DNA from: Acidobacteriota bacterium | GTDB lineage: Bacteria > Acidobacteriota > UBA4820 > DSQY01 | NCBI GenBank assembly: GCA_040752915.1 | Contig: JBFMHB010000028.1 | Location: forward strand, 1-37,415 | DNA: 37,415 nt | Direction: 5' to 3' | Shown here: positions 1-37,415 of the stretch, in pieces | Layout of the letters: the number at the start of each line of letters is the position of its first letter | How positions within the stretch are numbered: position 1 is the first letter of the stretch | Position numbers and translations under genes: made by a program | Notes under the pieces: model-generated | Database searches by the model: none | Seen by the model: only the letters and a program-made list of their open reading frames with translations | Told to the model about the DNA's origin: nothing

Positions 1-5
1 TTCGC

Positions 6-60
6 GGGGGCTGTCGGGGCAGCGGCGGGGCTGGGTTGGGGTGGTGGGGGGGCGGGGGGC
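6..60 (+). other. G-run cluster downstream of the GGDEF gene
   Basis: The first 105 bases hold no convincing gene. On the plus strand they carry at least six runs of three or more G (near 6-10, 16-19, 27-30, 38-41, 46-52 and 54-59) separated by short loops, which satisfies the simple G-quadruplex pattern. On the strand of the neighbouring gene this is a C-rich tail just after the GGDEF stop codon. It may be plain GC-rich spacer; no T-tract terminator is visible. Confidence 0.35.
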
Positions 61-105
61 CCGCCCTCCCCGCTTCTCGCAACCCCCCACCGAGGCCGCC
101 CCTTC

Positions 106-1230
106 TCAGCCGGCGACGACTCGGTTGCGGCCTTCTTCCTTGGCGCGATACAGGGCCTTGTCGGCCCGGGAGATGGTCTCCTCGATGTCCCGTCCCGCCT
201 CGTGCTCGGCGACCCCGAAGGAGAGGGTCACCGAGACGGACGTCTCTCCGTGGGCCCACGCGAATTGGGCCGCCCTCTCGCGGAGCATTTCGGCCACCTT
301 CAGCGCTCCGTCTCCCGCGGTGCCGGGAAGGAGGAGGAGAAATTCCTCCCCGCCCCACCGGGCCACCACGTCCTGTCCCCGCACCGATCCTCGCAGCAGG
401 GCCGCCAAGCCCCGAAGGATCTCGTCGCCCGCCCCGTGGCCGAAGGCGTCGTTCACGCTCTTGAAGTGGTCGATGTCGGCCAGAACGACCGAGAGGGGCT
501 CGCGGGTGCGTCGGCTCCTCACCAGGGCCCCGTCGCAGGCCTCCAGAAAGCCGCGCCGGTTCTTCAGCCCCGTGAGGGAATCCGTGCGGGAGGCCTCCTC
601 CTCCCGTCCGAAACGGTCGTTGAGGGAACGCGCCGATGCCAGGAACAGCACGATGAACCCGAGGGCGGGAAGCCCGCTCGGCAGGGGGGCGATGCGCAGT
701 TCCTGGAGGATGTCGCCCACCAGGCACAGGGTGAGTACCACGAATCCCTTGGCCACCATCCCCGATTCGCGGTCGCCCTCGCGCGAGGCGGCGAAGGCCC
801 GGACCATGGCCCAAACCAGAAGCCAGAAGCAGCCGAGAAGGACGGCCGGAAAGAGAGGCGGGAGAAGGAGCGCGGACACGGGGGCCAGGGCGAGCACGAA
901 GGTCTGAAGGACCCTCGCGAGCCGGCCCTTCGGATCGCGGTTCAGCGAGTAGACGAGTTCGAAGAGGAAACAGGTGGCGAGCGCGACTCCGAGCGTGTTC
1001 AGGGCGCCCAGCCATGTTCCCCCGAGGTCCATCCACCTCCTGCCGGCCATGCCGGTGAGGTCCACCACCAAGGCCGAGGCGCTGGCCCCGGCCAGCCAGA
1101 GGTGGGCGAGGCGGTCCCGGCGCCTCAGCCACAGGTCCAGGTGGATGACGCCGAAGAAGAAATAGACACCCGCGGCGAAGGCGTCCCATAGCTCGATGGG
1201 TTCGAGCACCGCGGCTCCCGCGACGGCCAT
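106..1230 (-). CDS. Membrane-anchored diguanylate cyclase (GGDEF protein)
   Basis: Likely makes cyclic di-GMP from two GTP. The N-terminal half (about residues 1-205) has roughly seven hydrophobic helices and no recognised sensor domain. The C-terminal half is a GGDEF domain starting near the TDSLTGLKNRR segment (about 216-226), with the active-site signature GGEEF at about 293-297. An RxxD inhibitory I-site (R284, D287) lies five residues before it, so product inhibition is expected. I chose the ATG at 1230 over an in-frame GTG at 1242 because GGAG sits six bases before the ATG; that gives 374 residues. The gene follows cydB by about 114 bases on the same strand, with a strong hairpin between them and a -10-like TAGAAT at 1263-1268, so it may have its own promoter. 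What the membrane part senses is unknown. Confidence 0.88.
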   Translation of the reverse strand: MAVAGAAVLEPIELWDAFAAGVYFFFGVIHLDLWLRRRDRLAHLWLAGASASALVVDLTGMAGRRWMDLGGTWLGALNTLGVALATCFLFELVYSLNRDPKGRLARVLQTFVLALAPVSALLLPPLFPAVLLGCFWLLVWAMVRAFAASREGDRESGMVAKGFVVLTLCLVGDILQELRIAPLPSGLPALGFIVLFLASARSLNDRFGREEEASRTDSLTGLKNRRGFLEACDGALVRSRRTREPLSVVLADIDHFKSVNDAFGHGAGDEILRGLAALLRGSVRGQDVVARWGGEEFLLLLPGTAGDGALKVAEMLRERAAQFAWAHGETSVSVTLSFGVAEHEAGRDIEETISRADKALYRAKEEGRNRVVAG

Positions 1231-1280
1231 GATCGGCTCCACCCTTCCCTCTCGGGGAGGCCATTCTACACCGGAATGCG

Positions 1281-1306
1281 GCGGGGCGGGCCGAAGCCCG
1301 CCCCGC
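1281..1306 (-). terminator. Perfect 11-bp hairpin with TTCG loop after cydB
   Basis: Arms 1281-1291 and 1296-1306 pair perfectly over 11 GC-rich base pairs around a four-base loop. Read on the minus strand (the strand of cydB and the GGDEF gene) the loop is TTCG closed by C-G, the very stable UUCG tetraloop. It lies about 40 bases after the cydB stop. No clear T-run follows, so it may be a partial or Rho-assisted terminator, or an mRNA 3'-end stabiliser, rather than a strong intrinsic terminator. Confidence 0.6.
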
Positions 1307-1344
1307 TTGCGAGGGTCCAGGACCGCCGGAGACCCCGGCGAGGT

Positions 1345-2367
1345 TCAATAGGATTGGGCGTCCAGCTTCACTTTCCCCCTAAACACCCAGTAGATGCTGG
1401 CCGTATACGCGAGCACCAGGGGCACGCCGATGAGCGCGATGACGAGCATGATGCCCAGCGTCTTCTGCGAGGAGGCCGCGTTGTAGATCGTGAGGCTGAG
1501 ATCGGGATTCGGATTCGAGTACACCAGGTTCGGGAGCATGCCGAGCCCGAAGAGGGCCATGAGGGCCGCCATCGCCGCGCAGGAGGAGAGGAACGCGTAA
1601 AAGTCCCGCCCGTGGTAGATCTCCCTGGGTATGTTGGCCACGGCCAGCATGTTCGCCAGGGCCACCACGAAGAGGCCCGGGTGGTCCTTGAAGATGGCCA
1701 CCATGTGGGGCACGTACAGAAGGGTGGCCATGGTCGTGGTGGCGTAGCAGATGATGAAGAAGATGATCGTGTTGTTGATCCAGGACCGCACCTTGTCGTG
1801 GAGGGCGCCCTCGGTCTTCAACGTCAGGTAGATGGAGCCGTGCATCATGAAGAGGGCCACGGTGGTGACGCCCACGAGAAGCGCGTAGGGATGGAGAAGG
1901 CCAAGGAAGGTCCCTGCGAATTCGTGGTCCGGAGCCAGCGGAATTCCCCAGGCGACGTTTCCGAGGGCCACGCCGAGGAGGAGAGCGGAGAGGATGCTGG
2001 ACACGCTGAAGGAGACGTCCCACATTTGCCGCCACCATCCCATGGGCTGCTTGCTCCGGAACTCGATGGCCACGGCCCGGAAGATGAGCCCGAAGAGAAG
2101 CAGGACCAGGGCCAGGTAGAAGCCGGAGAAGATCGTGGCGTACACGTGGGGGAAGGCGGCGAAGAGCGCGCCCCCGCCGGTGACGAGCCAGACCTCGTTG
2201 CCGTCCCACACGGGGCCGATGGAATTGATGGCGAGCCGGCGCTCCTCGTCGGTCTTCGTGAACAGGTGCAGAGCGCCGACGCCCAGGTCGAAGCCATCGA
2301 GGATGGCGTAGCCGGTGAGGAGCACGCCCACCAGGACGTACCAGACGACGTTCAGATCGAGGTTCAT
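1345..2367 (-). CDS. cydB: Cytochrome bd ubiquinol oxidase subunit II
   Basis: Subunit II of the cytochrome bd quinol oxidase in the cytoplasmic membrane; it pairs with CydA and stabilises the heme-bearing complex. At 340 residues it is of usual length. It shows the family's N-terminal segment with LTGYAILDGFDLG (about residues 18-30), the GPVWDGNEVWL motif near residue 55, and multiple hydrophobic helices. Its ATG overlaps the cydA stop as ATGA, so the two are translationally coupled. No cydX-like small ORF and no cydDC transporter pair lies next to it. A UUCG hairpin follows the stop. Confidence 0.96.
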   Translation of the reverse strand: MNLDLNVVWYVLVGVLLTGYAILDGFDLGVGALHLFTKTDEERRLAINSIGPVWDGNEVWLVTGGGALFAAFPHVYATIFSGFYLALVLLLFGLIFRAVAIEFRSKQPMGWWRQMWDVSFSVSSILSALLLGVALGNVAWGIPLAPDHEFAGTFLGLLHPYALLVGVTTVALFMMHGSIYLTLKTEGALHDKVRSWINNTIIFFIICYATTTMATLLYVPHMVAIFKDHPGLFVVALANMLAVANIPREIYHGRDFYAFLSSCAAMAALMALFGLGMLPNLVYSNPNPDLSLTIYNAASSQKTLGIMLVIALIGVPLVLAYTASIYWVFRGKVKLDAQSY

Positions 2368-3716
2368 GCCCGGTGCCCCCCCTTCTCGGGCCCTGCCTCC
2401 ACGGGGCCCTCCTTGATCTTGTGGTCCAGGAGGTAGATGAACAGGACGAACAGGAGAACGTACACGAGCGTGAAGAGGAGGAGGGAAGTGAGGGTCTCTC
2501 CGGCGGACACGACCTTCGAGAGCCCCTCGCTCGTCCTCAGGAGCCCCTGGACGATCCACGGCTGGCGCCCCACCTCCGCGGACATCCAGCCGAGCTGGTT
2601 CGCCAGGTGCGGAAGAACCACGGCGGCCACCCAGCCCCAGAGGAGCCACCTCGTCTCGAAGAGCTTGCCGCGCCACCAGTACAGGGCGGACGCGAGGCTG
2701 AGGAGGAGGATCGCCATCCCGATGGCGACCATGGCGTGGTAGCTCTGGAAGACGAGGTTCACGGGGGGGCGGTCTTCCGGACGAAAGGCCCTCAGGCCCG
2801 TCACCGGCGCGCCCGAGTTCCCGTGAAGGAGGAGGCTGAGGAGTCCGGGCACGGCCACGCCGAACTTGACCTTTTCCTCCTTCTCGTCCACCCAGCCGAA
2901 GAGGGTCAGCGGAGCCCCTGCAGAGGTTTCGGGATAAAGCCCCTCGAAGGCGGCCAGCTTGGCGGGCTGGTGCTCGGCCACGACCTGGGCGCTCGAATGG
3001 CCCGACACGAGCTGCGCCAGGGACGCCGCGATGGCCACGGCCAGGGCGATCCGCATGGAGGCCTTGGCGAACTCGACGTGTCGCTTCTTCAACAGGTAGA
3101 AAGCAGAGACGGACAGGACGAAGAAGGATCCCGTCAGGAGGGCGCCGAGGAGCACGTGGACGAGCCGGTCCACCGTGGAGGGGTTGAAGACGACCTGCCA
3201 GAAGTCCGTGACCTCCGCGCGGGCCATGGCCCCTTCGCCCACGATGTGGAATCCGGCGGGCGTCTGCTGCCAGGAATTGGCGACGATGATCCAAACGGCG
3301 CTGAACATGGAGCCGAGGGAGACCATGACCGTGGAGAAGAAGTGCATCCGGGGGCTCACCTTGTCCCATCCGAAGAGGAGGATGGCGAGAAACCCGGATT
3401 CGAGAAAGAAGGCGAAGATGCCCTCGGCCGCCAGGGCGCTGCCGAAGACGTCGCCCACGTAGCGGGAATACGTGGACCAGTTCGTGCCGAACTGGAACTC
3501 CATGACGATTCCCGAGGCCACCCCCACGGCGAAGATGAGCCCGAAGACCCGCACCCAGAAGCGCGTCATGGCGTGGTAGAGGGGCTTCTTCGTCTTCAGG
3601 TACATCCCCTCCATGACCACGAGCAGGAGCCCCAGCCCGATGGTCATGGGAGGGAAGATGTAGTGGAAGGCGATGGTCCATGCGAACTGGATCCGTGCCA
3701 ACAACAGTGCATCCAT
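2364..3716 (-). CDS. cydA: Cytochrome bd ubiquinol oxidase subunit I
   Basis: Catalytic subunit of the bd oxidase, which takes electrons from quinol and reduces O2 to water without proton pumping, usually with high oxygen affinity. At 450 residues it matches the shorter CydA types (compact Q-loop). Family ligands are visible: His18 and the Glu98/Glu106 pair for the high-spin hemes, and His187 and Met378 for heme b558. The GHSSAQVVAEHQPAK stretch fits the quinol-binding loop. The ATG has GGGGAGGTG just upstream. It follows the Rrf2 regulator by 83 bases on the same strand, so rrf2-cydA-cydB is probably one operon controlled from the promoter at 4314-4341. Confidence 0.97.
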   Translation of the reverse strand: MDALLLARIQFAWTIAFHYIFPPMTIGLGLLLVVMEGMYLKTKKPLYHAMTRFWVRVFGLIFAVGVASGIVMEFQFGTNWSTYSRYVGDVFGSALAAEGIFAFFLESGFLAILLFGWDKVSPRMHFFSTVMVSLGSMFSAVWIIVANSWQQTPAGFHIVGEGAMARAEVTDFWQVVFNPSTVDRLVHVLLGALLTGSFFVLSVSAFYLLKKRHVEFAKASMRIALAVAIAASLAQLVSGHSSAQVVAEHQPAKLAAFEGLYPETSAGAPLTLFGWVDEKEEKVKFGVAVPGLLSLLLHGNSGAPVTGLRAFRPEDRPPVNLVFQSYHAMVAIGMAILLLSLASALYWWRGKLFETRWLLWGWVAAVVLPHLANQLGWMSAEVGRQPWIVQGLLRTSEGLSKVVSAGETLTSLLLFTLVYVLLFVLFIYLLDHKIKEGPVEAGPEKGGHRA

Positions 3717-3799
3717 TCACACCTCCCCTAAAAGCAAACCATCCAGCCCTTCGCAGGGGGCCGTCCTTCGATCCCGCTTGGCGCCCCGGCGGCGCCGCT

Positions 3800-4279
3800 T
3801 CACGATTTCGCCTCCTTGGCGCCTCGGCGTCCCTTGCCAGACGGGGGCGGCCCCCCTGACGCGGATTTCGGGGTCATGGAGGCGGCCAGATCCGAGAAGC
3901 GGATCTTGCCCAGGGCCGAGGCCAACTGGCGGCTGGCCCGGCACCACGCCCGCTGGACGGGGCATAGGTCCGAAAGGGGGCAATCCCCAGGGTTCACCAC
4001 GCAGCCGTTGAGGGCCACCTGCCCCTCCATGGCCTCCACGACCTCCCGGAGGCTGACCTTTCGGGCCGGCCGCGCGAGGGCGATTCCACCGCCGCTCCCC
4101 CTGGCCGTCCGGAGGATGCCCGCCGAAGACAAGCGGCTCACGATCCGGCGGATGAGGACCGGGGGGATGAGGCGCTTGCGCGCGATCTCGCCGGCCGTCA
4201 CGCGGGCGCCGGGCTCGAGGCTCGCCAGGTGGAGGACGATCCGCGCCGCGTAGTCCGTCTGCCTTCCGATTCCGATCAT
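3800..4279 (-). CDS. Rrf2-family Fe-S cluster transcriptional regulator
   Basis: A 159-residue winged-helix regulator of the Rrf2 family (IscR/NsrR relatives). The DNA-binding half carries the typical opening GRQTDYAARIVLHLA, with the wing near GSGGGIALARP (about 61-71). Cys93, Cys100 and Cys106, with a further Cys113, sit where IscR and NsrR bind their Fe-S cluster, so a cluster that senses NO, O2 or iron-sulfur status is likely. I chose the ATG at 4279; a TTG at 4291 is possible, but the ATG has GGGGGAGG directly upstream. Its promoter contains a palindrome across the -10, suggesting autoregulation, and cydAB follow directly. Whether it is closer to IscR, NsrR or another subgroup cannot be told from motifs alone. 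Confidence 0.9.
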   Translation of the reverse strand: MIGIGRQTDYAARIVLHLASLEPGARVTAGEIARKRLIPPVLIRRIVSRLSSAGILRTARGSGGGIALARPARKVSLREVVEAMEGQVALNGCVVNPGDCPLSDLCPVQRAWCRASRQLASALGKIRFSDLAASMTPKSASGGPPPSGKGRRGAKEAKS

Positions 4280-4299
4280 GGCCTCCCCCAAGGCGAATG

Positions 4300-4321
4300 T
4301 TACCTATTTAGTAATATTACT
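4300..4321. promoter_or_regulatory. Candidate Rrf2 operator (overlapping palindromes)
   Basis: Two symmetric elements overlap here: TTAC-N7-GTAA at 4300-4314 and the perfect 12-base palindrome AGTAATATTACT at 4310-4321. They are an AT-rich island in very GC-rich DNA and cover the -10 element and likely start site of the regulator's promoter. The minus-strand core ACTAAAT is reminiscent of sites bound by some Rrf2 proteins. A bound repressor here would block the whole rrf2-cydAB unit. Confidence 0.5.
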
Positions 4322-4341
4322 CCCGTCTCCTCCTTTGTCAA
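4314..4341 (-). promoter_or_regulatory. Sigma70-like promoter for rrf2-cydAB
   Basis: On the minus strand a perfect -35 TTGACA (4336-4341) is followed after 16 bases by TAATAT (4314-4319), five of six matches to the -10 consensus. Transcription would start near 4306, leaving a short leader before the ATG at 4279. This is the best promoter match found in the window. Confidence 0.65.
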
Positions 4342-4390
4342 GGCCCCCCGGATCCGGAGCCGCGGCTGACCTCCTCCAATCCCGATCCTT

Positions 4391-5854
4391 CTAAAGAAGG
4401 GGGCTGAGGAGGTTCATGGCTGCCTCCTGCAGTTGTTGAAGGCGCCCTGTCCGGCGCACGTCGGCCCCCGTTACCTCGCGGCTGGCCCCGAGGTCACCCA
4501 CAAACGCGTTCGACAGGGCCGCGTTTAGGGGCCGGTTCTGCACGAAGCAACTCACCTCGAAATTCAGCCGGAAGGACCGGTTGTCCAGGTTGGCGCTCCC
4601 CACCACGGAGAGTTCGTCGTCGAAGAGCCAGAGCTTCGTGTGAAGGACCGAGGGCAGGTATTCGAAGATGCGGATGCCCGACTCCAGAAGGGCCGGGTAG
4701 TAGGAGCGCCCCGCGATCTGGGCGAGCCGGACGTCCGAGATCGCCGGAACGAGCACGCGCACGTCCACCCCCCGGTACACCGCGGTCCGCAGGGCCGTCT
4801 GAATCGCCTGGTCGGGAGCCAGGTAGGGCGTGCAGATCCAGATGCGTTTCCGGGCCTGGGTGGCGGCCACGAAGAAGGCGTCGTGGGTCGCGTTGTACGC
4901 GGCGTCGGGGCCGCCCGCGATGAGGCGGCAGACGGCGTCGGTCTTCCCCGCGAGGGCCTGGGTGGGAACGAAGTCCTTTTCCACCAGGGCCCTCCCCGTG
5001 GCGAAGCACCAGTCGTCGGCGAAAATCTCCTGGAGGTGGGCCACCACGGGACCTTCCAGGAGAAGCCCCAGGTCCCTCCAGTGGCGGGTGTACTCCTCCC
5101 CGATGTTCAGCCCGCCCGCGTACGCCCTGACCCCGTCGGCGATGAGGATCTTCCGATGGTTCCGGAAGTTGATGGAGAGCGATCGCCGGAGAAACCTCGT
5201 GGGCGCGAAGGGCTCGACGCGCCCCCCCGCCCGACGAAGGGGGTCCATGAACCGTCCCAGGGCCCTCGAACTTCCCAGGGCGTCGAGCAGGACGCGCACC
5301 TGCACCCCGCTCCTCGCTCGCGACGCGAGGAGGTCTCGAAACTTCGCCCCCACGGCGTCGGCCTGCCACGTATAGAAGAGGAGGTGGAGGTGATGGCGCG
5401 CCCCGGCGATGGCCTCCTCCAGGGCCGCGTAGGTGGCCTCCCCGTCCTGGAACGCCTCGACCCGCCGGGCGGCCACCGCCGGAAAGACCCCCGCCTCCTG
5501 GCCCAGGGGGAGCCGGCGCAGGGGCAGGAGGGTATCGAGCCCTTCCGCCTGCCCTGTTTCCACTTCAGGCCTCAGGTTGGCGAATCCTTCGCGGATCTCG
5601 AAATGGGCCCTTGAGCGCCGCCTCCGCTTCCGCTTCAGGTGGCTCCGTCCGATGAGCCACCAGGCCAATACTCCGAGGATGGGCGCGGCGATGAGGCCCA
5701 GGGTCCAGGCCAGCGCCGCCAGGGGCTGTCCCCGCCGCTGGAGGAGAACCGACGGGATCGTGAACAGGGCCAGGACCTCCGCGAGAAACAGAAGGGCCGT
5801 CCACCCCGTCAGGTCCCAACCCAAGTTGTAGAACAGGTTGGTCAGCGGCTGCAC
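4391..5854 (-). CDS. cls: Cardiolipin synthase-like phospholipase D enzyme
   Basis: A 487-residue membrane enzyme expected to join two phosphatidylglycerol molecules into cardiolipin with release of glycerol. Two N-terminal transmembrane helices (about residues 15-70) are followed by a basic stretch KRKRRRRSR. Two phospholipase D half-sites follow: FRNHRKILIADG with the downstream GGLNIGEEY segment, and LHTKLWLFDD with GSANLDNRS, each an HxK motif with downstream Asp and Asn. The start is a GTG with GGAGG nine bases upstream; no earlier ATG exists. It lies 55 bases after glyS on the same strand and may be read from the glyQS transcript. The bacterial cardiolipin synthase A type is the best fit, but a different phosphatidyl-transferase is possible. 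Confidence 0.88.
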   Translation of the reverse strand: MQPLTNLFYNLGWDLTGWTALLFLAEVLALFTIPSVLLQRRGQPLAALAWTLGLIAAPILGVLAWWLIGRSHLKRKRRRRSRAHFEIREGFANLRPEVETGQAEGLDTLLPLRRLPLGQEAGVFPAVAARRVEAFQDGEATYAALEEAIAGARHHLHLLFYTWQADAVGAKFRDLLASRARSGVQVRVLLDALGSSRALGRFMDPLRRAGGRVEPFAPTRFLRRSLSINFRNHRKILIADGVRAYAGGLNIGEEYTRHWRDLGLLLEGPVVAHLQEIFADDWCFATGRALVEKDFVPTQALAGKTDAVCRLIAGGPDAAYNATHDAFFVAATQARKRIWICTPYLAPDQAIQTALRTAVYRGVDVRVLVPAISDVRLAQIAGRSYYPALLESGIRIFEYLPSVLHTKLWLFDDELSVVGSANLDNRSFRLNFEVSCFVQNRPLNAALSNAFVGDLGASREVTGADVRRTGRLQQLQEAAMNLLSPLL

Positions 5855-5909
5855 GGCAAGGTCCCTCCCTGGGCTCCCGTCCCGGCCTCCGCGTCCGAAC
5901 GGTCTTCCG

Positions 5910-8189
5910 TCAGCGGTTCTCCCTCGGAACGATCTGGGAGAAGTCCGCTACCCTGTCGAAAAGAGCCACAAGCCCACGCAAGAGCGCAAGACGGTTGTTC
6001 TGCAGGGCCGTCCGAGCGGGGTCCTTTCCGTCGGGGTCGCACATGACGAGCACGTCGTCGAAGAAGCGGTCCACGGCCGGCCGCACCGTGGCGAGCCGCT
6101 GGAGGCCCTCGGCGTAGCGTCTCTGTTCAAACAGCTCCTCGGCCTCCTGCCTCACGGCCTCCACGGCCTCGTGCAGGGCCCGTTCCCCCGCGCCCTCCTT
6201 CTCCTCGGGAGGCAGGAAAAGAGAGGGATCGAGGTCCACCTCGGGCATTCCCTTCAGGATGTTCTTGGCGCGCTTGAAGGCCACCGCCAGGTGGTCGAAA
6301 TCCTCGGGATACTGCCGGCGCACGGTGTGGACCGCCTCCAGGCGGGCGCGCATGTCCAGAAGGTCCGAGAGGCCCTGGGAAAGGACCGCGTTCAACTCGT
6401 CGTAGGAGGGCGCGCCTTTGGCCTCGGCGACGCCTTTTCCCTCCCACGAGTATCGCGCCCGTTCCAGGATGAAATCCTCCAGCGACGCGGCGCAGTCCGG
6501 CGCGTGAGAACGCAGGAAGGCGCTCAGATCGAAGCGCAGGCCCGAATGCCCCCCCGCGAACAGCCCGGGGTCCCCCAACATGGAGACCACCTGGTTCGCC
6601 GCCCGCCTCAGGCCGAAGGGGTCCTTGGAGCCCGTGGGCGCCAGGCCGATGGAAAAGAACTGGACGAGGGTGTCCAGCTTGTCCGCCAGGGCCACCACGA
6701 CGCTGAGGTGAGGATGGGCGCTGCCGGGCTGCGGGAGGGGCTCGCCGTAGTGTTCGCCGATGGCGCGGGCCACGGCGGGATCTTCCCCCTGGGCCTGGGC
6801 GTAGAGTCCGCCCGCCACGCCCTGGAGGGAGGTGAACTCCTTCTCCTGGACGAGGAGGGAAGCGAGGTCGCCCTTGCACAGGAGGGCGGCCCGGCCGGCC
6901 AGGTCGGGGTCCTCTTGGAAGGTCGGGGCCAGCTCGCGAGCCAGGACCTCCATCCGGAGGGCCTTGTCGTAGTACGTCCCAAGTTTCGGGTGGTAGACGA
7001 TTCCCTTGAGATCGTTGAGCCGCTCCGCCAGGGGCACCTTCTTGTCCTGGTCGTAGAAGAACTTCGCGTCCTTCAGGCGGGAGACCGTGACGTTCTCGTT
7101 TCCCCTTCGGACAAGCCCCGTCGGGTCTGAGGGCCCGTCCAGGACGGCGAGAAAGAAGGGGCGCAGCGCCAGCCCCTCCTCCGTCTGGGGAACGCCCGCC
7201 AGAGGATCGTTCGGATCGCTCGTCGCGTAAACGGCAAAGGACTTCTGGTGCTCCTTCAGGCACGTGGAAAGGACCGGCTCGGGCAGGGACAGGAAGGCCT
7301 CGGGGATGCTCCCGCGAAAGGCCGTCGGGTGCTCGCAGGTGAAGACGAGGGTTTCCAGCAACCCGCCGAACAACACGCTTTCCGACGGGTTGTCGCGATG
7401 AACGCTCCAGACGCCGCCGACGGCGGCGGCCAGCTCATCGAGTTCCTTCCTGATCTTGTTCTTGCGCTCCACGGGGTCGGAAAGGACGTGCTGGTTCCTC
7501 ATGACATCGAAATAGGCCTTCGCGGACGGAACCTCGACCCGGTCCGTTCCGTGGATCCGGTGGCCCCGGCTCGTGCGCCCCGCCTCGATCCCCTTGATCG
7601 TCAGGCGGACGACCTGATCGTCGAGAAGGGCCACGACCCACCGAACGGGCCTCACGAAGACCTCGGTCCCCTCCCCCCACCGCATAGCCTTGGGAAGGTA
7701 GAGGGCGTCCACCGCACGCGGGACGACCTCCGCCAGGACCTCGGCGGCGGACCGCCCCGGCACATGGCGCACGAAACCCACGCAGGGGCCCTTGAGACCC
7801 GCGACTTCCTTCAGGTCCCCCATGGCGACGCCCTGCTTTCGGGCAAAGCCCTCGGCGGCCCTGGTCCAGGCTCCGGAGGCGTCCCGAGCCGCCGAGAGGG
7901 GCGGCCCCGCCACCGTCTCTTCGCGGTCCGACTGCCGGAGCGGCAGTCCTTCGAGGAGGAACCCGATCCGCCGGGGCGCGGCAAGAAGCGTCATCCCCGG
8001 CATGAGGCGCCAGGCGGGGTTGCCGGGGATGAAGGCGAACATGGGCTCACGAGGGGGGCCATCGGCGGCGCTGGTCATCCCCTCCTTCTCGAGGGCCTCG
8101 GACACGTTGTGGCCCAGGTTGACGGCCAGGTCCCAGACCATCCCCGCCGGAATCTCCTCGGTGCCGATCTCCAGGAGAAAGTCAGCCAC
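5910..8189 (-). CDS. glyS: Glycyl-tRNA synthetase beta subunit
   Basis: Beta chain of the tetrameric (alpha2beta2) bacterial glycyl-tRNA synthetase, which binds and helps select tRNA-Gly. It opens with the family signature [13 protein letters not shown], has an HD-domain-like middle, and ends in an anticodon-binding region containing FFDDVLVMC. The start is GTG with GGAGG six bases upstream and overlaps the 3' end of glyQ by eight bases. At 759 residues it is some 70 longer than the usual 690 or so; the extra length seems spread over loops, for example near residues 45-75 and 310-345, rather than being one added domain. Confidence 0.96.
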
Positions 8190-9051
8190 GGACCGCCTCC
8201 TTCTCTCCCTCCGTGTGCTGGAGGTAGGCCTCGGCGCAGGCGCAGGCCAGCCGCCTCACGCGCTTGATGTAATCGGCCCGGGCCGCCACGGAAATGGCCC
8301 CGCGGGCGTCCAGGATGTTGAAGGCGTGGCTGGCCTTGAGGCAGAAATCGTAGGCCGGGAGGTAGAGCCCCGCCTCCACGAGCCGACGGCTCTCCGTTTC
8401 GAACTCCTCGAACCACCGCGCCGTGAGGTCCGTCCGCGCCTGCTCGAAGTCGAAGACCGAGAACTGGCGCTCGGCCTCGCGGCGCATGTCCCCGTAAGTG
8501 AACCGCTCGTTCCAGGGGAGGTCGTAGATGTCTCCGATGCCGTTGAGGAACATGCAGAGGCGCTCGATTCCGTAAGTGATCTCCACGGTCACGGGCTTCA
8601 ATTCGAATCCGCCCGCCTGCTGGAAGTACGTGAACTGGGTGATCTCGGTCCCGTCCAGCATGACCTGCCAGCCCACGCCCCAGGCCCCCAGGGTGGGCGC
8701 CTCCCAGTTGTCCTCCTCGAATTTCAGGTCGTGGTCTTTCAGGACGATGCCGAAGGCTTCCAGGCTCCTGAGGTACCGCTCCTGAATGTCGTCGGGGCTG
8801 GGCTTCATGATGACCTGGAACTGGTAGTGCTTCTCCACGCGCTGGGGGTTCTCGCCGTAGCGCCCGTCCCTCGGGCGACGGCACGGCTCCACGTAGGCGC
8901 TGGCGTAGGGCTTTGGCCCCAGGACCCTCAGGAAGGTCTCGGGGTTCATGGTCCCCGCGCCCTTCTCGAGGTCGTAGGGCTCGGCGATGAGGCAGCCCTC
9001 GCCAGCCCAGAAGTGCTTCATTCTCTCGATGAGGTCTTGAATGGTGAGCAA
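8182..9051 (-). CDS. glyQ: Glycyl-tRNA synthetase alpha subunit
   Basis: Catalytic class II alpha chain that activates glycine and charges tRNA-Gly together with GlyS. It is 289 residues, normal for the family, and opens with the conserved LTIQDLI and the [19 protein letters not shown] segment; [20 protein letters not shown] in the middle is also characteristic. The start is a rare TTG at 9051: it has GGAGG five bases upstream and there is no in-frame ATG nearby that keeps the conserved N-terminus. A -10-like TACAAT (9081-9086) lies upstream without a good -35, in the 136-base gap after recO, which otherwise shows nothing. Confidence 0.96.
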
Positions 9052-9187
9052 GGCATCCTCCGGATGGGTGACGAAGCCGCATTGTACACCAACGAGGCTC
9101 CGGCGCGACCCAACGGGGCCGGGGACGGGGGCGGATTCGCCTCCCTTCTTAGCATCTCGCGCCTTGCTCCTCCTCTCCTCCCCGCGA

Positions 9188-9832
9188 TCACCGCCCCCGA
9201 AACGAGGGGGCGGACCGCAGGGGCGCGCCGAGGTAGTCCGTGACCCCCCCCTCCAGCCTCCGCGCCAGACGGACGACGACGGAGGGGGAAACGGACAGTC
9301 CCGCGAGCGCGCCGGGAGCGTTCCGCAGGCAGGCCGAACGAAGCCGCTCCTCCTCTCCCCCCAGCTCGGAAGAAGGCTTCGGGCGGGCGAGATGGCCGTG
9401 GAGGCGCGAGAACCACAGGACGAAGTAGAGCCACGCCAGCGCCGGATCGAGCCCCTCCCGAAGGGGATCCATCAGGGCCTCCACGAGCCGGAAGGTCTCT
9501 TCCTCGGGGCTCTGGGCCGGCAGCCCCCGCTCCAGGATTTCGCACATCCCCAGGAGGACCTCCGCCCTCGGCCAGTCCTCGAAGAGGTCCATGGCGCCGG
9601 CCAGGACTTCGGCGCGGCGGACCTGCCCGAGGTCCCTTCCCTCGCGCAGGAAGACCTCCACCTGGATTTTCGTCATGGGTTCGAGGGACCCCCGGCCTCC
9701 GCTCCGGGTCTTCCGAGCGCCCCGGGCCACGGCGCGGAGGAGCCCGTGGTCGCGCATGAACAGGCTCACGATCCACGAGGATTCCGTGTACGCGTGACGG
9801 ACGAGAACGAAGGCTTCGCCGCTCAGGAGCAT
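9188..9832 (-). CDS. recO: DNA repair protein RecO
   Basis: A 214-residue RecO-like protein, the partner of RecR/RecF that loads RecA onto SSB-coated single-stranded DNA. The N-terminal OB-fold part (about 1-80) has the typical pattern of an opening beta strand, [24 protein letters not shown], then ARGARK and a block ending in a hydrophobic strand. The helical C-terminal part lacks the four-cysteine zinc site of some RecO proteins and is shorter than the usual 240 or so. The ATG has GGTGG four bases upstream; longer in-frame starts up to 9925 would add an unrelated Arg-rich tail. It stands before glyQS, a common bacterial arrangement. Confidence 0.85.
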
Positions 9833-9872
9833 GGTCCCACCGTGACCGCGCCGCCCGGCCTGGCCCCGACGC

Positions 9873-11078
9873 TCAGGGGCCCTTCTCCGGATCGCCCGGG
9901 GCGGGCCCGCCCCGTCCCAGAGCAAGGCCCACGAGGAAGAACAGCAACGTGGCCACCTCCGCGTCCCCTCCGTTGAATTCGAACACCCCGCCCACCAGGA
10001 AGGTCGTCAGGGCCGCCGTGGCGCCGATGCGGAGACTCGTTTCCGGCTGGCGAGCGATCTCTCGAAAGGCGGAGACGAAAAAGGCCAGCAGGAGGAGGAG
10101 GCCGACGGTTCCCGTCTGGACGGCGGTCATGATGTACAGGTTGTGGCAGTGGCTGCGGGACCGAAAGCCCTCGTGGTCGGGGTAATGGATGTTGCCGGCG
10201 TAGGGGGCCTTGAACGGGCCCGCCGCGCTTTCGTAGGCGTTGGGCCCCCACCCGGCGACGGGCCTCTCCTTCCACATGTCCAGGCCGGACTTCCAGAGGT
10301 AGAGCCGTTCCACGTTGCTCGCGTTGTCCGGGTCCCACAGGCTCGCCACCCGACGCCTCAGCCCGTCGGGGCCGGCGGCCACGAGAATCGCGCCCGCGAG
10401 GGCGGCGGCCAGGGCGGCTCCGGCCACAACTTTCCATCCCTTCCTCCAAAGCAGGAGGATGGCCGAGGGAAGGAGCCCGACCCAGTAGGTCCGGGCCAGG
10501 CTCGTGACCAGCCCCACTCCCGCCGCCGCCGAGCCCACCCACCAGGCCCAGCGGCGCCCCCGGCCGTACAGGGCCAGCGCGCCGGCCACCAGGACCACGG
10601 TGGCCATGACCCCCGCGTAGGTGAGGTGGTGGGAAAAAAAGCCGTGGGCGTTGACGGTTCCCGCCGCCGCCTTGGAAACGAGCAAGTCACGCCGGAAATC
10701 CGTGCCGAGGAAGAAGGCCGCCAGGCTCACCGGAACCGTCAGGGCCGCCGACAGGGTCAGGAATCCGGCCCATTTTGGAAAGGCCTCCCTCCGGGCGATG
10801 GCCGGAAGGGATGCACCCACGAAAAAAGCGATCCAGGCCCAGGAATCCAGGATCCCCCGCAGAGCCACCGAGCGGAACGGGCTGAGGAGGGCCGACACCA
10901 CCTGCCACAGGAGGAAGGAGGCGAGAAGCCAGGCGGCGGGGCTCGGGCGAAAGCGGCCCCGGATCGCCCTCCAGAGGAAGAAGAGGGTCAGCGCGCCCAG
11001 GGAGGCGTTGGTCACGGCCACGCCGAGGGGGGAGGACGCGGCGAGCAGATAATAAAAAAACAGCTCAACGGACCCCAC
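9873..11078 (-). CDS. O-antigen ligase / polymerase family membrane protein
   Basis: A 401-residue protein with about ten transmembrane helices and a large periplasmic loop between the later helices, the layout of the O-antigen ligase (WaaL) and Wzy polymerase superfamily. The loop holds LYLWKSGLDMWKERPVAGWGPNAY and then RSHCHNLYI, resembling the conserved G-x-G and His-Asn elements near the ligase active site. Ligases move an undecaprenyl-linked glycan to lipid A core; polymerases extend it. Sequence alone does not separate the two. The start is GTG with GGGAGG six bases upstream, and the gene overlaps the 3' end of the upstream glycosyltransferase by 14 bases, so both probably act in surface glycan assembly. 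Confidence 0.8.
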   Translation of the reverse strand: MGSVELFFYYLLAASSPLGVAVTNASLGALTLFFLWRAIRGRFRPSPAAWLLASFLLWQVVSALLSPFRSVALRGILDSWAWIAFFVGASLPAIARREAFPKWAGFLTLSAALTVPVSLAAFFLGTDFRRDLLVSKAAAGTVNAHGFFSHHLTYAGVMATVVLVAGALALYGRGRRWAWWVGSAAAGVGLVTSLARTYWVGLLPSAILLLWRKGWKVVAGAALAAALAGAILVAAGPDGLRRRVASLWDPDNASNVERLYLWKSGLDMWKERPVAGWGPNAYESAAGPFKAPYAGNIHYPDHEGFRSRSHCHNLYIMTAVQTGTVGLLLLLAFFVSAFREIARQPETSLRIGATAALTTFLVGGVFEFNGGDAEVATLLFFLVGLALGRGGPAPGDPEKGP

Positions 11079-12198
11079 GGAAGGCCTCCCATCTGGACTC
11101 GATGAAGCGCCGCATCTCCTCCACGAACCTCGGCCGGCCGAAACGCGCGGCGTGGGCGACGCAAACCGACGGGTCGAACCGCATGTGAACCCTCTCGAAG
11201 AGGGACAGGGCCTCGGCCAGGGATTCCGCCGAGGGCTCTGTGAAAAAGAGCCCCGTGGCCGCTCCGTACTCTTCGCCTTCGGGAGGAACCACCGTTTCCA
11301 GCGCGCCCCCTCGACCGTACGCGATGACCGGGGTCCCGGAGGCCTGGGCCTCCACCGGGGTGATCCCGAAATCCTCCTCTCCGCAAAAGAGGAGGGCCTT
11401 GGCCCGGGCCAGCTCGCGGGACACGTCGGCGTCGGGCAGGCGTCCCAGGAACTCCACCGTGGGGCCGGCGAGGCGTCTGAGCCGTCCCAGTTCGGGGCCC
11501 TCGCCGATCACCCGAAGGGGCAGTCCCAGGCGGGTGCAGGTGACCACGGCCAGATCCATCCGCTTGTACGCCACCATCCTCCCCACGGCGAGGTAGTGAT
11601 CCCCTCTCCGGCTTTCGGGAGAGAAGCGGTCCACGTCCACCGGCGGGTGGATGACCGCCGCCTCGCGCCCGTAGATGCGCCGGATTCTGCGGGCCACGTG
11701 GGCGGAATTGGCCACATAGTGATCCACCCTGGAGGCCGCCGCGGCATCCCAGATCCGGAGGTAGTGAAGGACGGCCCGCGCGGCGTGGGCCCTGGGTCCC
11801 CAGGTGAGACCGGCCATCCTGAGATAGGGATGGTACAGGTCCCAGGCGTAACGGACGGGCGTGTGGCAGTAGCAGACGTGGAGGCTGTCCGACCGGACGA
11901 GGGCCCCGTGGGCCACGCTGTGCGAGAAGGAGACCACGACCTCCGCTCCCGAGAGGTCCAGTTGCTCGATCGCATACGGGTACAAGGCGAGGAAGGTCCG
12001 GTACCGGCTCTTGAAGATCGGCCGGTTGAGAAAGGTCGTGTGGATGGGCCGGGTGGAAATGGCCGAATCCTCGAACTGGCGGGGGTCATAGAAGAGCGTG
12101 TGGAGGGGGGCGTTGGGGTAGGCCTCGCAGAGTGCTTCGAGACACCTCTCCGCGCCGCCGAAATCCACGAGCCAGTCCTGAACGAACGCCAGCTTCAT
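11065..12198 (-). CDS. GT4-family glycosyltransferase
   Basis: A 377-residue retaining glycosyltransferase with the GT-B fold. It opens MKLAFVQDWLVDFGGAER, the glycine-rich acceptor-side loop typical of GT4 enzymes such as the WbaZ mannosyltransferase type. The donor-site E-x7-E motif appears as EEDFGITPVE followed by GTPVIAYGRGGALETV (about residues 270-300). An HTPVRYAWDLY segment near residue 115 is shared by mannosyltransferase-like members, so a nucleotide-sugar such as GDP-mannose is plausible but unproven. It should act at the inner membrane face on a lipid-linked sugar. It overlaps the downstream O-antigen-ligase-like gene. Confidence 0.86.
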   Translation of the reverse strand: MKLAFVQDWLVDFGGAERCLEALCEAYPNAPLHTLFYDPRQFEDSAISTRPIHTTFLNRPIFKSRYRTFLALYPYAIEQLDLSGAEVVVSFSHSVAHGALVRSDSLHVCYCHTPVRYAWDLYHPYLRMAGLTWGPRAHAARAVLHYLRIWDAAAASRVDHYVANSAHVARRIRRIYGREAAVIHPPVDVDRFSPESRRGDHYLAVGRMVAYKRMDLAVVTCTRLGLPLRVIGEGPELGRLRRLAGPTVEFLGRLPDADVSRELARAKALLFCGEEDFGITPVEAQASGTPVIAYGRGGALETVVPPEGEEYGAATGLFFTEPSAESLAEALSLFERVHMRFDPSVCVAHAARFGRPRFVEEMRRFIESRWEAFRGVR

Positions 12199-12273
12199 GC
12201 CCTATTCCCCCCCGGCTCCCGGGGCCCTCCGGCTGGGCTCAGGCTCGCCCGCCGACCCCGGAGCCCGTTCGTT

Positions 12274-13416
12274 TCACTCCCCGAAACACAGGGCCAGAAC
12301 CTCCGCCAGCTGCTTCGCCGGATGGAACTCGCTCTCCACCCGGGCCCGCCCCCGCTCCCCCATGGCGGACCGGAGGCCCGGATCCGCCAGGAGCCTCTCC
12401 ACGGCATCCCGCAGCGAAGCGGCGTTCTTGTCCGCGAGAAATCCCGTCACGTTGTGGTCGACGATTTCCACGAGCCCGCCGCTGCGCGTCGCGACGACGG
12501 GAAGCCCCCTCGCCATCCCTTCCACCGCCACCAGGCCGAAGGGCTCGTCCCAGAGGGAAGGAACCACCAGGACGTCGAGGGAGTCGAGAAACGGGATGGC
12601 CTCCACCATCCGGCCCGCGATCCGGATCCGTTCCGCGCGCGGCGACGCGGCCGCCATTCTGACCACGCGGGCCTCCTCCTCGGGATCCTCGAAATCCGCC
12701 CCGCCGCCCACGAGAAGCCGCAAAGCCGGGTGCCGCTCCAAGAGGGGGGCAAGGGCCTCCAGAAAGAGGGACTGCCCTTTGGTGCGGGAGATCCTTCCCA
12801 GGACACCCACGGCCACGTCACCGGGGTTCAACCCCATCGCTTCACGGGAGCGCCGACGCTCCGAGGGGGCCTCCAGGAACCGGGGGCTCACCCAGTAGTG
12901 GATCTTGACGCCCTTCGCCCCGCAGTCCTTCGCGAAGGGGTGAGCCACCGCCCCGGAGCAGAACACGATCTTCCGGACCTCCTTTTGCCGCAGGCACCAC
13001 CGGATCAGCCGGTGCTCGAACCCCCCGGTGAAGATGAGGTGGAGCGCGAGCACCACGGGAGGCCCTCCCCCACGGGCGGCGAGCACGGCGGGGAGAAACG
13101 CCCGGGGAGCGTTGGCGTAGAGAAGATCCGCGGGTTCCTCGGACAGGGTCGCGCGAAGGGCTCTGGCCGCCCGCCAGGCATGGAAGGGATAGGCGGCTTT
13201 TTCGGCCAGCGGCTTCCTGCCGGGCGTCATGGCCGGGAGGGGCAAGGGGTGGACCGGGAACCCCTCCTCCCGCAATCGGGCCTCCGCGGCTCCCTGCCCA
13301 GGCAGAAAGACCCGAACCGAATGCCCCGCCTCCCTCATGGCGAGGGCCAGATCCATCAGGATCCTTTGGCCCCCGCCGAGGCCCGCATACTGGTCCAGCA
13401 GAACGACGCGCGCCAT
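12274..13416 (-). CDS. GT4-family glycosyltransferase
   Basis: A second, 380-residue GT-B glycosyltransferase. It starts MARVVLLDQYAGLGGGQRILMDLA, with the Gly-rich loop, and carries the donor site VVPSLWDEPFGLVAVEGMARGLPVV with E-x7-E. A GVLGRISRTKGQ segment near residue 190 matches the phosphate-binding region of GT4 enzymes. I chose the ATG at 13416; upstream codons stay open to 13542 but would run into the divergent tonB and show no family similarity. The only GGAGG is about 13 bases from the ATG. A TACACT -10-like hexamer at 13424-13429 would place the transcript start at or next to the ATG, so a leaderless mRNA is possible. Sugar and acceptor cannot be named. Confidence 0.86.
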   Translation of the reverse strand: MARVVLLDQYAGLGGGQRILMDLALAMREAGHSVRVFLPGQGAAEARLREEGFPVHPLPLPAMTPGRKPLAEKAAYPFHAWRAARALRATLSEEPADLLYANAPRAFLPAVLAARGGGPPVVLALHLIFTGGFEHRLIRWCLRQKEVRKIVFCSGAVAHPFAKDCGAKGVKIHYWVSPRFLEAPSERRRSREAMGLNPGDVAVGVLGRISRTKGQSLFLEALAPLLERHPALRLLVGGGADFEDPEEEARVVRMAAASPRAERIRIAGRMVEAIPFLDSLDVLVVPSLWDEPFGLVAVEGMARGLPVVATRSGGLVEIVDHNVTGFLADKNAASLRDAVERLLADPGLRSAMGERGRARVESEFHPAKQLAEVLALCFGE

Positions 13417-13520
13417 GGGTCTGAGTGTACCCTCCGGGGATTCAAAAGCGAAGTCCCGGCGGTGGAACTTCCGGATCAGAGGATGGTCCAAGTCCGCAGA
13501 CGGCAAGAATGGAGGCCACC

Positions 13521-14228
13521 ATGTTCGAGCACGTATTCTCACCCCCGATCGCTCCCTCCCCGCTCCGGCGGACCGCCCTGCCCGCGGCCATCGCCCTGCA
13601 GACCGCGATGGGGATGCTCCTTGTGGCCCATGCCCTCTTCGGCCCCGAACGCCTCGCCCCTCCCATCACCCTCACCTTCTGGGCGGCGCCCCCCGCCCTG
13701 GAGCCCCCGCCTGCCCGGCGCACCGAGGCGTCCACGTCCTCTTCCGCCGCCCGCACACCCACGAGGCCCCGCGGCATGGAGGCGCCGAACGAGGTCCCCG
13801 CCGGACCTCCCGACGCCTCCGCCCCGAACGACGAAGGACCCGGTCACACGGGGGACGGTGGAGTTCCGGGCGGCGCCGACAAGGCCCCGGACGATGGACC
13901 GGGGCGCGACCCGCTCCCTGTCCAGAACCCGCCATCCATTCTGGAGACCTGGCAGGTCCATCTTCCCAAGCCCGTCTACCAGCCCTCGCCCGAATTCCCG
14001 CGAGCGGCCGCCGCCATGCATCTGGAGGGGCGCGTCGTCCTGCAACTGGTGGTGGACGAAACGGGTGCCGTCCGGGAGGCGAAGGTGGTCCAATCCACCA
14101 ACCCCATCTTCGACGCCGCCGCGGTGGAGGCGGTCCGAAGGTGGAAGTACACGCGCCCCATCGACGCCCGGAGCGGGTCCGCCGTCGCCTGCTATCTCAC
14201 CGTGGTCGTGAACTTTCGCTCCCGGTGA
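13521..14228 (+). CDS. TonB-family energy transducer protein
   Basis: A 235-residue TonB-like protein that would couple the inner-membrane proton gradient to outer-membrane receptors. It has a short cytoplasmic N-terminus, one transmembrane anchor (about residues 19-41), a Pro/Gly/Asp-rich periplasmic linker (about 50-145) and a C-terminal TonB domain with YQPSPEFPRAAAAMHLEGRV and AAVEAVRRWKYTRP. An earlier in-frame ATG at 13509 is unlikely because GGAGG lies five bases before the ATG at 13521. No exbB or exbD is next to it, so it depends on motor proteins encoded elsewhere. Its 3' end overlaps the opposing DUF389 gene by 32 bases. Confidence 0.87.
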   Translation: MFEHVFSPPIAPSPLRRTALPAAIALQTAMGMLLVAHALFGPERLAPPITLTFWAAPPALEPPPARRTEASTSSSAARTPTRPRGMEAPNEVPAGPPDASAPNDEGPGHTGDGGVPGGADKAPDDGPGRDPLPVQNPPSILETWQVHLPKPVYQPSPEFPRAAAAMHLEGRVVLQLVVDETGAVREAKVVQSTNPIFDAAAVEAVRRWKYTRPIDARSGSAVACYLTVVVNFRSR

Positions 14229-15966
14229 CGGGAGTCGGCCGGACGACATCCCCGGCGTCCCCCCTGTACACAAGGCGGAATTCGAGAATGGGTGCGGTCC
14301 CCTCTGCGGGCTCCAAGATTCGCTCCGTCGGTTCCAGGAATCCGCCCGGAAGGGCGACGCCGGACAATTCGTCGAGAACCCGCCTGGCGGCCTCCCGGAG
14401 TTCCGCCTGGGTTCGGGCCCCCAGCCCGCGGGGAAGCGCGAGCCCAGGAGCCACGCTCAAGGGAACGCCGGCTTCGTCGATTCGGGCGGTCGCCTCCGCC
14501 AACCACGTGCTCAGATCCGAAGCCCCGGGAAAGGGCCGGAGGATCAAGGACGGCAACGTGGAGGAGAAACAAGAGATCTGGATGGAATCGGAGGGAACGG
14601 CCAGGAGGGCCGCCGCGCCCCGCCTCAGCACTTCCGCCGCTTCCTGCCCGAGGCGCCTTCCGGACAGATACCGAACCTGGATGCGCGGCCGGATCGGGCC
14701 CGGCGGCGCCACAACCGCGGCTCCAAGAAAGGTTCCCGCCGATTCCCCCGGCCATAGCGATGCGAGCCTCGCGACCTCCCCGGAGTCCAACGCGCGGACC
14801 ATCTCTCCAAACCGGCTCGTACTCGCGCCTGCCGCCGGAGTCTCCTTGAAGGCGGCGCGGCTTGCAACCTCCGTGTACGTAACACGAATCGGACCGTCCA
14901 GTCGGCCTTCGAGGTATTTCTCCACCTCCCGGACGCTGGCTTCGACGGGGGTTGCGCCGGCGAGCAGGACCAGGTGGAGGCTGGGCGTTTCCTGCCCGGC
15001 GGAGACGGTTCGGGAGAGAATCGTCACGCCGGGAAGGAACCGGTCCACGGCCTTCGCCGCTTCGCGCTTGAGGGTGATCTCCCTCTTCACCTGCTTGAGC
15101 CCGCTGTTGAGGGGAAAGAGCAGAATGAGCACGGCCACCGCGGAAACGAGGACCCGATTGCCGAGCCCGCCCACCTTCCGAAACCTCTCGGTCAGGGCCA
15201 TGCTGTCCAGCCAAGCGTGAACCCGCCTGCCCTTTTCCCTCTCGGCGACGAACGCGCGGATCTCGGAGGTCTCCTCCGACGTCGCCATGCCGATCGAGAG
15301 AAACACCAGGAGAGACGCGAAGACGATGGCGGCCAGGTTGGTGAAGAACAGAATCATGGCCCCGGCGAACACGTCCCGCCGCCATCCGGCCCCTAGCCCC
15401 CATCCTGCCGTACACAGGGGAGGGACCAGGGCCACGGCGATCGCCACGCCCGGTAGGACGGTCCCTCCTCCGGCCGACGGCAGCCTCGCGGCGGACACGG
15501 CGGCGATCAGGCCGCACAGGAGGGCAATACCCAGATCCAGGGGGTTGGGCCGGGTGCGCGCGAGGATTTCGAGGGTGGTTTCCTGAAAGGGCAGAAGGAC
15601 CGCGACAAGGGCCGAGACCCCGAGGGACGCTGCGACGGACACCAGGCAGGCCCACGCGGAGCGAAAGCCCAGAAAGACGTCCCCGATGGCCAGGGCGAGC
15701 CCCAACGCCACGATGGGGATCATGAGCGGCGACAGGAGCATGGCTCCGATGATGACGGCCGGACTGTTCTGGGCAAGGCCCAGCGTCGCGATCCCGCAGG
15801 CGGAAAGCAGCGAGAGCCAGTAGAAGGGCTTTTTCAGGTCCGATTCCTCGAAGAGGAGTTCGTAGACCTCCGACCTCGTAGCCGTCGGCACTCCAAGCGC
15901 CTGGGAGAAGCGATCCGCCTGCGACTTGAGGAGCTCCACCAGCGGCCGGAAAGGATCCTGCGACAT
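14197..15966 (-). CDS. DUF389 family membrane protein with long soluble C-terminus
   Basis: A 589-residue protein of unknown function. About residues 50-305 match the DUF389 hydrophobic domain: six or so helices with the signature IIGAMLLSPLMIPIVALGLA near residue 75 and a conserved AVALVPPLCTAGWGL segment. A cytoplasmic-looking basic stretch (about 235-265) precedes a last helix near 275-290. The remaining 290 or so residues are soluble and contain two strand-helix units, each resembling a small alpha-beta domain. The ATG has GGAGGTG close upstream. Family members are uncharacterised membrane proteins, so no function is assigned. It converges on tonB with overlapping 3' ends, and no terminator is seen between them. 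Confidence 0.8.
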   Translation of the reverse strand: MSQDPFRPLVELLKSQADRFSQALGVPTATRSEVYELLFEESDLKKPFYWLSLLSACGIATLGLAQNSPAVIIGAMLLSPLMIPIVALGLALAIGDVFLGFRSAWACLVSVAASLGVSALVAVLLPFQETTLEILARTRPNPLDLGIALLCGLIAAVSAARLPSAGGGTVLPGVAIAVALVPPLCTAGWGLGAGWRRDVFAGAMILFFTNLAAIVFASLLVFLSIGMATSEETSEIRAFVAEREKGRRVHAWLDSMALTERFRKVGGLGNRVLVSAVAVLILLFPLNSGLKQVKREITLKREAAKAVDRFLPGVTILSRTVSAGQETPSLHLVLLAGATPVEASVREVEKYLEGRLDGPIRVTYTEVASRAAFKETPAAGASTSRFGEMVRALDSGEVARLASLWPGESAGTFLGAAVVAPPGPIRPRIQVRYLSGRRLGQEAAEVLRRGAAALLAVPSDSIQISCFSSTLPSLILRPFPGASDLSTWLAEATARIDEAGVPLSVAPGLALPRGLGARTQAELREAARRVLDELSGVALPGGFLEPTERILEPAEGTAPILEFRLVYRGDAGDVVRPTPVTGSESSRPR

Positions 15967-16037
15967 GAACACCTCCAAGAGCGCACCATCAACGTAGCAC
16001 ATCCGGCGGCGACTTCTTATGGGAAGGGGGAAACCGG

Positions 16038-16913
16038 TCAGCGAAGGGCCACGGAGAGGGAGCCGGGCCAGTAAGGCTCCGCCGCCAGGGCGGCCATCAC
16101 GAGGAGCGCGAAGAGGTTCACGGCGGCGAAGGCCGCCCGGAACACACGGGGGGCCGGCCGGTCTCCCAGGAGGGGAAGAGAGCCGGCCGTGAGGGCCATC
16201 GCGGCGACGCCCAAGATCCAGACGGACGCCGGGGAGAGGACCGCGCCGAACAGGGGCAGGAGGAGGACCGAGGCGGCGGCGGTGGCGAGCCACACAAAAG
16301 TGAGCCGCGCCAGGCCCCTCTTCCCCAACAGTTTTTGAAGGGAAGGGTATCCCGCACGCTCGTACTCCTCTCCGTAGCGGTAGAGGAGCAGCCAGAAGTG
16401 GGGCACCTGCCAGAGGAAGAAAAAGAAGCAGAGGGAGGCCAGGCGGGCGTCGAGCAGGTCCGCTCCGGCGGCCGTCCAGCCGATGGCGGGAGGGATGGCG
16501 CCGATGACCGAACCCGGCACGACGGCGAAGGCCGAGAGGCGCTTGAGGGGCGTATAGACGGCGTTGTACCAGAATACGGCCCCCAGGCACAGGAACGCGG
16601 GCAAGACCCCGAAGACCTCCCATGTCAGGACGAGGCCCGCGGCGACCAGGGCGACGGCCAGAAGGAGGGCCGCGCTCTGGGAGATCCTCCCCGCCGGGAT
16701 GGGGCGCCGGCGGGTCCGCTCCATGAGAGCGTCCAGGTCCCGCTCCTGCCACTCGTTCAGCGCCGAGGCGCCCATGGCCGCCAGGCACACGCCGGCGAAG
16801 AGGAACGCCAGGCCCATGCCGCCTCCCCCACCGGCCAGGAGGTAGACGGAGAGGGCCGACAGGGTGGAAGTCGCCGCGATGGGGACTTTCGTGAGAATCA
16901 TCAGGTCGCGCAT
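16038..16913 (-). CDS. ctaB: Protoheme IX farnesyltransferase (heme O synthase)
   Basis: A 291-residue UbiA-superfamily enzyme that adds a farnesyl group to heme b to make heme O, the precursor of heme A for the caa3 oxidase encoded upstream. The first prenyl-diphosphate site is seen at residues 53-73 as N53, D59, D61 and the MERTRRRPI signature specific to this family; a second conserved element, YTPLKR, follows near residue 120. Some eight or nine helices are predicted by hydrophobicity. It lies 22 bases after ctaC as the last gene of the respiratory operon. No clear Shine-Dalgarno is seen; an ATG five codons in is equally possible as start. No ctaA (heme A synthase) is in the window. Confidence 0.94.
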   Translation of the reverse strand: MRDLMILTKVPIAATSTLSALSVYLLAGGGGGMGLAFLFAGVCLAAMGASALNEWQERDLDALMERTRRRPIPAGRISQSAALLLAVALVAAGLVLTWEVFGVLPAFLCLGAVFWYNAVYTPLKRLSAFAVVPGSVIGAIPPAIGWTAAGADLLDARLASLCFFFFLWQVPHFWLLLYRYGEEYERAGYPSLQKLLGKRGLARLTFVWLATAAASVLLLPLFGAVLSPASVWILGVAAMALTAGSLPLLGDRPAPRVFRAAFAAVNLFALLVMAALAAEPYWPGSLSVALR

Positions 16914-16935
16914 GGATTCACGGAGCCACCGGCTC

Positions 16936-17892
16936 TCACTTCAGCGTCTTCAGGTAGGCCACCACGTCATCGAGCTCCTTCTCCGAGAGAGGGCTCTCGG
17001 GCATGGCGGGCGGATAGCCCTTCACGATTTCCGCATTGGGCTCCTGGATGGCCTTGCGAAGGTAGGCCTCGTCCACCGTAATTTCACGCTCCACGCCCGC
17101 CGCTTCGACCCTGTCCTTTCGGCCGAAAGCTCCCTTGAAGGTGGGACCCACCGTGACGCTCCCGTCGAGGGAGTGGCAGGTCGTGCAGGAATGCGCCTGG
17201 AGGACCGCCAGGCCCGGATGCACGGCCTGGGCTGGTTCTGCGGTCGCGGAGGCCCGATAGCGGGCGCCTGGCGCCGGCGCGTCCTCGGGTCCGAAGTACC
17301 ACGCCTTGAACTCCTCCTCGGGCACCACCACGACCTTGGAGAGCATGTAGGAATGGTCCACCCCGCAAATGACGGTGCATTCCACGTCGTAGGCGCCCAC
17401 CTGGGTCGGCTCGAACCAGGTCGTGTTCACCTGGCCGGGAACGGCGTCCATCTTCAGCCGGAAGGCGGGGACGAAGAAGCCGTGGATCACGTCGGCGGAC
17501 CGGATGTCCAACCGCAGGGGCCTCCCGAGCGCGGCGTACAGTTCGCTCGTCTGTTTCCCATTGGGGTAGGTGAAGGACCAGGACCATTGACGCGCCAGGA
17601 CGTCCACGGCCATGGCGTCACGGGGGGGGTTCCGGGTGTAGGAGAACTCCGTCCACCCGTAATAAAACATGGCCAGGAAAAGGATCAGCGGGATGGCGGT
17701 CCAGGTGATTTCGAGCCACGCGTGGCCCTCGATGCTCTCGGCGCGGGGGTGCCGCTTCCGGTTGTACTTCCAGACGAAGTAGATCATCAGCCCCGTGATG
17801 AACACGAGGAAGAGAACCGACAAGACGAAGACGAAAAGGAAGACCGAGTCGACCTTTTCGGCGGAGGTCGCCGCCTGGTTCATCCAGCCCAT
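16936..17892 (-). CDS. ctaC: caa3-type cytochrome c oxidase subunit II with fused cytochrome c
   Basis: Subunit II of the terminal oxidase; it accepts electrons at its periplasmic CuA centre through an attached cytochrome c domain. Two helices anchor the N-terminus (about 15-41 and 64-82). CuA ligands are complete: His137, Cys172, Cys176, His180 and Met183 in the ECTVICGVDHSYM context. The C-terminal domain binds one heme at C236-x2-C239-H240 with Met297 as likely axial ligand. At 318 residues it is typical of caa3 subunit II. There is no obvious cleaved signal peptide before the first helix. The ATG has GAGG five bases upstream and lies seven bases after the ctaF stop. Confidence 0.95.
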   Translation of the reverse strand: MGWMNQAATSAEKVDSVFLFVFVLSVLFLVFITGLMIYFVWKYNRKRHPRAESIEGHAWLEITWTAIPLILFLAMFYYGWTEFSYTRNPPRDAMAVDVLARQWSWSFTYPNGKQTSELYAALGRPLRLDIRSADVIHGFFVPAFRLKMDAVPGQVNTTWFEPTQVGAYDVECTVICGVDHSYMLSKVVVVPEEEFKAWYFGPEDAPAPGARYRASATAEPAQAVHPGLAVLQAHSCTTCHSLDGSVTVGPTFKGAFGRKDRVEAAGVEREITVDEAYLRKAIQEPNAEIVKGYPPAMPESPLSEKELDDVVAYLKTLK

Positions 17893-17899
17893 GTCCGCC

Positions 17900-18202
17900 T
17901 CACCGGAAGGCCACGTCGGCGTAGGTCAGGCCGAAGAAGATGAGAAGGGTCCCCAGGGTCACGATGAGGACCCCCTTCAGGAGCGCTCGCTCGTACCTAA
18001 GGTGCATGAAGTAATAGAAAACGAGGGCCGCCTTGACGGGCGTGATGGTCAGGAGGCCGGCCACGGCCGCCCGCTGACCGAACCGGCTCAACAGGACGAG
18101 GAGCGCCGTGAGGGCGAGCAGGACGGCCCATACGGCCACGTACATTCCATAGCCGGGGCCGGCGTGCCCGTCCGATTCGCGGTGACTCGCGTAGTCGCTC
18201 AT
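17900..18202 (-). CDS. ctaF: Cytochrome c oxidase subunit IV-like small membrane protein
   Basis: A 100-residue protein with three transmembrane helices (about 19-39, 45-67 and 76-95) and a His/Asp-rich cytoplasmic N-terminus. The second helix has TPVKAALVFYYFMHLRYE, the motif of prokaryotic cytochrome c oxidase subunit IV (COX4_pro). This subunit is thought to help assembly or stability rather than redox chemistry. I chose the ATG at 18202, which has AAGGTGG upstream and overlaps the stop of a 22-codon ORF as ATGA; a longer in-frame start near 18250 is less likely. It sits between ctaE and ctaC. Confidence 0.9.
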   Translation of the reverse strand: MSDYASHRESDGHAGPGYGMYVAVWAVLLALTALLVLLSRFGQRAAVAGLLTITPVKAALVFYYFMHLRYERALLKGVLIVTLGTLLIFFGLTYADVAFR

Positions 18203-18267
18203 GGTCCCACCTTCGACGGTTCGACCGGCTCCCGCCGGATCCAATCCCATTCTCCCCGATCCGCCAT
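18199..18267 (-). CDS. Candidate 22-residue ORF coupled to ctaF
   Basis: A short reading frame starting with ATG at 18267 fills the gap between ctaE and ctaF. It has GGGAGGG eight to ten bases upstream, begins 14 bases after the ctaE stop, and its TGA overlaps the ctaF ATG in the ATGA manner used at most other junctions of this operon. The peptide is charged and Trp-containing, with no membrane helix. It could be a tiny oxidase-associated peptide or just a translational coupler for ctaF. It is too short for homology to be judged by eye. Confidence 0.3.
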   Translation of the reverse strand: MADRGEWDWIRREPVEPSKVGP

Positions 18268-18281
18268 CGCCGCGCCCTCCC

Positions 18282-18893
18282 TCACGCCGCCAAATAGAAG
18301 AGGGGCAGGAGGTAGATCCACACCACGTCCACGAGGTGCCAGTAGAGCCCCCCGTTTTCGAGAACCACCGGATTCCTCGCGCCGATCCGCCCCTTCGCGA
18401 TCAGGATCGCCAGAACCGAAAGGACCGCCATGCCGGCGATCACGTGTGCGGCATGGAGGCCCGTCATGGAAAAGTAGAGGCCGAAGAACACCCTTTCCCC
18501 CGCCGGCAGGGAGGCCATGTGGTCCGAGTTGGGGTAGACGCCGTGGTGGAACTTGGCCGCCCATTCGAAGCCCTTGTTGACGAGAAAGAGCCCCCCCAGA
18601 GCCACGGTGGACCAGGTCAGGAGCAGGGACCGCTTCAGGTTCCCGCGGTGGGCCGCGGCCACGGCGAGGACCATGGTGAGGCTGCTCGTCAGCAGAACCG
18701 CGGTGTTCGCCACCCCGATGGGGATGCTCAAACTCCCCCCCGCGTGGTGGAACTCGTGGGGATACCGCGCCCTCATGTACGAATACGCGATGAAGAGGCC
18801 TCCAAAGAGGAGGATCTCCGTAACGAGGAAGAGCCACATTCCCAGCTTGGCCGCGAAGGGGTCGTGGTGCTCGCCGTGGGCGGGAGCGTTCAT
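18282..18893 (-). CDS. ctaE: Cytochrome c oxidase subunit III
   Basis: A 203-residue subunit III with about five transmembrane helices, the short form found in caa3 and bo3 oxidases (two fewer helices than the seven-helix type). Family features include KLGMWLFLVTEILLFGGLF near the N-terminus, FSMTGLHAAHVIAGM around residue 140, and the C-terminal LYWHLVDVVWIYLLPLFYL. It stabilises subunit I and supports proton uptake during turnover. Its ATG overlaps the ctaD stop as ATGA. Confidence 0.95.
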   Translation of the reverse strand: MNAPAHGEHHDPFAAKLGMWLFLVTEILLFGGLFIAYSYMRARYPHEFHHAGGSLSIPIGVANTAVLLTSSLTMVLAVAAAHRGNLKRSLLLTWSTVALGGLFLVNKGFEWAAKFHHGVYPNSDHMASLPAGERVFFGLYFSMTGLHAAHVIAGMAVLSVLAILIAKGRIGARNPVVLENGGLYWHLVDVVWIYLLPLFYLAA

Positions 18894-20518
18894 GGCCCCC
18901 CCTCCTTCCCGAAGGAGTAGGGCGGACCCGTCACCGTGGGGACGGTCTCAAAGTTCTCCTGGGGAGGCGGAGAAGGGATCTTCCACTCGAGGGTGACTCC
19001 CCCCCAGGGGTTGTCCTCGGCCTTGCGCCCGCGCAGGAGCGCCGCCACGAAGTTCCCGAAGAGGACCACGAGCCCCAGAACCAGGATCCAGGAGCCCACC
19101 GTGGCGACGAGGTGGCCCGTGTGGTACTGGGGCAGATGGTCGTAATACCTGCGCGGCATCCCCATGTAGCCCAGGATGAGCATGGTGAAGTACAGGAGGT
19201 TGAAGCCCACGAACAGCGGGATCCACGCCGCGTAGGCTACCTTTCGGTTGTAGTCCCTCCCGAACATCTTGGGAAACCAGTAAAGGAGGGCCGCGAAGAA
19301 GGCGAAGCCCGTTCCGCCGAACATGACGTAGTGGAAGTGGCCCACGATGAAGTAGGTGTCGTGGACGTGCTGGTTGATGGCCAGGGCCCCCTGCATGACG
19401 CCCGTGAGCCCCCCGATGCAGAAGAGGAAGATGAAGGTCAGGGCGTACAGGAGGGGCGGGCTCATCTCGATGGAGCCTTTGTAAAGCGTCGCCGTCCAGT
19501 TGAAGACCTTGATGGCGCTGGGGATGGCCACGATCATGGTGAGAAGGGAGAAGATCATGTTGCCGAAGGCGCTCATGCCCGAGGTGAACATGTGGTGGGC
19601 CCAGACCAGGGAGCCGAAGGCGGCGATGGAGAGCGAGGAATACGCGATGGCCCGATATCCGAAGATGGTCCTCCTGGCGAAGGTCGGCAGGATCTCGCTG
19701 ATGGCGCCCATGGCGGGGAGGATCATGATGTAGACGGCCGGGTGGGAGTAGATCCAGAAGAGGTGCTGGTACAGGATCGGGTCGCCGCCCTTGGCCGGAT
19801 CGAAGATCCCGATTCCGAAAAGCCGCTCGAGCATCACCAGGATGAAGGTGATCCCCAGGATGGGGGTGGCCAGAATCTGGATCCAGGAGGTGGCGTAGAG
19901 GGACCAGCAGAAGAGGGGCATGCGGTGCCACGTCATTCCGGGAGCCCGGAGCCGGTGGACCGTCGTGATGAAGTTGAGCCCCGTGAGGATGGAAGAGAAG
20001 CCCATGACCACGGCGGAGAAAACGGCCAGGGATACGTTCGTGCCCGATTTCATGCTGAAGGGGACGTAGAAGGTCCACCCCGTGTCGGGAGCGCCGGGCC
20101 CCGTGAAGAGGGAGAGAACGGCCAGGCACGCGCCGATGACGAGGCAGTACCACGAGGCGAGGTTGAGCCGGGGAAAGGCCACGTCCTTGGCGCCGATGAG
20201 GATCGGAAGGAAGAAGTTTCCGAAGACCGCCGAAAGTCCGGGGACCACGAACATGAAGATCATGATCACGCCGTGCACGGTGAAGAGCGCGTTGTAGGTC
20301 TGGGCCGACATGAGCGTCCGGCCCTCCGTCAACTGCTCCAGCCGCATGAAAACGCCCAGCGCGACCCCCACGAAGAAGAAGGCCACCATGGAGTACAGGT
20401 AGAGAATGCCCACCCTCTTGTGGTCCGTGGAAAGGACCCAGCCGAGGAGGCCCTTTCGGCCGGGAGCGTCCAGAAAGCCGGGCTGCGTGTGGACCAGCGG
20501 TTCCGCGAGCGTCGTCAT
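18890..20518 (-). CDS. ctaD: caa3-type cytochrome c oxidase subunit I
   Basis: Catalytic heme-copper subunit (542 residues, about twelve helices) that reduces O2 and pumps protons. Ligands seen: His82 for heme a (VHGVIM); CuB His259 with the cross-linkable Tyr263 in YSHPAVY; the His-His pair in WAHHMF; and the distal VHDTYFIVGHFHYVMFGG with heme a3 and heme a histidines. The residue two after the first CuB His is Ala, not the Glu of HPEVY enzymes, while the YS pair before it is kept. This marks the A2 subtype, as in Thermus or Rhodothermus caa3. It is coupled by ATGA overlaps to the SCO gene upstream and ctaE downstream. Confidence 0.97.
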   Translation of the reverse strand: MTTLAEPLVHTQPGFLDAPGRKGLLGWVLSTDHKRVGILYLYSMVAFFFVGVALGVFMRLEQLTEGRTLMSAQTYNALFTVHGVIMIFMFVVPGLSAVFGNFFLPILIGAKDVAFPRLNLASWYCLVIGACLAVLSLFTGPGAPDTGWTFYVPFSMKSGTNVSLAVFSAVVMGFSSILTGLNFITTVHRLRAPGMTWHRMPLFCWSLYATSWIQILATPILGITFILVMLERLFGIGIFDPAKGGDPILYQHLFWIYSHPAVYIMILPAMGAISEILPTFARRTIFGYRAIAYSSLSIAAFGSLVWAHHMFTSGMSAFGNMIFSLLTMIVAIPSAIKVFNWTATLYKGSIEMSPPLLYALTFIFLFCIGGLTGVMQGALAINQHVHDTYFIVGHFHYVMFGGTGFAFFAALLYWFPKMFGRDYNRKVAYAAWIPLFVGFNLLYFTMLILGYMGMPRRYYDHLPQYHTGHLVATVGSWILVLGLVVLFGNFVAALLRGRKAEDNPWGGVTLEWKIPSPPPQENFETVPTVTGPPYSFGKEGGP

Positions 20519-21312
20519 GATGGGGCCCCTGCGGTCGAATCTCCGCGCCCTTTTCGCCGCAGGACCAAGACCGCGACGAAGGCCCCCGCCAGGACGAGGG
20601 TCGCCGCGCCCGCCAGGCGCGTCACGTTGAACACGTATCGCCTGCCGGCTGGGTCGTAGCTGTAGCAAAAGGCGAGGAGCTTGTTGATGGTCGGTTCGGC
20701 CTGCCCGCGCCGCGCCTCTTCGACGGCCATGGCCACGTCGGCGGGCAGGAAGGTCACTCCGTACATGTACCGCGTCACGCGTCCCTCGGGGGAAAGGAAG
20801 ACGATCGCCCCCGGGTGGACGAACTGGTCCCCCTCCTGGCGAAATCGGAACCCCACGGAGTCGCACAGGGCCTTGGTGCTCTCCGCCGTGCCCGTGAGAA
20901 AGCGCCAGGCCGAGGGCGGGAAGGGGCGTTTCATCTGCTTGAGGTAGTTCTGCTTCTTTCGCAGGGCGATCTCGGGCGTGTCCGTCGGGTCGAAGCTCAC
21001 CGTGACCACCTGGAAGTCCCGCCCGGGTTCGGCCCCGTCCAGGCGGTTGAGAAACTCCACGACGCCGTTGAGAAGGGGCGTGCAGATGCCCGCGCACCGA
21101 AAGTAGTTCAGCGTCAGGACCGTCGGCTTGTCCAGGATCTGCCGGAGCGTGACGTCCCGGCCCTCCTCGTCCTTCAGGGTCGCATCGAGGGCCGCCGAGC
21201 GCCCCAGGACCTCGACGATCCCCACGTCCCCCGCGGCCGCTTCGGACTCTTGAGCCGTCAAGACGAGGGGCGCCAGGAACAGGACCGCCGGTATCAGGAA
21301 TCGAGCCATCAT
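20515..21312 (-). CDS. SCO1/SenC-type copper chaperone
   Basis: A 265-residue membrane-tethered thioredoxin-fold protein that inserts copper into, or reduces, the CuA site of the oxidase subunit II made from the same operon. It has an N-terminal signal sequence (about 1-20), the copper motif C73-A-G-I-C77 and the third ligand His166, all present. A C-terminal transmembrane helix (about 236-255) after a Cys-containing linker is an addition over minimal SCO proteins and would anchor the domain at both ends if the signal is not cleaved. Two tandem ATGs occur; the first overlaps the stop of the upstream cytochrome gene. No other CuA or CuB assembly gene such as ctaG is in the window. Confidence 0.92.
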   Translation of the reverse strand: MMARFLIPAVLFLAPLVLTAQESEAAAGDVGIVEVLGRSAALDATLKDEEGRDVTLRQILDKPTVLTLNYFRCAGICTPLLNGVVEFLNRLDGAEPGRDFQVVTVSFDPTDTPEIALRKKQNYLKQMKRPFPPSAWRFLTGTAESTKALCDSVGFRFRQEGDQFVHPGAIVFLSPEGRVTRYMYGVTFLPADVAMAVEEARRGQAEPTINKLLAFCYSYDPAGRRYVFNVTRLAGAATLVLAGAFVAVLVLRRKGRGDSTAGAPS

Positions 21313-22244
21313 GACCGCTTCCCCCCTTCTCCCCCGCCCTTCTCGTCCCGGTCCACGGCGGCCAAGAGGGCCGCGTGGAGGATCGTCCATTCCTCGGCCG
21401 AACAGGCCGCGACGCGAGGCCGGAACCCGTTCTCCGGCACGGAGGGGAGAACGTGTTCCGCCAGGGCCGCCGGGCTTTTCCTCCAGGTTTGGGCGCCCTG
21501 CAGGGCCAGGGCCACCCTCGCCAGGTCCCACGCCTCCTCCCGCAGGATTTCGGCGCCCGGACCTTCGGCGCGAAGCGGCTCGGGCGGCCGGAATTCTTCT
21601 CGGAGCCGCGCCGCCGCGAGGGTCACCGGAATCTTGTTGGGAACTCGTTCGCCGGCCGTCGCGAACTGCCTGCCGAAGGCTTCGAGGGCTTCCGGAACGT
21701 CGCCGTGGGAAAACGAGCCGAGGCTTTGCACGTAGTGGACCAGGGCCATGCGGTCCTTGGCCGGGAGGTAGTCGTAGGCGCCCATGGAGGAGCCCGGAAT
21801 CCCCTTCTCGAGGGTCCTGTAGATTTCAGGAATGCCCGGCCCGTTCTTCCAGCCCTGGGGGCTGGCGAAGTCCCTCGGAGGCGGGGCGAGGCCTTGGGCG
21901 GCGGGACCGTCCCCCCGGCCTTCGGGCCCGTGGCAGGACCGGCAATTCTGCTCGAAGAGCGCCCTGCCGCGGGCCAGGAGCGCGGGCGTGGCCGACAGGA
22001 CCTCCTCCGGCCGCACGGGCGGCACGTCGTACCCCCTGGCCGGCGGGTACTCGGCTGGATCGAGCCACCCCGTCTCCCCCCCCACCACCGGCACGGCGGG
22101 AGCGGCGGCGGGCCGGTTCGCGTTCCGGAGGCCCGGAACCACGATCACGGCGAAGAGGCAGGCCAGGAGGATCACTCCGACCACGACCAGAAGGGCGGAG
22201 AGGAGTCGTCGCAATTCGGCCGCGTCCACGTACTGTTCGATCAT
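21309..22244 (-). CDS. Membrane-anchored monoheme cytochrome c
   Basis: A 311-residue class I cytochrome c located between alternative complex III and the oxidase genes. An N-terminal helix (about 14-38) anchors it; the heme site is C101-x2-C104-H105 with Met154 as the probable sixth ligand in the GIPGSSMGAYDYL segment. After the heme domain about 130 residues form a helical tail without further hemes, of unknown role. The position suggests it passes electrons from alternative complex III to the caa3 oxidase, or is an extra subunit of either. It is linked by ATGA overlaps to actF and to the SCO gene. It is separate from the ActE heme domain, which is fused to ActD. Confidence 0.88.
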   Translation of the reverse strand: MIEQYVDAAELRRLLSALLVVVGVILLACLFAVIVVPGLRNANRPAAAPAVPVVGGETGWLDPAEYPPARGYDVPPVRPEEVLSATPALLARGRALFEQNCRSCHGPEGRGDGPAAQGLAPPPRDFASPQGWKNGPGIPEIYRTLEKGIPGSSMGAYDYLPAKDRMALVHYVQSLGSFSHGDVPEALEAFGRQFATAGERVPNKIPVTLAAARLREEFRPPEPLRAEGPGAEILREEAWDLARVALALQGAQTWRKSPAALAEHVLPSVPENGFRPRVAACSAEEWTILHAALLAAVDRDEKGGGEGGKRS

Positions 22245-23383
22245 AGGCGGAACTCCAGCCCCTCCTTGAGGAAGGGATCGCCTTCGGGCGCGTCCCGGCC
22301 CATGGCCATGGAGCGCCTCACCCACAGGAACCCCACCGAGACGAAAAAGATGGCAAAGGAGGCCTCGGGCCAGGAGAAGACCGGGCTCTTGAAGTTCGAG
22401 GGAAAGATCAGCCAGTAGAGGTCAAGCAGGTGCGCGAGGAGATAGAGGGCCGCGATCCGCTTCAGCGGGCCGTGCTCGCCCTTCTTTTCCCTCGGGATGA
22501 GGGCGAAGAACGGGATGACGAAGTGGACCATCGCCAGCCCGAGCACGACGAATTGCCATCCCGAGCCCGTGCGGTCCGCGTACCAGTAAACCTCCTCGGG
22601 AAGGTCGGCGTACCACATGAGCATGTACTGGGCGAACCCGATGTAGGACCAGAACACCGTGAAGGCGAAAAGGAAACCGCCCAGGTTGTAAAGGTGGTCC
22701 CGTCGAACCCCCCCGAGCCGTCCCCGTTCCAGAAGATGCACGGCGCCCAGAGCGGTGGCCGCCAGGCCCGAAAGGAACGACCCGGCGAAGACGTACACGC
22801 CGAAAATATCGCTGTACCAAGCCGGATCGAGGCTGGACAGCCAGTCGAAGGCCAGGAGGGTCACCGACAAGGCGTAGATGGCCATGAAGGCGGGCGCGAA
22901 GCGCCGGAACCGGACCGTCAGGGCCGGGTCGGCGGTGGCGTCCTGACGGAGCGAACCGCGCACGAGCACCCAGTAGGAAAGGACCCAGAGAGCCACGCAC
23001 GCCACGAAGCGCGCCGAGAAGAACGGCGCGTTGAGCCACGCGTGCAGCTTGCCGACGACGAACGGATCGTGGTGGGCCTCCGGGCGCGTCCAGGGATAGA
23101 GGACGGGCAGAGAAAGGAGGGCCGCGGCCCCCAGCGCGGCGGCGAGGAACAGGAGCGAAGAAAGCCGTTCCGGCATTCTGCGCAGGGGCACGCTCCACCG
23201 GGCCCCGACGAGGTGTTCCAGGGCCACGAGGAACAGGGCTCCCAAGGCGAGCGTGGCGAAGAAGAGAAACCACAGGAGCCAATTCGACCAGAAGCGCTCG
23301 GGTGGGGAGAAGGACCAGGACGCGCCGACGCCCGCGGCACCGACGGCGGCGGAGGCGAGGAGCCACCTGGGAGAGCGAATCAT
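22241..23383 (-). CDS. actF: Alternative complex III membrane subunit ActF
   Basis: A 380-residue membrane subunit with about ten helices, structurally a relative of ActC in the NrfD/PsrC-like fold but without known cofactors. It follows the order known for alternative complex III operons (A-B-C-D-E-F). Recognisable stretches are FWSNWLLWFLFF near the start, LLAFDWLSSLDPAWYSDIFG at about residue 190, and FWSYIGFAQYMLMWYADLPEE at about 255, all typical of ActF. The ATG overlaps the actDE stop, and its own stop overlaps the next cytochrome gene. Confidence 0.9.
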   Translation of the reverse strand: MIRSPRWLLASAAVGAAGVGASWSFSPPERFWSNWLLWFLFFATLALGALFLVALEHLVGARWSVPLRRMPERLSSLLFLAAALGAAALLSLPVLYPWTRPEAHHDPFVVGKLHAWLNAPFFSARFVACVALWVLSYWVLVRGSLRQDATADPALTVRFRRFAPAFMAIYALSVTLLAFDWLSSLDPAWYSDIFGVYVFAGSFLSGLAATALGAVHLLERGRLGGVRRDHLYNLGGFLFAFTVFWSYIGFAQYMLMWYADLPEEVYWYADRTGSGWQFVVLGLAMVHFVIPFFALIPREKKGEHGPLKRIAALYLLAHLLDLYWLIFPSNFKSPVFSWPEASFAIFFVSVGFLWVRRSMAMGRDAPEGDPFLKEGLEFRL

Positions 23384-24570
23384 GGCCGTCCTCCCCTTTC
23401 CAGGTCCTCGTCCGTCGCGTTCTGCGCCCTCTGCAGGACGCGCACGTAATGAACCACCGACCATCGGTCCTCCACGGAGAGGTGCGGCGCGTAGGAGGGC
23501 ATGGCGTTCTTCCCCCGCACGATGGCGTCGTAAATCTTCCCGTCCGAAAGCTCCCGGATGGCCCGGGCCTGGAGATTCGCGGGCTTGGCGCCGTAGGACG
23601 CCGTGAGGGTGGGCACTCCGTCCCCCAGGACGCCGTGGCAAACGGCGCAATGCGTGCGGTAGGCCTTCTGGCCCCGATCGAGGACGGGCTCCGTTCGGGG
23701 AAGGGGGTTGGCCAGGCCGGCGGCCTCCTCCGGGGCGGCCGGAGAGTAAGGCAGAAATCCCCTCGCCACAGTACCCGAGGGCGGCGACTGCATGCCGCGC
23801 CCGTCCCGGAATAGGGCGCTGGGTTCCTGCGGGTCGAGCTTGGGTTGGTCTTCCATGTGCACCATCGGGGGAAGGACAGGGAACAACTTGACGGCCCAGT
23901 AGGTGGCGTACCCGGCCACGAGGCAGGCCGCCCCGACGGCGAAGAATCCCTTGAGCAGGTAATTTGCCGACCACGGCCCGGAAGGCTCCGGCGCCGGAAG
24001 GATTTCCACCTCCGTCGCTCCGGCCTCCTCCAGGGCCGCCCGGGCCTCCCGCGCGTCGAAGGCCCCACCATATGCCTCCAGAGAAAGGGCGAAGCGGTCG
24101 CGCGTGATCTTCCCGATGGAGGCCGAGGAGAGGATGGGGTGCCCGTAGAAGGGAAGCCGATTCATCAGCAGGAGCATTCCCAGGCCCGCCGTGAACGTGG
24201 CGAAGAGGACCATCACTTCGAAGAGGATCGGAATGAAGGCCTGCCAGGCCATGGGGGCCTTTCCGCCCACGACGATGGGGTAGTCGATCCCCGTGGCCCA
24301 CATTTGGAAGAGGAAGGCCGAGACGGCGCCGATGAACCCCATGACGAGCACCATCCCCGCCAGGGGGGAGCGCCGATGGCCCAGGGCCGCGTCGAGCCCG
24401 TGCACGGGATAGGGGGTGTAGGCTTCCAGGCGGCCCAGTCCCTTGTCCCTCAGGCCCTGGGCGGCCGCCAGGATGTCTTCCGCGGTCTCGAAGAGCCCCA
24501 GCACCGCGAAGGCTTTCCCACCCGGTTCAGCCGCGGTTTCCGCCGTCACCATCCGCTCTCCGCCCGTCAT
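23380..24570 (-). CDS. Fused alternative complex III subunits ActD-ActE
   Basis: One 396-residue frame covers two subunits usually described as separate. Residues 20-165 are the ActD domain (DUF3341) with two helices (about 70-92 and 108-136) in the usual FAVLGLFETAEDILAA and FEVMVLFATFTAGLGML contexts. A third helix (about 204-230) and an extended segment with MEDQPKLDPQEPS and GTVARG lead to an ActE-type cytochrome c with C308-x2-C311-H312 and Met357. No stop or frameshift interrupts the join. I chose the ATG at 24570 because it overlaps the actC stop as ATGA; an ATG at 24552 has a better GGAG and would shorten it by six residues. The heme domain would face the periplasm. Confidence 0.9.
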   Translation of the reverse strand: MTGGERMVTAETAAEPGGKAFAVLGLFETAEDILAAAQGLRDKGLGRLEAYTPYPVHGLDAALGHRRSPLAGMVLVMGFIGAVSAFLFQMWATGIDYPIVVGGKAPMAWQAFIPILFEVMVLFATFTAGLGMLLLMNRLPFYGHPILSSASIGKITRDRFALSLEAYGGAFDAREARAALEEAGATEVEILPAPEPSGPWSANYLLKGFFAVGAACLVAGYATYWAVKLFPVLPPMVHMEDQPKLDPQEPSALFRDGRGMQSPPSGTVARGFLPYSPAAPEEAAGLANPLPRTEPVLDRGQKAYRTHCAVCHGVLGDGVPTLTASYGAKPANLQARAIRELSDGKIYDAIVRGKNAMPSYAPHLSVEDRWSVVHYVRVLQRAQNATDEDLERGGRP

Positions 24571-25949
24571 GGCGCACCGTGCCTTCCCGGCTGGGCTCCG
24601 GGGAGTACCATCTTCACCTCCGTCGTGGCGATGACCGGAAGGACGCGGGCGAAGACAAGCACCAGGGTGAAGAACAGCCCAAGGGATCCGAAGAGGATCC
24701 CGAAATCGACCAGCGTGGGCTTGTAGACGTGCCAGGAGGAGGGAAGGTAGTCCTGGTGGAGGGAGATGACGATGATGACAAACCGCTCGAACCACATGCC
24801 CACGGTCACCGCCACCGAGACGAAGATCATCCAGAAGTAGCTTCGTCGCGCCCTTCTGAACCAGAGGATCTGGGGGATGAGCACGTTGCAGCAGATGGTG
24901 AGGAGGCCCGCCCACCCGTACGTGCCTCCCACGTACTGCCTGAAGACGTGGTGGAGGTAAGGGTTCATGGAGTACCAGGCCGTGAAGCCCTCCATGAGGT
25001 AGGAGTAGGCCATGAGGCAAGACATCCCCAGGATAACCTTGTTCATGACCTCCAGGTGAAAATCGGTGATGAGGTTCTTGAGGTTCATCGTCTCGCGCAC
25101 CACCACCAGGACGATCACGACCATGGCAAAGCCCGCGAAGATGGCCCCGGCGACGAAGTAGGGCGGGAAGATCGTCATGTGCCAGCCCGGAACCAGCGAG
25201 ACGGCGAAGTCGAAGGAAACCACGCTGTGCACCGACAGCACGAGCCCCGTGGCGAGCCCCGCGAGGAGCAGGTAGGCCTTTTCGTAATGGGACCAGTGGC
25301 TCGCGGCCCCGCGCCATCCCAGGGAGAGGACCGTGTAGATCTTCCTCCGGAAAGGGCTCTGGGTGCGGTCACGCATGGAGGCCAGGTCGGGGATGAGGCC
25401 CAGGTACCAGAACATGAGGGACACGGAGAAGTAGGTGCTGACCGCGAAGACGTCCCAGAGGAGGGGGGACCGGAAGTTCGTCCAGAGTGCGCGCTGATTC
25501 GGATACGGGAAGAGCCAGAAGGCGAGCCAGGGACGTCCCACGTGAATCAGCGGGAAGAGCCCCGCGCACATGACCGCGAAAATGGTCATGGCCTCGGCGA
25601 ACCGCGCGATGGCGTTCCTCCAGGTCTTACGGAAGAGGAACAGGATGGCCGAGATGAGCGTTCCCGCGTGGCCGATGCCCACCCAGAAGACGAAGTTGAT
25701 GATATCGAAGGCCCAGAAGACCGGGCGGTTGTTGCCCCAGACGCCGATCCCCGTGCAGATGGTGTAGCCGATGAGGGCCAGCCCCACCGTCATGAGGGAG
25801 GCCGTGAAGGCCAGGGCGAGGAACCACTTTCGCGGCGGCTTCGTCTCGGGAAACCGCAGGACCTGCTCGTCGAGCGAGGCGGGCGTCACGGCCCCGTCCG
25901 TCAGGGGCGGCGTCCTCAGGGCTTCGGGGACCGCGGCGTCCGCCCTCAT
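24567..25949 (-). CDS. actC: Alternative complex III quinol-oxidising membrane subunit ActC
   Basis: A 460-residue NrfD/PsrC-family subunit with about ten transmembrane helices; in solved complexes it holds the quinol site on the periplasmic side and contacts the Fe-S part of ActB. Typical segments are [38 protein letters not shown] and [20 protein letters not shown]. The ATG has GGAGGAG six bases upstream; the gene begins 84 bases after actB. Together with ActF it forms the membrane core of the complex. Confidence 0.95.
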
Positions 25950-26033
25950 GGCGTCTCCTCCCAGGGCGACCCTCCAACGGAATCAAGCGGCCCTCGCGGA
26001 GCGCCTTCGACTTGTAAGAACCGCCTTCCTGGA

Positions 26034-29000
26034 TCAGCCATCATTCCTCTCTCCGGGGTTTCGGATGTCGGCCAGGTACGTAACGGCGGGACGGACCCCG
26101 AGTTCGGCCAGGACCTTGTACCCCCGACCGTCCTTCGAAACCTTGGAAACCCGGCTTTGGGGGTCTTTCAAATCGCCAAAGACAATGGCCTCGGCGGGAC
26201 AGGCCACGGCGCAGGCGGGCCGGATCTCCCCGTCTCGCACGGTCCGGCCTTCCACCTTGGCCCGCATCCGCGCGTCCTGAATGCGCTGGACGCAGAAGGT
26301 GCACTTTTCCATCACCCCCCGGGGTCTGACGCTCACCTCCGGGTTGAAGGACAGCGTCTCCGGCTCGCGCTTGGCGTTGTTCCATTCCAGGAAGTTGAAG
26401 CGGCGCACTTTGTACGGACAGTTGTTGGCGCAGTAGCGCGTGCCCACGCACCGGTTGTAGGCCATCTGGTTGAGGCCGTCGGGGCTGTGGTTCGTGGCGT
26501 TCACGGGGCAGACGTTCTCGCACGGCGCGTGGTCGCAGTGCTGGCAGAGCATGGGCTGGTGCACGACCTTGGGCGCCTCGGGAGGTCCTTCGTAGTACCG
26601 GTCCACGCGGATCCAGTGCATCTCGCGGCCTTTGAGGACCTGCTCGGGGCCCACCACGGGCACGTTGTTCTCCGACTGGCAAGCGAGGACGCAACCGGAG
26701 CACCCCACGCAGGCGCTCAGGTCGATGGTCATTCCCCACTTGTGGTCCGGAAACTCCATGTCGGGATAGAGGCTGTGCAGCGGGTGGCCGTGCCCGCCTT
26801 CCTCTTCCTTGGCGGCCCACTCCGTGCGGGTGAAGCTCCGCACAAGGTCCCGCCCCTCCATGCGATGGTGGGTCTGGGTGGTGGGTACGGAGACATGCCG
26901 GCCCGTGGGCGTGAGACGCACCCCCTCCCGAAGGAAGGGGCAGTCCGAATCGGCCTCCATCAGAATGAAGGCGTTCAGGCCGACGCCCTCGGCGATGCTC
27001 GGGCCCTTTCGGCCATACCCGAGGGCGAGAGCGGCCAAACCCCTGGCCTGGCCGGGCTGGAGGAGAACGGGCACCTCCAGGGACGCGCCGCCCGCCTCCA
27101 CGCGGACGACGTCGCCGTCCCCCGCTCCGAGGGACTCGGCGTCCGCCGGGGAGAGGAGTAGCGGGTTGCCCCACGTGGACTTGGTGACAGGATCGGGCCA
27201 CTCCTGGAGCCAGCCGTTGTTGGCGTACCGACCGTCCAACACGGCGGGCGAGGGGAAGAGCGCCAGTTCGAAGCCCTTGGCCGCCTTCTCGCCGGCGGCT
27301 GCCTCGGCCATGCGGGCCAGGGCGGCTCCGTTTAGACCGGACCGGGGAGGGGGCGCCGCTTCCGGCTCGTACACCCCGTCGTGGAGGACGGAGTTCCAGA
27401 AGGCCTCGAAGGGAACGGGCGCGCCGTTCGGGAACTCCTCACGGCGCCAGCGGGAGCGGATCTGCTCCCGGAAGTCCGGAGGCGCCGCCCCGCCCAGCCC
27501 CCGTGTCCAGCCGAGGAGGATGTCCTCCCCCTGGCGCGTGTCGTACAGGGCGGCCACCACGGGCTGTTGAAGGCTTCTCCTTCCCGGAGCGGGCGCATAG
27601 TCTCCCCAGGACTCGAGCCAGTGGTTCTCGGGGAGGACCACACCGCACGCGTCGGCCGTCTCGTCCGGAAGGAGGCCGATCCGTACCGAACGGGCCGCCA
27701 CCGGACCCGCGAAGGCCGCGTGGCCGGGAAAGACGAGGGCCGGATTGACGCGCCAGTACACAACCAGGGAATAGGTGCCCCGCGCCACGTCGTCCAGGGC
27801 TTGTCGGACCTCGCCGTGGGAGGCGGGCGGCGTTTGGAGGACGGCGGAGGCGGGCCCCTCCGCACCGATCATGGCGTTCAGCAGGCGCGCGGCCCCATGC
27901 GCCTCCTCGGGCAGGTGGCTCCCGGCCAGCACCCTGCCACCGTTGCCGGCGCGAGCCAGATCGGCGACCAGGGCCTCCACCGCGGATTCGGCGCCTTCGC
28001 CCTCCACCTCCCGCGCCGCGTCGAAGCGGACCAAGGCCTCCGGATCCAGCCCCGCGGGCAGGGGAAGGCCGTGGCGGGCGTGGAGGAGCTTGGCCAGGCC
28101 GAAGGCGAAGGCGGCGCAGCGGGAGGGCCGCACCCTCAGCCGCCGGTCCGCCTTGGCCCCCGTCAGGGTCATCCTGCCTTCCACCGCGTACAGCCTCGTC
28201 ATGGGAGAATCCGGGGTCTCGGGGCGCCTCCCCTCGGCGAAGGCGAGGACCGCCGAGGGCTCTTCGCCGCTGAGAAAGTCGGCATCGAGGGATAGAACCA
28301 CGCGGGCCCCGCCGGGATGAAGCACCGGAATCTCCGCCCGGCCCTGGAGGGACCGCGCGGCCAGAAGGGGCCCCAGCCCAATCGCGGGCTCGAAGGAAAG
28401 CACACGGAGCCCGGGAAGAACGTCTCGCAGACCCTCCAAAACCTCACGCCGGGAGGGGGACAGCACGGCGTCGCAGAGGAGCAGGACGGGGCGCCCTCCC
28501 CTTGCGGCCTCTTTCAAGAGAGGAAGTACCCGTCCTTCGGCCTCCACCCACGTAGCGTTCCGGCCCTCCACTTGGGGCTTCCGGAGCCGGTCCGGATCGT
28601 AGAGCCCCAGGAGGTCCGCCAGGGCGCGGAAAGGAACCTTCCCGCGCGCCCACGGGTCCTCGTCGTTGCCCTCCACGTGAATGGGCCTCCCCTCCCTCGT
28701 CTTCACCAGGACGCCGTGGGCGCGGAACCCCTCGGCAAAGGTGGATGCGTAATGGTTCGCGACGCCCGGTGTCACCTCCTCGGGCCGCCGCGTGTAGGGA
28801 ACGATGGTCCCGCGGTCCGGCCGGGAGCACGCCGTCCCGGCCGCCAGGGCGGCCGTGGCCGAGAGCAGGCTCAAGAACCGCCGCCTGGATACGCCTTCGG
28901 CGGGAAGTTCAGGTGGGTCCGAGGCACCCTCCGGAAACTCCCTGAGCTCGGCCAGAATTGGCTCGTGTGTCCTTCCACGTTCAGACAGCGCGCGGTACCG

Positions 29001-29045
29001 GTCACGTTCCGTCTTCTCGCGGGGTTCGTTCTGCTTATTCGCCAC
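26034..29045 (-). CDS. actB: Alternative complex III iron-sulfur subunit ActB
   Basis: A 1003-residue periplasmic subunit that merges a molybdoenzyme-like half with a ferredoxin-like half, as in known ActB. A Tat motif S53-RRRFL precedes a hydrophobic stretch. The first ~720 residues resemble the molybdopterin oxidoreductase fold, which in this complex carries no molybdenum cofactor. From about residue 775 four cysteine clusters follow: CxxCxxCxxxC, CxxCx4CxxxCP, Cx5CxxxCPY, and CxxC plus a late CxxxCP. These should bind three [4Fe-4S] and one [3Fe-4S] centre. The start is a GTG with GGAG nine bases upstream, overlapping the preceding 66-residue ORF by 11 bases. Confidence 0.94.
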
Positions 29046-29235
29046 GTTTCACCGCTCCCTCGCCGGCCCGGAGGGTCCCTCCCGACGATCTCCGGCAGGT
29101 GCCTTCGCTCCCACTTCGCCTGGCCTCGGATTCCACTCCCCAGGCGCGGAGAGTCCGCGAGGCCGACGCCACCGCCAGCCAACCGGCCACCCTGGTCAAG
29201 AAAGTCCGCCGAGTCCTGGTGTCGGATTTTTCCAT
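29035..29235 (-). CDS. Small Tat-signal peptide ORF between actA and actB
   Basis: A 66-residue frame starting with ATG at 29235 (GAGGTG about eight bases upstream) and ending inside the start of actB. Residues 8-16 contain TRRTFLT, a good twin-arginine motif, followed by the short hydrophobic run VAGWLAVASAS. The rest is Arg/Gly/Ser-rich with a single Cys and no domain that I recognise. It could be a tiny Tat-exported partner of ActB, a translational coupler, or the stump of a larger Tat-dependent protein. An in-frame GTG at 29244 is an alternative start. No gene on the other strand explains the open frame. Confidence 0.5.
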   Translation of the reverse strand: MEKSDTRTRRTFLTRVAGWLAVASASRTLRAWGVESEARRSGSEGTCRRSSGGTLRAGEGAVKRGE

Positions 29236-29266
29236 AGGCCGCACCTCGCTCCCAGAGTCCCTTCCG

Positions 29267-29830
29267 CTACCTGTGACACGCGTTGCAGTGTTCGGGCCCC
29301 TTCGTCACGCGCGAATCGGGCGCCACGGCCGCCCGGGCGTCCCGGTGGCATCCCAGGCAATTGCCCATGCGCATGGACATGTGCTGGGAAACCCGATCCA
29401 TTTCCTGAATCTCTCCGTGGCAGGTCTGGCAGGCCACGCCCGCGGCCACGTGGGGTCTGTGGTCGAAGTAGACGTGGTCCGGAAGCCGGTGGATCCGCTT
29501 CCAGGCGATAGACCCGCCCGAGGCGTGGGCCCGTTGGATCTTCTGGATCTCGGGGCTCTCCGTCTTGGTGACGGTGTGGCAGTTCATGCAGGTGGAAACG
29601 GCTGGAATCCCGGCGTGGCGGGACTTCTCCACTCCTGTGTGGCAATACAGGCAGGGAATCTTCATGGATCCGGCGTGGAGGGCGTGGGAGAACGCGACGG
29701 GTTGCTCCGGGGCGAATCCCTTCACGAACCGATCGGGCTGGGTCAACCAACCGACCGAGAGGACCGTCGTCAGGATCGCCGCGCTTCCCACGGGCAGCCA
29801 CAGTCGAGCGAAGCGGTCGTAAGGATGCAT
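29267..29830 (-). CDS. actA: Alternative complex III pentaheme cytochrome c ActA
   Basis: First gene of the operon: a 187-residue cytochrome with a single N-terminal helix (about 10-29) and five CxxCH heme sites at C60, C81, C134, C158 and C182, the last one residue from the C-terminus. In alternative complex III, ActA is the multiheme subunit that passes electrons from ActB toward ActE and the oxidase. I chose the ATG at 29830, which has GGGAGGGTGG directly upstream; an open frame continues upstream to 30019, but that stretch holds the promoter and has no signal-like sequence. A GC-rich hairpin (29851-29867) lies in the leader. Confidence 0.94.
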   Translation of the reverse strand: MHPYDRFARLWLPVGSAAILTTVLSVGWLTQPDRFVKGFAPEQPVAFSHALHAGSMKIPCLYCHTGVEKSRHAGIPAVSTCMNCHTVTKTESPEIQKIQRAHASGGSIAWKRIHRLPDHVYFDHRPHVAAGVACQTCHGEIQEMDRVSQHMSMRMGNCLGCHRDARAAVAPDSRVTKGPEHCNACHR

Positions 29831-29850
29831 CCACCCTCCCGGACCTTGCC

Positions 29851-29867
29851 GCCGGCCGCGGGCCGGC
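29851..29867. repeat. GC inverted repeat in the actA leader
   Basis: A perfect inverted repeat with seven-base arms GCCGGCC and GGCCGGC around GCG lies about 20 bases before the actA ATG, within the predicted 5' untranslated region. In RNA it would form a short, very stable stem just ahead of the Shine-Dalgarno site. It could affect translation of the first gene or be incidental in GC-rich DNA. Confidence 0.4.
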
Positions 29868-29992
29868 TTGCCATGCCCCCTGGCTCCGGATTCGCTGGAC
29901 GGGTCTCGATCCGGAGATTTCGACTTCTGAAAACAACACTCCCGGAGCCGTATTCCCGCCGGAGACTCTGTCGAAGACCACCGCGGCACGCC

Positions 29993-30017
29993 GTGTGATG
30001 GCCACTGAATATCACAC
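29993..30017. promoter_or_regulatory. Inverted repeat in the actA / tauE divergent region
   Basis: A perfect seven-base inverted repeat, GTGTGAT-N11-ATCACAC, overlaps the -10 region and start site of the predicted act promoter. The half-site resembles CRP/FNR-family half-sites, but the 13 bases between the TGTGA and TCACA cores are too many for a classic CRP site (six). It is a candidate operator for an unknown dimeric regulator of the respiratory operon and perhaps also of the divergent exporter gene. The rest of the 308-base divergent region holds the promoters and hairpin listed separately. Confidence 0.45.
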
Positions 30018-30035
30018 ACGTTCCACCCCCATCAA
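30008..30035 (-). promoter_or_regulatory. Candidate promoter of the act-cta respiratory operon
   Basis: On the minus strand TTGATG (30030-30035) and GATATT (30008-30013) are 16 bases apart, a fair sigma70-type match. Transcription would start near 30001, leaving a leader of about 170 bases before actA. The inverted repeat at 29993-30017 lies over the -10. No other promoter is evident before ctaB, so most of the 14 kb operon could be read from here. Confidence 0.4.
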
Positions 30036-30046
30036 GAGCCCGCGTC

Positions 30047-30075
30047 TTGCCCCACCGGCGGGCAGGCGGTAGAGT
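30047..30075 (+). promoter_or_regulatory. Candidate promoter of the TauE/SafE gene
   Basis: TTGCCC (30047-30052) and TAGAGT (30070-30075) are separated by 17 bases on the plus strand, with a start predicted near 30082 and a leader of about 57 bases before the GTG at 30139. The same TTGCCC -35 appears before asnS and the VWA-FHA gene. Confidence 0.4.
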
Positions 30076-30138
30076 GTCGCGGGCGGGACCCGGACCGAAA
30101 CGCCGCGCCGCCGCTCTTGTTCAGGGAGGTACGCACCG

Positions 30139-31080
30139 GTGGTCTTTCCCTCGGGCGTGGACGTCCATCCTTTGATACCGCCCCTGGTGGCCTTCGCCAT
30201 CTCCTTCTTCACCTCCACGGGCGGGGTCTCGGGCGCCTTCCTCCTGCTCCCCTTCCAGGTCAGTTTTCTGGGTTTTACGAGCCCCGCCGTTTCGGCCACG
30301 AATCAGCTGTACAACATCGTGGCCATCCCCAGCGGCGTGTACCGGTACTTCCGCGAGGGGCGCATGGTGTGGCCCCTCACGTGGGTCGTCATCGCGGCCA
30401 CCCTCCCCGGAGTCCTCGCGGGGGCGTGGGTCCGCGTGAACTACCTCCCCGACCCGCGCCACTTCAAGTTCTTCGCTGGGTTGGTTCTCCTGTACCTGGG
30501 GACGCGGATGCTCCCCGACCTGATCCGGAGGAGGGCCGGCGACGCCGCCTCCGCCGAGGCGCGTTTTCAAAGCCTCGTGGCGGCCCACAAGGTGCGCCAG
30601 GACGGGACCGCCCTGCGCCTCCCCAGGGTGAAAGTGCAGGCCTTCACCCTTTCCCGGATCCGATATTCCTTCTACGGGGAGACCTTTGAATTCTCCACGG
30701 TGGGCGTCTTTTTCCTCAGCCTCGCCGTGGGCATCGTGGGCGGAGTGTACGGAATCGGCGGCGGCGCCATCCTGGCCCCCTTCTTCGTGGCCATCTACCG
30801 CCTGCCGGTCTACACCGTCGCAGGAGCGGCCCTCCTCGGCACCTTCATCACCTCCGTGGCGGGCGTGTCCTTCTACCAGTTCCTCGCCCTTTTCCATCCC
30901 GAGGTGGCCGTCGCCCCCGACTACCTTCTGGGCCTCCTCTTCGGCCTGGGAGGCGCCGCGGGCATGTACTGCGGGGCCCGCCTCCAGAAGCACGCCCCCG
31001 CCCGGGCCATCAAGTGGCTCCTCGTGGGCGTCCTCCTTTTCACGGCCCTGACGTACGTAGTCCAGTTCTTTGCGGGCTGA
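30139..31080 (+). CDS. TauE/SafE family membrane transporter
   Basis: A 313-residue membrane protein with about eight helices in two repeats, the TauE/SafE layout. The first repeat has FTSTGGVSGAFLLLPFQVSFLGF near residue 20; the second has IVGGVYGIGGGAILAPFFVA near residue 200. Members export sulfite, sulfoacetate or other small organosulfur anions; the substrate here is not identifiable. A hydrophilic loop of some 60 residues (about 135-190) separates the repeats. The start is GTG with GGGAGGT eight bases upstream. The gene is divergent from the act operon and convergent with asnS; the 168 bases after it hold only weak hairpins. Confidence 0.85.
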   Translation: MVFPSGVDVHPLIPPLVAFAISFFTSTGGVSGAFLLLPFQVSFLGFTSPAVSATNQLYNIVAIPSGVYRYFREGRMVWPLTWVVIAATLPGVLAGAWVRVNYLPDPRHFKFFAGLVLLYLGTRMLPDLIRRRAGDAASAEARFQSLVAAHKVRQDGTALRLPRVKVQAFTLSRIRYSFYGETFEFSTVGVFFLSLAVGIVGGVYGIGGGAILAPFFVAIYRLPVYTVAGAALLGTFITSVAGVSFYQFLALFHPEVAVAPDYLLGLLFGLGGAAGMYCGARLQKHAPARAIKWLLVGVLLFTALTYVVQFFAG

Positions 31081-31248
31081 ACCTTAGGAGGATTTCCTCC
31101 ATCGCATGCCCGGGGCCTCGTCGGGGCGGGCCTTGGGGGAGCGCGGCTCGCGGATCGCCCGCTCCTTACCCGCGCTTTCTCTCCCGGACCGAGCTCCGCC
31201 CTCTCCCCGGCGGCGGGCGCCCCTTCACTTCCGGACGCGACGGGGCTT

Positions 31249-32544
31249 CTACGGGTACAGCTTGTAGAGCATCCTCGGGTAGGGGATGGTCTCTCGAACG
31301 TGCTGGAGGCCGCAGATCCAGGAGACGGTGCGCTCGAGGCCGATGCCGAAGCCGCCGTGGCGGACAGTCCCGTAGCGTCGGATGTCGAGGTACCAGCGGA
31401 AGGCCTCCTCGGGAAGGCCGTGCTCGCGGATGCGGCTCAGGAGGAGGTCGTGGTCGTGGATGCGCTCGGAGCCTCCGATGATCTCGCCGTACCCCTCGGG
31501 GGCGAGGACGTCGACGCAGAGGGCCAGGCTCGGGTCCTCGGGGTCGGGCTCCATGTAGAAGGCTTTCACGGCGCTCGGGTACCGGTGGACCATGAGGGGC
31601 CGGTCGTACTGCCGGGTCAGGATCGTCTCGTCGTCGCCTCCGAAGTCGTCACCGAACTTGAGGTCCGAGCCCAGGGAGTGGAGCTGCTCCACGGCATCCT
31701 TGTACTGGAGGCGCGGGAAGGGCTTCTGCACCATCTCGAGCTTGGAAGTGTCCCGTTCGAGGACCTTCAATTCCTCGGCGCACCGGTCCAGGACGCGCGC
31801 CACGACCGAGGTGAGAAAGTCCTCGGCCAGGTTCATGACGTCGTCCAGGGTGGCAAAGGCCACCTCCGGCTCGAGCATCCAGAATTCCATCAGGTGGCGG
31901 CGGGTCTTGCTCTTCTCGGCCCGGAAAGTGGGGCCGAAGCAGTACACCTTCCCGAGGGCCATGCAGGCGGGCTCCAGGTAGAGCTGGCCCGACTGGCTGA
32001 GGAAGGCCTTTTCGCCGAAGTAGTCGGTCTCGAAGAGGGTGGTGGTCCCCTCGCAGGCGGCGGGCGTCAGGATGGGGCTGTCGATAAGGGTGAAGCCGCG
32101 GTCGTAGAAATAGTCCCGGAAGGACTGCTCGATCTCTGAGCGAACGCGGAGGATGGCCACCTGGCGGGAGGATCGCAGCCAGAGGTGGCGGTTCTCCATG
32201 AGGAATCCGGTGCCGTGCTCCTTCTTCCCGATGGGGTACTCTTCGGCCATGTGGTGGAGGCGGGCATCGGTGAGGGAGAGCTCCACGCCTCCCGGGGCCC
32301 GCTCGTCGAGGCGGACGATCCCCGTGACCGTCACGGAGGACTCGAGGCTCACGCGGTCCAGGAGGTCGAAGACTTCGGCGGAGACGTCCTTGACGAAGGC
32401 CACGCATTGGAGATAGCCCGTGCCGTCCCGCAGGATGAGGAACCGCACCTTGCCCGAGGAGCGCTTGTTGTAGACCCAGCCCGAGAGCGTCACCGCTTTC
32501 CCGGCGTGCTTCGACAGTCCCTTGATCGTCAGCGGCATGTCCAT
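31249..32544 (-). CDS. asnS: Asparaginyl-tRNA synthetase
   Basis: A 431-residue class IIb synthetase that charges tRNA-Asn with asparagine. The N-terminal OB-fold anticodon domain (about 1-105) starts with [24 protein letters not shown]. The catalytic part has motif 2 with [21 protein letters not shown]; the [11 protein letters not shown] wording is characteristic of AsnRS rather than AspRS. Motif 3 is [15 protein letters not shown] near the C-terminus. Start ATG at 32544 has GGGAG five bases upstream; another ATG two codons on is possible. Its presence means direct Asn-tRNA charging, although an indirect amidotransferase route may also exist elsewhere. Confidence 0.96.
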
Positions 32545-32571
32545 GGAGGCTCCCTCTCGCCAGAGGCGGGA

Positions 32572-32601
32572 ATTATAGACGAGGCAGGCCTTTTCGGGCA
32601 A
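32572..32601 (-). promoter_or_regulatory. Candidate promoter of asnS
   Basis: A perfect -10 TATAAT (minus strand, 32572-32577) lies 18 bases after TTGCCC (32596-32601). The start would fall near 32565, giving a leader of about 20 bases that just covers the Shine-Dalgarno site. Confidence 0.5.
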
Positions 32602-32738
32602 TACGTTGAGGGAACCAAGCAAATCGGATGACGGGAGACGCGAAGGACAGGACGGGGCGTCGGGCGGCGCGATCCTTATCAGCCGCATTTCCTGGCCGCC
32701 CTGTCGACTCCCCTGCTTCGTCTTTCCCTTTCTTCCCC

Positions 32739-32763
32739 CGGACGGCTCGGGCCGGCCCGTCCG
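32739..32763 (-). terminator. Weak hairpin after the VWA-FHA gene
   Basis: Seven-base arms (CGGACGG at 32739-32745 and CCGTCCG at 32757-32763) with an 11-base loop lie ten bases after the stop of the VWA-FHA gene. No T-run follows, so termination here is only a suggestion. The remaining sequence up to the asnS promoter shows no gene. Confidence 0.3.
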
Positions 32764-32772
32764 CCCGTATTC

Positions 32773-34056
32773 CTAGTTCAGCCTCCGCTGTTCGAGACGG
32801 AATGTGAAGTCGCACTGGCCCGCGTGGATGACGCCGTCCGGCTTGAGCTCCTTGAGGGTGACGCGCTCGCCGTTGAGGTACGTGCCGTTGGTGGACTTGA
32901 GGTCCACGAGGTAGAAGGCGCCCTCCTTGGGCACGATTCGAAAGTGCTGTCCCGACAGCGTCTGGTCGGCCACGGAGATGGTGTTGATCTTGTCCCGACC
33001 CACGGAAACGACCTGGCCCGACGGGATCTGGAAGGCCCGGGGAGGGTTGTTCCCCCTCCTCAGGACCAGCACGGGCACCTCGTCAAGGACCAGGGTGTGG
33101 TCCAGCATCTCCGAAGAGGGCGCCTTCTGGAGGAGGGCCGGATCGATCTCCGGAACCGAAGGGGCCGCGGGGCTCTGGGTCTCGTCCCCCGGTTTCGTGA
33201 TGGCGAGTTTCGAGGCGAGGCAGTCGGGACACTCGCTCTCCCACATCTTGAGTTCCCGCCCGCACTGCTCGCACACCCGCTCGGGAGGCGGACTCGTCCT
33301 GCGGAGGAGGAGGAACACGGCGGCCGCGATGGCGGCCAGGACGAGGAGGCCCACGGCCGCCGCAAGGACCACGAACCAGAAAAGTCGGGGGTCCGCGGCC
33401 GCCTTGGGAGCCGGCCGCTCTTCCTCGGGCGCGGGCCGGGGAGGCGGTGGCGGCTCGGGGACTTTCACCGGAACGAGGGAGGCGGCGGCGGCCTCGAAGG
33501 AGACCCCCAGGTCTCGGGCCGTCAGGTCCTGGATCCGTCCCGCGTACCTCCCGCCGGTGAGGGCGGCCATGCGGCGGAGCGTCCGCTCCTCCGCCGCGCC
33601 CACCCCCACGGCCACGAGCGCCACGTGGGCCTCGGCGGCCCTGGAGGCGCCGTCTTCGAGCGTGACGGCGGAGTTTTCGTCCCTCCCGTCTGAAATGAGC
33701 AGGACCACGCCTTCGCTCCCCTTCGCCTGGATGGCCTGAACCGCCGTAAACACGCAGTCGTGCAGAAGGGTGTACCGGCCTCCCGGACGGAGATTCCGCA
33801 ACCCCTCCGCCAGGGCGCCAAGGTCCTGGGTGAAGTCCACGACCTGGACGGCCTCGTCGTTGAACGCGTACAGAGCCACGGGCCCGCGAGCCAGAAGGGA
33901 CGGGAGGGCTTCGGCCACCAGGCCCTTGGCTGCATCGAACTGCGCCGGCGGGATGGAGCGGCTCGTGTCTACCAGGACCGCCGTGGGGGCGGCACCCGCC
34001 GCCAGGGACAGGATGGCCGCGGTGAGCACGGCGATGACCAGGGGCATGCGTTTCAT
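32773..34056 (-). CDS. VWA - transmembrane - zinc ribbon - FHA protein
   Basis: A 427-residue protein joining domains across the membrane. A signal-like N-terminus (about 1-22) is followed by a von Willebrand A domain (about 24-190) with a complete-looking MIDAS: D30-T-S-R-S34 plus a later ISDGRDE, so metal-dependent ligand binding is plausible. A Pro-rich linker leads to one helix (about 226-252), a CxxC...CxxC zinc ribbon (about 260-278) and a C-terminal FHA domain with SVGRDK and STNGTYLNG, which should bind phosphothreonine. The simplest topology has VWA outside and FHA inside. Start ATG at 34056 has GGAGG six bases upstream; open codons up to 34176 are not needed. Partner kinase and ligand are not in the window. 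Confidence 0.85.
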   Translation of the reverse strand: MKRMPLVIAVLTAAILSLAAGAAPTAVLVDTSRSIPPAQFDAAKGLVAEALPSLLARGPVALYAFNDEAVQVVDFTQDLGALAEGLRNLRPGGRYTLLHDCVFTAVQAIQAKGSEGVVLLISDGRDENSAVTLEDGASRAAEAHVALVAVGVGAAEERTLRRMAALTGGRYAGRIQDLTARDLGVSFEAAAASLVPVKVPEPPPPPRPAPEEERPAPKAAADPRLFWFVVLAAAVGLLVLAAIAAAVFLLLRRTSPPPERVCEQCGRELKMWESECPDCLASKLAITKPGDETQSPAAPSVPEIDPALLQKAPSSEMLDHTLVLDEVPVLVLRRGNNPPRAFQIPSGQVVSVGRDKINTISVADQTLSGQHFRIVPKEGAFYLVDLKSTNGTYLNGERVTLKELKPDGVIHAGQCDFTFRLEQRRLN

Positions 34057-34083
34057 GGCTCGCCTCCCTTCGGACCTGTCCGA

Positions 34084-34113
34084 AGTATAGGGAGTTCCGT
34101 GGGGCGGGGGCAA
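34084..34113 (-). promoter_or_regulatory. Candidate promoter of the VWA-FHA gene
   Basis: On the minus strand TTGCCC (34108-34113) is followed after 18 bases by TATACT (34084-34089), five of six to the -10 consensus. The start would fall near 34077, about 20 bases before the ATG. Spacing and -35 hexamer match those of the asnS promoter. Confidence 0.5.
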
Positions 34114-34187
34114 CTCGTTCGATGGAATTGGGAACTTTGTGGGGCGGGGGGGCGTGTGCCAGAATGATCTGCTCAAGGAGGCGCCGC

Positions 34188-35633
34188 ATGTTGAAGTTGG
34201 AGCCGAAAAAGGTCTGGGAGCACTTCGAAAACCTCTGCAAGATCCCCCGCCCCTCGGGCCACGAGAAGGCCGCCGGGGAATACGTCGTCTCCGTGGCCAA
34301 GGCGCACAAGCTCGAGTGGGAGAGGGACGCCGTCGGCAACGTCGTGATCCGCGTCCCCGCCAGCAAGGGGCGCGAGAAGGCCCCCGTCACGGTGCTCCAG
34401 GGCCACACGGACATGGTCTGCGAGAAGAACAGCGATGTGAAGCACGACTTCCTGAGAGACCCCATCCGTCCCCGCCTTGTGGGAGACGTGGTCAAGGCCA
34501 CCGGCACGACCCTCGGCGCCGACAACGGGATCGGCGTGGCCATGGCCCTGGCCATTCTGGACGAAAAGGCCGCCGTCCACGGGCCCCTCGAACTCCTTTT
34601 CACCATCGACGAGGAAACGGGGCTCAACGGGGCGAACGGCCTCCAACCCGGCTTCGTGAAGGGCCGCCGCCTTCTCAACCTCGACACCGAGGAGGACGGA
34701 CAGCTCTACGTCGGTTGCGCCGGCGGCAAGGACACGGTCCTGACCCTCCCCCTCTCCCGCGAGAAGAGCGCCGACCCTCGTCCTGCCTACCTTCTCTCCG
34801 TAAAGGGCCTGCGCGGAGGCCACTCCGGAGGGGACATTCACGAGGGACGGGGCAACGCCAACCGCATCCTGGCCCGGGCCCTCGACGCCCTGGCCCAGGC
34901 CGGCGCGGGCTTCTCCCTCGTTTCCGTCCAGGGAGGCTCCAAGCGAAACGCCATCCCCCGCGAGGCCTTCGCCCTCCTCCACGCGGACGCCGCGGCGGCC
35001 AGGAAGGCCGGAGCGGCCCTGAAAACCCTCGAAGCGACGGTTCGAGCCGAATTGAAAGGCGTGGACGAGGGCGTCGCCCTGACCCTCGCCAAGACCAAGA
35101 GCCAGGGTCCGGCCCTCACCGCGCCTTCCCAGAGGAAGGTCCTGAACCTGCTGGCCTCCGTCCCCCACGGTCTGATCTCTTACAGCCGCCAGATTCACGG
35201 CCTGGTGGAAACCTCCACGAATTTCGCCATCGTGGAGACCCGTCCCGCCGCCATGGACGTCATCACTTCCCAGCGCTCGAGCGTGGAATCCCAGCGCGAC
35301 TGGGCCGCCTGGTGGGTGGGGAGCGTCGGACGCCTGGCCGGCGCCAAAGTCCGCCACTCCAACGGGTACCCCGGTTGGGAGCCCAACATGGACTCGCCGA
35401 TCCTCGCCCAGGCCCGCAAGACCTACAAGCGCCTCTTCCGGGAGGACCCCAAGGTCAAGGCCATCCACGCGGGCCTTGAGTGCGGGATCATCGGCGGAAA
35501 GTACCCGGGTATGGACATGGTCTCCCTCGGCCCCACCATCCGGAACGCCCATTCCCCGGACGAGGAGGTCCATGTCGCCTCCGTGGCACGGACCTACAAG
35601 TACCTCCTCGAGCTTCTCAAGGACCTGGCCTGA
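34188..35633 (+). CDS. pepD: M20C aminoacyl-histidine dipeptidase
   Basis: A 481-residue dinuclear-zinc peptidase of the PepD (cytosolic nonspecific or Xaa-His dipeptidase) family. Metal-site motifs are all present: LQGHTDMVCE (first His and Asp), GADNGIGVAMA (bridging Asp), DEETGLNGA (catalytic Glu and metal Glu), and the C-terminal PTIRNAHSPDEEV His. The lid domain lies between, about 200-385. The ATG at 34188 has AAGGAGG six bases upstream; an open frame back to 34122 is not needed. It releases amino acids from small peptides in the cytoplasm. No operon partner: it faces the VWA-FHA gene divergently and the lipoprotein gene convergently. Confidence 0.95.
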   Translation: MLKLEPKKVWEHFENLCKIPRPSGHEKAAGEYVVSVAKAHKLEWERDAVGNVVIRVPASKGREKAPVTVLQGHTDMVCEKNSDVKHDFLRDPIRPRLVGDVVKATGTTLGADNGIGVAMALAILDEKAAVHGPLELLFTIDEETGLNGANGLQPGFVKGRRLLNLDTEEDGQLYVGCAGGKDTVLTLPLSREKSADPRPAYLLSVKGLRGGHSGGDIHEGRGNANRILARALDALAQAGAGFSLVSVQGGSKRNAIPREAFALLHADAAAARKAGAALKTLEATVRAELKGVDEGVALTLAKTKSQGPALTAPSQRKVLNLLASVPHGLISYSRQIHGLVETSTNFAIVETRPAAMDVITSQRSSVESQRDWAAWWVGSVGRLAGAKVRHSNGYPGWEPNMDSPILAQARKTYKRLFREDPKVKAIHAGLECGIIGGKYPGMDMVSLGPTIRNAHSPDEEVHVASVARTYKYLLELLKDLA

Positions 35634-35666
35634 GGCCGACGGAAGCGTGTCTGCAACGAAGAGGAC

Positions 35667-35723
35667 GGGAGCGCCGGGTCCGGGCACCTCTCCGGCCCGG
35701 CGAGCCCCGCATCGGGCGCTCCC
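35667..35723. terminator. Nested hairpins between convergent genes
   Basis: Outer nine-base arms (GGGAGCGCC at 35667-35675 and GGCGCTCCC at 35715-35723) enclose an inner nine-base-pair stem (35674-35683 with one bulged T, and 35692-35700) around an eight-base loop. The two share a couple of bases, so they would compete. The structure lies between the stops of pepD and the lipoprotein gene and could end transcription in both directions, although no T-run is present. Confidence 0.45.
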
Positions 35724-35741
35724 CCGGGCGAGAGCCTCCCT

Positions 35742-36545
35742 TCACTGTCTTACGTGGGTCCAGTCCTTTTCGATTTTCTCGAAGAGGGCCCCCTGGTCGT
35801 CCTTGAGGCGCGGGAGCCAATAGGCATAGAAGATCTGGAATTCGGGATCGCTCATCTTTTTGAGGAAGACGAGGAAATCCTGGTAGGCCGCTTGCGGGTC
35901 GCCGCGGCGGTGCTTGATGAGGGCGAGGTAGAAGTGGGCGTCGCGCATGGTGAAAGGCGTGCCCCCCAGCCCGTAGTCTCCCTTCTCCGCCCGCCTCAGC
36001 GCGCGCTCGAAGTGGACCTGGGCCGCGAGAATCTGTCCCGCGTCGAAATCCAGTCTCCCGAGCAGGTACTCCGCGACCTTCTCCCCGTCCACGCCCTTTT
36101 CGGACCGGATCTTCTCCGCCAGCGCCCGGCCCTCTTCGAAGCGGGTTTGGAGGCGCATCATGGTCACGGCGGCGATTTCCGCGTAGATGGGCTTGTCCAG
36201 CCGAGGCGCGGCCAGTTGAAAGCAGGTCTGGGCCTCGGCATAGTTTCCCTCATCCCAGTAGGCGCGCCCCAGCCCGAGAAGGGGTTCCACGGCATCCGGC
36301 TTCAGGCTCCGAGCCTTCTCCAGATAGAACCGCCGGGCCTCAGGAAGGGACTGGATCCCCGGCGGAAGGGGGTCGCAGCAGAAATTGCCCTTGGCCAGGA
36401 TTTCGATGGACTTGAGGTCCGTGATCCGCCCCGCGCATTCCAGGTTCTTTTCGTAGCGTGCCTTCTCCGAGGAAAGGAACCCGCAGCACCCGCTCAAGAA
36501 GGCCGCGAGAGCCAGGGATGTCGCGGTTCGGACCATGTCAGTCAT
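35742..36545 (-). CDS. TPR-like lipoprotein of unknown function
   Basis: A 267-residue predicted lipoprotein: a short hydrophobic signal ends in the lipobox LSG-C20, so the mature protein starts with a lipidated Cys. The rest is mostly helical with tetratricopeptide-like units, such as AVEPLLGLGRAYWDEGNYAEAQTC (split here as AVEPLLGLGRAYWDEG and NYAEAQTC, about residues 84-107) and a later unit around 175-220. Four further Cys lie in the first 60 residues (two right after the lipobox region and a CC pair near 56). Start ATG at 36545 has GGAGG five bases upstream. TPR lipoproteins usually scaffold envelope complexes; no partner is evident here. Confidence 0.75.
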   Translation of the reverse strand: MTDMVRTATSLALAAFLSGCCGFLSSEKARYEKNLECAGRITDLKSIEILAKGNFCCDPLPPGIQSLPEARRFYLEKARSLKPDAVEPLLGLGRAYWDEGNYAEAQTCFQLAAPRLDKPIYAEIAAVTMMRLQTRFEEGRALAEKIRSEKGVDGEKVAEYLLGRLDFDAGQILAAQVHFERALRRAEKGDYGLGGTPFTMRDAHFYLALIKHRRGDPQAAYQDFLVFLKKMSDPEFQIFYAYWLPRLKDDQGALFEKIEKDWTHVRQ

Positions 36546-36670
36546 GCCAGCCTCCGCGCGCATCTTAGAACCGGAGAGAGTCTCAGGCAAGTTCACGACG
36601 TCACATGGCCGCGGGCCCGCACCGCACCTTGCCCGCGCCGCGTGCTATGATTCGGGTCGGGAGGCGATTC

Positions 36671-37415
36671 GTGGCCGAGGGTTCCATCGTCGTGATCGGG
36701 GCGGGCTTCGCGGGAGCCGCGACGGCCTGGTGGCTTCGCAGGGCCGGCGCCGACCGTGTCATCGTCCTGGAGAGGGAAACCGTGCCGGGGGCCCACGCCT
36801 CCGGGAAGAACGCCGGGATCGCCCGCCAGCCGGTTCTCCATGCTTCCACGGCCCTCCTCACCGCGCGGGGCACGGCTTTCCTCAGGCGGCCCCCCGATGG
36901 TTTCTGCGAGGGCTCCCTCTTCAATGAAACCGGAGGGTACCTGGCCACCTCCGACCCGAAAGACCGGCGTCTGGACCTCCTCCACCGCGCGGCCCTCGCC
37001 GCCGGGGTTTACACCTTCGAGGCCGAACGATCGGAGGTGGTGGAGCGCCTTCCCCTTCTCGACGGGGCGCCCTTTGTCCGGGCCTTGGCCAGCCCCACCG
37101 ACGGGGTGGTGGACATCCACCTTCTGCTGACCTCCTACCTCCGTGGGGTTTCCCTCCGGACGGGAACCCTCGTGGAGGGCTTCCGGCGGAAGGGGACACG
37201 CATCACGGCGCTGGAGACCTCCCGCGGACTCCTGGAGGCATCCGCCGTCGTGAACGCGGCGGGCGCGTGGGCGGCGGACGTCGCCGCCTCGGCCGGTGCC
37301 GCCCCCATCCGGATCGAACCCCGGCGGCGCCATCTTCTTCACACGGGCCCCTTGCCGGGCCTTTCCGCGGCCATGCCCTACGCCTGGCTCTACGATCCGG
37401 AGGTTTACTTCCGGG
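36671..37415 (+). CDS. FAD-dependent oxidoreductase, DAO family (partial)
   Basis: The first 248 codons of a flavoenzyme that runs off the window edge. The N-terminus has the dinucleotide-binding motif VIGAGFAGAAT with the Glu in VLERE that binds the ribose, then GKNAGIARQP, as in glycine / D-amino-acid oxidase and sarcosine-oxidase-like proteins. A later NAAGAWAADVA segment is also typical of the family. The start is GTG with GGGAGG six bases upstream. An ATG at 36647 in the same frame is unlikely: it lacks a Shine-Dalgarno and sits inside a TATGAT -10-like hexamer (36646-36651). Substrate cannot be inferred from the half that is visible. Confidence 0.85.
   Translation, partial: MAEGSIVVIGAGFAGAATAWWLRRAGADRVIVLERETVPGAHASGKNAGIARQPVLHASTALLTARGTAFLRRPPDGFCEGSLFNETGGYLATSDPKDRRLDLLHRAALAAGVYTFEAERSEVVERLPLLDGAPFVRALASPTDGVVDIHLLLTSYLRGVSLRTGTLVEGFRRKGTRITALETSRGLLEASAVVNAAGAWAADVAASAGAAPIRIEPRRRHLLHTGPLPGLSAAMPYAWLYDPEVYFR

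Follow-up and report, generated by a model that had tools for sequence, protein, structure and literature searches.

PpkA is described as a one-pass membrane protein with its VWA domain outside and its kinase inside (PMC3224232; PMC1262709), and in a model of type VI secretion phosphorylated Fha multimerises (PMC6082577). The ArnA/ArnB pair of Sulfolobus is described as carrying a zinc finger, an FHA domain and a vWA domain on two chains (PMC6509490; PMC12852372). According to PMC6733907, the self-peptides of DgcB (Bdellovibrio), GarA and OdhI share hydrophobic residues at positions -3, +2 and +3 and Glu at -2, and pThr9 of TIFA is reported to be bound between dimers (PMC7083832).

The acidobacterial gene analysed here lies in the window, the whole 37,415-nucleotide stretch of DNA that was examined, and its product carries a VWA domain, a predicted membrane helix (TM), a zinc-ribbon-like motif and an FHA domain in one chain. 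No description of a VWA–TM–zinc ribbon–FHA chain was found in the literature searched for VWA with FHA, in which subscription journals were thinly covered; the family architecture is new to that literature, and its parts are already known. The initial annotation had called the combination unusual, which holds for the four-part order and gives way for the single parts, which have precedents in PpkA and ArnA/ArnB.

Gene, protein layout and family

The gene occupies positions 32773-34056 of the minus strand, with an ATG at 34056 and the stop at 32773-32775, and encodes 427 amino acids. A longer TTG-start ORF reaches 34176, and the starts of relatives fall near the ATG. The reading frame and the coordinates originally proposed are thus borne out, full-length relatives exist, and the gene represents a real, conserved family. 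Its features, and the gene that follows it, are:

32773..34056, minus strand: whole gene, 427 aa plus stop; full-length relatives
33985..34056, minus strand: N-terminal hydrophobic segment or signal peptide, residues 1-24; hydropathy in 31/31 rows, model helix 4-18
33478..33984, minus strand: VWA domain, residues 25-193; Pfam, invariant MIDAS residues D30, S32, S34, T96 and D123, model fold
33298..33390, minus strand: predicted membrane helix, residues 223-253, then Arg-Arg; hydropathy, positive-inside pattern, model helix
33220..33273, minus strand: zinc-ribbon-like motif, C262, C265, C276 and C279; four Cys in 24/31 rows, Pfam DZR below cut-off
33085..33105, minus strand: conserved Thr motif L-D-H-T-L-V-L, residues 318-324; T321 codon at 33094-33096, T in 30/30
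32794..33075, minus strand: FHA domain, residues 328-421; Pfam E 5e-16, pThr site R354, S368 and N390 (with G353 and H371)
31249..32544, minus strand: asnS (asparaginyl-tRNA synthetase), next gene downstream; Pfam tRNA-synt_2, E 2e-72

When 60 close genomes were searched with the protein, near-full-length matches were obtained in the window's own genome, in seven of the eight other genomes of its taxonomic family (the eighth is 67% complete), in 4/4 genomes from a second family within the order and in four further genomes of the phylum. Across the phylum sample, 36 of 396 Acidobacteriota genomes reach E 1e-25 or better with a 16-row profile, and full-length relatives, with both VWA and FHA matched, are present in 29 of the 396 by our own reading of the table. 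Among the matches listed, the encoding contigs include those of the MAGs Acidobacteria bacterium BP9.bin43 and WY3.bin21, Holophagae bacterium CSMAG_2841 and uncultured Acidobacteria RBC046; a single-sequence scan of genome contigs found no relative. The first alignment comprised 34 rows, 31 of them distinct (L062, L063 and either L065 or L166 are the duplicates). The tree groups L078 with the sister proteins, outside the family, and this row was dropped before the 30-row alignment. The 30 members aligned there are recovered as a single clade, apart from nine other VWA-FHA proteins (support 100/99). L219 (Polyangium), with VWA and FHA in one frame, was left out of the seven sister loci.

The VWA domain was matched by Pfam at residues 27-177 (E 3e-12, over cut-off), and its MIDAS residues (DxSxS plus the distant Thr and Asp) are invariant in 34/34 rows. 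Its model fold matches CMG2/anthrax-receptor, BatB and integrin I domains at Z 21-22, and also ArnB of the ArnAB complex (8s05_A, Z 20.7). The full-length AlphaFold model (pLDDT 85.8, pTM 0.49) places the VWA strands and helices at 25-193, a helix at 223-253 and the FHA strands from 324 onward. The fold search with this full model gave VWA matches only, and the cytoplasmic part was therefore modelled and searched separately. The resulting model matches the FHA domains of FhaA, CT664, ArnA, DgcB, GarA and OdhI at Z 16-18, with OdhI, GarA, FhaA and DgcB as the closest folds in the structure search; ArnA is matched both by fold (5a8i, Z 17.0) and by sequence (8s05_C).

Pfam FHA covers residues 350-411 over its cut-off, and the pThr-site signature (Gly-Arg, Ser-x-x-His, Asn-Gly: G353 R354 S368 H371 N390 G391) is invariant in 30/30 relatives. 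R354 is present in 33 of the 34 rows and missing in L078, outside the family. Loss of the FHA Arg, Ser and Asn in orthologues, which the initial annotation had named as evidence against its own proposal, was not found, because these residues are kept in all 30. The zinc ribbon is less firm: the Pfam double zinc ribbon scores 15.3 bits against a cut-off of 27.3, and the four Cys, spaced CX2C-X10-CX2C, are retained by 24 of the 31 distinct rows, the other seven having lost them. Since it is lost in these rows, the ribbon is, judging from the alignment, not essential to the family. Of the proposed VWA, zinc ribbon and FHA layout, VWA and FHA score over the Pfam cut-offs and the ribbon scores below its own. 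Between Cys279 and the FHA domain the linker varies, apart from the conserved Thr321. A second conserved linker stretch was seen at residues 305-313 of the 30-row alignment (D305-P306 with K311 and P313).

The VWA domain is predicted to lie outside the cytoplasm and the FHA domain inside it, because the protein begins with an N-terminal hydrophobic segment (by hydropathy, 31/31 distinct rows) and the side after the internal hydrophobic stretch is rich in Lys and Arg (at least three within 10 residues in 30/31 rows; L022 has one). These features, which put VWA and FHA on opposite sides of the membrane, argue against a cytoplasmic VWA domain that would act with the zinc ribbon and FHA on one side, as in archaeal ArnA/ArnB. 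Such an arrangement could appeal to the fold and sequence matches to ArnB and ArnA given above and to a Cys spacing equal to that of the ArnA finger as described (C21, C24, C35, C38; PMC12852372), and we consider it very improbable.

An invariant threonine ahead of the FHA fold

A feature newly noticed here, beyond the domains named by the initial annotation, is Thr321, just ahead of the FHA fold, which is Thr in 30/30 relatives and never Ser or Val (34/34 rows when duplicates and L078 are counted). Of the 20 Thr in the protein, only T96 of the MIDAS and T321 are Thr in 30/30 and never Ser, and T321 persists in rows that lost the zinc ribbon. Its setting is L-[DE]-x-T-x-V-L, with L/I/F at -3 and D/E at -2 (29/31 rows each), V at +2 (25/31) and L/I/M at +3 (30/31), a register that matches that of the GarA, OdhI and DgcB self-peptides. 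The strict motif is present in 25 of 31 family rows by our own count, whereas in a non-redundant set of 149 other FHA domains just one is preceded by it (null 0.6). The looser form [DE]xTx[VIL][LIVMF] precedes 6/149 (null 2.3), slightly over chance, and another looser form 31/149 (null 19.7). As a general FHA feature the motif was therefore rejected in its strict form and left weakly open in its loose forms; given the counts for the latter, a weak general excess of the loose motif before FHA domains is possible.

In both models FHA strand 1 (324-334) begins at residue 324, and the motif directly abuts it. The aligned ranges of the GarA, OdhI and DgcB FHA domains start at model residues 69-72 (324-327), so that T321 lies just outside the shared fold, and the motif block has a mean pLDDT of 64 in the cytoplasmic-only model. 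Thr321 is followed by about 3-5 residues before the FHA fold starts, compared with about 28 in OdhI (pT15, aligned fold from 43) and about 18 in DgcB (T14, aligned fold from 32).

The main rival to a regulatory role is a structural one, in which L-[DE]-x-T-x-V-L would cap the start of strand 1 and remain unphosphorylated, while the FHA domain would recognise a pThr carried by another protein, a partner for which the VWA protein would serve as a plain membrane anchor. Because the motif abuts strand 1 directly, folding may be what conserves T321, V323 and L324; the common strand start in both models, the resemblance of V323 and L324 to strand residues and the near-fixed distance from motif to domain in the alignments fit this role. 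It is less easily reconciled with the position of T321 outside the shared fold, the pLDDT of the block, the rarity of the strict motif before other FHA domains and the complete avoidance of Ser and Val, although the last is by itself no proof of phosphorylation. On balance we hold the structural role to be somewhat unlikely.

We tentatively favour, at a probability of roughly 0.45, an envelope-tethered, single-pass inner-membrane adaptor with a cytoplasmic phosphothreonine switch, in which Thr321 would be bound by the FHA domain of a neighbouring copy. A proline-rich stalk would carry the VWA head outside the cytoplasm, and the head, judging from its fold and conserved residues, may use the MIDAS metal to bind an acidic residue in a partner protein. 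Inside, Thr321 would be phosphorylated by one of the cell's Hanks-type kinases, and pThr321 would then be bound by the FHA domain of an adjacent copy; the likeliest outcome would be head-to-tail pairing or clustering, governed both by kinase activity in the cytoplasm and by whether the VWA head on the other side is occupied. As a prediction, such a switch mechanism is plausible. In an FHA domain the termini and the pThr pocket are at opposite ends of the fold. Because of this, and because so few residues part Thr321 from the fold, binding is probably between molecules, and binding within one chain is unlikely. We regard as unlikely, too, a bacterial integrin-like receptor that would join an outer MIDAS VWA head to inner pThr-driven FHA polymerisation, with pThr321 inserted into the pocket of the next copy and with kinase inside and ligand outside jointly setting clustering in the membrane.

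Several of the zinc ribbon-FHA and VWA-FHA proteins at L220, L255 and L078 have, shortly before the FHA domain, a basic residue and then T-V-F/Y (KTVF, RTVF or RTVY). L032 and L034 encode zinc ribbon-FHA proteins of about 195 aa with several T-[VIL]-[LI]-E-like linker repeats, possibly multiple kinase sites.

Genomic context and possible links to Ser/Thr phosphorylation

The window's own genome encodes 12 kinase domains over cut-off, one PP2C and 8 FHA domains, seven of them besides that of the window protein. On the window contig neither a kinase nor a PP2C was matched, and none was found by motif, in agreement with the earlier remark that no kinase or phosphatase adjoins the gene. Among the family loci, a kinase-like motif was found in 2/29 and a PP2C motif in 0/29, by a scan that is imperfect and missed the L218 kinase found by Pfam; placement of the family in kinase/phosphatase clusters is unsupported by these counts. 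Distant VWA-TM-FHA proteins, in which a hydrophobic stretch parts VWA from FHA, adjoin PP2C at four of seven loci, L078 (Holophagales), L220 (G031), L255 (G192) and L218 (Synergistota), and kinases at two of them, L078 and L218; neither turned up in the motif scan at L252, L253 and L254. In G031 a family member (L024) occurs together with one of these distant relatives (L220). The Synergistota relatives in the PP2C/kinase cluster are without such a Thr motif, which, like the scarcity of kinase and PP2C motifs at the family loci, speaks against the proposed switch.

The gene neighbours, proposed from the outset as a check, give a divided answer: kinase and PP2C genes are not linked to the family itself and adjoin some of its distant counterparts. 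Because distant VWA-TM-FHA genes adjoin PP2C and kinase genes, this architecture is part of Ser/Thr phosphorylation in certain lineages, and by analogy the same may be true of the window's own family. The suggested connection to a Ser/Thr kinase pathway is in this way strengthened by the invariant pThr site, by the kinases and the PP2C of the genome and by the distant loci.

The further FHA domains and the kinases of the genome are also compatible with a role in which Thr321 would be phosphorylated by a kinase and recognised by a different FHA protein of that cell, the window protein being a phospho-regulated membrane dock whose own FHA domain would recruit an activated kinase; PDB entry 6i2p, in which the kinase PknB binds GarA, offers a parallel. 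Most loci are without a genetically linked FHA or kinase gene, an adjacent FHA-RDD gene having been Pfam-checked in L177 only, and this docking role appears quite improbable to us. Binding of Thr321 between copies remains our preferred reading.

Because the simple gene caller gave several doubtful ORFs in GC-rich DNA, names are given only to those neighbouring genes that were checked with Pfam. In the neighbourhood clustering of 29 loci, asnS follows the gene in 10, all in the window's order, and among the matches listed no partner is shared more widely. The gap to asnS measures 9-21 nt in four genomes from the second family within this taxonomic order; at 31249-34056 of the window the gene likewise lies upstream of asnS, and the two are possibly co-transcribed in that neighbouring family. 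A histidine kinase and response regulator pair is divergent to the gene in at least three other genomes, and in L173, the sole Pfam-checked locus, the pair is NtrY-like and of sigma-54 type. The family member at L177 (8073-10446) overlaps a downstream gene for an FHA-RDD membrane protein. Three kinases are clustered at the L078 locus (Holophagales UBA5704, 2034-16220) with two PP2C-like ORFs, one of which was Pfam-checked, and with a VWA-TM-FHA protein, a zinc ribbon-FHA-FHA-ABC transporter and a zinc ribbon-FHA protein. In the window, a multihaem cytochrome c7-type protein is encoded at 29270-29899, beside large genes common to 5-6 of the 29 loci.

Comparison with known systems

To our knowledge, the signals that pass between the cell envelope and bacterial Hanks-type kinase networks are largely unknown. 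The conserved one-chain link of a ligand-type VWA head to an FHA domain flanked by an invariant Thr is a directly testable node, with one peptide, one domain and one residue. If Thr321 binds in trans, the protein would be a bacterial membrane case of TIFA-type self-association logic. Like the window protein, TIFA has a Thr before its FHA domain, and in TIFA that Thr is bound between molecules; TIFA is mammalian, without a membrane or VWA part.

The window protein shares with the PpkA-Fha1-PppA pathway of type VI secretion a one-pass membrane layout with an outer VWA domain and cytoplasmic Thr phosphorylation (both predicted here), as well as an FHA part. PpkA, however, has a kinase where the window protein has its zinc ribbon and FHA domain, and no kinase domain in the same chain was found among Pfam matches up to E 1. 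The acidobacterial VWFA proteins of TIGR03436 are alike in their VWA domain and phylum, but the protein scores 47.7 bits with this model, below its cut-off of 81.25. The GarA, OdhI and DgcB switches resemble it in FHA fold and in Thr register (-3, -2, +2, +3), but are not VWA membrane proteins, and the Thr of OdhI and DgcB lies far ahead of the fold rather than next to it; with the OdhI model of the GarA/OdhI family the protein scores 36.1 bits, below the cut-off of 200.

ArnA/ArnB has the same three domain types and the same Cys spacing as the window protein, from which the beta-sandwich and helical domains described for ArnB (PMC12852372) are absent. In ArnA/ArnB the vWA domain is on a separate cytoplasmic chain, whereas here a single chain bears all three, the VWA domain being separated from the zinc ribbon by a predicted membrane helix.
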